Shown: in pieces, positions 1 through 44,293 of the stretch
How positions within the stretch are numbered: the stretch's first letter is position 1
Layout: each line of letters begins with the position of its first letter
Assembly (NCBI GenBank): GCA_018698795.1
Contig: JABIPG010000165.1
Coordinates: forward strand, 1 to 44,293
Source of the DNA: Rhodospirillaceae bacterium
GTDB taxonomy: Bacteria > Pseudomonadota > Alphaproteobacteria > Rhodospirillales > Casp-alpha2
Reading direction: 5' to 3'
DNA length: 44,293 nucleotides
Notes under the pieces: generated by a model
The model's input: only the letters and a program-made list of their open reading frames with translations
Told to the model about the DNA's origin: nothing
Database searches by the model: none
Position numbers and translations under genes: made by a program

Positions 1-639
1 CTTCAGGCCGGCGAAAGCCTCAGCGCCATCACCGATCAATTCTTTCAAGCCCATGGCATCGCAGCCCATGCGTTACCGGCCAGTGACGATCCCGTTCGCA
101 CAATGATCCATGCCGCTGACGGGCGGCAATTGATCTTCCAAAACTATTTCGTCGAGGAACGCTGCAAACCTGAAGTCCGAGACTTTACTTATGCCGGCGC
201 CACATCCGCTGTTGCTAACCCCGGCATCATTGCAGCGCTGCGCGATCCAGCCTTGAGGGCGGTGGTTCTTTGTCCATCCAACCCGTTCGTCAGCATCAAC
301 CCAATTCTTGCCGTGCCCGGCATTCGGGACGCGCTTTGTGCTTGCCCCGCTCCGATTGTCGGCGTCAGCCCAATCGTCGGCGGCGCCGCCATCAAAGGCC
401 CATTGGCCAAAATGTTCTACGAGCTTGGCCAGCCGGCAAATTGCACCAGTGTCCTAGATCATTACCGCGATTTCCTCACCGGCTTTATTGTCGACCACGC
501 GGATGCGGAAGAAGCGAAAGGCTGGGATATTCCAACATGCGTGACATCGACGATCATGAAAACTCTTGAAGATAGAGATGCCCTTGCCGTCGCGGCGCTT
601 GAGTTTGCCGGCGAATTGGCCCGCCATGACCGGAAATAA
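1..639 (+). CDS. cofD: CofD/FbiA-type 2-phospho-L-lactate transferase (5' end outside window)
   Basis: Transfers the phospho-lactyl (or related) moiety from the GDP-activated donor onto FO, giving F420-0. The frame is open from base 1 with no start codon that fits the family, so this is the C-terminal part, about 212 residues of a roughly 310-residue family. Family-like stretches are seen around the VLCPSNPFVSINPILAVPG segment and the following SPIVGGAAIKGP segment, which in CofD proteins line the GDP/FO pocket. The gene overlaps the next gene (cofE) by 14 bases if cofE starts at 626, indicating translational coupling. Identity rests on sequence pattern plus the cofE-cofC-fbiC context. Whether the donor is 2-phospholactate, phosphoenolpyruvate or 3-phosphoglycerate derived cannot be told from this fragment. 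Confidence 0.93.
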   Translation, partial: LQAGESLSAITDQFFQAHGIAAHALPASDDPVRTMIHAADGRQLIFQNYFVEERCKPEVRDFTYAGATSAVANPGIIAALRDPALRAVVLCPSNPFVSINPILAVPGIRDALCACPAPIVGVSPIVGGAAIKGPLAKMFYELGQPANCTSVLDHYRDFLTGFIVDHADAEEAKGWDIPTCVTSTIMKTLEDRDALAVAALEFAGELARHDRK

Positions 640-1393
640 AGGGGACGGCGCGATTTCAGACCAAATGCAGATATTTGCGCTCCCTAACATCCCTGCCATT
701 CAGCCAGGTGATGATCTTTGTCGTATGATCATCGAGTACGGCCCAGCAACCCATGACATCATCGTCATCGCACAAAAAGTGATTTCCAAATCCGAAGGCC
801 GTATCGTTCACCTCGGATCTGTCTCACCGTCCCAACAGGCCGAAGACCTGGCGCTGGAAACCGGCAAGGACGCGCGTGTGGTGGAACTGGTGCTACGCGA
901 ATCAGCAAAGGTCCTGCGCGCCGCCCCTGGCCTGATGATCGTGCAACATCGGCTCGGCTACATTATGGCCAACGCCGGCATCGATGCATCCAACGCCGGT
1001 GACGAGGACCAGGTCATTCTTTTACCGGAGAATCCGGACCGTTCAGCGCGGCAGATGGCAGATGCAATCAAAGACCAGACTGATGTGGATGTCGGCATCA
1101 TCATCAGTGACTCCTGGGGCCGACCGTGGCGATTGGGAACGGCAGGCTTTGCGATCGGGCTGGCTGGTGTGCAGAGTGTTATCGACATGCGGGGCACACC
1201 GGATCTGGATGGCCGGGCATTGCAGGCGACGTCTATCGGGGTCGGTGATGAGCTGGCAGCCGCCGCTTCGCTATTGATGGGGCAGGCCAATGAAGGAAGA
1301 CCGGTTGTGGTCATTAGGGGCTTGCAGTTACAGTCGAACGAAAGCTGTGCACAGGACCTTGTCCGGCCGGCCGAAGAAGATCTGTTCCGTTAG
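626..1393 (+). CDS. cofE: Coenzyme F420-0:L-glutamate ligase (CofE)
   Basis: Adds L-glutamate residues to F420-0 using GTP. From the chosen ATG at 626 the protein has 255 residues, the normal length for a single-domain CofE. An earlier in-frame ATG at 566 lies deep inside cofD and adds residues that look like cofD shadow. Family signatures include the N-terminal IPAIQPGDDL segment, the HDIIVIAQKVISKSEG segment and the ISDSWGRPWRLGTAGFAIG segment, which is highly typical of CofE. There is no C-terminal nitroreductase-like FMN domain, so it differs from the actinobacterial FbiB fusion. It overlaps cofD and is followed after 14 bases by cofC, whose AGGAGG ribosome site overlaps the cofE stop codon. 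Confidence 0.93.
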   Translation: MTGNKGDGAISDQMQIFALPNIPAIQPGDDLCRMIIEYGPATHDIIVIAQKVISKSEGRIVHLGSVSPSQQAEDLALETGKDARVVELVLRESAKVLRAAPGLMIVQHRLGYIMANAGIDASNAGDEDQVILLPENPDRSARQMADAIKDQTDVDVGIIISDSWGRPWRLGTAGFAIGLAGVQSVIDMRGTPDLDGRALQATSIGVGDELAAAASLLMGQANEGRPVVVIRGLQLQSNESCAQDLVRPAEEDLFR

Positions 1394-1407
1394 GAGGACA
1401 AACCCGA

Positions 1408-2079
1408 ATGAGCACGACAGGTATTTGGGCTGTTGTTCCGGTCAAGAATTTCGAGCGCGCCAAAACGCGCCTTGCTGGAAGCCTGCCCCCCACCCGTCGC
1501 CGGCAGTTCTGCCGGGCCATGCTCTGCGATACCCTCAAGGCGCTTAGGGACGCGCCGTCACTTGGCGGAATCGTGGTGGTTACCAATGACCCCGATGCCA
1601 TCGATATCGCGCGCTCATATGGTGCGGATGTTCTAAATGACCCAAACGAGTCCGGCCCAAGCGCCGCTGTTTCCTTGGGAGCTCAATGGCTGGCCAAAAT
1701 TGAAAGTTGCACCGGGATGTTCGCGGTCATGGCGGATACGCCTCTGGTTACCGCAGATGAGCTCCAAAGCGTCCTCACCAACCACGGCCCGGCACCCGCC
1801 GTAACGCTAATTCCGGCGCGTGATGGCATCGGCACAAATGCGGCAATATGCTCGCCGACGAATGTTATCGCGTTGTGTTTTGACGGAAAGAGCTTCCCTT
1901 TGCATCGCAAGCTGGCAAAGATGCGTGGCGCTGAGGTGAACATCGTCCGGATGGCAAGTTTCGGCTTAGATATCGACACAGCAGAAGATCTCTCGGCATT
2001 CCTCGCGACACCGTCCAACACGTTGGCGGCAAAAGAATTAGCAGCAGATGCAGACGTCTTGACGGAGATCTCCGCATGA
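1408..2079 (+). CDS. cofC: CofC/FbiD-type guanylyltransferase of F420 biosynthesis
   Basis: Activates the three-carbon phospho-acid (2-phospholactate, PEP or 3-phosphoglycerate) with GTP, making the donor used by CofD. The 223-residue protein begins with the nucleotidyltransferase pattern VVPVKNFERAKTRL and has a central MADTPLV segment, matching the acidic metal-binding site of MobA-like nucleotidyltransferases. Length fits the family. The start has a strong AGGAGG site at 1392-1397. Its stop codon overlaps the start of fbiC in an ATGA arrangement (2076-2079), so the two are translationally coupled. Substrate preference is not deducible from sequence alone. CofC clades differ in which phospho-acid they use, and published proteobacterial cases are diverse. 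Confidence 0.9.
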   Translation: MSTTGIWAVVPVKNFERAKTRLAGSLPPTRRRQFCRAMLCDTLKALRDAPSLGGIVVVTNDPDAIDIARSYGADVLNDPNESGPSAAVSLGAQWLAKIESCTGMFAVMADTPLVTADELQSVLTNHGPAPAVTLIPARDGIGTNAAICSPTNVIALCFDGKSFPLHRKLAKMRGAEVNIVRMASFGLDIDTAEDLSAFLATPSNTLAAKELAADADVLTEISA

Positions 2080-4424
2080 ATGAGCTCGGGCGCATTGCAC
2101 CGATTGAGAAACCTGATCGTCGGCTTTCCCCATCATCGGCCTATGATTTAGCCTCCGATCCTGCCCTGCTGGACGACCTCATACATGAAGCTACTGCGGT
2201 CCGCGATTCCGGCCACGGGAATATCATCACCTATTCCCGAAATGTCTTTGTCCCGCTCACCCACTTGTGCCGCGATGTATGCCACTACTGTACATTTGCA
2301 CACCAACCCAGCACGATCAAAAGCCCCTATATGAGCCGTTCTGAAGTACTTGAAGTGGCCCGGAACGCAGCGGCAATGGGATGCACCGAAGTATTGTTCA
2401 CGTTGGGGGATAAGCCGGAACAACGCTACACTGCGGCACGTGAGACTTTGGCGGACCTCGGCCACGAGACGACGATTTCGTATCTCGCTGAAATTGCTGG
2501 CCTCGTACACCAAGAGACCGGCTTGCTCGCGCATGTCAATCCAGGTGTCATCGATGAGGCAGAAATCAAGCTATTGCGTCAGGTTTCCGCTTCGCAGGGC
2601 CTGATGCTGGAAAGCACCGCCGAGCGTTTGTGCGAACGCGGCGGGCCGCATTTCGGCTCCCCCGACAAAATCCCGGCCCGGCGCCTGGAAACACTGCGGC
2701 TTGCGGGCGTGAATAAAGTGCCGACGACAAGCGGCATCTTGATCGGCATCGGCGAAACGCGCCATGAACGAATTGATGCGTTGCTGGCGTTACGTGATCT
2801 GCATGATCGCTATGGGCATCTTCAGGAAATCATCATCCAGAACTTCAAGCCCAAGCCCGCAACACAGATGGCGGATCATCGCGAGCCGGCCTTCGAAGAT
2901 TTGCTGTGGACCATTGCCATGGCGCGTCTGCTCTTCGGGCCGGACATGAATATTCAGGCGCCGCCAAACTTGCTGGCGGAAGATCGTTCAAAAGTGATCG
3001 CCGCCGGCATCAATGATTGGGGCGGCGTGTCGCCGCTGACGCCGGATTTCGTCAACCCGGAAGCACCTTGGCCTCAGATTGCCGAATTGGCACACCAAAC
3101 AGCACGGAGCGGCAAGTTACTGTGTGAAAGACTTGCGGTGTATCCGAAATATGTTGCGAATGCGGAAGCTTGGCTGGATGAAGGCGTCGTGGGCGCGGTA
3201 CTCCGACACAGCGACGCGACAGGCCTGGCTCGGGAAGAGAATTGGTTTGCCGGCATGGGTGGCGATGTCCCTGTCCGAGCCCCCGTTGAAACCGCTGAAA
3301 ATACCAGACCCAAGAGTGAAAACTCCATCGACTTAGCGCTTAAGCGCGCCGCGACCGAAGAACCGCTTAGCCTCAAAGATACGGTTTCACTTCTTAACGC
3401 ACGCGGCACTGATGTTGAGCGGGTTTGTGAAGCGGCGGATGATCTGCGCCGCCGCGTTTGTGGCGACGACATCACCTACGTCATCAATCGCAACATCAAC
3501 TATACAAACATCTGTTCGTTCCGATGTGCGTTTTGCGCATTTTCCAAGAGCAGCACAAAAAACGACCTCCGTGACAAACCTTACGTCCGGGAAAGTGATG
3601 AAGTTGTCAGCATGGCCGCCGATGCCATTGCACGAGGCGCCACGGAAGTCTGCATGCAAGGCGGCATCCACCCGAGCTATACGGGCGACACCTATCTCGG
3701 CCACACGAGAGCGGTTCACGATGCCTTCCCGGAACTCCACATTCACGGTTTCTCACCTTTGGAAATCTGGCATGGCGCCCAAACCTTGGAAATTTCCATC
3801 GCGGATTTCCTGAGTCGAATGAAAGCCGCAGGCCTATCGAGCCTGCCCGGAACAGCGGCGGAGATTCTAGATGACGAGATCCGCGATGTCATTTGCCCTG
3901 ACAAGCTAAACACCAAACTTTGGCTTGAGATCCTTGAGACCGCGCATGGTCTCGGTATCCCGACCACGGCGACCATTATGTTTGGTCACGTCGAAAAACC
4001 GATCCACGTGGCGCGACATTTGCTGCACATCCGTAACCTGCAAATCCGAACCGGCGGCTTCACTGAATTCGTACCGCTGCCGTTTGTTCACATGGAAGCG
4101 CCCATCGCCTTGAAAAACCGTGCTCGCCGCGGCCCGACATACCGCGAAGCCATCTTGATGCACGCGGTGGCTCGGCTGACACTGCATCCGCACATCTCCA
4201 ACATTCAGACGTCGTGGGTAAAAATGGGGTTGGAGGGTGCGAAAGCCTGCCTGAAGGCAGGTTGCAATGATCTTGGCGGCGTACTGATGAGCGAGAGCAT
4301 CTCACGCGCCGCTGGTTCCGCACACGGTCAGGAATTCCGGGTCGATGAAATGCATGACTTGATCCATTCAATCGCTCGGCAACCGCGCCAGCGCCGCACA
4401 GATTACGGGAGTCTTTCACGGTGA
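2076..4424 (+). CDS. fbiC: Fused FO synthase FbiC (CofG-CofH)
   Basis: Makes FO, the deazaflavin core of F420, from a pyrimidine of riboflavin synthesis and tyrosine by two radical SAM reactions. The 782-residue protein carries two radical SAM halves. The first cluster motif is C65-x3-C69-x2-C72 (CofG half, residues about 50-370). The second is C480-x3-C484-x2-C487 (CofH half, about 430-760), including the CSFRCAFCAF pattern. Such a single-polypeptide FO synthase is the form known from actinobacteria and some proteobacteria and green algae; archaea and cyanobacteria use separate CofG and CofH. It overlaps cofC by 4 bases and the next gene by 4 bases (GTGA), so it sits in the middle of a tight operon. 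Confidence 0.96.
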   Translation: MNELGRIAPIEKPDRRLSPSSAYDLASDPALLDDLIHEATAVRDSGHGNIITYSRNVFVPLTHLCRDVCHYCTFAHQPSTIKSPYMSRSEVLEVARNAAAMGCTEVLFTLGDKPEQRYTAARETLADLGHETTISYLAEIAGLVHQETGLLAHVNPGVIDEAEIKLLRQVSASQGLMLESTAERLCERGGPHFGSPDKIPARRLETLRLAGVNKVPTTSGILIGIGETRHERIDALLALRDLHDRYGHLQEIIIQNFKPKPATQMADHREPAFEDLLWTIAMARLLFGPDMNIQAPPNLLAEDRSKVIAAGINDWGGVSPLTPDFVNPEAPWPQIAELAHQTARSGKLLCERLAVYPKYVANAEAWLDEGVVGAVLRHSDATGLAREENWFAGMGGDVPVRAPVETAENTRPKSENSIDLALKRAATEEPLSLKDTVSLLNARGTDVERVCEAADDLRRRVCGDDITYVINRNINYTNICSFRCAFCAFSKSSTKNDLRDKPYVRESDEVVSMAADAIARGATEVCMQGGIHPSYTGDTYLGHTRAVHDAFPELHIHGFSPLEIWHGAQTLEISIADFLSRMKAAGLSSLPGTAAEILDDEIRDVICPDKLNTKLWLEILETAHGLGIPTTATIMFGHVEKPIHVARHLLHIRNLQIRTGGFTEFVPLPFVHMEAPIALKNRARRGPTYREAILMHAVARLTLHPHISNIQTSWVKMGLEGAKACLKAGCNDLGGVLMSESISRAAGSAHGQEFRVDEMHDLIHSIARQPRQRRTDYGSLSR

Positions 4425-5623
4425 AAAGTATTCTGGTTATCGGCGGCGGATTTGCCGGTTTGTCGGCGGCGCTCAATGCGGTGAGCGAGATTGAACGCCA
4501 TGGCGGCGATATCACTGTGACGCTGGTATCTGAAAGCCCTTACATCACCATTCGCCCACGCCTATACGAACCATCGCCAGAGACATTGCGCGAACCATTG
4601 CTCCCGATATTGGAGCCGACCGGTATTGATTTCATCCAAGGTTTCGTCCGCACCATCGACGCACAAAATCATCTGGTAGGTATCGAGCAAGCCAATGGCG
4701 AAACCATTGAGTGTACCTATGACCAATTGATTTTGGCCACAGGCAGCGGGCTCCGTCCGCCAGATATTCCCGGTAATGCAGAGCACTCGTTTAACATCGA
4801 CACCTTTGATGCCGCGATGGCATTCGACAACCATCTCCGCGACATCGTCAAATCACCGGAGCAACCGGGACATGATACGTTTGTCGTTGTCGGCGCTGGG
4901 CTAACTGGTATCGAACTGGCAACGGAACTTCGCACCCGCATCGCCATCCATGCGGATAGCGGCACTGCTGACCGCATAAATGTCATTTTAATTGAACGTT
5001 CGAATCAAATTGGAAAATCCTTCGGCACTGAGCCTCAATCTATCATTGCGGAAGCGATCAATGCGGCCCGTATTGATGTCAGAACCAATGTTAGTGCAAC
5101 CAAAATCGACCCCCGCTCCATCTCTCTCAGTGACGGATCAACCATCGAAACTGCAACAACCGTGCTCACAACTGGGATGCGCGCCAGCCCGCTGACCGAA
5201 CAGATTACCGGGGAGCGTGATAATTTGGGCCGCCTTATTGTGGATGATATGCTTCGGGTCCAATCGGTCGACAATGTGTTTGCAGCCGGCGACGTAGCGC
5301 GAGCATTGGTTGATGATCATCAGTTCGCAATGATGTCATGTCAGCACGGTCGAACCATGGGCAAATATGCAGGCTTTAATGCTTCGCACGCATTGATGGA
5401 GCTTGAGCTGAAACCATACCGCCAACCCAGTTACGTGACTTGCCTGGATTTGGGCCAATCGGGTGCCGTCTTCACCACCGGATGGGACCGACAGGTTGAG
5501 AGCTCCGGGGAAGATGCCAAAAACCGCAAACGGCTCATCAACACAGAATTGATTTATCCTCCCAAGGGAGATCGCGCTGAAATCTTGGCAGCTATGCGCA
5601 TCGATGAGAAAACTGGGCGCTAG
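4421..5623 (+). CDS. NDH-2-like FAD-dependent pyridine nucleotide-disulfide oxidoreductase
   Basis: A 400-residue flavoprotein with the N-terminal FAD motif GGGFAGLSAA (residues about 8-17), a central NAD(P) Rossmann motif VGAGLTGIELATEL and a late FAD-contact motif VFAAGDVA, the domain order of type II NADH dehydrogenases and related oxidoreductases. No C-terminal amphipathic membrane helix is obvious, so soluble or peripheral location is possible. It starts with GTG inside the fbiC stop (GTGA overlap), making it translationally coupled to F420 biosynthesis. The coupling raises the possibility that it acts on an F420-related redox reaction, but nothing in the sequence shows F420 binding and NAD(P)H is the default donor. 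The acceptor is unknown. Confidence 0.82.
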   Translation: MKSILVIGGGFAGLSAALNAVSEIERHGGDITVTLVSESPYITIRPRLYEPSPETLREPLLPILEPTGIDFIQGFVRTIDAQNHLVGIEQANGETIECTYDQLILATGSGLRPPDIPGNAEHSFNIDTFDAAMAFDNHLRDIVKSPEQPGHDTFVVVGAGLTGIELATELRTRIAIHADSGTADRINVILIERSNQIGKSFGTEPQSIIAEAINAARIDVRTNVSATKIDPRSISLSDGSTIETATTVLTTGMRASPLTEQITGERDNLGRLIVDDMLRVQSVDNVFAAGDVARALVDDHQFAMMSCQHGRTMGKYAGFNASHALMELELKPYRQPSYVTCLDLGQSGAVFTTGWDRQVESSGEDAKNRKRLINTELIYPPKGDRAEILAAMRIDEKTGR

Positions 5624-5632
5624 GAACAACTG

Positions 5633-6265
5633 ATGGCGAAGAAATCTCAATCCGATCAATTTCAAGATCCGCACAAGGCGGAATCGGATAAAGACAATAG
5701 CCTTGAAGTTGCCATCGGCCGTGAGGTCAAAAGGTTCCGCGCGAATCTCGATATGACCGTTGTCGAGTTGGCCAAATTGGCTGACTTGTCGGCGGGCATG
5801 TTGTCTAAAATTGAAACCGGGCAAACCTCTCCGTCGCTTGCGACCATCAAAAAAGTTGCCGAGGCCCTAAATGTACCGGTCACATCGCTGTTTCGCCAGT
5901 TCGAAGAAAACCGTGATGCAAGTTATGTCCCGGCGGGTCAGGGGATTCAGATTGAGCGACGCGGCACCCGCGCAGGTCACCAGTATCGGCTGCTTGGCCA
6001 TACAGTCGGCGGACCGGTTATGGCGGAGCCATACCTGATAACGCTGACAGACGATTCAGATGTATTTCCAGTTTTCCAACATGAGGGGATTGAGTTTATC
6101 CACGTGCTGGAAGGAGAGGTCGACTATCGGCACGGCGATAAGGTCTACCGTCTTGCGCCTGGCGACTCTCTGTTCTTCGATGCCGATGTGATGCACGGGC
6201 CGGAAGGACTGGTGTCACCCCCGATCAAGTTCCTCAGCATTATTTGCTATCCCGGAGCGCAATAG
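5633..6265 (+). CDS. XRE-family transcriptional regulator with C-terminal cupin domain
   Basis: A 210-residue regulator. Residues about 28-82 form a helix-turn-helix of the Cro/C1 type, with the recognisable LAKLADLSAGMLSKIETGQTSPSLATI core. Residues about 115-205 form a cupin barrel, expected to sense a small ligand, with the FIHVLEGEVDY and LAPGDSLFFDAD strands typical of the PuuR/SutR-like group. It lies 9 bases after the flavoprotein and directly before the glutamine-amidotransferase operon. Regulators of this group commonly sit beside glxB/glnT-like amine or glutamine genes and control them. The gap after it holds inverted repeats that could be its binding sites. The ligand is unknown. 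Confidence 0.88.
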   Translation: MAKKSQSDQFQDPHKAESDKDNSLEVAIGREVKRFRANLDMTVVELAKLADLSAGMLSKIETGQTSPSLATIKKVAEALNVPVTSLFRQFEENRDASYVPAGQGIQIERRGTRAGHQYRLLGHTVGGPVMAEPYLITLTDDSDVFPVFQHEGIEFIHVLEGEVDYRHGDKVYRLAPGDSLFFDADVMHGPEGLVSPPIKFLSIICYPGAQ

Positions 6266-6269
6266 ATAA

Positions 6270-6308
6270 TTTTCCCCACAGGAAAAATATATTCTTGAAA
6301 TTGATTTC
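6270..6308. promoter_or_regulatory. Candidate operator region for the XRE-cupin regulator
   Basis: Two short dyads lie between the regulator and the amidotransferase gene. One is TTTTCC-N5-GGAAAA at 6270-6286; the other is GAAAT-TG-ATTTC at 6297-6308. The stretch is clearly more A+T rich than the flanking genes. Placement upstream of the first enzyme gene suggests regulator binding and a promoter for the downstream operon. This is inference from symmetry and position only. Confidence 0.4.
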
Positions 6309-6315
6309 CTATCTC

Positions 6316-6334
6316 AAGCCAGCTATGCTGGCTT
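6316..6334. other. Perfect 8-bp stem hairpin upstream of the amidotransferase operon
   Basis: AAGCCAGC-TAT-GCTGGCTT forms a perfect 8-base-pair stem with a 3-base loop, 45 bases before the start of the amidotransferase gene. There is no T tract after it, so it is not a canonical intrinsic terminator. It could be a weak terminator or mRNA stabiliser after the regulator gene, or a protein-binding dyad in the leader of the next operon. Confidence 0.4.
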
Positions 6335-6378
6335 CCAGGAATTGCAGGCAGGTTTCTGCATCATGATTTGGAGTTGCT

Positions 6379-7284
6379 ATGTGTGGTATCGCCGGAATTA
6401 TGTACAAACGAAAAGCCGAGGAGCAGGTCGGCAGATCGCTGATCGCCATGCTCGATGGGTGCCAACACCGAGGCCCAGATTCAACAGGTTTCGCCTTGTA
6501 TCATGGTGCTGAACCGGGACGACTTCGATTACGATTTTTTGTCGGTGATGATGACGCCTCGGAAACCATTGCCCGCATCAAGGAAGAATTGGGTAATCAC
6601 CAAGCGCGTCTGATCTCTGAAACCGAAATCGGTTCAACTTACGCAGTCTTGATCGACTTTACCGGCGATTTGCAGGCGCTCTCTTATGCCATGGAGCACC
6701 TGGCAAAAGTTGTATCCATCGGCGAGAGCCTGGATATCATCAAAGACATTGGCAGCGCGCATGTTGTCGACGACGTGTATGATGTCGATCACTTTAGCGG
6801 CAGCCACGGCATTGGCCATGTTCGCTTGGCCACAGAATCGGACGTCGCCCCCGAAGCATCTCATCCGTTTTGGGCCACCGGGTTTGCCGATATCGCCATC
6901 GTTCACAACGGGCAGATCACCAATTATTGGAAAATGCGCCGGCGTCTAGAAAAGCGTGGCTTTGAGTTTAATACGGAAAACGATAGCGAACTGATTGCCG
7001 TCTATCTGGCTGACAAGTTGTCGCAATCGGTTCCCCTAAACGACGCCCTGCGGACATCGATTAGTGATCTCGACGGCACATTTTCATTTTTGGTATCGAC
7101 CAAAGACGAGATTGGATTTGCCAAGGATAATCTGGCTGCGAAGCCGATGGTGAAATTTGAGAACGACGACTTGATCGCCATCGCCTCTGAAGAAGTCTCT
7201 TTAAACCGGTTGTTTCCGGGACAAGCCCTCAACACCACAGAACCACCACCCGGGACATATGACACATGGCAACGATCGATTTAG
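6379..7284 (+). CDS. Class II glutamine amidotransferase (GlxB/MgsA-like)
   Basis: Hydrolyses glutamine to supply ammonia to a partner synthase. The 301-residue protein starts MCGIAGI, so Cys2 becomes the N-terminal nucleophile of an Ntn-type amidotransferase after Met removal. HRGPDSTGFA, the later HNGQITNYW and ENDSELIA segments are standard for the GATase II fold. It corresponds in size to the isolated GATase subunit of N-methylglutamate synthase (MgsA) or GlxB, rather than the N-terminal part of full GltB. Ribosome site GGAG lies 6 bases before ATG. Its 3' end overlaps the next gene by 19 bases, so the ammonia donor and the FMN subunit are co-translated. The choice between NMG synthase and a glutamate synthase-like role is open. 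Confidence 0.87.
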   Translation: MCGIAGIMYKRKAEEQVGRSLIAMLDGCQHRGPDSTGFALYHGAEPGRLRLRFFVGDDDASETIARIKEELGNHQARLISETEIGSTYAVLIDFTGDLQALSYAMEHLAKVVSIGESLDIIKDIGSAHVVDDVYDVDHFSGSHGIGHVRLATESDVAPEASHPFWATGFADIAIVHNGQITNYWKMRRRLEKRGFEFNTENDSELIAVYLADKLSQSVPLNDALRTSISDLDGTFSFLVSTKDEIGFAKDNLAAKPMVKFENDDLIAIASEEVSLNRLFPGQALNTTEPPPGTYDTWQRSI

Positions 7285-9221
7285 CCAAGATTGCCGTCCG
7301 CGAAGCGAATGAGCTGATCCGCGATTTCGGTACCAACCGCGAGAATGTCGAAATCCTCAATCCGGATGCGAAACATCACATTGGTGTGGGATTGGTTGAC
7401 CCTATTCGCGTGCTCGTCAGGGGGTCGGCAGGATATTTCTGCGCCGGTCTTACCGATAATGCGACATTCGAAATCGAGAACAATGTCGGCTGGGGACTGG
7501 CCGACAATATGTTGGGCGGCACAGTCGTCGTTCATGGCAATGCCGGAGCCATCGCGGCGGTTGCTATTCGGGGTGCAGATGTGGTTGTCCATGGCAATGT
7601 TGGCTCGCGTGCCGGCCAGGTGATGAAATCCGGCAATTTGCTTTGCCGCGGCAATGCGAATTTCATGGCCGGCTATATGATGTATGGCGGCCGGATCATC
7701 ATCTTGGGCGAGTCCGGCGAGAAAGTTGGCCAAGACATGACCGGTGGAACCATTTACGTGGCCGGCAACGTCAGTTCTCTCGGCACCGATGCCCACGTGG
7801 TCGATTTGCCTGAAGCCGAACGCGACGAGATTTTAGCGTTATTGGATCATCATCAAATTCCATTTACCGGCACTTTTCAGAAAATCGAGAATGCGGGTGA
7901 GAAGTTGCGCTACCCACGCGAGGAACCTCGGGTCCGAGCCATGCCCTACTTCGTCGCGTCGGAAGGTGGCGATTATTGGAATGCAAAAGTTCAAGAAGAT
8001 ATCTACGCCAAATCCCAAATTGGCCGTTATCGAATCAGGGGTTACGGCACGACGCGTCCGTTGCCACATTTGACGGATATTGCATTTCGCAAAGACCTGA
8101 CAAAAAGCGCTCTCTCAAGTGATGCAATCAGCCGAGTGGATATGGCCACCGAGTTGGGGGGGCGAAACGGCGGAAAACCGCTCAGCCTCAGCATGCCCGT
8201 GATGATCGCACCGATGAGCTACGGGGCTTTGTCGAAATCCACTAAGGTAGCTTTGGCAATCGCGTCGGGGTTATCAGGAATATCCGAAAATACCGGCGAA
8301 GGCGGCATGTCCGATGAACAGCGCGAAGCTGCCGATCAACTGATCTACCAATGCCTATCAGGCCGCCTGGGCTGGTCTATTCACGATATGCAGCGCGCCG
8401 AAGGATTGGAAATCTACATATCGCAAGGCGCCAAACCCGGCCTAGGTGGCCAATTGATGGCGAAAAAGGTCACACCGGAGATCGCCAAAATCCGCGGCAT
8501 TCCAGCTGGCATCGATTTGCGCTCACCGTCTCGACATCCTGACGTCCTGGGCGCCGATGATTTGGTGATCAAGATTGAGGAATTTCGCGAAGCAACGGGA
8601 TATCGCATACCCGTATCAGTAAAACTAGGCGCTGGGCGCGTCAAAGATGACATTAAGATCGCCTGGAAAGACGGCTTCGATTTCATCGAACTCGATGGAC
8701 TGCAAGGCTCAACAGGTGCCGCCGGTAACGAAGTGTTGGAATACGTCGGCATCCCGACCCTTTCAGCCATTCAAGAAGCCTTGGACGCACTGGATGATGT
8801 TGGTGGCCGGGAAGATTTACCAATCGTGTTGATGGGCGGCATCAAAGACGGCGTCGATGCTGCCAAGGCAATCGCGCTTGGCGCACACGCTGTCGCAGTC
8901 GGCACGTCTGCGCTGATCGCCGGCGGCTGCATTGCCTGCCTGCAATGCCACGTCGGGCAATGCGTCGTCGGCATCGCCACCCAGGACCCCGAGCATGAAA
9001 AACGCTACAATATTCCACAGGAAGCACAGAACATTCACCAATATCTCGAATCCGTCCGGTGGCAATTGGCAGCCATAGCCGAGGCGCACGGCTATCAATC
9101 GATCCATGAGCTAAACAGGAATGATCTCGTTGCCCTAACGCCAGAGGCGGCGGAAATCACTAGGTTGCCGTACGAGCCGGCTGTCCGAAATGCAGCTTCT
9201 TCGGTGAAAAGGGCTTCGTGA
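7266..9221 (+). CDS. GXGXG-domain plus FMN glutamate-synthase domain fusion (GlxC+GlxD / MgsB+MgsC-like)
   Basis: A 651-residue fusion. Residues about 20-210 are a right-handed GXGXG beta-helix, with repeats such as GGTVVVHGNAG, GNVGSRAGQ and GGTIYVAGN. Residues about 230-650 are the FMN-binding central domain of glutamate synthase, with ISENTGEGG, the FIELDGLQGSTGAAG strand, VLMGGIKDG and a cysteine cluster C555/C558/C561/C566 in the CIACLQCHVGQC pattern followed by VGIATQ. In NMG synthase and Glx systems these two modules are usually separate genes; here they are one polypeptide. In GltB the GXGXG domain is at the opposite end, so the order is reversed relative to canonical GltB. It overlaps neighbours on both sides and probably works with the amidotransferase and the GltD-like protein. 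Confidence 0.87.
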   Translation: MATIDLAKIAVREANELIRDFGTNRENVEILNPDAKHHIGVGLVDPIRVLVRGSAGYFCAGLTDNATFEIENNVGWGLADNMLGGTVVVHGNAGAIAAVAIRGADVVVHGNVGSRAGQVMKSGNLLCRGNANFMAGYMMYGGRIIILGESGEKVGQDMTGGTIYVAGNVSSLGTDAHVVDLPEAERDEILALLDHHQIPFTGTFQKIENAGEKLRYPREEPRVRAMPYFVASEGGDYWNAKVQEDIYAKSQIGRYRIRGYGTTRPLPHLTDIAFRKDLTKSALSSDAISRVDMATELGGRNGGKPLSLSMPVMIAPMSYGALSKSTKVALAIASGLSGISENTGEGGMSDEQREAADQLIYQCLSGRLGWSIHDMQRAEGLEIYISQGAKPGLGGQLMAKKVTPEIAKIRGIPAGIDLRSPSRHPDVLGADDLVIKIEEFREATGYRIPVSVKLGAGRVKDDIKIAWKDGFDFIELDGLQGSTGAAGNEVLEYVGIPTLSAIQEALDALDDVGGREDLPIVLMGGIKDGVDAAKAIALGAHAVAVGTSALIAGGCIACLQCHVGQCVVGIATQDPEHEKRYNIPQEAQNIHQYLESVRWQLAAIAEAHGYQSIHELNRNDLVALTPEAAEITRLPYEPAVRNAASSVKRAS

Positions 9222-11755
9222 TGGAAGACGCCGTTTACAATCTGGATCGTGTAGCAACATCTCCCGCACCACGGGACCAGCCGGACGACGTAGGCGATGT
9301 CCACTTTGTCCCCGCACCCTGCCAAGTCGCCTGCCCTATTGGCACGGATGCCCCTTCTTACCTGGCTTATATTTGGCAAGGTAAGATTGAAAAGGCCTTT
9401 GAGGCCATCACCGCGACCAACCCTTTGAGTTCCATATGCGGACGGGTGTGTGATGCGCCTTGCGAGCCCGCGTGCCGGCGCACGGATTCCGACGGCCCAA
9501 TCGCAATCCGCAATCTGAAGCGTTTCGTAATGGATCATCTTGGCGCCAATTTCCAATTGCCGGCGGTCGAACCAACTCGCAAGGAAAGCGTGGCCATTGT
9601 CGGGGGCGGACCGGCCGGATTGACTGCCGCCCAAGATTTGGCGGCTGGTGGATTCGAAGTCCATATCCATGAGATGAGCGACCGCTTGGGGGGGATGGCC
9701 GCATGGGGGATTCCAGCGTTCCGCCTGCCCGACCGAATTATCCAAGAAGATGTCGACCGACTTCTTTCACGCTATCCAGGCATCAGGGTTCATTTAAATT
9801 CCGCGCTCGGCGACAATGTTTCCCTGGATGATCTCAAAAACCATCATGACGCTGTCTTGCTGACGGTTGGCGCATGGTGGGGGAAAACGATGGAGATACC
9901 CGGCGCATCGCTTGCGAACGTGGTGGATGGTGTCGGATTCTTACGTGAGATCAACAAAGGTAATCGACCGAAGGTTCCGGAAAAGATTGTTGTGATAGGT
10001 GGTGGCGACGTTGCCATGGACGCGTGCCGCGTTGCAAAGCGGCTGCCTGGCTGCAAGGAAGTCGTCGTTGTGTATCGTCGTGGCCCGGATGAGATTCCGG
10101 CACGAAAAGACGAACTCGACGGAGCTCTAAAAGAAGATATCGATTTCATCTACCATACACAGCCGGTGGCTATTGCCTCGGATGGCGGCGCTGACGGCGA
10201 AAGCCTCAAGCTTCAATGTATCCAAACCAAACTTGGTGAACCGGAATTGGATGGCCGCCGCCGACCCGTCATTATTGATGGAAGCGAACACGATATTGAT
10301 TGCGGCATGGTGATCATGGCCATCGGACAGCAAGCGGCTTGTGACGAACTCGACAAACTGAACCTCATGGACGGAGACCGAATCAAAACATCTTGGGAGA
10401 GCATGCGCACTGACGACCCCCAAGTCTTTGCCGCCGGTGATGGCGCCTTTGGTGGATCAACGTTAGTCATGGCCATGCAGCATGGCCACCGGGCCGCCTA
10501 TTATGTTCAGGCCTTCCTTGATGGCGTTTCTGCACCAATTCCTTATCGCACGCCGTTCCGAACACGACGCGTGCCGATTGCGCAGGATTCTGACTGGGAG
10601 GTTTTGGCGCGCCGCGAAGCGGATTTCCATGGCCTGGGGGAAAACCCCGCTGCATTTCCAGAGATCGAGTCAACTTATTCGCCAACGGAAGCCAAAGATG
10701 AGGCCGCACGTTGTTATCGTTGTGATGTTGAAACAGGCTCATACGATTACACCGTATCAAGCCGAGAAGATATTTTCGTCATGGCGCGAGCGCAGGTCAC
10801 CGACACAGCGTTACAAACCGCGCTTTTGCACAAGCGCCTTGCCCAGCGCCCTAACCCTTTCGAAGAAGGACGCCCCGCAAATCTGGATGATCTGGTGTTT
10901 TTGCCGGCCAATTTATCCCGCTTGGTCATCGACCCCTACCGCGATGCCTGCAACATCAAAACTCAGCTTTTCGACAACGTTGAACTATCATTGCCAATTG
11001 TGGTTGCCGGTTTTGACAATGCCCCGGAACAAACCCGCCATAACTTGGCAAAAGGCATGGCCATGGAAGGCTCGGCGTATCTAGGCGCCAAGCCAATCGA
11101 TGCGTCTATCCCCTGGATTCAAGTTTGCACGGCAGCCACCGGCATTGACATCAATGCGAACGCCGTTGCGTTACGAACTCTCGATCAACTGCCCTCGGCA
11201 AATGAGCGTCAGTTGCCAATTGGATTAGCGACCGGCACAGATCAGCTCGAACAAAACATCACTCGTGCACTCGACAACGGACTCGATTTTCTACTGCTGG
11301 AAGCGAGCGGCCCAACCGATGGTGTCTGGCCGGAACTAAGTGGCCCCCCTGATCTAACGCTGTTGCGCGATACCATCGCCATTATGCGTGCGATGAACCG
11401 AGAAGAAGACCTGAAGATCATTTATCATGGCGGTATCCGAACCGGAACGGATATAGCCAAGATGCTGGCTCTCGGCGCGAACGCTATTGTTGTTGGCGCC
11501 GCCATGGCTTTCGCCTTGGGCGGTGAGATTGAGATGCAAGAATTCACTTTCTCCAACAGCGCAACAATCGAGGACCAAGCTGACGGCGCCGCATGTCTGT
11601 TAAGGGCCATGGGCGGCGAAGCATCAATTATGGCTCGCTGCACAGGAAAGACAGATGTGCATAACCTTGAGCCGGAAGACCTGCGCTCGATCACTTGCGC
11701 GAGCGCGGAAGCGACCGGCGTACCACTCGCCGGAAAAAATATCAGTGCCGGATGA
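9221..11755 (+). CDS. GltD-like NAD(P) oxidoreductase fused to a second glutamate-synthase FMN-type domain
   Basis: An 844-residue protein. The N-terminal half resembles the glutamate synthase small subunit: [4Fe-4S] ligands C34, C38, C73, C77, C81 and C85, an FAD motif VAIVGGGPAGL near residue 125 and an NAD(P) Rossmann motif VVIGGGDVAMD near 255, ending around residue 510. The C-terminal third (about 520-844) looks like a divergent FMN/TIM-barrel domain of glutamate synthase, with the IIYHGGIRTGTDIAKML and ANAIVVGAAMAFALGG segments, but it lacks the cysteine cluster of the preceding gene. ATG 9221 is preferred over GTG 9218 because AGGG lies 7 bases ahead of it. The extra domain is unusual for a GltD and may be a structural or catalytic partner of the fusion encoded just upstream. 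Confidence 0.83.
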   Translation: MEDAVYNLDRVATSPAPRDQPDDVGDVHFVPAPCQVACPIGTDAPSYLAYIWQGKIEKAFEAITATNPLSSICGRVCDAPCEPACRRTDSDGPIAIRNLKRFVMDHLGANFQLPAVEPTRKESVAIVGGGPAGLTAAQDLAAGGFEVHIHEMSDRLGGMAAWGIPAFRLPDRIIQEDVDRLLSRYPGIRVHLNSALGDNVSLDDLKNHHDAVLLTVGAWWGKTMEIPGASLANVVDGVGFLREINKGNRPKVPEKIVVIGGGDVAMDACRVAKRLPGCKEVVVVYRRGPDEIPARKDELDGALKEDIDFIYHTQPVAIASDGGADGESLKLQCIQTKLGEPELDGRRRPVIIDGSEHDIDCGMVIMAIGQQAACDELDKLNLMDGDRIKTSWESMRTDDPQVFAAGDGAFGGSTLVMAMQHGHRAAYYVQAFLDGVSAPIPYRTPFRTRRVPIAQDSDWEVLARREADFHGLGENPAAFPEIESTYSPTEAKDEAARCYRCDVETGSYDYTVSSREDIFVMARAQVTDTALQTALLHKRLAQRPNPFEEGRPANLDDLVFLPANLSRLVIDPYRDACNIKTQLFDNVELSLPIVVAGFDNAPEQTRHNLAKGMAMEGSAYLGAKPIDASIPWIQVCTAATGIDINANAVALRTLDQLPSANERQLPIGLATGTDQLEQNITRALDNGLDFLLLEASGPTDGVWPELSGPPDLTLLRDTIAIMRAMNREEDLKIIYHGGIRTGTDIAKMLALGANAIVVGAAMAFALGGEIEMQEFTFSNSATIEDQADGAACLLRAMGGEASIMARCTGKTDVHNLEPEDLRSITCASAEATGVPLAGKNISAG

Positions 11756-11816
11756 ACATCAACATTTGCAGAACCTAAGAATTTAACAGGCGAATACAGC
11801 CAATTGGGAGGCAATC

Positions 11817-13124
11817 ATGGCGAAACAACTTCAAACGATAGCTAAAGAAAAAGGTATCAAATATTTCCTCGTCAGTTTTGTCGATTTATTTGGGAATCTG
11901 CGCGCAAAACTGGTTCCGGCCTCGGCGATCAATGGCATGCAAAAAGATGGTGCTGGGTTTGCTGGATTTGCCGCTTGGCTGGACATGAGCCCGGCCGACT
12001 CGGACATGTTTGGCATTCCCGACCCGGAAAGCCTCATTCAACTGCCTTGGCAACCGGATGTCGCATGGTTGGCTAGCGATTTGCGAATGGACGGCAAACC
12101 CGTAGAAGCCTCTCCGCGTGTTGCTCTTAAACGCCAAATTGCAAAAGCCGAGGCCCAAGGCCTTTACATGAAAACCGGCGTCGAATGTGAGTACCATCTG
12201 ATCACTGAGGACGGCTCGGAGATTTCCGACCCACGCGACACCCAGGCCAAACCCTGCTACGACCAAAGCGCTTTGATGCGTCGCTATGATGTTGTCTCTG
12301 AGATTTGCGACTACATGTTGCAGTTGGGCTGGGGGCCCTATCAGAACGATCACGAAGATGCCAACGGCCAGTTCGAAATGAACTGGGATTATGATGATGC
12401 GCTAAAGACAGCTGACCGGCATGTGTTCTTCAAATTTATGGTCAAATCTGTTGCCGAAAAGCATGGCTTTCGAGCGACCTTCATGCCGAAACCGTTTATG
12501 CATTTGACGGGGAACGGCTGCCACACTCACGTTTCCGTCTGGAACAAAACCGGCCGAAAAAACCTTTTCCTCGACACTAAAGACGAGAACGGCCTGAGCG
12601 AATTGGCATATAAGTTCCTCGGCGGCATCATGCACAACGCAACAGCGCTGTGCGCGTTCTATAACCCGACCGTAAACTCCTACAAAAGAATCAACGCGCC
12701 ACGCACCCACTCCGGCGCAACATGGGCGCCCAATACGGTAACCTGGACCGGCAACAACCGCACTCACATGATTCGCGTCCCCGACCAAGGTCGGTTCGAG
12801 CTACGCCTCATGGACGGCGCAACCAACCCCTATCTATCGCAAGCCGCAACATTGGCTGCTGGTTTGGACGGCATTGCCAATGACCGAGACCCGGGCAAGC
12901 GCATAGATGTCAACATGTACGAAGAGGCCGACAAGGTGAAAGGCGCCAAACAACTTCCCCTGAACCTGCTCGATGCCATTCGGTTGGTTGAAAAAAGCAA
13001 GGTTCTGCGTGACGCGCTAGGTGGTGACGTCATCGACAGTTACGTAAAACTGAAAATGCAAGATTGGGTGTCTTTCAAGAATCATCTCAGCCAATGGGAA
13101 ATGGACAACACGCTCGATTGCTGA
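11817..13124 (+). CDS. glnT: Glutamine synthetase family protein (GlnT / gamma-glutamylmethylamide synthetase type)
   Basis: ATP-dependent ligase joining ammonia or an amine such as methylamine to the gamma-carboxyl of glutamate. The 435-residue protein has the glutamine synthetase catalytic fold: VECEYHL (metal-binding glutamates), HEDANGQFEMNW, the GNGCHTHVSVW segment and the RFELRLMDGATNPY segment near the end. Length and these motifs fit the GlnT/GmaS branch rather than GlnA, and the GlnA adenylylation-loop tyrosine context is not apparent. GGGAGG precedes ATG by a normal distance. It ends the amidotransferase/glutamate-synthase-like operon, 61 bases after the previous gene. The set gmaS plus mgsABC would make N-methylglutamate from methylamine, but no NMG dehydrogenase (mgdABCD) is in the window, so the pathway assignment is tentative. 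Confidence 0.85.
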   Translation: MAKQLQTIAKEKGIKYFLVSFVDLFGNLRAKLVPASAINGMQKDGAGFAGFAAWLDMSPADSDMFGIPDPESLIQLPWQPDVAWLASDLRMDGKPVEASPRVALKRQIAKAEAQGLYMKTGVECEYHLITEDGSEISDPRDTQAKPCYDQSALMRRYDVVSEICDYMLQLGWGPYQNDHEDANGQFEMNWDYDDALKTADRHVFFKFMVKSVAEKHGFRATFMPKPFMHLTGNGCHTHVSVWNKTGRKNLFLDTKDENGLSELAYKFLGGIMHNATALCAFYNPTVNSYKRINAPRTHSGATWAPNTVTWTGNNRTHMIRVPDQGRFELRLMDGATNPYLSQAATLAAGLDGIANDRDPGKRIDVNMYEEADKVKGAKQLPLNLLDAIRLVEKSKVLRDALGGDVIDSYVKLKMQDWVSFKNHLSQWEMDNTLDC

Positions 13125-13352
13125 TCTGGCGGGACCATGTCAACGAGTTGAGGGCGGAACTTGATTGCAGTCCGTTCTCAAAAACCAGGCTCGAGACGAA
13201 ACGTAGGGGCGCTGTCACAGGTAAATGAACGTGCCTGATCAACAGTGCGCCAAAGACAAAATGCCTTAAGCCGGAGATGCGCATTTGCTATCAGCGAATA
13301 CGGCAATAATTCGACTTCGGTCAAATCGCCTTAGGTGCTTACTGCCCGAAAT

Positions 13353-14480
13353 TCAAATGACCTCGTCCAATGCATTTTCCAACCGAGCGACAGTTGCATC
13401 CACATCGTTCAACTTGTCGAGGCCGAACAGGCCTAAGCGGAAGGTCCGAAATCCTTCAGGTTCATCACATTGCAAAGGTACGCCGGCAGCGATTTGCAAT
13501 CCCACACCAACAAACTTCTTTCCCGACTGAATGTCGCCGTCTTGGGTATAGCTGACGACAACGCCAGGGGCGCCAAAACCCTCGGCCGCAACGGACTTAA
13601 TCTGTCGTTTTGCTAGAGCGGCACGAACCTTATCGCCCAATTCTTGTTGCCTTGAGTGAATCACATCAAACCCAATGGCTTTCGTTTCCTGCATGGAGGC
13701 ATGGAATGCGACGAGGGCGTCCGTCGGCATGGTGGCATGATAGGCGTGACCACCATTTTCATAAGCTTCCATGATCTCCGTCCATTTTTTGAGGTCGCAG
13801 GCAAAGCTTGTGCTCGCGGTTTCGCCGACAACCTTCCGCGCCTTCTCATTCATCATCACGAGCCCCGCCGCCGGCGAAGCCGACCAGCCTTTCTGCGGCG
13901 CACTGATCAAAACGTCGACACCCGTCTCTTCCATGTCGATCCAAATAGCGCCGGAAGCGATGCAATCGAGAACGAACAAGCCGCCATGGGCGTGCTGTGC
14001 TTCGGCCAAAGCCTTTAGATAGTCGTCGGGCAAAATGATGCCGGAAGCGGTTTCGACATGAGGCGCAAACAGCAAATCAGGTTTATCGGCTTGGATCGCA
14101 GCGACAGCTTCGTCAATGGGTACTGGCGCAAAAGGCGCTTGATCTCCCTCCCCGACCTGCCGAGCCATAAGCACGCGACAATGATCGGTGATTCGACCGG
14201 CATCAATGATCTGACTCCAGCGAAAACTGAACCAGCCATTGCGGATGACCATGCATTTTTTGTCCGTTGCCAATTGACGGGCGACGGCCTCCATCGCGTA
14301 GGTTCCTCCGCCCGGGACGATGGCGACGGACTGTGCATTGTAGACGTCCTTCAGCGTATCGGAGATATCTCGCATCACAGCCTGAAAGGATTGGGACATG
14401 TGATTTAAGGAACGATCCGTAAAAACTACAGAAAACTCCAACAGCCCGTCAGGATCTACTTTCGATATGGTATTGCCCAT
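13353..14480 (-). CDS. Class V aminotransferase (serine-glyoxylate/alanine-glyoxylate type)
   Basis: PLP enzyme of fold type I, 375 residues from the preferred ATG at 14480, which is preceded by GGGAAGG at a good distance. Longer in-frame starts at 14501 and 14552 exist but lack such a site. The Schiff-base lysine lies in the SAPQKGWSASPAAG segment, preceded by the VLDCIASGAIWIDMEETGVDVLI strand pair with the PLP-contact aspartate. VPGGGTYAMEAVARQLA is the cofactor phosphate-binding turn. The family moves amino groups from serine or alanine to glyoxylate, or cleaves related substrates; the exact substrate cannot be read. It is convergent with the glutamine synthetase gene, with a 228-base gap between them in which I see no convincing terminator. 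Confidence 0.82.
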   Translation of the reverse strand: MGNTISKVDPDGLLEFSVVFTDRSLNHMSQSFQAVMRDISDTLKDVYNAQSVAIVPGGGTYAMEAVARQLATDKKCMVIRNGWFSFRWSQIIDAGRITDHCRVLMARQVGEGDQAPFAPVPIDEAVAAIQADKPDLLFAPHVETASGIILPDDYLKALAEAQHAHGGLFVLDCIASGAIWIDMEETGVDVLISAPQKGWSASPAAGLVMMNEKARKVVGETASTSFACDLKKWTEIMEAYENGGHAYHATMPTDALVAFHASMQETKAIGFDVIHSRQQELGDKVRAALAKRQIKSVAAEGFGAPGVVVSYTQDGDIQSGKKFVGVGLQIAAGVPLQCDEPEGFRTFRLGLFGLDKLNDVDATVARLENALDEVI

Positions 14481-14682
14481 TTTGCCTTCCCTACTCGTCA
14501 TCAAAACAATTGGTTTTTTTGGGCCGATCTCGTCACAGAGATTCAGACACATCGTGGTTAGATGTTATATCGCTTCCCATAGATGGTTTAAACGCCGGTT
14601 TTCGGACATCTATCCACTAATTTCGTTTCAATGGTGAGAACAGCAGAGAGCCTCAGAGATTAAGCCTAGACTGTCGAAATCA

Positions 14683-15447
14683 TCATCGTGCAGAAGATCC
14701 GCCGTCAATCGTGAGGACGGTCCCGGTGGTGTAACTGGATCGATCAGACGCCAGGAATGCGACCATATCGGCGATGTGTTCAGGTTCGCCGGGGGGGAAT
14801 TCCTGATCCAATGTCTCTTCCCATCTCTCGGCGTCGCCAAGAAATTCATCCGCTTTGGCACGCGCCAAGGTGATCAAGCGGTCGGTTTTGATCAGACCGG
14901 GGTTGATAGCAACCACACGGACCCCATGTTTGCGGCTGGTGGCGCCCAGCGCCTTGGTCAGCGCCATAAGAGAAGCGTTGCCGGCGGAACCGGCGATATA
15001 ATCAAAGGTCGGTTTGTCGCCCGCCGCACCGATGACATTTATAATGACGCCGCTTTGGCGTTTACTCATGGCATCAAATGCCAGACGGCATAGATTGATG
15101 TAGCCGAAAACCTTCAGGTCCCAGGCAGCGCGCCATGTTGGTTCGTCAATGGCTAGGATCGAGCCTCCCGGAATAGCGCCAGCGTTGTTGACCACGATGT
15201 CCACATCCGCACATGAGGCGAACAAATCGTTCAGTTGGGCGGAATTGGATAAATCGCAAGGATGGATACTGACCTCAACCCCATAACGAGCGCGGATCTC
15301 TTTGGCCGCTATTTCGAGTTCTGTTTCGGTGCGGGCTGCGAGATGTAAATGGCACCCTTCTGCCGCTAAGCGTTCAGCACAAGCCCTGCCAATACCCTTC
15401 GATGCTCCGCTCACCAGCGCGCGCCGGCCTCTAATTGCCAAATCCAA
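14683..15447 (-). CDS. Short-chain dehydrogenase/reductase
   Basis: A 254-residue classical SDR. The cofactor motif is SGASKGIGRACAERL near residue 14 and the NNAG motif is present (VVNNAGAIPGG). The catalytic-serine region is altered: around the expected Ser-x12-Tyr-x3-Lys site the sequence reads GAAGDKPTFDYIAGSAGNASL, with Tyr present but no Lys four residues later, so the typical YxxxK is not intact. This suggests an atypical or inactive member, or a different catalytic arrangement. The start is TTG at 15447 with GGGGAG eight bases upstream; no ATG fits the N-terminal strand. It lies 202 bases upstream of the aminotransferase and 207 bases downstream of hemY on the same strand. Substrate unknown. 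Confidence 0.85.
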   Translation of the reverse strand: MDLAIRGRRALVSGASKGIGRACAERLAAEGCHLHLAARTETELEIAAKEIRARYGVEVSIHPCDLSNSAQLNDLFASCADVDIVVNNAGAIPGGSILAIDEPTWRAAWDLKVFGYINLCRLAFDAMSKRQSGVIINVIGAAGDKPTFDYIAGSAGNASLMALTKALGATSRKHGVRVVAINPGLIKTDRLITLARAKADEFLGDAERWEETLDQEFPPGEPEHIADMVAFLASDRSSYTTGTVLTIDGGSSAR

Positions 15448-15617
15448 TGCGATTGCTCCCCGCCAAATTGATTAAGGTGTAATGAAAAGTACCTTCAACC
15501 TACATGCGCCGTTAACTCAGGGAAATCGGTCTTTTCCGCACTCTAATCTTCCGTCGGCGACAGGATACCGATCTGGTGGCGAAGCCATGCGTTCTCGAGC
15601 AGCAGAGAAACTCAAAT

Positions 15618-15658
15618 GCTTTGACGCTGTCCTAACAAGTGCTTTGAGGCAGTCCTAA
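15618..15658. repeat. Tandem 18-bp direct repeat at the hemY 3' end
   Basis: Two copies, 15618-15635 and 15641-15658, agree at 16 of 18 positions (plus-strand consensus GCTTTGASGCWGTCCTAA). The second copy includes the hemY stop codon. It may be a local duplication or a paired binding site. I see no wider mobile-element context. Confidence 0.5.
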
Positions 15659-17046
15659 ATCGCAAACTTCTCGCGTTGGACTTTTTCTCGATCCTGCACA
15701 TACGTCCGCGCTTGCCCCGCAACACTGGCGGCACTTTCGAGACAGTCTGAGATAGATAATCCGCCCAAATAATTTCCAGTGACGAACATCCCTGGAACTC
15801 GATTGGATATATGTTCCAAAGTCTCTGCTCGTTCCGCATGGCCGAGAGAATACTGCGGCAATCCTCTGGGCCAATGACGTACGCGCGCGATCACAGGTTC
15901 GTCGTGAATGCCGAGAAGGCCGGAAAGTTCATTTCGTACAATATCGATAAGTGCGTTTGCCGGCTGGTTGCCCAGGTCAGGGTTGCGCGCGCCCCCGACA
16001 TACGCTGCTACGGCGACATGGTCATCGGGCGCGCGGTTTGGAAACATGGTTGAGCAAAACTGCACACCGTTGAGAGCACTACCCTCCGACGTCGGGGTCA
16101 GAAAGCCAAGGCTGTCCAATGGATGGTCAACTTGCGAACGGTGGTAGCCAAGAAACACGACGGCCAATGGCGGCGCAGAAATTGCGCCCGCAGCTTCGGC
16201 CCCTCGTACATCAATTTTTTCCAGTAGTGATGCCGCGACATGCGGTTGCGCGGCCAAAATCACACTTTTAGCGGAAAGCGAGCCATGGCTTTGTGTTTCA
16301 ACAGAAAAACCTGTCCCGACACGCTTGACCTGCCGGACAGTGGCCCCTGTACGTACGATCTCACCGAGGAATTCGGACAACGCCGTCGGCAGACTTCCAA
16401 CTCCATCACGCCACGACATCAGCCGACGCCCTGGCATGCGTTTTCCATCACGGCGCGCTGCCAACATTCCCTGAGTTACCGACCCATGAACCTGCTCAAA
16501 CTCCGCGAATTTCGAAAAAACAGCGTCGATGGAAAGGTCATCTGGCCGGCCCGCGTAAATTCCACCAACCAATGGGTCCATAACCAATTCAGTGAACTCA
16601 CGCCCGAACCGCCGAGTGCAAAATGCCGTCACTGTTTCGGGGTCGCCGTCAATTTGGGGGCGTCGCCGAAGCAACGGCTCCGCCATCATGCGAAGGCGCC
16701 CCCCGATGCTCAGATAACCAGACCGCACGAAACCCAACGGCCCCAACGGAATCCCATGTAGGATGCCGTCTTTGAGCAGATAGCGCTGTTCAATACCGTC
16801 ACCGAGATGACACAGGTTGGTGTCCAAACCCATGGCTTTTGACAGGGCCATCGCTTCGTCCGAATTGCCAGCAACCGTACTCGGGCCATGCTCCATCAAA
16901 AAACCGTCAATCCGCTCGCTAAACGCATTGCCGCCGGCCCGTGCCTGACGTTCCATAACGATGACACGAAGACCGGATTGTGTCAGGTGGTAAGCGGCCG
17001 CAAGGCCAGAAACACCGCCGCCGACGATGGCTACATCAACACTCAT
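15655..17046 (-). CDS. hemY: FAD-dependent protoporphyrinogen/coproporphyrinogen oxidase (HemY-type)
   Basis: Oxidises protoporphyrinogen IX (or coproporphyrinogen III) to the porphyrin late in haem synthesis. The 463-residue protein has the N-terminal FAD motif VGGGVSGLAAAYHL, the GGNAFSERIDGFLMEHGPSTV segment characteristic of HemY, MDPLVGGIYAGRPDDLS, and a C-terminal FVTGNYLGGLSISDCLESA flavin-binding stretch. Length fits the family. Its ATG overlaps the stop of the radical SAM gene (17043-17046), giving strict translational coupling. The pairing with a radical SAM protein carrying a PCP_red-like tail, in a respiratory cluster, suggests a dedicated tetrapyrrole role rather than only housekeeping haem synthesis; that is inference. 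Confidence 0.9.
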   Translation of the reverse strand: MSVDVAIVGGGVSGLAAAYHLTQSGLRVIVMERQARAGGNAFSERIDGFLMEHGPSTVAGNSDEAMALSKAMGLDTNLCHLGDGIEQRYLLKDGILHGIPLGPLGFVRSGYLSIGGRLRMMAEPLLRRRPQIDGDPETVTAFCTRRFGREFTELVMDPLVGGIYAGRPDDLSIDAVFSKFAEFEQVHGSVTQGMLAARRDGKRMPGRRLMSWRDGVGSLPTALSEFLGEIVRTGATVRQVKRVGTGFSVETQSHGSLSAKSVILAAQPHVAASLLEKIDVRGAEAAGAISAPPLAVVFLGYHRSQVDHPLDSLGFLTPTSEGSALNGVQFCSTMFPNRAPDDHVAVAAYVGGARNPDLGNQPANALIDIVRNELSGLLGIHDEPVIARVRHWPRGLPQYSLGHAERAETLEHISNRVPGMFVTGNYLGGLSISDCLESAASVAGQARTYVQDREKVQREKFAI

Positions 17047-18368
17047 TCGCCGCCGTCCATATCCGCCATCATCTCACGCATCCGTTTTTGCATGCCGCTG
17101 CCACGCCCTTTAAAGCGTTCACGCGCCAGTGAGCCGATGATCTCCGCCGTGACTTCTACGCCGCCATCAGCCCGCACGCGATCTTCGGCTCGCTTGCGCA
17201 CAAAGCGCCGCACGAAAGATGGTATCCGCTGCAACCAAGCTTGCGCCTCGTCGGTCCACTGCAAGGCGGCGCCACTATCGGGCATCGGTTCAATGACAGC
17301 CCCGCCCTTGGGCTCATAGGCACAAAGGAAATCTTCGCCCATCAGGTTGTCGTCTCGCGCCAAAGGCCGCGCCCGGCAGCCGCCGCAAAGCTTGGCGTAT
17401 TCACACGCGCCGCATCGGCCTTCTAATTTAGGTTCGCGCAGCGCTTTAAACCCGGCGGCATCGTGCCACAAACTCACAACGTCGCTTTTCCGCAAGTCGC
17501 CGACTTCCGCCTCCATATACGGACAGGCCGTGACTTTGGCCTCCGGCGTAACCCGGAAATAGCGCGTGCCGGCAAGGCAGCCCCCCGCCTCGTACCCGTG
17601 TGCCGCCGTCACTGGCCAGGCCGGATCGAGTTCCAGGGCCATGCGTTTGAAATGCGGCGCGCATTTGGCGCGCACGATCAGGCCTTGCTCATCGTGGGCG
17701 GCTTCGGTGACGCGGCGCAGCACGCGTTCGTAAGTCTCAGCGGAGACACCGGTGAACTTTTCACCACGTCCCGTACAGACCAGAAAAAACACATTCAGCA
17801 CAAAGGCTTTCGCCGCTTTGGCGAAATCAATCATGTCATCGAGTTCGTGCGCGTTGTCTTCGGTGACGGAGAAATGAATTTGAAACCGCAACCGGTGACG
17901 ACGGCACGCATCAATCGCGCCCATGGCCTTTTCCCAAGACCCGACAGAGCCACGAAAGGCGTCGTGATGGGCGGGATCAAGCGAATCGACACTGATGCCC
18001 GCGCCCTGCAGGCCCGCCTGCTTGAGCGCCAAGATGCGTGCATCATCCAACAACGTACCGTTGGTGCCCAGCACTGGCATCAGACCACGTTTCGTCGCGT
18101 GCGCGATCATCTCTTCCAAGTCGCGCCGGAGTGCGGGCTCACCGCCTGTAAACACCACCATGGTCTCATCGCTGAGGCTGGCGATGCCGTCGAGGGCGCG
18201 CTTGACCTCGTCAGTGGTCAGTTCTCCATCAGCACCGTCCAATCGCGTACCGGCATCGAGATAACAGTGCTCGCATCGCAGGTTGCACTTGCGCGTCAGG
18301 TTCAGCGCCACCAAAAACGGCGGCGGCACGTCACTGCTTGGTCGGGTCTTAACCGGCGCCGTTGTCAT
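17043..18368 (-). CDS. Radical SAM/SPASM protein with C-terminal PCP_red-like domain (NirJ/PqqE-like)
   Basis: A 441-residue radical SAM enzyme. The ATG at 18368 is chosen because the frame upstream is a shadow of the Usp gene and the cluster motif C28-x3-C32-x2-C35 then sits at the usual N-terminal place. The core has FTGGEPALR and GISVDSLDPAHHDAFRG, typical of SPASM proteins such as NirJ, AhbD and PqqE. A SPASM cysteine set follows: GGCLAGTRYF, ACPYMEAEVGDL and GRCGACEYAKLCGGCRA. Residues about 385-430 (WTDEAQAWLQRIPSFVRRFVRKRAED) resemble the PCP_red domain of light-independent protochlorophyllide reductase. It overlaps the Usp gene by 20 bases and hemY by 4. NirJ-like members act on haem precursors, so a porphyrin-modifying role is plausible; peptide maturation is the alternative. 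Confidence 0.86.
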   Translation of the reverse strand: MTTAPVKTRPSSDVPPPFLVALNLTRKCNLRCEHCYLDAGTRLDGADGELTTDEVKRALDGIASLSDETMVVFTGGEPALRRDLEEMIAHATKRGLMPVLGTNGTLLDDARILALKQAGLQGAGISVDSLDPAHHDAFRGSVGSWEKAMGAIDACRRHRLRFQIHFSVTEDNAHELDDMIDFAKAAKAFVLNVFFLVCTGRGEKFTGVSAETYERVLRRVTEAAHDEQGLIVRAKCAPHFKRMALELDPAWPVTAAHGYEAGGCLAGTRYFRVTPEAKVTACPYMEAEVGDLRKSDVVSLWHDAAGFKALREPKLEGRCGACEYAKLCGGCRARPLARDDNLMGEDFLCAYEPKGGAVIEPMPDSGAALQWTDEAQAWLQRIPSFVRRFVRKRAEDRVRADGGVEVTAEIIGSLARERFKGRGSGMQKRMREMMADMDGGE

Positions 18369-20001
18369 CTTCGGACCCTTCGGGCACCGGACACATGGTT
18401 TTGCGGATTTCACTGATTGCTTCTTCCGCCAGTTCCAACGAGATGTCGCCGAGTTCGCGTTCGCGCGCCAGGTCTTCAACATCGGCTTTGACGGTTTCAC
18501 GCACCATTTCTGGCACGCGCTGCACCCGCGCCAACGCGGCTGCGGACCACGACGGACCATCATCATCGGCCAAATCGAGAAATGGCCGCACATGCTTGGC
18601 GGAAACCGTGTCGGCGTTGTCTCGGCGTGCGCGTTTGACGGCCCGCAGGCGAATATTGTCGGCGACGGCATCGTCGGCCACGCTGGCAATCAACTTTTCC
18701 GCTGCCGCACTCCATTCCAGGTCGCCTCGGTCGTTGGGACCGGCATCACCAAACCCCGGCATGGCCTTCGACATTACGGCATCGACGATATCCGACGTAA
18801 TATAAGTATGGCCGATCTTGTGGGCGTGGCGAATGACCATGCGTCGCGCCATGTCCCGAACGAAACTGGGTGCACGCGAGATTTTCTGCTCGGCCTCAAC
18901 ACTCCATGACACGGTCTCTTCGGCGACGACGTCAAGCGGCGGCGTGTATTCACTCTGGGTCAGCCAGATATGGCAGGGCGCCGTGCGCAGCAGGTTTTCG
19001 GCATTGCCGCCGATATCCATCTCTTCGTCGGTATGCACACCGGTCTTGCCGACGATCAACAGGCTGGCGCCGACCTCTTCGAGGTATTGCTGGACGGCTT
19101 TAAAGGGTTTGCCATCGAGCAGCTTGCAGGTGATTTTTGCGCCCAGGTCCTGGGCGACGCTCTCGGCCACATCCAAGTGTGACTGATAGATTTTGGCGAT
19201 GCCATCGTCGATTAGTTCTTCATGCAGTTGTTCTTGCTCTTTGAAGCGAAACACCTTGCCGGCTTCTTCCGACAATACGCCGGCGATCTTGTTGAAGGCG
19301 ACATAATGGTAGTAGGGATCGTAGGCGGCGACGGCATGCACCTCGCAGCCCAGCCGCGTGCCGATATCCAGCGCCAGCATCAGCGCACCGTAAGAATGCG
19401 CCGAGCCGTCCAGGCCAACAACGATCGGTCCGTCCGCAATGGAGCGTGATGGATCGCGTGCCACAAAGGTATCGATAGGCGAACGCCGCACCACGCGTTC
19501 GCAAACCGTGCCGATAAGGCTACCGGGCACCGCACCCACGCCAAGCGAGCCCAACGCCAACACGTCGTAATCGCCGCTTCGCGCGGCTTCTACGATTTTC
19601 GTGTAGTTTTTACCTTCCGGACTGAGACGCCGGAATTCGACATCATGGCGCGCACAGACCTCTGCGCCGGCATCGTGATAGCTGTCGGAAATGATATTCA
19701 GGCCGCGCGTGATCAGGTCGTCATGGACGTCGCGCTGGTAGGCCATCTCTTGCTCTTCGAGATAGCGCTCGGGCAAGCCGCCCTCCATCATCTTGAAGCG
19801 GCGGTCGTGCAACATGGCCGCGTAAGCGTGAATGCCGCTGATCATACCGTCGGCGGATTTCGCCAATCGCGTGGCCTCTTCCAAGGCCCTGTTGGCGTGA
19901 TCAGAGGCGTCGAGCGCTACGAGAATGCGTTTCAGTGAAACTGGCGACGACGCCGTGCGTTCGTTGTCTTCGATGTCTACTGCCGGAACCGATGCGGTCA
20001 T
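18349..20001 (-). CDS. Double universal stress protein with three C-terminal PCP_red-like repeats
   Basis: A 550-residue soluble protein. Residues 23-182 form a first Usp domain, with the LGSLGVGAVPGSLIGTV nucleotide-loop pattern. Residues 191-348 form a second Usp-like domain, with VGLDGSAHSYGA at its start and VGKTGVHTDEEMDIGGNAENLL as the diverged loop. Three repeats then follow at about 366-415, 429-478 and 484-533. Each opens with W-S-x-A/E-A and continues through a helical basic stretch, and the first (WSVEAEQKISRAPSFVRDMARRM) closely matches the tail of the radical SAM protein encoded next. The shared module argues the two proteins touch a common ligand or partner. Usp domains usually bind ATP and respond to stress; the fusion function is unknown. 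Confidence 0.83.
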   Translation of the reverse strand: MTASVPAVDIEDNERTASSPVSLKRILVALDASDHANRALEEATRLAKSADGMISGIHAYAAMLHDRRFKMMEGGLPERYLEEQEMAYQRDVHDDLITRGLNIISDSYHDAGAEVCARHDVEFRRLSPEGKNYTKIVEAARSGDYDVLALGSLGVGAVPGSLIGTVCERVVRRSPIDTFVARDPSRSIADGPIVVGLDGSAHSYGALMLALDIGTRLGCEVHAVAAYDPYYHYVAFNKIAGVLSEEAGKVFRFKEQEQLHEELIDDGIAKIYQSHLDVAESVAQDLGAKITCKLLDGKPFKAVQQYLEEVGASLLIVGKTGVHTDEEMDIGGNAENLLRTAPCHIWLTQSEYTPPLDVVAEETVSWSVEAEQKISRAPSFVRDMARRMVIRHAHKIGHTYITSDIVDAVMSKAMPGFGDAGPNDRGDLEWSAAAEKLIASVADDAVADNIRLRAVKRARRDNADTVSAKHVRPFLDLADDDGPSWSAAALARVQRVPEMVRETVKADVEDLARERELGDISLELAEEAISEIRKTMCPVPEGSEDDNGAG

Positions 20002-20096
20002 TGAGCCATCCCCCTATCCGATGTCTCTTGATAGTCTTGATGTCGTGGTCGTGATATTCGGGGTCGCCATGTTCCGGCCGGCCAAAACCCCGTCCA

Positions 20097-20231
20097 TCAG
20101 TGCGTAAGCCAATAGCCGACGAGAGCAACAACAACAACCACGTTCACCGCCGCACCGGCGAGGATGAACCCATCGAACAGGTTCAGCCGTCGCCTTACAT
20201 TGGAATTCGCCGGTTTGCTCTCGCCGTTCAT
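20097..20231 (-). CDS. Small single-pass membrane protein, 44 residues
   Basis: ATG at 20231 lies 6 bases after the stop of the cupredoxin-like gene and the frame ends at 20097. The protein has a basic, polar N-terminus (about 20 residues with NVRRRLNL) followed by one hydrophobic helix rich in valine (FILAGAAVNVVVVVALVGYWL). Position between two co-directional genes and the hydrophobic pattern support a real small gene, though the ribosome site is poor and coupling from the upstream gene is likely. Function unknown; it could anchor or stabilise a membrane complex. Confidence 0.6.
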   Translation of the reverse strand: MNGESKPANSNVRRRLNLFDGFILAGAAVNVVVVVALVGYWLTH

Positions 20232-20237
20232 ATCGGA

Positions 20238-20972
20238 TCAGTAAGCTAGGTTGACCGTGGCAGCACCGCCGCCCTTAACTTCAACTGTCCCTTTCTTTTC
20301 ACCAAGCACACCGTGGAAAACCTTGATGGTGTATTTACCCGGCGGAACATCTTTGATCTCGAAGCCACCGTCTTTGCCGACCACCGCGTAATAGGGGTTC
20401 TTGGCAACGAAGACGAAAGCATGCATGAAATCATGAGCATCGCATTCGACCTTCATGGCAGTGCCTTTGCGCAGCTTAATTTTCTTTTTGACGATATTGC
20501 CTTTTTCCGGCTGCGAGACGTTCATCACGGTGCGCCGGGCGCGACCGATAAGCTCGTAGGTATGGATGTTGTGCAACACAGGGTCGGAGTTCACAGCCTC
20601 AAGCTCACCACCGTTCTGCATGACAGACAGATAGGGTGCGAAGGCGCACTTCGCTTGATCCATGGTGATTTTCTTGGTGCCAGAAGGGAAACTTTTTCCT
20701 TCCTTCACTTTGTCCAAATAAACAACGGCATCAAGCAGTGCGTCGCCGTTGGCGCGCACGAACGGCACGTCGCGATTGCCGGAGCCGCAGACTTCCGGGT
20801 TTTTCGAAATCGTATAGCTCTTGGATTGAGCCTTGGCGCCACCGAGGCTGACTTTGCCCTTTACGGAGCCACCACCCTTGACGTCCATTACCTTGTATTT
20901 GGCGGCTTCAGCCGACGGCGCCAAGGCCATCGCCAATGCGCCTACCGCGACAAATTTAAACACTGTTTTCAT
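20238..20972 (-). CDS. Secreted cupredoxin-like / carboxypeptidase-regulatory-like protein
   Basis: A 244-residue exported protein. Residues 1-23 are a clear signal peptide ending APSAEA. The body resembles proteins annotated as plastocyanin-like or methylamine-utilisation-like, with candidate copper ligands H134 or H137 (LHNIHTY), C177, H180 and M183 in a C-x2-H-x2-M arrangement (ECDAHDFMHAF). The C-terminal 50 residues (GFEIKDVPPGKYTIKVFHG) form a carboxypeptidase-regulatory-like beta sandwich. C62 and C109 may form a disulfide. It is probably a periplasmic electron carrier or copper protein for the neighbouring respiratory genes. It lies 42 bases downstream of the HEAT-repeat gene and 6 bases upstream of the 44-residue membrane protein. 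Confidence 0.78.
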   Translation of the reverse strand: MKTVFKFVAVGALAMALAPSAEAAKYKVMDVKGGGSVKGKVSLGGAKAQSKSYTISKNPEVCGSGNRDVPFVRANGDALLDAVVYLDKVKEGKSFPSGTKKITMDQAKCAFAPYLSVMQNGGELEAVNSDPVLHNIHTYELIGRARRTVMNVSQPEKGNIVKKKIKLRKGTAMKVECDAHDFMHAFVFVAKNPYYAVVGKDGGFEIKDVPPGKYTIKVFHGVLGEKKGTVEVKGGGAATVNLAY

Positions 20973-21014
20973 TGATCGTTCCCTTCGATTGTCAGCATGT
21001 AATTCTTGTGATTA

Positions 21015-23240
21015 TCACACAGAGGCGACGTGTGCGTCGTTCAATTCACCAAGCGCCGCGATCGCCACTTGCCATTCGCGCTTGCGGTTGTCTTCACCCA
21101 AAACCTGGAGATACCGCTCCGCCGTAGCATCGGGGTTGAGATTGCTCAACAGCCGGGCCGTCTCGCGGTGATGGTATCCTTCGAAGGCGAATGTAAAATC
21201 CGCCAGCCTTTCTAGTGCCGCATCGTCCGCCGCACTCGCCAGGGCTTCCGCCGCCGCCAGGCGAACGGTCGAATCGGGATCACTTAACATGGCGCTCATG
21301 CGCTCGCGTTCGACGCGGCCCGATTTGGCCAGAGCACGCACAGCCTCCAAACGCAGGAAGCTTTCAGCATCGTCAAGCGCAACATTGAGCGCATGCGTAG
21401 CCTTTTTACCGCCGGCCCCCGCCAGCGCGCGCAGTGCAAGCAACCGGCGGTTTTCATCCTTGCCGTTGAGAAAACCAACCAGAATGTCTTCGACCGTTTC
21501 GGGAAACTCATCAAGAGACGTCGCCATGCGTGACAACGAGTCGAGTGCGTTGACGGCCAATTCCATATCCGCCCCTTGCGTTTGGGCGATCAAGGCCTCT
21601 GCCACTTCGGCACGAGGCACGTCACCCAAAACTTTTGCGGCGAAACGCCGGGCATCCAATGGAGCTGCGGTCTTCGGGATCGGGTCGAGTTTACGCTTTT
21701 TCAATTTCCGCTGCGCCAGGCCCAAAAACTCCAGATCTTTGGGAGATAGTTCGACTTTGTCTGACCCGCCCTTTACGACTTGAAGCTCAGGCGAATCGGC
21801 ACCGAGTATAGCTTCCAAGGTCGAGGACGGTGTCGGCTTCGGCTGTTTTTCAGGCAAATCATCCATGGCGGGCTCACTCTCCTCACCATGTGTAACATCT
21901 TCGGGCGTTTGGGTTTGCGCCGCGGCGATTTCCACAGCGGGATCAGGCAACTCAGGCTCTTCCGCCAGCTCACCCTCTGGATCGTCCACTGGATTGTATT
22001 CGAGGTTCAGCGCTGCAATCAGCACCCCACCGGCGGCATTCGGCCAATCGCCTGCTGCAGCTTTCCCGGCCAATCCTGCCAACGATTCGAGCCGGATTTG
22101 CCGATCGGAATCGGCAATACATGCCGCCAATGCATCTACAGCCCTCGGATCGTTCACTCCGATCAGCGCACGCACCGCGGCCAACCGGACTTCCATGAAA
22201 CGCGTCCCGTCCATGGCCTGCACAGTCAGATCATCGACCGCGCCTTCCGGATCTACCACCGCCAACGCTGCTGCGGCTGCGGCAGCGGTTTTTGGCGCAT
22301 CGCCGCCAAGAAATTTCACGATCATCGGCACGACGCTTGCGTCCGGTAACAGATCAGGCTGATCGGCCAAAACAGCGAGGGCTGCACGGCGGACCCGATG
22401 TGCCTTATCTTCAAAGGCGGCTTTCAGGCGATGCGGCTGCGCGGCGCCGCGCAGTGTGATTGCAAGGGCGCGCATCTGGTCGGCGGGATCATCGAACAGT
22501 GCTTCCAATTCCGGCGCATCGGGCTCGCGCGATGCCAGAGCTTCAGCAGCCAAAACGCGAACCTCGAGCGAGTCGTCTTGCAATGCCTTCGCCAGGGCAT
22601 CCCGGGCGGCCGTAGCCGGGGATTGGGCAAGGTAACGGATCACCCGACGACGCAACCGCTCATTCGGCGCGTTCAGCGCACCGACCGCAGCTGCAACACC
22701 AGACTCACCTAACTTAACCAGATTGCGGAAGCCAACCTCGCTCAGGTCCTGCCCCATTTCGTCTTGCATGGCGGCTACGATATCCTGGACCGCTTCTTCA
22801 CATCCGAACTCACCCAGCGCCTCGATCGACTTGACTTGCAGGTCAATCCAGTCGTCCCAGCCGCCTTCGTAATACTCGTCATCGCCCCAAACAATTTCCT
22901 CGTCTCGCGACCGAACCATGCGACGCAGCCATGGAATCACCTCGTCGGAACGCAAGGCGACAAGCGTTTCCAGGGCGGCCGTCTTGACCTCGCCGCATGG
23001 ATCGCCGATGAGGTTTTCCAACAAAGGCCCCGCTGTACGTGGATCGCCCAGCTTTTTGAGAGCGGCAGCCGCGTCGGTGCGGACATCTTCGTCCTCATCG
23101 CGCAATGCCTCGATCAAGGCATTGACGGCATCGGGGGTACGCAGTTGGCCTAGCGCCGTCGCAGCAGCGCAGCGATGAATATCAATACCGTCTTTAAGAA
23201 TGCCGGTTAGCGTGCTGAGCACGTTGTCTTGGATTGTCAT
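21015..23240 (-). CDS. HEAT/PBS-lyase-type repeat protein, 741 residues
   Basis: A long alpha-solenoid made of repeated helical pairs of about 31 residues, for example the VNALIEALRDEDEDVRTDAAAALKKLG unit, RDALAKALQDDSLEVRVLAAEALASR and the LNVALDDAESFLRLEAVRALAKSGR unit. A roughly 90-residue acidic, proline-rich linker (about 425-515) splits it into two solenoid blocks. There is no signal peptide or membrane helix, so it should be cytoplasmic. Such proteins are scaffolds or chaperone-like; some relatives act in bilin or metal-cofactor insertion, but no catalytic residues can be named. It is the first gene after the molybdoenzyme terminator and has its own candidate FNR-type promoter, so it heads the accessory unit that runs to hemY. 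Confidence 0.85.
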   Translation of the reverse strand: MTIQDNVLSTLTGILKDGIDIHRCAAATALGQLRTPDAVNALIEALRDEDEDVRTDAAAALKKLGDPRTAGPLLENLIGDPCGEVKTAALETLVALRSDEVIPWLRRMVRSRDEEIVWGDDEYYEGGWDDWIDLQVKSIEALGEFGCEEAVQDIVAAMQDEMGQDLSEVGFRNLVKLGESGVAAAVGALNAPNERLRRRVIRYLAQSPATAARDALAKALQDDSLEVRVLAAEALASREPDAPELEALFDDPADQMRALAITLRGAAQPHRLKAAFEDKAHRVRRAALAVLADQPDLLPDASVVPMIVKFLGGDAPKTAAAAAAALAVVDPEGAVDDLTVQAMDGTRFMEVRLAAVRALIGVNDPRAVDALAACIADSDRQIRLESLAGLAGKAAAGDWPNAAGGVLIAALNLEYNPVDDPEGELAEEPELPDPAVEIAAAQTQTPEDVTHGEESEPAMDDLPEKQPKPTPSSTLEAILGADSPELQVVKGGSDKVELSPKDLEFLGLAQRKLKKRKLDPIPKTAAPLDARRFAAKVLGDVPRAEVAEALIAQTQGADMELAVNALDSLSRMATSLDEFPETVEDILVGFLNGKDENRRLLALRALAGAGGKKATHALNVALDDAESFLRLEAVRALAKSGRVERERMSAMLSDPDSTVRLAAAEALASAADDAALERLADFTFAFEGYHHRETARLLSNLNPDATAERYLQVLGEDNRKREWQVAIAALGELNDAHVASV

Positions 23241-23288
23241 GCGGAGATCAGTTTCCCTGGATTTACACTGGTTCTAAATGAAGCCTGG

Positions 23289-23330
23289 ATCATACGGTTG
23301 AAATCGAGAAACGAAATTGATGTACGTCAA
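23289..23330 (-). promoter_or_regulatory. Candidate FNR class II promoter of the HEAT-repeat unit
   Basis: On the minus strand TTGAC-GTAC-ATCAA (23317-23330) matches the FNR consensus TTGAT-N4-ATCAA at 9 of 10 positions. A TATGAT -10 hexamer lies at 23289-23294. With a start near 23282 the box is centred at about -41.5, the classical class II activator position. This predicts induction under low oxygen, or by an NO-sensing family member, and covers the HEAT-to-hemY gene run. Confidence 0.65.
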
Positions 23331-23346
23331 TAAATGAAAAAAGCTC

Positions 23347-23382
23347 AAAAAAAACCCGGTCCGAGCCTGAGCCCGGACCGGG
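23347..23382 (-). terminator. Rho-independent terminator after the molybdoenzyme gene
   Basis: A perfect 9-base-pair GC-rich stem (23355-23363 with 23374-23382) is followed on the minus strand by eight T residues (23347-23354). It sits 12 bases after the stop codon at 23395 and separates the Idr/Aio-like operon from the HEAT-repeat unit. Confidence 0.9.
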
Positions 23383-23394
23383 AATGATTTTTCG

Positions 23395-26067
23395 TTAGAT
23401 GATGTCGCGAGGTGCGAAGGACATGGAACGGAAGGTCCGCTTATAGGCGGATTCACCGATCTTCTTCACTTTCGCTACACCCATCTTGTAGTTGTAGTTA
23501 CCACTGATCCAGTCGACGATCCGGCCCTCAAGGGCGTTCGCCGGCTGTTCGGTGTGCAGGAAGTCCATATAGATGACGCCCTTCTTGATGTGACGCGTCA
23601 CGTGCGCCACGCCGGTCACTGCGGCACGTGTCAATTCCACGTTGCCGGCTTTCATTTGACCGGAGAAGGAGTAGTCAGAACCTTCCACACCGATAACCAC
23701 CTCTTTCAAGGAGGGTACGCGATCAGAGTAGACCATCAGCTGGTCGCCGCTCTCGATGCCGCGCTCTTTTGCGTCATCGGGATGCATCTCGACGTAGTTT
23801 TCGGGCCAGCGCTGCACCACGTACGGACGGCGGCGGTCGTCGAAGCCGGATTGCCAACGTTCGTTGGTACGGCCGGACGTGCACCACAGTTCGTCGCCCT
23901 TCGGATTCATCCATTCCCAATAGTCAGAGAACAAGCCCCACGGGGATTTCTGGATGTTACACCGACCGGTCTGCGAGTTGAAGTGGGTCAACTTCTTGTT
24001 GTACATGTTGCCAGCTTGCGGCCCTTCGGGATCAAGCTTGCGCTGCGTATCGTGCAGACGCTTTGTTCCCATGAGCGTGCCGTCTTGCTTCATGAACACC
24101 GGGCCCTGAATACCGTTGGTCCCAAACTCGTTCATTTTCTGGTGCAGGGTCTTGCCCTCGCGGTGAGCAGCAACCTTGACCATGTGGAAGTCCTTGCGGC
24201 TGCCGCGCGAGAAGCGTGACATTTCTTCAGCAACATCGTTGGAGTTCTTCCAATCGAAGCCTTCGAAGCCCATACGCTTGGCCAGGTTGGCGATAATCCA
24301 CCAATCCGGTTTGGCTTCGCCCGGCGGATCATAGAACTTGTTGTAGAGCCGCAAGCGACGTTCGCCGTTAGCCCGCATAAAGTCCTCTTCACCCCAGGTA
24401 GCGGCGGGGAAGACGATATCCGCAAACTTAGCCCCGATGGGATCGACCAGATAGATATCTTGGTTGATGACCACCATACCGCCCGAGTCGGCACGCGCCT
24501 TCAGCGTGTCGATGATGTCTTCCTTGTCGTAGGAATACACCTGGTTCGGGTTGGCGAGGGTCAGCTCGTGGAACTTCTTAGCCAATTGCTGCGAACCGCA
24601 CATGGATTGGATCCAGGTGTTACCGATAACATGGGCAAATCTCGTATGCCCCGACAGCAGCCAAGTATCCGTATCCAGCGCGCGACGACGACGCCCCGGC
24701 ACCTTCATCGGCGACTTGTTGCGCGGGTACTTTCCGCCGCGCTGGCCGCCACGCTGGTGACCACCGGCCCGACCGACAACCTGACCCGGACGCCCACCGG
24801 CGCCGCAGATGATCGACAACGACGAGATAGCGTTGGTGTTGCCGGTGTTGTTGGACCAGTAGAAACCCTTCTCGATCATGAAGGAGCTCTTGGGCCGCTT
24901 GCCGCCTTTCGGCTTGGCCAACCATTCGGCAGCCGTGCGGATCTTCTTGACGTCGATCCCGGCAACCTTGGCCGCGTGTTCGGGCTTGAACTCGTCTTGG
25001 CTCATGACCCACTTTTTCCAGTCGGCAAAACCCTTGGTCTGGAACTTGCCCCAGGTCGAACGCCACTGCCATGGGGTGTTGCGCGTACCTTGGCCGAAGC
25101 CGGAGTTCGAACCCCACTTGTCGTTGACCCAGTTCTTGATCCAGTCGGAATCTTCCCAACCGTTTTCGACGATGATCCGTGCAATAGCATTGACGACCAA
25201 CAGATCGGTGCCCGGCGTAATGTCGAGCCACATGCCGCCGTTCTTTTCGGCGTATGCGACACCGGCGGTACGGCGCGGCACCATCATGATGACCTTCTGG
25301 CCGTTCTGAATGCCCTTCATGATCCACTGAGTCCACAAGATGGTTTTGGTCTCGTAAGGATCGGTACCGCAGATGAGCAGCGATTCGGCGTTCATCCAAT
25401 CTTCGTAGGACGGACCGAAGTTATCGAAGCCCGCATCGCGGAAACCCGGCGTCGAAGACACATCCGACGGCGTATCGTGGAAGGTGAAGTTGGCCGTATT
25501 GACGTGCCGAAGCGCGTATTTGGTGATGGCGTAGGTGTTCTCCATGTACTGATAGGAGAAGGTCTTCACGCCGTAAGCCAGTTCACCGTGCTTTTCGAGC
25601 ACGTGGTTACCCACCGCAGCCGCGATATCGAGGGCAAAATCCCACGGTACCGGCTGGAGCGTGCCATAGATACGCACCATCGGCGAGGTCAGGCGGTCAC
25701 GAGTAGGCGTCTGCGGGTTGTAGCACTTCTGAGCGATACAGCCGCCGCGCAAGGAGGAATCACCGTCCGTGTTGACGAACTTGGTGTCCTTATCGGGGAT
25801 GATCACTACGTGGTGCGGCTCACCTTTGTGCAGCACGATGTTGTGCTGATTAGGGGCCACCCACGGGCCCAGCGGTTCTACCGGGAAGTCAGCGCCGAAG
25901 GCATTTTGGTCGGCCTTGGGGCCGCCATCGTGTTTACCGGCAACCGGCCAGCGGTAGACCTTGTAGCCGCAAGCGACAATACAATAGTCGCAAGCCGTGG
26001 AGATGACGTCCGCGTTCTTAGGCGGCAGCGGAACGTCAGTTTCAGGAATATAATAGGGTGTCGACAT
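23395..26067 (-). CDS. idrA: Molybdopterin oxidoreductase catalytic subunit, IdrA/AioA type (probable iodate reductase-like)
   Basis: An 890-residue DMSO-reductase-family enzyme of the arsenite oxidase/iodate reductase branch, predicted periplasmic and binding bis-MGD molybdenum. Cluster ligands are C26-x2-C29-x3-C33 in CDYCIVACGYKVYRWP, almost the AioA pattern. A serine (near S105, SSLRGG) occupies the expected fourth-ligand place, which predicts a [3Fe-4S] cluster. There is no signal peptide; as in AioA it is presumably carried out with the Tat-exported Rieske subunit. The TAAGGAGG at the end of the Rieske gene is its ribosome site, 13 bases between genes. I favour IdrA over AioA because two dihaem peroxidase genes lie in the same operon, the known idr signature, and none of the usual aioX/aioS/moeA neighbours is present. 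Arsenite oxidation or another oxyanion remains possible. Confidence 0.8.
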   Translation of the reverse strand: MSTPYYIPETDVPLPPKNADVISTACDYCIVACGYKVYRWPVAGKHDGGPKADQNAFGADFPVEPLGPWVAPNQHNIVLHKGEPHHVVIIPDKDTKFVNTDGDSSLRGGCIAQKCYNPQTPTRDRLTSPMVRIYGTLQPVPWDFALDIAAAVGNHVLEKHGELAYGVKTFSYQYMENTYAITKYALRHVNTANFTFHDTPSDVSSTPGFRDAGFDNFGPSYEDWMNAESLLICGTDPYETKTILWTQWIMKGIQNGQKVIMMVPRRTAGVAYAEKNGGMWLDITPGTDLLVVNAIARIIVENGWEDSDWIKNWVNDKWGSNSGFGQGTRNTPWQWRSTWGKFQTKGFADWKKWVMSQDEFKPEHAAKVAGIDVKKIRTAAEWLAKPKGGKRPKSSFMIEKGFYWSNNTGNTNAISSLSIICGAGGRPGQVVGRAGGHQRGGQRGGKYPRNKSPMKVPGRRRRALDTDTWLLSGHTRFAHVIGNTWIQSMCGSQQLAKKFHELTLANPNQVYSYDKEDIIDTLKARADSGGMVVINQDIYLVDPIGAKFADIVFPAATWGEEDFMRANGERRLRLYNKFYDPPGEAKPDWWIIANLAKRMGFEGFDWKNSNDVAEEMSRFSRGSRKDFHMVKVAAHREGKTLHQKMNEFGTNGIQGPVFMKQDGTLMGTKRLHDTQRKLDPEGPQAGNMYNKKLTHFNSQTGRCNIQKSPWGLFSDYWEWMNPKGDELWCTSGRTNERWQSGFDDRRRPYVVQRWPENYVEMHPDDAKERGIESGDQLMVYSDRVPSLKEVVIGVEGSDYSFSGQMKAGNVELTRAAVTGVAHVTRHIKKGVIYMDFLHTEQPANALEGRIVDWISGNYNYKMGVAKVKKIGESAYKRTFRSMSFAPRDII

Positions 26068-26080
26068 TGATCGTTCCTCC

Positions 26081-26686
26081 TTAGCCCTGCAAGTTGTCGT
26101 AGCGGCCGAAAATCAGGCCGAAGACACCGACGGCGAAAATGTTATCGCCTTCCAGTTCCAGCAAAATTTGCGGCAGGCTCTGATAGGCCTGGCCGGAAAT
26201 AAGAATGCCGTGCCGGGTCAGGTCATAGGTGCTGAGATGCAGCGGGCACGCGCCCAGGGACTTGGTATCGGCCTTGTATGTGCCGCCCAAGGGTCCACCC
26301 TGGTGAGTGCAGGTGTAGTTGAAGGCAACCACGTCGCGGTTGGGACCGATGCCGCCACCCGACTGCTGGCCGAGCTTGACCAGCATGGATTCGGAGTACG
26401 CCCCCTCATCCGGGTATTGGAAGTCAACCGGCTCATCTTGCTTCAGCTTGCTGAGCTTGCCGATCAGCTTGCGAGGATAAGTGGCGACCTGGGCCGGCAC
26501 CTCCTTCGCGAACGGCGTGCCAGCGTTCATGGCGACCATGACCGTCGCAGTGGAAACACCTGAAGTAAACAGGAACTTCCGTCGCGACATTAGACATTTG
26601 CCGCCTTTGTGTTCGGTCGAATCGGTGACCGCTTGTGCCGATGCCTCTTGGGCCTCGGCGATGGGGGTGTGAAGTTTCGTATCCAT
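26081..26686 (-). CDS. idrB: Tat-exported Rieske [2Fe-2S] subunit (IdrB/AioB type)
   Basis: Small subunit of the molybdoenzyme, 201 residues. A Tat signal follows an extended 33-residue N-region: MSRRKFLF at residues 33-40, then a hydrophobic stretch to about residue 60. Rieske ligands are C126 and H128 in CTHQG, and C147 and H150 in CPLH. The two extra cysteines that form a disulfide in most Rieske proteins are replaced by G131 and L149. The late AVGVFGLIFGR segment matches the AioB C-terminus. GGGAGG precedes ATG 26686. The gene lies between the second peroxidase (14 bases) and the catalytic subunit. It should pass electrons between a cytochrome c and the molybdenum subunit. Confidence 0.85.
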   Translation of the reverse strand: MDTKLHTPIAEAQEASAQAVTDSTEHKGGKCLMSRRKFLFTSGVSTATVMVAMNAGTPFAKEVPAQVATYPRKLIGKLSKLKQDEPVDFQYPDEGAYSESMLVKLGQQSGGGIGPNRDVVAFNYTCTHQGGPLGGTYKADTKSLGACPLHLSTYDLTRHGILISGQAYQSLPQILLELEGDNIFAVGVFGLIFGRYDNLQG

Positions 26687-26700
26687 TTCAGATACCTCCC

Positions 26701-27861
26701 TTACTGAGCTTCGGCTACATCAGGCAACGGGGCATAAGGCGGCAGCTTCGGCTTGGCCATTTTGATCTCTGGCCCGCTGAACGCCTCAATGAACGCTACC
26801 AAGTCGTCGACTTGCTTCTCGGATAGGCCGAGCGGCTTGATCAACTTGGTTTTGTTCTTGGCAATCTTGCCGTCGGTAAACTCGTTCGAACCGCCACCGG
26901 CGTTGTAGAAATTCACCACTTCCTTCAAATCCCAGAAGGACCCGTTGTGCATATAAGGTGCGGTGTACTTCGCGTAACGCAGGCTAGGCGTACGGAACTT
27001 GCCCATGTCGGATTTCTCCTTGGTCCGGAAATAGAGACCGGGATCATCCTTCAATTTGCGGTACAGTTCCTGAGTCACGCCTTTGGCATAGATCTCATAA
27101 CGGAACGTGATCTGCGCCAAGCTATCTTCATTCCAACGACCTGCTGGCGGCACGCCGAGATTGTAGAACTTCTCGTCGGTCGTCAGCGCACCATTGTGGC
27201 ATTCGATGCAATTGGCCTTGCCATTGAACAACTTCATGCCGCGCACCTGCTGCTTGGTAAGGGCTTTTTTGTCACCCTTCAGGTACTTATCGACGGGCGT
27301 ATCCTTTTGCACCAAGGTCCGCTCAAATGCGGCAATCGCGCGCCAAGCATCACCGATGCGGGGCCACGGTGTGCCAAACACTTCACGGAACAGTCCACGG
27401 TACTTCGGGATAAAAGCCAAGCGAGCTTCCATCACATCGGATTCACCATTGCCGGCAACGGCGCCGGTTGCGGCACTCTTAGCTTGTTTTTCCAACGAAC
27501 CAGCTGACGTAGCCCAGAAAAATCCACTGAGATAGGCCGAGTTGATCACGGTCTGGCTGTTGCGCCAGTGTACCGTGGCTGGATAGCCGCGCGACAAATC
27601 GTCCGAGAAGCCCCAGCCCTGTTCCGGCTCGTGGCACTGCACGCAACCGGTCGAGGCATCACCGCCGAGACGGGGATCGAAGAACAGCATTTTGCCAAGC
27701 TCGATCTTTTTTGGCGATTGAGGGTTGTCAGCCGGGATCGGCGGATCGCCCAATGGCGCCAACGGCGGGTTTACGTCCGCCAGGGCTGCTCCAGCCGCGA
27801 TCACGGACACACCGTAGATCGCCATGGCGAGGAGCAGGGTTTTGCTCTGTAGGGTTTTCAT
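26701..27861 (-). CDS. Periplasmic dihaem cytochrome c peroxidase (MauG/CcpA family, IdrP type)
   Basis: A 386-residue exported protein with a signal peptide ending near residue 28 (AAGAALA). It has two haem c sites, C73-VQ-C-H77 and C218-IE-C-H222, the layout of bacterial dihaem peroxidases, plus the YMHNGSFWDLKEVVNFYNAGGG C-terminal pattern of that family. It is predicted to reduce hydrogen peroxide with electrons from cytochrome c; in idr loci such proteins are thought to detoxify a reduction by-product. ATG 27861 is preferred because GAGGAG lies 8 bases away; ATG 27867 is only 2 bases from that site. It sits between a second peroxidase (14-base gap) and the Rieske gene. I cannot say which of the two corresponds to IdrP1 and which to IdrP2. 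Confidence 0.83.
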   Translation of the reverse strand: MKTLQSKTLLLAMAIYGVSVIAAGAALADVNPPLAPLGDPPIPADNPQSPKKIELGKMLFFDPRLGGDASTGCVQCHEPEQGWGFSDDLSRGYPATVHWRNSQTVINSAYLSGFFWATSAGSLEKQAKSAATGAVAGNGESDVMEARLAFIPKYRGLFREVFGTPWPRIGDAWRAIAAFERTLVQKDTPVDKYLKGDKKALTKQQVRGMKLFNGKANCIECHNGALTTDEKFYNLGVPPAGRWNEDSLAQITFRYEIYAKGVTQELYRKLKDDPGLYFRTKEKSDMGKFRTPSLRYAKYTAPYMHNGSFWDLKEVVNFYNAGGGSNEFTDGKIAKNKTKLIKPLGLSEKQVDDLVAFIEAFSGPEIKMAKPKLPPYAPLPDVAEAQ

Positions 27862-27875
27862 ATCCATATCTCCTC

Positions 27876-29006
27876 TTAGTTCTTGGCCTTGCGCCAATCT
27901 TTGATCACCGGGTAGTCGGTCGGGATTTTGTCCTTCCAAACGTACGCGGCGCCAGTGAGCGGCTTGCCGGAGAGGGATTCAAGGAAGGCAACCAAGTCGC
28001 CCTGCTCGGCCTTCGACAGGTTCAACGGCTTCATGCGCGAATCCTTGTTCGGATCATCGCCACCGCCTCTGTTGTAGAAGGCAACAACCTGTTTCAAGCT
28101 CTTCATCATGCCGTTGTGCATATACGGAGCCGTATATTTGAGCTCACGCAGGCTCGGCGTCATGAATTTACCGATGTCAGAACCGTCCGCTTTGTGCGTG
28201 CGAATGTGCGCACCCACGTCACGGCGTTGGTTGTAGATATTCTCAATACCCATAAACAGGCCGAACGCCACATAGGTGGTATGACGCATCGGGTTCTTCC
28301 AGATTTCCGGATTGTTCGGAACACCAGTGTTATAGGGCTGATCATCGGTGAAACGCGGACCAGAGTGGCATGCGGCGCAACCGGCCTTGCCCTTGAACAA
28401 CTCAAACCCACTTTGCGCCCGGGCCGACAGTTTGCCGGCATCAAAAGCGGAACCCGTGGAGATCAGCGTTTTCAAGTATTCGGGAATAGCCTTACGCACA
28501 GAACCGTTGGACGGCTCACCGTAACCGGCTTCCTTGAACATCTTGACGTAAACCGGATCTTGCTTAATGCGCTCCTGCATGAGGCGCATATCCATGTTCA
28601 TCATCCAGTCCTCAGTGAGACTTTCACGAGTCACATCGTTCAAGTTGGTGCCGAGACGGCCATCCCAGAACCAAGCCGCGCGATGCGCGGTATTGATCAA
28701 TGACGGCGCATTTCGGAATCCGCCTGAGCCGGGATAAGCCTTGGCCAACGGCAAGCCGTCGGCAAAGCCCTTGTCAGGCATGTGGCAGCTGGCGCAGCTA
28801 ATGGCCGCATCGCCGGAAAGCCGGACATCGAAAAACAAACGTTTCCCGAGGGCCGCTTTCTTGGCATCGACTTTCAGCTTCGGCACCGGGCCGAACGCCT
28901 TGTTGTCAGCAGCTTCAGCGATGCCGGTCAGCACCAAGGAAGCGATAATTGCAAGCGCACCAGCACAAGCGCCGGTGAGCCATTTTTGAAGAACTCTGGG
29001 TTTCAT
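27876..29006 (-). CDS. Periplasmic dihaem cytochrome c peroxidase, first gene of the Idr-like operon
   Basis: A 376-residue exported protein with a signal peptide (residues 1-32) and two haem c motifs, C71-AS-C-H75 and C210-AA-C-H214. FFDVRLSGDAAISC and YTAPYMHNGMMKSLKQVVAFYNRGGGDD are family-typical and closely parallel the next gene, so the pair probably arose by duplication. The strong site GGGAGGAGG precedes ATG. It is the first gene downstream of the sigma54-type promoter at 29077-29093, giving a leader of about 60 bases. The peroxidase role is expected from family. The pairing of two such genes with an AioBA-like pair is what points to iodate reduction. Confidence 0.83.
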   Translation of the reverse strand: MKPRVLQKWLTGACAGALAIIASLVLTGIAEAADNKAFGPVPKLKVDAKKAALGKRLFFDVRLSGDAAISCASCHMPDKGFADGLPLAKAYPGSGGFRNAPSLINTAHRAAWFWDGRLGTNLNDVTRESLTEDWMMNMDMRLMQERIKQDPVYVKMFKEAGYGEPSNGSVRKAIPEYLKTLISTGSAFDAGKLSARAQSGFELFKGKAGCAACHSGPRFTDDQPYNTGVPNNPEIWKNPMRHTTYVAFGLFMGIENIYNQRRDVGAHIRTHKADGSDIGKFMTPSLRELKYTAPYMHNGMMKSLKQVVAFYNRGGGDDPNKDSRMKPLNLSKAEQGDLVAFLESLSGKPLTGAAYVWKDKIPTDYPVIKDWRKAKN

Positions 29007-29076
29007 TTAAGAACCTCCTCCCTGAGCGGATGAGTCCAAGGGGTAATCATTCACGTACTTAGGTGGGCTTACATTC

Positions 29077-29093
29077 CGCAATAAGTATGCCAA
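29077..29093 (-). promoter_or_regulatory. Sigma54 (-24/-12) promoter of the Idr-like operon
   Basis: Minus strand reads TTGGCATACTTATTGCG. It keeps the invariant GG and GC with 12-base phasing and matches the consensus YTGGCACGN4TTGC at all but two positions. Predicted transcription start is near 29066, about 60 bases before the first ATG. A sigma54-dependent activator is encoded 5.6 kb upstream on the same strand. Confidence 0.75.
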
Positions 29094-29121
29094 TTTTCCG
29101 GCCTTTTCCCTGTTATTTTTA

Positions 29122-29135
29122 TTGATTATTTTCAA
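29122..29135. promoter_or_regulatory. FNR-like box upstream of the Idr-like operon
   Basis: TTGAT-TATT-TTCAA matches the FNR consensus at 9 of 10 positions and lies about 62 bases upstream of the predicted sigma54 start. It could add oxygen control or belong to an overlapping sigma70 promoter, for which I see no convincing -10 element. Confidence 0.45.
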
Positions 29136-29193
29136 TGGATTAGAAGCAATTTTGGTGCTCTTGGAAAACACCCCATCATCCAAAGTATCGGAT

Positions 29194-29238
29194 CGTTGCA
29201 ACGTCTTCAGCGACGCTTATACGATTTGTTCAAAATCG
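29194..29238. promoter_or_regulatory. Candidate enhancer dyads for the sigma54 activator
   Basis: A perfect 10-base palindrome CGTTGCAACG (29194-29203) and a dyad CGATTT-N5-AAATCG (29222-29238) lie about 130-170 bases upstream of the predicted start. This is the usual range for NtrC-type enhancer sites. Binding is inferred from symmetry and position only. Confidence 0.35.
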
Positions 29239-29253
29239 CTTCGTTGATATCGA

Positions 29254-31536
29254 TCAGTTTTCGGCGTTCATCTCGAAGCTACGGCGTTGGCGACGCACTG
29301 CGAGAACGAAAAGCAACGCCGCCAACAAGGCCATGCCTGTCGGCACCCCGTAGAGCACCGCTGGGCGAGCTTCGGGCTCCAGCAGCAGCCAATACCACGT
29401 GCTGAAGGCGTGTCGCCCACCTTTCTCACCGGCTAGGCCATCCCAATTGCCGAAAGCGATGGGAATATAGCGTCCAGCTTCGAATTGCAGATCTGCCTCG
29501 TCTTCCGTGGCGAATTTACGGCGAAACACGACGCTCCATTGCCCGTCTTTCCAAGCGCCACTGCCGGAAAGGCCGCTGTCCGTTCGGGGTGCAGGCTTGG
29601 CGCCTGGGCCAGTGGCATCCAGGATCGCCGCGATAGCCGGCACCTTGGGCTCGGCACTGGGCGCACGCCAATACCACATATTGACCGGATGCTTCTTGTC
29701 ACCATGACGGAACCACGGCTTTTCGCTGGTTTCCGGAATGACGACTGGGAACTGCACCGCGACCGCATCGGCGGTGGGCGGCACATCCTTTAGGCGGTAT
29801 TGCTTTTCAAGCTTATCGCCGGGTACCGAGTAGGTCCGATCATCGACATCGAGCCGGATGGCGACATCGGTGTCATTGAACAGAACACGGGCCACAACGG
29901 TATCGTTCAACGACCAATAGAGGCGCGGCTCCTTAATAATGTTCGGCACCATCGAGAACGCGGTTGGTGCAGCCATATCCCACGCGGGATCATCTGAAGA
30001 TGTCGGCAAATCGCCTGCGACACGAACGCCGCGCAGGACGGTTTTGGCTGGGTCCACGGGAACCGCCGTGTCACGCAATGTCATCACGTAATTGGCGATG
30101 TCCCAGCGGTCGTTTTCTTTCATCACTGTAGTGTGTTCCGGCATCGGCGTGCTACGGATGCCGGTGGAGATGCGTTGAAAAACATCCTGCGTGTCAAAGG
30201 TGGCGCGCCAGGTGCGCGGACGAGTCAGGTTGCGGGGCCAGATGCGCTGCTCCCAGTCATCTTTCAACACCTTGCCCGACGTCACATTGCCGCGCCCCTT
30301 ATCGCCATGGCATTGGACGCATGCCTTGACGAACAGTTCGCGACCACGTGCTACCGATTCAGGTGTGCTCGCAACGCGCGTCCCCTCGGCGATGGGCTGA
30401 TGTTCAATTTCCTCCTCTTCCCACTCGCCAAACACCTTGATCTGGTGAATGAGCGCATCAATCTCGGCCTTGGTCAGGATGTCCTTCCAGGCCGGCATGG
30501 AGGTGCCGGGAAGACCTTCCGCGATCGTGTTGTAGAGATCTGCGTCAGTCGGAAACTCATCGTCCGCGTGGGTGGTCTTGTACTTAAAGGAAGCGAGCGT
30601 GAAGTCGCGCGGCAAGGGATACATGAACTCCGCCGCCGGCCCCATGCCATCACCTTCGTCGCCATGGCAGTGCGCGCAGCGTTTTTGATAGACGGCGGTC
30701 ACCTGTTCTTTACTCAGCTTACCGTCCGCGGGCGCCGTATCGTCGGCTTTTGCGGAGGCATCGCCCTCTTCCTTGGTTTCCAGTTCCCACGACCGCGGCA
30801 CGTGACCTGTATAGTCGTAGAGGAACAAGATAATCTTCCACACCTCGTCCTCGCTCAGCATTTCGTGCCACACAGGCATGGCTGAGGCCCAAGGTGCCGC
30901 ATTGCGCGGCAAGCCGGGCCCGCCTGTGGTGATGCGCCAGAACAAGTACGATTCCTGCAACTGGGCAATGGTGCCGACATCTTGGAAATTGGCCGGGCGC
31001 GGATTAAAGCCATCAGCGAAATGGCCGCGGCCATCCAGCAAATCGCCGTGGCAATAGATGCAGTTCTTGTAGTAAAGCTCGCCGCCCTCACCGACCATTT
31101 CGCGATATTCGTCACTGCCCTTAGCGGCTTTTTCACGCAATGGGTTGGTAAGCTTCAATAGGTTGAAGCTTTTGCCATAGACGCGGATTGAGCCCGGCGG
31201 CGCGGGATGCACGGTGCGCAGTTCCACCGGCGCATCCAGGTTGGGCTTGACCTGGTCGTAGGAAAACCAGCCAACGCCGACAACCAAAAGAACTCCGACG
31301 ACAGCCCGCAGCGCCGCCAAATTCGGCTGACCCAAAAGTGCGCGGATTGGCGCCGCCATCTGCTTGGCCGTTTCGTCGTTGAAGGTCCCGACCATGATGA
31401 TGCCGATAACACTGAAGATCATGTACTGGATCAGCAGTGATTTCGGCAACGGTGGTTGCAACCCGTAAGCGAAGGCCAGATACAGGACAACCGCAGCCAA
31501 TACGGAAAGCAGCAAGGGATGGCGCAGGAAATTCAT
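29254..31536 (-). CDS. Membrane-anchored trihaem cytochrome c with haem-b-binding EB_dh-type domain
   Basis: A 760-residue electron-transfer subunit. N-terminal membrane helices lie at about 7-26, 35-50 and 75-92. Three haem c motifs follow: C159-IY-C-H163, C287-AH-C-H291 and C406-VQ-C-H410, each in a cytochrome c domain. Residues about 498-715 resemble the haem-b-binding domain of DMSO-reductase type II gamma subunits (ethylbenzene dehydrogenase, NxrC-like), with WDMAAPTAF, LYWSLNDTVVARVLFNDTDVAIRL and the FEAGRYIPIAFGNWDG segment. A last helix (about 728-748) anchors the C-terminus. It starts 2 bases after the dihaem gene and ends the bd-like operon. It probably relays electrons between the membrane complex and periplasmic carriers; the complete combination in one polypeptide is unusual. 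Confidence 0.85.
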   Translation of the reverse strand: MNFLRHPLLLSVLAAVVLYLAFAYGLQPPLPKSLLIQYMIFSVIGIIMVGTFNDETAKQMAAPIRALLGQPNLAALRAVVGVLLVVGVGWFSYDQVKPNLDAPVELRTVHPAPPGSIRVYGKSFNLLKLTNPLREKAAKGSDEYREMVGEGGELYYKNCIYCHGDLLDGRGHFADGFNPRPANFQDVGTIAQLQESYLFWRITTGGPGLPRNAAPWASAMPVWHEMLSEDEVWKIILFLYDYTGHVPRSWELETKEEGDASAKADDTAPADGKLSKEQVTAVYQKRCAHCHGDEGDGMGPAAEFMYPLPRDFTLASFKYKTTHADDEFPTDADLYNTIAEGLPGTSMPAWKDILTKAEIDALIHQIKVFGEWEEEEIEHQPIAEGTRVASTPESVARGRELFVKACVQCHGDKGRGNVTSGKVLKDDWEQRIWPRNLTRPRTWRATFDTQDVFQRISTGIRSTPMPEHTTVMKENDRWDIANYVMTLRDTAVPVDPAKTVLRGVRVAGDLPTSSDDPAWDMAAPTAFSMVPNIIKEPRLYWSLNDTVVARVLFNDTDVAIRLDVDDRTYSVPGDKLEKQYRLKDVPPTADAVAVQFPVVIPETSEKPWFRHGDKKHPVNMWYWRAPSAEPKVPAIAAILDATGPGAKPAPRTDSGLSGSGAWKDGQWSVVFRRKFATEDEADLQFEAGRYIPIAFGNWDGLAGEKGGRHAFSTWYWLLLEPEARPAVLYGVPTGMALLAALLFVLAVRRQRRSFEMNAEN

Positions 31537-31538
31537 GG

Positions 31539-32381
31539 CTACTGCCCCCCGCCTTCGGGAAGGTTCATCAGGTAGTCAACAATCAGGTTCAATTCACTGA
31601 TCCGCATCTGTTCGGCATAATCGGGAGGCATGGTATCGGCCTCAAAACCCTTGGCGATGTCGGCGTTGGGCTCGAGGATCGCCTTGCGCAGGCCTTCGAG
31701 GCCCAGGCGTTTACCGGTGCCGTTCAGTTTCGGGCCTGTATCGGCGCCCGATCCAGCGAGATCATGGCACGCGCCGCAGGTAAACTTCTCAATGGCCGCT
31801 TCCGCCGTTTCCGCCGGACCTTCATCGTCTTCTTCATCCGCGTCGGCCTCGGCGTCACCGGCTTCGGGCAAAGACACCGTCGCCTCCACGCCGGCACGGC
31901 TTTGCAGGAACGCGATCAACGCATTGATCTGTGGCTCTGACAGGGAAATCGGCGCACCGGAAACATCGGGCATGGGGCTGACTTTGTCGTCACTGCCTTT
32001 TTTGCCGAAGCCCGCGACCACGTAAGCCGAAGGATCGACCATGGATTCACGCAGGTAGGTCTCGATCGCCTCGGCGCCATCTTGACCCTTGGCTTCGCCG
32101 GCATAGCTCGCGTCTTTCAAGCGTTCGTCGAAGGCGGTCGCCAGATCCATTTCCAACAGGTCCGGCGCACGGCCAAGATTATTGTGGCAAAGCGTGCAGG
32201 TTCCCTTGCCGGAAAACAGCTTCTCACCCCACGCGAGCATGCCGGCCATATCCATTTCACCGGCGACGATGGGCTCGTCGTCTTCCGGCGGATTGGATTG
32301 CACTTGCGGCAAAATATTGGCGAACAAAGTGTAGCAAAGCAGCACGATGACGCTGAAGCCGATGACGCGAACAAAAATCAT
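31539..32381 (-). CDS. Membrane-anchored dihaem cytochrome c
   Basis: A 280-residue protein with one N-terminal membrane helix (residues 4-24) that looks like an uncleaved anchor. Two haem c motifs, C62-TL-C-H66 and C202-GA-C-H206, define two cytochrome c domains joined by a very acidic linker (about 175-195, rich in Asp and Glu). Candidate methionine ligands lie in VSPMPDVSG and DTMPPDYAEQM. It overlaps the upstream CydA-like gene by 4 bases and is followed after 2 bases by the trihaem gene, so the three probably form one complex with equal stoichiometry. It likely carries electrons between the bd-like subunit and the trihaem subunit or soluble cytochromes. Confidence 0.86.
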   Translation of the reverse strand: MIFVRVIGFSVIVLLCYTLFANILPQVQSNPPEDDEPIVAGEMDMAGMLAWGEKLFSGKGTCTLCHNNLGRAPDLLEMDLATAFDERLKDASYAGEAKGQDGAEAIETYLRESMVDPSAYVVAGFGKKGSDDKVSPMPDVSGAPISLSEPQINALIAFLQSRAGVEATVSLPEAGDAEADADEEDDEGPAETAEAAIEKFTCGACHDLAGSGADTGPKLNGTGKRLGLEGLRKAILEPNADIAKGFEADTMPPDYAEQMRISELNLIVDYLMNLPEGGGQ

Positions 32382-34171
32382 TCCGCCGCCCCCGAAGACT
32401 TCTGTTGTTCGGTACTCCCCAACTGGCTGAGCCAGAAAATGAACACGATCAACGCCATGAACAGCAGCGTAATAATGGTGATGGTATTACCGGCTTCGCC
32501 GATGGTCGGGATATAGGCTTCCGCGGATTTGTCCGGCATCACCGTATAAACGTGCCAATGGGTGCGCAGGCTGGAGCGGATATAGCCCATCAACGCCATC
32601 AACCAAGTGAAAGCCACCGGCAATACGAACAGCGCATACTGCGAACGCGCCGACATACGGCCCCATCGCACTTCCGTTTGGGTCGCGCCGCGCAACATGA
32701 AGAAATCGATGATACCAGCGAAAATGATGATCGACAGTGTCGTCACCACCTGCGGCACGGAAGCGCCGACCTTATAGACGGTGGGCGTGAAATAGCCGTA
32801 AATCCCGGCACCAATGATATTGAGACAACCAACGACATACAGCGCCACGATCAACGCGTTGCCCATCGGCGCCCAGGACACGGTCGGGATGCGGCTGGAA
32901 CGGTAGAACATCTGAAATGACAAAAACGTAAAAACCAGCATCAGGTTCACGGCGATATTCTTCGCCGGCATGATCCCCAGCGGCCCCAGCATCTTGTGAT
33001 GCGTGCCGCCCAGCTGCTGTACTTCCTGCGGGGTGAGAATGAGCGAGTGCGGCGTCACCCAGACCAAGAACCCGCCAACCAACACGACAGCGATATATTT
33101 CACGTACGATCCGTAGTCCGCGCCGCGTTCAGTCCGCCCAAGCCCACACCAGAGGTAATAATTGGCCGCCAGCAAAATGGTGCCGATCAGCACCGCCTGG
33201 ATGATAAACAACCAAGCCAGTACGCCGCCCATAGCCGTGATGCCCATTTGCTGACTGTAGGCGTAAATTTCCGCCATCAGCCAATAGCCGGCAAACGGCA
33301 ACGGCAAAAAGCCCGCCACGGCGATGATGTTGGATGTATAGCCCATCCAATCGTAATGGCCGCGTTCGCTATCGCTTGATACGCTCAAGAAACGATAAGC
33401 CGCATAGGCTCCAACGATAGCGCCGCCATAGGCGATGTTGGCTAAGAAGCGGTGCAGGTTGAGTGGGTTCCAAAGCGGGTTGCGGGTCGCTTCCCAGACG
33501 GTTCCGGTAATAACACCCGATGGGTCAACGCCCGCCGGCGACATCATGAAGCTGGCCCAGGCGTTAGCCACGAACATCAGCGTCAACCCGATGGTATTGA
33601 GCGCTAAGCCGATGCTCATGTGGTACCACTTGCGGTCACCGTAACGCAGCGCCTTCCAGGAATAGAAATAGATATACAAGAACACCGATTCGAGCACGAA
33701 CAGGATGGCGTAGATAAGCGTTTGCCCTTGAAACACCTTGAGCAGGAATCCCATCAGGTGCGGATAAAATAGAAACAGCGCGAGGGTCAGTCCGCCGCCG
33801 GCAAGGGCCGTGAACGAATAGGCCGCCATGGAAATTTTCATGAACTCGTGCGCCATGTCGTCGTAGCGATCATCCTTGGAGACGACACCGACGAATTCGA
33901 TACACAGCACAAAAAAAGGCACCGCCAGCACGAAGGCCGCTAAAAACAGATGCATCTGCGACAGGCCCCAGACCAGGGTACGGCTATTGATGCCGCCGAT
34001 CTGAGGGTAGTCGCCGCGCGTCGGCTGCACGAATGCAGGCGCCGAACCGGCAGTTGCGTCGGCGCCTTCCGCCGCAATGGCCAATTCCGGCAAGGCCAAT
34101 ACCGCCACGCTGGCGGCTCCGGCGGCCCAGACGGCCAATGCGATCCAAGGCAGAAGACGGGGGGCCCTCAT
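32378..34171 (-). CDS. Cytochrome bd-like oxidase subunit I homologue (CydA-like), no CydB partner
   Basis: A polytopic protein of 597 residues from ATG 34171; the longer frame upstream only shadows the small membrane genes. A signal-like helix precedes residue 35, then more than a dozen hydrophobic segments follow. By eye it aligns to E. coli CydA: H74 with His19, E161 (VLES) with Glu107, H240 with His186, and VANAW with VANGW. I153 stands where CydA has Glu99. I find no GRQPW quinol-loop motif. No CydB gene is nearby; cytochrome c genes follow instead. CydA-like proteins lacking CydB are known from nitrite-oxidising Nitrospira. It may accept electrons from cytochrome c and reduce oxygen, or pass electrons from quinol to the cytochromes. 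The stop-start overlaps (ATGA) on both sides show tight coupling. Confidence 0.82.
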   Translation of the reverse strand: MRAPRLLPWIALAVWAAGAASVAVLALPELAIAAEGADATAGSAPAFVQPTRGDYPQIGGINSRTLVWGLSQMHLFLAAFVLAVPFFVLCIEFVGVVSKDDRYDDMAHEFMKISMAAYSFTALAGGGLTLALFLFYPHLMGFLLKVFQGQTLIYAILFVLESVFLYIYFYSWKALRYGDRKWYHMSIGLALNTIGLTLMFVANAWASFMMSPAGVDPSGVITGTVWEATRNPLWNPLNLHRFLANIAYGGAIVGAYAAYRFLSVSSDSERGHYDWMGYTSNIIAVAGFLPLPFAGYWLMAEIYAYSQQMGITAMGGVLAWLFIIQAVLIGTILLAANYYLWCGLGRTERGADYGSYVKYIAVVLVGGFLVWVTPHSLILTPQEVQQLGGTHHKMLGPLGIMPAKNIAVNLMLVFTFLSFQMFYRSSRIPTVSWAPMGNALIVALYVVGCLNIIGAGIYGYFTPTVYKVGASVPQVVTTLSIIIFAGIIDFFMLRGATQTEVRWGRMSARSQYALFVLPVAFTWLMALMGYIRSSLRTHWHVYTVMPDKSAEAYIPTIGEAGNTITIITLLFMALIVFIFWLSQLGSTEQQKSSGAAE

Positions 34172-34296
34172 GACGGCATCAGGGTCCATCGAACCGGCAA
34201 TCCCTGACCTTCCATGATCAACCAATCGATGCCGTAGAAATAGGCGGCCCACAAGGCGACCCCCAAAACAAAAACCATCCAGCGGTTCGCCACCAT
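34168..34296 (-). CDS. Small membrane protein, 42 residues, coupled to the bd-like subunit
   Basis: ATG 34296 opens a 42-codon frame whose stop overlaps the start of the CydA-like gene (ATGA at 34168-34171). The protein has one membrane helix (RWMVFVLGVALWAAYFYGIDWLI) and a short polar tail. The longer frame from 34356 would overlap the preceding small gene and reads as non-native. Size, location and single helix recall CydX/CcoQ-type accessory peptides of terminal oxidases, though I see no sequence identity that proves it. Confidence 0.65.
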   Translation of the reverse strand: MVANRWMVFVLGVALWAAYFYGIDWLIMEGQGLPVRWTLMPS

Positions 34297-34313
34297 GTCT
34301 ATTCCGTTTCCAC

Positions 34314-34424
34314 TCAATGCGTCGGCGCCACGCCATGCGCGTAGATCAACAACCACCAGAAAAACACCAGCGCAGCAACGAAACTGGCGGCGAAAACAGC
34401 GGGACCCAATTTAGAATGTCGCAA
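34314..34424 (-). CDS. Small membrane protein, 36 residues, TTG start; first gene of the bd-like operon
   Basis: Below the usual ORF size limits. From TTG 34424, preceded by GGGAGAGG at 8 bases, the frame encodes a peptide with a basic start (MRHSKLGP) and one helix (AVFAASFVAALVFFWWLLIYA), ending 17 bases before the next small gene. No ATG is available, but the ribosome site, hydrophobic pattern and position about 40 bases after the predicted sigma54 start make it credible. Probably an accessory peptide of the bd-like complex. Confidence 0.5.
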   Translation of the reverse strand: MRHSKLGPAVFAASFVAALVFFWWLLIYAHGVAPTH

Positions 34425-34473
34425 TGTGTGGACCTCTCCCGGGCGGCTTTCTTTTTGATTCACACCAATCCAT

Positions 34474-34490
34474 CGCAATCGCCGGGCCAA
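34474..34490 (-). promoter_or_regulatory. Sigma54 (-24/-12) promoter of the bd-like operon
   Basis: Minus strand reads TTGGCCCGGCGATTGCG, with GG and GC at 12-base phasing and one mismatch within the TTGGCAC block. Predicted start is near 34463, just ahead of the 36-residue gene. The architecture is the same as at the Idr-like operon, so both should answer to the sigma54 regulator encoded immediately upstream. Confidence 0.72.
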
Positions 34491-34629
34491 CTTGTAACGT
34501 GCTGATGGAATATAATTTTATGCCTATTTAACAGCACCTTACACCCATTCAGAATTAAGAGCTCGCCTTGTCTTCAGGTGGCTTATGACACATTTTGTTA
34601 TATTCATACGGGGCATTTTAATGAAACGA

Positions 34630-35997
34630 TCATTTGCCAGCAGACAGATCATACTCACGAATTCGCCGATCCAAGCGAGGTCTGCTGATCCCTAAAATGT
34701 CGCACGACTTGCCCTTGTGCCATCCCGTCTGGTTGAGGACATGAAGGATATGTTGCCGCTCGATCTCTTTGAGAGATGCTGATGAAACCCTAACTTCGGG
34801 ATCATTGACGGTTTCATCGACAAGTTCGTGGAGATCGTCTTGGTTCGTGATTTCCGCCAGCTGCGCAATACTGAGGCTACTTCCTGGCGCCATCACCACG
34901 GCCTTCATTAATACGTTTTCCAGTTCTCGGACATTCCCCGGCCAATCCTTGGCGGCGAGGATCTCCATGACCTCGCTGGGCACGCGGCGGATACCTTTGC
35001 GCAAATCTCTATTGATTTTTTTTACCAGATGCTCGACCAACAAAGGGATATCCTCCCGGCGATCGCGAAGCGCCGGAAGACTGATCGTGACCACGTTTAG
35101 GCGGTAATAAAGATCTTCGCGAAACTCTCCTTTGGCAACTTTATCTTCCAAGTCGACATTGGTGGCCGTGACGAAGCGGGCCAGGCTGTGTTTCGTGGTG
35201 GAGCCCCCGACCGGCATGTATTCGCGCTCTTCCAATAGCCTCAGAAGCTTGCCTTGCATACGCGGCGATAGCTCCCCAACCTCATCGAGGAACAATGTGC
35301 CATCGCCAGCCAGTTCGACTTTGCCTTTCCGGCTCGATACCGCCCCTGTGAAGGCGCCTTTCTCGTGGCCAAACAGCTCGCTTTCCAAGAGTGTTTCCAC
35401 CAGCGCGGCGCAGTTGACGGCAACAAACGGCTGTGACGCATCCTGACTGACCTTGTGAACGGCCCGCGCCACCAACTCTTTTCCAGTACCCGATTCGCCA
35501 AGCACTAAAACAGTGACTCGGCTTTGCGACACCATACCAATGCTCTTGAACACTTCTTTCATGGCACGGCTGCGGCCAATGATCGTGCCACCGACATCGC
35601 TTGAATCGAGCACCAATGCGTCGCCTGATTCCTCGGTATGCATGATCAACGCGCGATCAATAGCCGCTTCAAGCTCGTTTATGTCGATGGGTTTTTGGAT
35701 ATAGTCGACCGCACCGCCGTGCATGGCAGCGACCGTACTGTCCAAATCGTGGAAGGCGGTAATCATAATGACCGGCGTCGTGGGATATTTCTCGCGGATG
35801 TCTTCAAGCAACGACAACCCGTCTCGTCCAGGCATGCGAATATCGGAAACCACAACGTCGGCAGTATGATCGGCCAATGCGGATAATCCACTGTCCGCGT
35901 CACCTGCAGTACCGACATCAAAGCCCCGCTCACTGAAGTGTAATTTCAGCGTTCTGAGGCTCGTCTCATCATCATCAACTATTAGAATTCGGGGCAT
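34630..35997 (-). CDS. Sigma54-dependent NtrC-family response regulator
   Basis: A 455-residue activator from ATG 35997 (MPRILIVDDD); the upstream extension is a shadow of the kinase gene. The receiver domain (1-120) has the acidic pocket D8-D10 and phospho-acceptor D52, with the T and K of VIMITAF and IQKP. The AAA+ domain (about 150-385) has Walker A GESGTGKE, the GAFTGA loop that contacts sigma54, and Walker B GTLFLDEV. The C-terminal Fis-type helix-turn-helix (about 410-452) includes CDILGISRPRLDRRIREY. The gene overlaps the kinase gene by 23 bases. Its nearest downstream operons both carry -24/-12 promoters, so it most likely switches on the bd-like and Idr-like operons, comparable to AioR in arsenite oxidisers. 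Confidence 0.93.
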   Translation of the reverse strand: MPRILIVDDDETSLRTLKLHFSERGFDVGTAGDADSGLSALADHTADVVVSDIRMPGRDGLSLLEDIREKYPTTPVIMITAFHDLDSTVAAMHGGAVDYIQKPIDINELEAAIDRALIMHTEESGDALVLDSSDVGGTIIGRSRAMKEVFKSIGMVSQSRVTVLVLGESGTGKELVARAVHKVSQDASQPFVAVNCAALVETLLESELFGHEKGAFTGAVSSRKGKVELAGDGTLFLDEVGELSPRMQGKLLRLLEEREYMPVGGSTTKHSLARFVTATNVDLEDKVAKGEFREDLYYRLNVVTISLPALRDRREDIPLLVEHLVKKINRDLRKGIRRVPSEVMEILAAKDWPGNVRELENVLMKAVVMAPGSSLSIAQLAEITNQDDLHELVDETVNDPEVRVSSASLKEIERQHILHVLNQTGWHKGKSCDILGISRPRLDRRIREYDLSAGK

Positions 35998-38353
35998 CAC
36001 TCGGCGATTTATCGGTGGGCAAGGTGGGCAAAGTAAACCGGACCACTGTCCCTTCACCTTGATATGAATCAACTTCGACCGCGCCGCCATGCTGTTCGAC
36101 AATACGTTTCACGATCGCCAGCCCAAGGCCTGTTCCTTTCGCTCTCGTCGTGAAAAACGGCTCCAGAACTCTGTCGAGAACGTCGGGTTGAATGCCAATT
36201 CCGGTATCGCGCACGCTAACCTGCACATTAGGGTCGTCACCGCCCATAATCATAGTGCTATCGATGCGCAGCATGCCGCCGTCGGGCATGGCTTGCAGCG
36301 CGTTTCCAATGAGGTTGCGCAGCACGGCCAAAACTTTGGAACGATCACAATAAGCTTTCGGCACATCGCTGCCGCCATGACGCTGGACGTCGATATCGCC
36401 CGCCGAAATGCGCTGGCTATCGGCGACGATCGCTTCTTCAACAATTTGGTCGAGATCGTGCCAATCTTGCTGCAACCGATCAGGTCGAGCGAAAGCCAGC
36501 ATGTCACGCATGATGTCTTCCATATACTGAACCTGATCGAGGCCAATACGGCAATGTTCCCAGTCTGCCGTTTTCTCCGATTCTGCATCTTGGCGGCGGA
36601 ACAAAATCTGTAGATTCATTTTGATCGTGGACAAGGCATTTCGCAGATCGTGAGCGATCATGCTCGCCATCTGCCCCATGGCGCGAAGACCCTGGGTTTC
36701 AGCGATTTCCCGCGATCGTTCTTCAACCTCTTTTTCCAGCTGTTCGCGGTAAGCACGGGCCAGAGAAATATCGCGATGCACACCCAGCAGCGAAACGATT
36801 TTGCCCGAGTCGTCATGAATCGGGCTCATGGTCAAATCGACGGGATACTCGTCGCCATTCTTGCGCCGGTTCCACAACTCGCCGCGCCAAGAGCGCCCTT
36901 CCTCAACGGCTCTTCGCAGCGCGTCGAGGACCGCACGAGATGTCTTTGGCGAAGCCGTCAGCCCGGGCGTTTCGCCAATTGCATCCTCGGCGCTGTAACC
37001 GGTGGTCTTTTCAAAGGCCGGATTGACGTAGTAGATGCGGCTATCCGAATCCGTCAACACGATCGCATCAGCGGCATCGGCAACCGCCTGGGCGAAAGCG
37101 CGAAGCTCATTTTCCGACGCACTGACGCGTTCCGCCATGCGGTTAAACTCGGCGGCCAAGGCACCGATTTCATCGGCGCTCGAGACATCAACGCGATGGC
37201 CACGATCACCCCGAGCAAACTGTTGCACGCCATTTTGCAATTGTTTGAGCGGCGTGGTGATGTGCCACGCGATAAAAGCACCGCCAACACCAACCACCAA
37301 AATACCGAACACCCCGACCAACAGAAACGACCCTAATGAGGTTTTCAGGGCGATATAGCTCTCATCGGGCGACTGAGTGACCACAATGTTCCATGGCGGT
37401 AGATCAAACGCACTGCGGAGATCGTTCACCGGGCGCACGGGTACGATACAAGCCAATCGCTGCCAGTACGGCCATGCCCCGGCCTCCTCCAGTGCAATCC
37501 AATAGGCATCCGCTTCAAACTGCGCCATTGAAGTTGGGTTTTGCGGCGGTCGCCGGCGCCCCATGGCGCGAACCAAAAATGCGCGGGCAACGCCGGCCAG
37601 CGGCGCGCCGGCATAATCAACAGCATGAACCGCACCTGTGGCGCCGAAACGAACCGCGTTCAACTCTTTTTCAACATCGGCATAATCGAACTCAGCGGTA
37701 ACGAAACCAACGATATCGGTGCCTGCCCAAATCGGTGTGGCAAAGAGAATTTCACTTCTTTCCCGGTCCAAATCCACGTAAACGAAATGCTTATCGCGCT
37801 TAATCACCGCTAAATACCACGACGCTTTTTCCGCTACTCGAGCGGCAGGCGGACTGCTGGCGGCAAGCGCGTTCGCATAAATGTCAAAGACCGTCAGCCG
37901 CAACAAGGCGGGCCCTTCCAATCCTTTCAATACAGAGAGCCGATGCGATAGTTGCGGATGGAGGGTTTTCATGCGGGCTGCTGAAGATTTGCTCGCTTTC
38001 CATTCCTGCTCGACGCGTTTTATCCGCGCTTGTCGCCATTCCAACGAATAGCGTCGATAGAGGACAAATTGCTCAAGCGCCACTTCGGTCGTCAATGAAT
38101 CGGTCGCCAAGTCACCAACCAGTCGGCGTTGACGTTCGAACGTGTCGCTGAATTGCTCGGCTGTGCGCGAACCGATCTGACAGAAGGTCTGGCCCAGGGT
38201 TTCTTGAATGGCCTGGATACCCGTGGCGTAAACCACCACCACACCGGTGGACACGGCACCGACCGCACCGAGAATGAACCAAAGGACCAGCCGCCCCCTG
38301 ATTCCGACGGGCATCCATGAGCGGCCACCGATATGATTTTTGGCTAGCGACAC
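35975..38353 (-). CDS. Membrane sensor histidine kinase (periplasmic sensor, HAMP, PAS)
   Basis: A 792-residue kinase from GTG 38353; ATG 38314 is the alternative start and leaves domain content unchanged. Helix one lies at about 20-44, then a periplasmic region of about 290 residues that looks like a Cache-type sensor, helix two (about 340-365), HAMP (366-412), PAS (about 415-530) with NPAFEKTTGYSAEDAIG, a coiled linker, and HisKA with H568 in MIAHDLRNAL. The ATPase domain has N-box NLIGNALQAMPDGG, DTGIGI and GTGLGLAIV. It is co-transcribed with the sigma54 regulator and is its evident partner. A periplasmic sensor fits detection of an external oxyanion or redox state, but the ligand is unknown. 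Confidence 0.92.
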   Translation of the reverse strand: MSLAKNHIGGRSWMPVGIRGRLVLWFILGAVGAVSTGVVVVYATGIQAIQETLGQTFCQIGSRTAEQFSDTFERQRRLVGDLATDSLTTEVALEQFVLYRRYSLEWRQARIKRVEQEWKASKSSAARMKTLHPQLSHRLSVLKGLEGPALLRLTVFDIYANALAASSPPAARVAEKASWYLAVIKRDKHFVYVDLDRERSEILFATPIWAGTDIVGFVTAEFDYADVEKELNAVRFGATGAVHAVDYAGAPLAGVARAFLVRAMGRRRPPQNPTSMAQFEADAYWIALEEAGAWPYWQRLACIVPVRPVNDLRSAFDLPPWNIVVTQSPDESYIALKTSLGSFLLVGVFGILVVGVGGAFIAWHITTPLKQLQNGVQQFARGDRGHRVDVSSADEIGALAAEFNRMAERVSASENELRAFAQAVADAADAIVLTDSDSRIYYVNPAFEKTTGYSAEDAIGETPGLTASPKTSRAVLDALRRAVEEGRSWRGELWNRRKNGDEYPVDLTMSPIHDDSGKIVSLLGVHRDISLARAYREQLEKEVEERSREIAETQGLRAMGQMASMIAHDLRNALSTIKMNLQILFRRQDAESEKTADWEHCRIGLDQVQYMEDIMRDMLAFARPDRLQQDWHDLDQIVEEAIVADSQRISAGDIDVQRHGGSDVPKAYCDRSKVLAVLRNLIGNALQAMPDGGMLRIDSTMIMGGDDPNVQVSVRDTGIGIQPDVLDRVLEPFFTTRAKGTGLGLAIVKRIVEQHGGAVEVDSYQGEGTVVRFTLPTLPTDKSPSDAPNSNS

Positions 38354-38649
38354 GCCTCGTCAATCCTTTGTTCCATTCGGCGAAGATAGGACTCGATCGA
38401 TTCCCCCGCCTGCTGCGGAATGAAATAAATCAATTTGGCCGCGACGATAAAGGGTCTTCGGCTTTGTTCGCCGGCCGGTTGCTGTTCCGTCAGAATTTTT
38501 CGAACATATCCCAAATGATTTTCCGGTGCGTCGCAATATCTTTCCAACGCGATGGTTCCAGCCCGCCACTCGGCAAACCGAAAAACCATGAGCAATGAAA
38601 GACATGCCACGGCGAAAACAATCAATATCCTTGTTGTGCCTGTTGGCAC
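38344..38649 (-). CDS. Membrane-anchored hypothetical protein, 101 residues
   Basis: Not recognised. One N-terminal hydrophobic helix (RILIVFAVACLSLLMVFRF, residues 7-25) is followed by a soluble, probably periplasmic, charged domain with two cysteines, one near residue 39 and one at residue 100. The stop codon overlaps the kinase GTG start by 10 bases, so it is the first gene of the sensor operon. It may help the kinase sense its signal. I know of no family to name. Confidence 0.7.
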   Translation of the reverse strand: MPTGTTRILIVFAVACLSLLMVFRFAEWRAGTIALERYCDAPENHLGYVRKILTEQQPAGEQSRRPFIVAAKLIYFIPQQAGESIESYLRRMEQRIDEACR

Positions 38650-38762
38650 GGTTGCGCTCCGACTTCGGGGTTGCGACGGCTAGACGACAAGCGCACTACG
38701 ATAGGTCTTGTCCGCGATGTCAATCGGTCGTGCTGCCGCCAACAAGCTAATGGGCGATTTAC

Positions 38763-38779
38763 GGCGATAATTTTGCCAA
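38763..38779 (-). promoter_or_regulatory. Weak sigma54-like site upstream of the sensor operon
   Basis: Minus strand reads TTGGCAAAATTATCGCC: TTGGCA with the -12 GC at correct phasing but TC in place of TT before it. It lies 114 bases before the 101-residue gene. It would allow positive autoregulation, but the match is poor. Confidence 0.25.
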
Positions 38780-38808
38780 ATATCTTTGCCAGAAATACGG
38801 AACGGTGC

Positions 38809-39534
38809 CTATCGACCGTTGTGTTTGCGCCATTCCGCAAAATCAGCCTTGGCTTGCGTCGATGTCGCAGGATAAAGGCCGATAACGGCCTTGCCGGCGA
38901 AGACCTGCTCGGTAACGAAATCTTCGAATGCCGTCATCTCGGTCGCTTCATGGGCAATATCATCAGCCAGATGCAGTGGGATCACCACCACGCCTTCGTT
39001 ATCACCGACAATGACGTCGCCCGGAAACACCGCCACATCGCCACAACCGATCGGACCGTTCAGTTCGATAGCCTGATGGATGGTCAGGTTGGTCGGCGCG
39101 GACGGACGATTGTGATAGGTCGGAATATCCAGTGAGCCGATTTCCGGCGCATCGCGAAAGCCGCCATCGGTGACGACGCCGGCAACGCCACGCTTCATCA
39201 TGCGCGTCACCAAAATCGAGCCCGCTGATGCGGCACGCGGGTCTTTGCGGCTATCGATCACCATGACGTGCCCCACCGGGCATTCTTCGACACCGACACG
39301 TTGCGGATGCGTCGGGTCCTGGAACACGGTGATGGGGTTTAAGTCTTCGCGCGCCGGGATATAGCGCAGCGTATAGGCCTGTCCGACCATGTTCTGGGCC
39401 TTTGGCGCCAACGGGCGGACATCTTGGATAAACTGGTTCTTCAACCCGACCTTGAACAGCGCCGTGCTGATTGTCGCCGCGCTCACGTGCACTAGTTTCT
39501 CACGCGTAGCCGCGCTGAGTTCCGTCGTCGTCAT
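38809..39534 (-). CDS. RraA-family aldolase/decarboxylase-like protein
   Basis: A 241-residue member of the RraA/HMG-aldolase family (4-hydroxy-4-methyl-2-oxoglutarate aldolase or oxaloacetate decarboxylase-like). Family patterns are the GQAYTLRYIPA strand, SAGSILVTRMMKRGVAGVVTDGGFRD with the substrate-binding Arg and metal-site Asp, and FPGDVIVGDNEGVVVIP. The protein is longer than RNase-regulator RraA (about 160) and fits sugar-acid pathway enzymes. Thirteen bases separate it from the dehydratase gene upstream, and both follow the TRAP transporter genes, so it probably splits or decarboxylates a keto acid made by the dehydratase. Exact substrate unknown. Confidence 0.85.
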   Translation of the reverse strand: MTTTELSAATREKLVHVSAATISTALFKVGLKNQFIQDVRPLAPKAQNMVGQAYTLRYIPAREDLNPITVFQDPTHPQRVGVEECPVGHVMVIDSRKDPRAASAGSILVTRMMKRGVAGVVTDGGFRDAPEIGSLDIPTYHNRPSAPTNLTIHQAIELNGPIGCGDVAVFPGDVIVGDNEGVVVIPLHLADDIAHEATEMTAFEDFVTEQVFAGKAVIGLYPATSTQAKADFAEWRKHNGR

Positions 39535-39547
39535 CTCAAATCTCCGC

Positions 39548-41287
39548 TTAGAATATATCGGGCTCTTTCACGGGTGCGCCGAAATCCGTCTCCAGATAGT
39601 CGAAATCGCAGCCGGTGTCAGCTTGTTTGATGTGGCGCGAGAACATCCAGCCAAAGCCGCGCTCGAATCGCGCCGGCAGCGGTTTCCATTGCGCACGGCG
39701 GCGCTCCAGTTCGGCGTCGTCGACATCCATCTGGATCAAACGCTGGTCGACGTCGACCGTAATCATGTCGCCGGTTTTGACCAGTGCTAAAGGACCGCCG
39801 ATATAGGATTCCGGCGCCACATGCAGGATACACGCACCGTAACTGGTGCCGCTCATGCGCGCATCTGAAATGCGCAACATGTCGCGCACCCCTTGTTTCA
39901 CCAATTTCGTCGGCACCGGCAACATGCCCCATTCCGGCATGCCGGGGCCGCCCTTGGGGCCGGCGTTGCGGAGGATCAGCACAGTGTCTTCCGTGGCGTC
40001 GATGTCTTCGTCGTTGATGGCGGCCTTCATAGCCGGGTAGTCATCGAACACCAGGGCCGGGCCGGTATGCTTGAGGAAGCGACTATCCATGGCTGAGACT
40101 TTCATCACGCAGCCATCCGGCGCCAGGTTTCCCTTCAACACCACCAGCGCACCGGAATCGTAAATCGGATTGTCCGTGGTTCGGATGACATCGTCGTCAT
40201 AGACCTCTGCGTTGGCGATATTATCGCCGATGGTCTTGCCGTTCACGGTCATGGCTTTGCCATCGAGATGCGGCTCGATGCGTTTCAGCATACCTTTCAA
40301 GCCGCCGGCGTAATAGAAATCCTCCATCAAATAGGTGGTGCCGTTGGGGCGAATGTTGGCAATCACCGGCACTTCGCGGCCGATCCGGTCGAAATCTTCC
40401 AAACTGATATCGAACCCGGCGCGCCGCCCCATAGCCACCACATGCACGATGGCGTTGGTCGAGCAGCCCATGGCCATGGCAGCGGCGATGGCGTTCTCGA
40501 ACGATTGGCGGCTCAGAACATCGCTGGGTTTCAAGTCGTCCCAGGTCATCTCGACGATGCGCCGGCCTGTTTGGGTGGCGAGACGAATGTGGTTGGCGTC
40601 GGGCGCCGGTATCGAAGCGCCGCCCGGCAAGATGAAACCCATGGCCTCGGCGATGGAGGTCATGGTGCTGGCGGTACCCATGGTCATGCAATGGCCATAA
40701 GAACGCGCAATGCCTTCCTCAACCTCGGTCCAGTCGTCTTGGGTGATTTTACCTTCACGCAGATCATCCCAGTACTTCCACGAATCGGAACCGCTGCCCA
40801 AGGGCTTGCCTTTCCAGTTGCCGCGCAACATCGGTCCGGCCGGGAAGAAGATCGCCGGCAGGTCCATGGAGATTGCCCCCATGAGCAGACCTGGCGTGGT
40901 CTTGTCGCAACCGCCCATCAGCACGCAGGCATCCACGGGATGCGAGCGGATAAGTTCTTCGGTCTCCATGGCCAGAAAGTTGCGATACAACATGGTGGTC
41001 GGCTTGACGATCGGCTCTGAGAGCGAAATCGCGGGCAGCTCAATCGGAAATCCGCCGGCTTGCAAAATGCCGCGCTTCACATGTTCGATGCGATCCTTGA
41101 AGTGCACGTGACACTGATTGATGTCAGACCAGGTGTTGATGATGCCGATAATCGGTTTCCCAGACCAATCCGTGGCGTCGTAACCCATCTGCATGACGCG
41201 CGAACGATGCCCGAAGGCTCGCAAATCCTGGACACCAAACCAGCGGTGGCTGCGCAGGTCTTCGGGGGCTTTCCTGTTCCCACTCAT
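39548..41287 (-). CDS. IlvD/Edd-family sugar-acid dehydratase (L-arabinonate dehydratase-like)
   Basis: A 579-residue Fe-S dehydratase removing water from a sugar acid to give a 2-keto-3-deoxy acid. Cluster cysteines lie in INQCH, MGGCDKTTPG and YGHCMTMGTASTM, and the C-terminal SDARMSGTSYGACILHVAPES motif is invariant for the family. The opening LRSHRWFGVQDLRAFGHRSR and GWMFSRHIKQADTGCDFDYLE near the end are typical of the arabinonate/xylonate branch rather than dihydroxy-acid dehydratase IlvD. It lies between a small membrane gene and the RraA-type gene, downstream of a TRAP transporter, which suggests the transported substrate is a sugar acid. Confidence 0.88.
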   Translation of the reverse strand: MSGNRKAPEDLRSHRWFGVQDLRAFGHRSRVMQMGYDATDWSGKPIIGIINTWSDINQCHVHFKDRIEHVKRGILQAGGFPIELPAISLSEPIVKPTTMLYRNFLAMETEELIRSHPVDACVLMGGCDKTTPGLLMGAISMDLPAIFFPAGPMLRGNWKGKPLGSGSDSWKYWDDLREGKITQDDWTEVEEGIARSYGHCMTMGTASTMTSIAEAMGFILPGGASIPAPDANHIRLATQTGRRIVEMTWDDLKPSDVLSRQSFENAIAAAMAMGCSTNAIVHVVAMGRRAGFDISLEDFDRIGREVPVIANIRPNGTTYLMEDFYYAGGLKGMLKRIEPHLDGKAMTVNGKTIGDNIANAEVYDDDVIRTTDNPIYDSGALVVLKGNLAPDGCVMKVSAMDSRFLKHTGPALVFDDYPAMKAAINDEDIDATEDTVLILRNAGPKGGPGMPEWGMLPVPTKLVKQGVRDMLRISDARMSGTSYGACILHVAPESYIGGPLALVKTGDMITVDVDQRLIQMDVDDAELERRRAQWKPLPARFERGFGWMFSRHIKQADTGCDFDYLETDFGAPVKEPDIF

Positions 41288-41290
41288 GGT

Positions 41291-41452
41291 TTATGCAAAC
41301 CCGTCAGCCAGGGCGAACATAAAGCCGATCAAAGCCAAACCGATCAGGACGCCGACGATGCCCGGACGAATGCCGTAAAAGCCGCTATCTATTCCTTCGT
41401 GGTCTTCGAAGTCGTCATGGAAATCTTCTTGGTGGTCAACGTTACTGGACAT
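41291..41452 (-). CDS. Small membrane protein, 53 residues
   Basis: ATG 41452 is preceded by AGGAG and the frame stops at 41291, 3 bases before the dehydratase ATG. The N-terminal half is strongly acidic and histidine-rich (EDFHDDFEDHEG), followed by one membrane helix (GIVGVLIGLALIGFMFALA). The spacing in the operon and clean ribosome site support a real gene. It may be a TRAP-associated or membrane-stabilising peptide; function unknown. Confidence 0.65.
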   Translation of the reverse strand: MSSNVDHQEDFHDDFEDHEGIDSGFYGIRPGIVGVLIGLALIGFMFALADGFA

Positions 41453-41479
41453 GATCGTCTCCTACTCACTCAATACCAC

Positions 41480-43513
41480 TTAACTCAACGCCTGGGGCAT
41501 CCACAGTGCGATCTGCGGAAAGAACATCACCAGCAGCATACCGATGATCTGCAAGGCGATAAACGGGATAACGCTAACGAAAATTTCCTGCAGCGTGACG
41601 TCTTTCGGCGCCACCGATTTAAGCCAGAAGCAAGCCGGGCCGAACGGCGGGCTGAGGAAATAAATCTGGATGTTCATGACAAACAGAACGCCGAACCAAA
41701 CCGCCGCCCATTCAGGGTCCATACCCAGTGCAGGTGCCAAATCACGCACCACTGGTGCAAATACCGGCACCGTGATGAAGATGATCGCGATCCATTCCAT
41801 GAACGTACCGAGGATGACCAAAATCGCCATCATCACGAAGATGGTGCCCAAGGGGCCAAGGCCCGCGCCCTTGATCAGTTCGCGCATGAAGTCAGCGCCG
41901 CCAATCAAATTGTAGAGGCCGACAAAAGCAACGGCGCCAAGGATCAGCCAGATGATGGTGCCGACCACCGACATCGTGTTGGCGAGACAGTCTCTAATAA
42001 GAGCGTAATTGAACTGAAACCGGACAGCGGCCACGCCAATCGCACCAAACACACCCACGGCGGCGGCTTCGGTGACACTTGTGATACCACCGTAAATGGA
42101 GCCCATGACACAAGTGATCAGCACAATGCACATGCCGACCGCCCATATCTGATGGCGGCCTAGTTTGGTTTCCTGACCGGTCTTCTCCGCGATTTCAGCC
42201 GCCGTCGGAGCCAAAGAGTGATCAAAATTACAGCGCAAAAGGACAAACGAAACGTAAAACGCCGCGAGCATCAATCCGGGAATGAAGCCCGCCGAAAACA
42301 AGTCGCCGATCCCCACATTGGCGCTCAGACCGTAAACAATCATGACGATTGACGGCGGAATGAGGGTTGCCAGCGCACCTGATGCGCAAATGAGGCCAAT
42401 CGTCAGCTTCCTGTCGTATCCCAATCGTAGCATCTGCGGCAACGCAACAAGGCCGAGCATGACGATCTCACCGCCCATCACTCCCGACATGGCAGCGAGA
42501 ATTACAGCGACGACAGTTGTTTGTACGGCAACACCGCCGCGCAATCCGCCGGCGAAAATCGACATGGCGTCGAACAGGTCCTGCGCGATCCCGGCACGCT
42601 CCAGGATCGATGCCATCAATACGAAAAACGGCACCGCCACTAATGGGTATTTTTCCAGTAAATCCATGGCATTGGTAGACACCAGATACATGCCTGTGTT
42701 GCCGTAGAAGAGCAGGGCGCAAATGACGGAGATAATCAACGTCACGATACCAAGAGGCATACCGGTCATCATCAGCGCCAACAGGGCGCCGACAATCGCG
42801 AGTGAGATCGTAGCAATACCAACGGATTCCCGATCGATCCGGAATTGATCGATAAATCCGCCACTCGCCTCAAGAATGGATTCGTCTAGGCCAAACCACA
42901 CGCTCTCAGAACCACCGTAATGGCCAAACACCTGCAAAAGGAGCCGCAAGGAAATCAGCGCAAGAACGGCCAGAACAACGATCTGCAGATAGTGGCTGCG
43001 GAAGTGCCGGCTCAAGTTAACCAGCAACTGAACCAAATACAGGAAAAGGCCTGAAAACAGGACGGTCTTGAGAATCATCGGCAACGGCGAGTTCCACGCG
43101 GTGCCGCCCCGCTCCACCAGCTCAATGCTTTCGAGGGCACGGATCAGCGTATCCGACACCAGCATGTAGAGGGCGAAGACTCCGACGACCATGGCAAAAA
43201 CATCAAGCCACCACCGGACCCTGTCCGACGCCATCAAATAAAATACGGTAATGCCGATATGGCGCTTTTGCAGTGTGACGAAACCCGCCGATAGCATCCA
43301 AGAGGTGGCACAAAGCACCATCACCACCTCGAACGCCCATTGAGTGGGTGAGTTGAACACATAACGTGCGACGACTTCCCAAAGGGTGCAGAAAGCGGCA
43401 AGCAAATACAGATTGCCGACTGCCAATCCTAAAAATCGGCTGAAATGATCGACGGACCGGTTGAATGTCGCACCCACCGGCGCACCAACCACGGTTTCGG
43501 TGTATCCAGACAT
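41480..43513 (-). CDS. Fused TRAP transporter permease DctQM
   Basis: A 677-residue inner-membrane protein joining both TRAP permease subunits. Residues about 15-185 are the four-helix DctQ part, with LWEVVARYVFNSPTQWAFEVVMVL. Residues about 225-670 are the large DctM part, with GMPLGIVTLIISVICALL, the VPFFVLMASILERAGIA segment and EWIAIIFITVPVFAPVV. It uses an ion gradient to import a carboxylate delivered by the periplasmic protein encoded just upstream. A terminator hairpin separates it from that gene. Substrate is probably a sugar acid, inferred from the neighbouring dehydratase and aldolase. Confidence 0.92.
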   Translation of the reverse strand: MSGYTETVVGAPVGATFNRSVDHFSRFLGLAVGNLYLLAAFCTLWEVVARYVFNSPTQWAFEVVMVLCATSWMLSAGFVTLQKRHIGITVFYLMASDRVRWWLDVFAMVVGVFALYMLVSDTLIRALESIELVERGGTAWNSPLPMILKTVLFSGLFLYLVQLLVNLSRHFRSHYLQIVVLAVLALISLRLLLQVFGHYGGSESVWFGLDESILEASGGFIDQFRIDRESVGIATISLAIVGALLALMMTGMPLGIVTLIISVICALLFYGNTGMYLVSTNAMDLLEKYPLVAVPFFVLMASILERAGIAQDLFDAMSIFAGGLRGGVAVQTTVVAVILAAMSGVMGGEIVMLGLVALPQMLRLGYDRKLTIGLICASGALATLIPPSIVMIVYGLSANVGIGDLFSAGFIPGLMLAAFYVSFVLLRCNFDHSLAPTAAEIAEKTGQETKLGRHQIWAVGMCIVLITCVMGSIYGGITSVTEAAAVGVFGAIGVAAVRFQFNYALIRDCLANTMSVVGTIIWLILGAVAFVGLYNLIGGADFMRELIKGAGLGPLGTIFVMMAILVILGTFMEWIAIIFITVPVFAPVVRDLAPALGMDPEWAAVWFGVLFVMNIQIYFLSPPFGPACFWLKSVAPKDVTLQEIFVSVIPFIALQIIGMLLVMFFPQIALWMPQALS

Positions 43514-43575
43514 TCTTCCCCCCTTATAGAAGCGTCATCAAAGAAAAAGGCATAAACGAAAAAACAACGATATGG

Positions 43576-43610
43576 AAAAAAAACCGCCGCGCCGAAAAAT
43601 GGCGCGGCGG
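43576..43610 (-). terminator. Attenuating terminator between TRAP binding protein and permease genes
   Basis: A perfect 10-base-pair GC-rich stem (43584-43593 with 43601-43610) is followed on the minus strand by eight T residues. It lies 14 bases after the binding-protein stop. Partial read-through would give an excess of binding protein over permease, as is usual for TRAP systems. Confidence 0.88.
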
Positions 43611-43624
43611 TTGTCGTCAGGCGA

Positions 43625-44293
43625 TTACTTCAACAAGCCAACACTGCGCATGTACTTCAGATGCGCATCAAGGGCTTCTTTGGCCAATGGTGATTTCTTG
43701 GCGAAATCGTGCCAAGCACCAACCGCGATTTCACGGAACTTGGCGCGCTCAGCTGTCGACCAATCGATAACCGTGATATCCTTGCCGGCGCGTTGTTTGG
43801 CGGCAATGGCGCGGTCTTGCAGGTCGGCTTCACGGCGCATGGCGTCGTAAGAGGACGCATACCAGACTTCGAGGGCCGTCTGGCCTTCCTTGCCGAGCTT
43901 TTCCCAAACCTTTTTGTTGACGATGAACTGCAGCACGGCCATGGAATGGATGCCCGGATAGATCGGGAATTTCGCCACTTTGTACATACCGGATGCATTG
44001 TTGTTCACGTGAGCCGACGCATCGGCGGCGTCGATGACGCCTTTTTCAAGTGCGGTGTAAACTTCCGAGAACGGCAGAGACACAGGGGCCGCACCGGCGC
44101 GTTTGAACACTTCCGCCGCCAAGCCTTCGGGCGAACGCACTTTGACACCCTTCATGTCGGCAACCGTCTTGATTGGAATGGTCGACACGAAAGCTTCCTT
44201 GGCGTATGGGCCACAGCCGACAACGTGAACTTTGCCCTTGGTGTACTTGTCATACAGCTTTTGCAGGATTTCCTTGCCGCCCGCATGCATGCA
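43625..44293 (-). CDS. TRAP transporter DctP-type solute-binding protein (5' end outside window)
   Basis: The C-terminal 222 residues of a periplasmic binding protein; the frame is open at the right edge, so the methionine at 44290 is internal. Family patterns are STIPIKTVADMKGVKVRSPEGLAAEVFKRAGAAPVSLPFSEVYTALEKGVIDAAD, including the conserved ligand-carboxylate Arg in the VRSPEG stretch. It binds an organic acid and presents it to the DctQM permease encoded downstream. The ligand cannot be read from this fragment. Confidence 0.9.
   Translation of the reverse strand, partial: CMHAGGKEILQKLYDKYTKGKVHVVGCGPYAKEAFVSTIPIKTVADMKGVKVRSPEGLAAEVFKRAGAAPVSLPFSEVYTALEKGVIDAADASAHVNNNASGMYKVAKFPIYPGIHSMAVLQFIVNKKVWEKLGKEGQTALEVWYASSYDAMRREADLQDRAIAAKQRAGKDITVIDWSTAERAKFREIAVGAWHDFAKKSPLAKEALDAHLKYMRSVGLLK

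Follow-up and report, generated by a model that had tools for sequence, protein, structure and literature searches.

A predicted bd-like membrane complex with multihaem cytochromes c beside an iodate-reductase-type gene cluster in a Rhodospirillaceae bacterium

Gene content of the locus

The window considered here is the whole 44,293-nucleotide stretch of contig JABIPG010000165.1 (assembly GCA_018698795.1, Rhodospirillaceae bacterium). On its minus strand lies a coupled five-gene unit that had been noticed in a preliminary description and is confirmed in the present analysis. The unit opens with two tiny, single-helix membrane proteins: s1, of about 36 residues (34314..34424, with an assumed TTG start), and s2, of 42 residues (34168..34296, from the reading of ORFs). 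The stop codon of s2 overlaps by four bases the ATG (34171) of a 597-residue CydA homologue (32378..34171) that matches PF01654 (Cyt_bd_oxida_I) at 8.8e-15, over the gathering cut-off; its ORF is listed from 34336, which is merely the first mechanical ATG, and 34171 is taken as the start. Another four-base overlap, present also in 45 of 71 related loci, joins the CydA homologue to a 280-residue dihaem cytochrome c (31539..32381; CxxCH at 62 and 202; Pfam cytochrome c families, each above its gathering threshold). A gap of two bases then separates this gene from that of a 760-residue, alt_NxrC-like trihaem cytochrome c (29254..31536), which has CxxCH at 159, 287 and 406 and an EB_dh domain at residues 516-709 (Pfam EB_dh 1.9e-13, together with cytochrome c families, likewise above threshold).

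This five-gene order recurs in other genomes. Across 80 related loci surveyed, the dihaem gene lies downstream in all 74 that have at least 900 nt of downstream DNA, and the trihaem gene is present in 66 of the 67 having at least 1.7 kb, which argues that the coupling is not due to chance; of 71 eligible loci, a relaxed search found a counterpart of s1 ahead of cydA in 70 and one of s2 in 64. Three CxxCH motifs occur in every one of the 60 third subunits read at >700 aa. The second gene (n = 74) has two motifs in 54 cases, three in 18, four in one and none in one, so that the label "dihaem" is not universal. Loci of the complex are known from Alpha- and Gammaproteobacteria, with gene order conserved across both, and closely related bacteria differ in whether they have it: it was detected in eight of the 100 genomes examined as relatives (the window's own included), and is present in G012, G022 and G064.

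Also on the minus strand is an iodate-reductase-type cluster in the order idrP2-P1-B-A, as in iodate-reductase clusters. It comprises two MauG/CCP-type dihaem proteins, IdrP2 (27876..29006, by domain match) and IdrP1 (26701..27867, ATG start assumed), the Rieske subunit IdrB (26081..26686, TIGR02694 over cut-off) and an 890-residue IdrA-like molybdopterin subunit of the AioA/IdrA family (23395..26067). In a tree of 69 rows, from which rows repeating a locus were removed beforehand and of which, per their records, none is a laboratory-tested IdrA, the window's IdrA groups with Idr-cluster rows, and three AioA rows stand apart (SH-aLRT 100). It is 48-49% identical to the IdrA of Azonexus and Thiothrix plasmids. 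Gene set, gene order and IdrA branch are those of the idrABP1P2 cluster in the excerpts of PMC8692401, PMC11445184 and PMC10989891; a bd-like complex accompanies Idr in the window, whereas those excerpts make no mention of one, and PMC8692401 describes, in its excerpt, the genes neighbouring idrABP1P2 as poorly conserved, which weighs against a tie between the two. Among the matches listed from the open-licence literature, none of the papers using an iodate-reductase term also contained "cytochrome bd", and in a further listing none named idrA. Also among the matches listed, two papers, one on marine nitrite oxidisers and one on mangroves, mention iodate and cytochrome bd once each.

Five further minus-strand genes encode a HEAT-repeat protein (21015..23240, domain match), a 244-residue cupredoxin-like protein (20238..20972), a protein with universal-stress-protein and PCP_red (protochlorophyllide-reductase-type) domains (18349..20001, domain matches), a NirJ2/AhbD-like radical SAM protein with a PCP_red domain (17043..18401; below the NirJ2/AhbD cut-offs, start approximate) and a protoporphyrinogen oxidase-like flavoprotein, PPOX (15655..17046; TIGR00562 at 291 bits, cut-off 97.85). 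The cupredoxin-like protein is assigned by alignment, model and fold match: H134, C177, H180 and M183 are invariant in an alignment of 27, a set that we take to be the type-1 copper ligand pattern, and the model (pLDDT 90.5) compares with plastocyanin 2plt at Z 12.1 and rmsd 2.3 over 87 aligned residues. On the other side of the complex, likewise on the minus strand, are an NtrC-type sigma-54 response regulator (34630..36102 as the ORF is listed; the true start may be further downstream), a sensor histidine kinase with HAMP, PAS and HATPase domains (35975..38353, domain matches) and a 101-residue protein with no family match (38344..38649) that recurs next to the complex or the PPOX gene. The response regulator adjoins the complex in three other loci as well (L025, L026, L048).

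The CydA homologue and the absence of CydB

The model of the CydA homologue has about 13 long helices and no Q-loop, and compares with 6rx4_A at Z 29.4 and 4.5 A over 351 aligned residues. A further fold match, to 9ilt_F (Z 18.9), the ActF subunit of alternative complex III, was set aside as evidence, the identity being 8% and helical bundles scoring high. H19, H126, E107, N148 and H186 of E. coli CydA correspond to H74, H184, E161, N203 and H240, and these equivalents are invariant in all 42 aligned rows (H74 and H240 for H19 and H186). In E. coli CydA, H19 and H186 are haem histidines, E445 is a haem ligand and E107, H126 and N148 belong to a proton path. The column of E. coli E99 holds I, V, W, G, L and F among the 42 rows, with Glu99 not kept, and E445 aligns, by sequence alone, with S533/S534 near an RxxW motif. 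The quinol segment of the Q-loop (the region of E. coli K252 and E257) has no counterpart in the alignment of the CydA homologue, in which the Q-loop and E445 were compared with 18 reference CydA rows and E. coli, 12 of the 30 reference rows having been dropped where slices crossed indels; the sixth helix (267-288) is separated from the following helix (317-346) by some 28 residues (289-316). Since the five equivalents are invariant, the homologue can be taken to retain oxidase-type haem and proton-path residues along with the CydA fold, and to have lost the quinol segment.

The lack of a quinol site is a feature that the CydA homologue shares with OR-N and OR-C, two bd-like families within the cytochrome bd superfamily. 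OR-N is described as having no quinol site and cytochrome c as its likely donor (Murali et al. 2021, as cited in the excerpts of PMC10839748 and PMC13189123). By these second-hand descriptions of the families, a likely cytochrome c partner is a further point in common, but the window has a single CydA homologue and not CydAA'. With E. coli cytochrome bd-I (CydABX) the complex shares the CydA fold, the H19/H186/E107/H126/N148 equivalents and the small membrane peptide(s); unlike that enzyme, it is without CydB, Q-loop and Glu99, aligns Ser with Glu445 and has cytochromes c attached.

The lack of CydB, as first described, is borne out. PF02322 was not found in the window's genome by a search that was positive in 10 of 14 controls, and at 83.9% completeness the absence of CydB from this genome is likely, not proven; with E. 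coli CydB as query, no match was obtained in 96 related loci, against matches at all 30 control CydA loci. The CydA homologue is the sole PF01654 protein of the genome. An ordinary cytochrome bd quinol oxidase, with its CydB lying in an unassembled part, would be consistent with that incompleteness and with a PF01654 match over cut-off, but the missing Q-loop already contradicts it, as do the lack of PF02322 and the count of 0/96 complex loci against 30/30 controls, and it is very improbable. A plain CydAB oxidase that has lost its CydB is ruled out on the same three grounds. That the cytochromes take the position of CydB, as had been proposed, is not supported by these results.

Kinship with NXR-linked clusters and association with Idr

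Two of the three large subunits match solved NXR-related proteins. The dihaem subunit matches 7zs0_A, which is Kustd1711 of an anammox nxr cluster, at 3.4e-16 as a single sequence and at 1.6e-27 as a profile; the trihaem/EB_dh subunit matches 6h5l_B (presumably Kuste4573) at 1.6e-36, and also 2ivf_C (EbdC) and 7b04_C (NXR subunit C, which we take to be from Kuenenia). NxrA and NxrB are not in the window's cluster: the neighbouring Mo enzyme is IdrAB, and no ORF of the window exceeds 890 residues, a length that NxrA presumably surpasses.

In the excerpts of PMC3578206 and PMC6606698, a bd-like subunit without a quinol site is described from nitrite oxidisers and anammox bacteria beside "alt_NxrC" (EB_dh and haem c), mono- and dihaem cytochromes and cupredoxins; this "bd-like oxidase + alt_NxrC" cluster is reported in Nitrospira, Nitrospina and Kuenenia, and the role of the complex in nitrite oxidisers is stated there as undetermined. 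The likeness to the cluster so described takes in the bd-like subunit, with extra helices replacing the Q-loop and no quinol residues, the EB_dh protein with haem c sites, the Kustd1711-type dihaem cytochrome and the cupredoxin (here matched as cupredoxin-like by fold and ligands). Because the same parts are published and the subunits match, the suggestion of a new type of respiratory complex is ruled out; as for the joining of three c-type domains with EB_dh in one protein, EB_dh with several haems c is known, the Nitrospina alt_NxrC copies having one to three haem c sites in the excerpts of the same two papers. The window's complex appears instead to be the proteobacterial version of the known, enigmatic NXR-linked bd-like/alt_NxrC complex.

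There are also differences, as judged from the published descriptions, by which, and not by sequence, the Nitrospira/Nitrospina bd-like proteins were compared. The partner here is IdrABP1P2 and not NXR; a single third subunit carries three haems c; the proteobacterial complex belongs to Alpha- and Gammaproteobacteria. The genes attached to it, for radical SAM, PPOX, PCP_red and two-component proteins, may be a further distinction. A second bd-like copy lies nearby in some relatives, as in the NXR-linked cluster, but is absent from the window.

The suspected tie to an Idr-like enzyme is upheld by co-occurrence. Of the 79 genomes (80 loci) that have a close CydA, 75 carry IdrA: in 36 loci idrA or idrB lies on the retrieved stretch itself, and for the remaining 44 (43 genomes) IdrA is elsewhere in 39 genomes. 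Among 385 Alphaproteobacteria drawn regardless of either gene, 11 have the complex, 12 have IdrA and 7 have both (Fisher's p 1e-9, kinship ignored). Idr does not need the complex, since Idr clusters occur without it in 5 of those 12 IdrA-bearing genomes and on plasmids. The complex occurs without IdrA in 4 of the 11: G142 and G151 have a more distant CydA, G409 has a fragment, and the CydA of G177 scores equal to several with IdrA. On these counts the proteobacterial partner of the complex can be named as the iodate-reductase-type cluster, which is a new point.

Complex and idr might, on the other hand, simply travel together on one respiratory island spread by horizontal transfer, their association being one of hitch-hiking and not of function. 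The excerpts on idrABP1P2 describe it as a mobile island, and both the conserved gene order over alpha- and gammaproteobacterial loci and the patchy occurrence of the complex among near relatives are consistent with such transfer. Against it, at least four draft genomes (L062, L073, L075, L095) retain IdrA alongside the complex even though the two lie on separate contigs, which may yet be neighbours, and the plasmids carrying Idr clusters gave no match to relatives of the CydA homologue; hitch-hiking alone seems improbable.

A second new point is that the complex seems to have accessory genes of its own, namely those for the radical SAM protein, the protoporphyrinogen oxidase, PCP_red and the cupredoxin. 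The radical SAM gene, present in 24 of 28 genomes surveyed, tracks the complex and not Idr, because 12 of 13 complex-bearing genomes have it and none of five with Idr only (nor in any of 30 with neither, hence 0/35 without the complex); as an Idr gene it is ruled out by the same counts. Among loci L053-L104, 29 of the 31 eligible ones have the USP/PCP_red gene upstream of the complex. The HEAT protein is not specific to the complex, as it follows idrA in four complex-less genomes (G281, G431, G246, G273). The link of tetrapyrrole and cupredoxin genes to the complex was absent from the preliminary description.

Possible roles of the complex

The complex is probably a membrane electron-transfer complex serving IdrAB, a proteobacterial relative of the NXR-linked complex with Idr as its partner. 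The bd-like haem subunit without a quinol site, the dihaem cytochrome, the alt_NxrC-like trihaem/EB_dh protein and one or two single-helix proteins would form the complex, which would carry electrons between the membrane and IdrAB via predicted haems, five of type c and one of the EB_dh domain, with the cupredoxin as the likely shuttle to IdrABP1P2. The radical SAM, PPOX and PCP_red proteins would be responsible for the synthesis or insertion of a special haem carried by the CydA-like subunit.

As to direction, feeding of iodate reduction from the membrane is rated the most likely, although at somewhat under an even chance. The lack of a canonical quinone site counts against a quinol-fed route, and the cytochrome c1 and haem-copper oxidase genes of the same genome indicate that the complex is not the sole route for quinol or O2. 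Next, but unlikely, comes the transfer of cytochrome c electrons to O2, by which the complex would be a terminal oxidase supplied by cytochrome c, from the bd branch that does not use quinol (OR-C/OR-N, Murali et al.), and may also protect an oxygen-sensitive Idr. The invariant haem and proton-path equivalents (42/42) speak for such an oxidase, as do the missing quinol segment, reported likewise for OR-N, and the oxygen sensitivity ascribed to Idr in the excerpt of PMC11445184. It is opposed by the unconserved Glu99 and the alignment of Glu445 to Ser, by the presence of related subunits in the nxr cluster of organisms that the excerpts describe as strictly anaerobic, the anammox bacteria, and by the haem-copper oxidase genes already in the genome; moreover, it leaves the tie to Idr unexplained, unless through removal of O2. 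Slightly less likely again is that the complex does something other than feeding iodate reduction or reducing O2.

Beyond the iodate-reductase partnership, it can be speculated, at low probability, that bd-like/alt_NxrC complexes are general membrane partners of periplasmic Mo enzymes acting on high-potential oxyanions (nitrite/nitrate, iodate). They would then join bc1 and alternative complex III as a third kind of quinone-cytochrome c oxidoreductase, with a modified tetrapyrrole from radical SAM/PPOX/PCP_red.

The accessory genes point to a putative haem-modifying set. Metagenome-assembled genomes under the names Roseovarius, Aliiroseovarius and Marinosulfonomonas contain relatives of the complex, and strains of two of these genera, Roseovarius azorensis and Aliiroseovarius sediminilitoris, are described in the excerpts as cultured iodate reducers. 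If some cultured iodate-reducing strains carry the complex, the role of bd-like/alt_NxrC complexes would become accessible by knock-outs. The findings suggest that a part of the Idr-bearing bacteria would have an extra electron route, which bears on marine iodine cycling.

A conserved bd-like gene set without CydB

The preliminary description had proposed a bd-like oxidase complex in which di- and trihaem cytochromes c replace CydB; the layout is confirmed, and no CydB was found. The five genes lie on the minus strand from 34424 to 29254, in the order s1, s2 (each encoding a tiny membrane protein), CydA homologue, dihaem cytochrome and trihaem/EB_dh cytochrome. They are as tightly coupled as claimed: cydA overlaps the dihaem gene by 4 bases, and the trihaem gene follows after a 2-base gap; the likely cydA start (34171) is itself overlapped by 4 bases by the s2 stop. 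All three large proteins score above curated Pfam cut-offs. The window's genome (83.9% completeness, 5.2% contamination) has no CydB family match and no CydA family match other than this one. With E. coli CydB as query there were no matches in 96 loci with the complex, versus 30 of 30 control CydA loci.

The complex is real and well conserved. A public-genome scan with the CydA homologue returned 159 relatives, and the survey uses the best 80 loci, from 79 genomes; by record titles these are mostly alpha- and gammaproteobacterial metagenome-assembled genomes, plus one Lambdaproteobacterium. Among these best 80 of 159, the surveyed gene order holds: wherever the sequence extends far enough, the dihaem gene comes next (74 of 74 loci), and the trihaem gene is in place at 66 of 67. 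A relaxed search finds s1 in 70 of 71 eligible loci and s2 in 64, and the 4-base cydA/dihaem overlap recurs in 45 of 71. Three CxxCH motifs are present in each of the 60 third subunits read at >700 aa; the 74 second genes vary, with two motifs in 54, three in 18, four in one and none in one. Among near relatives the complex is unevenly spread, being present in 8 of the 100 genomes searched as such, a count that includes the window's own. In one genome (locus L145, 7823-10714) the CydA homologue and dihaem cytochrome appear fused in a single 963-aa frame.

Subunits and NXR-linked relatives

The CydA homologue has the fold of CydA: its model (pLDDT 75, pTM 0.78), with about 13 long helices, matches E. 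coli bd-I at Z 29.4 over 351 residues (rmsd 4.5). Alignment to CydA of quinol oxidases shows that all 42 rows keep the residues corresponding to H19, H126, E107, N148 and H186 (E. coli numbering), that E99 is not conserved and that the Q-loop is absent; the E445 column, placed by sequence alone, holds serine. That the proton-path residues are kept speaks for a haem site that is catalytic or moves protons. For the dihaem protein the match is to Kustd1711 (7zs0_A), at 3.4e-16 with the sequence by itself and 1.6e-27 with a profile; PMC11791136 describes Kustd1711 as a +350 mV dihaem cytochrome encoded within the anammox nxr gene cluster. In the third protein, haem domains two and three match 6h5l_B (1.6e-36), and the EB_dh domain finds ethylbenzene dehydrogenase gamma and subunit C of a nitrite oxidoreductase.

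The claim of a new type of complex does not stand, since on the published excerpts cited here it is of the same kind as the NXR-linked bd-like/alt_NxrC clusters of Nitrospina, Nitrospira and Kuenenia. The gene set listed there as common to the three comprises NXR, an alternative form of NxrC that has haem c sites, one mono- and one dihaem cytochrome, cupredoxins and a bd-like protein of 14 helices, without quinol residues and with extra helices replacing the Q-loop (PMC3578206). For N. moscoviensis, PMC6606698 describes alt_NxrC_2, two c-type cytochromes and bd-like_3 as a single cluster with high transcription and a duplicate (bd-like_4), and states its role as undetermined. The window's complex is a new variant of a known, unexplained complex. 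As with that duplication, some alphaproteobacterial relatives carry two CydA paralogues close together, of about 600 and 720 aa. Each has cytochromes of its own, and the third subunit is divided between two genes, one for a single haem and one for two. At L138-L142, L147-L149, L151 and L153 the longer paralogue (~720 aa), or the cytochromes beside it, was seen with such divided third-subunit genes, in some of these alphaproteobacteria directly after idr.

Association with Idr

In the window idrP2-P1-B-A comes after the complex, and a partnership with this Idr-like enzyme had been suspected. Surveyed across the best 80 of 159 CydA relatives, IdrA is present in 75 of 79 genomes, as the suspected link would have it. 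An idrA gene exceeds the set score limit on 35 of these 80 loci, and L090, whose stretch ends with idrB and the start of idrA, brings the total to 36; where at least 6 kb lies past the trihaem gene (47 loci), all of P2, P1 and B occur in 33, at least one idr gene in 36 and no idr gene in 11. The remaining 44 loci represent 43 genomes, 39 of which have IdrA elsewhere, some just past the fetched stretch; in at least four it sits on a different contig of the draft. The four genomes without IdrA (L060, L061, L094, L104) are assemblies of 2.1-2.5 Mb.

The complex is also statistically tied to Idr in 385 alphaproteobacterial genomes sampled irrespective of either: 11 have the complex, 12 IdrA and 7 both (Fisher p 1e-9, or 2e-8 with the window's own genome removed, relatedness uncorrected in each). 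Against the tie, IdrA is missing from 4 of the 11 complex-bearing genomes, one of which (G177) has a CydA score as high as that of several IdrA-bearing genomes; 5 of the 12 IdrA-bearing genomes lack the complex; plasmids with Idr have no CydA match, nor does any other plasmid record; and PMC8692401 reports the idrABP1P2 neighbourhood as poorly conserved. In a quick-method IdrA tree the four full-length Idr-only alphaproteobacterial sequences group together, nested within rows that come from genomes with the complex, a placement that its loss could explain. Plasmid pTHAF190c_a (1.7 Mb) of Vibrio sp. THAF190c (L105) carries idrP2-P1-B-A, its IdrA 66% identical.

Accessory genes and proposed role

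The same island of the window holds cupredoxin-like, USP/PCP_red, radical SAM and protoporphyrinogen oxidase (PPOX)-like genes. At eligible loci among L053-L104, HEAT (37 of 41), cupredoxin (34 of 36), USP (29 of 31) and radical SAM (26 of 30) genes lie divergently upstream. The radical SAM protein is present in 24 of 28 genomes of L025-L052. In a 48-genome set it occurs in 12 of 13 genomes that have the complex, and in none of the 5 Idr-only genomes or the 30 that have neither; the sole complex-bearing exception, G142, has a contig that stops inside the cluster. It resembles NirJ2 and AhbD, below both families' cut-offs; these enzymes act on haem precursors. The PPOX-like protein is above its family cut-off. 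Together the radical SAM, PPOX-like and USP/PCP_red genes (15655-20001) look like a dedicated tetrapyrrole pathway, and a limited literature search found no description of such a linked haem-modification-like set. A ~100-aa protein (38344-38649) recurs beside the island's kinase or PPOX gene. The HEAT-repeat gene (21015-23240) stands after idrA even in genomes lacking the complex (L215-L218), and its product is possibly an Idr maturation factor. The cupredoxin has a confidently predicted plastocyanin-like domain and a His-Cys-His-Met set invariant in 27 rows.

A complex that moves electrons between membrane and periplasm is suggested by the predicted haems (five of type c and one in EB_dh), the cupredoxin, the bd-like membrane subunit lacking a quinol site and the frequent company of a periplasmic Mo enzyme. 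That it reduces O2 with electrons from cytochrome c is the less likely of the two main candidate roles, at well below even odds; anaerobic anammox bacteria encode related subunits, which speaks against O2 being its sole acceptor. Because the window's genome has cytochrome c1 and haem-copper oxidase genes, and because Idr occurs on its own in some genomes, the complex should act as a supplement to Idr; we tentatively favour, at somewhat short of even odds, that the complex supplies electrons to iodate reduction.
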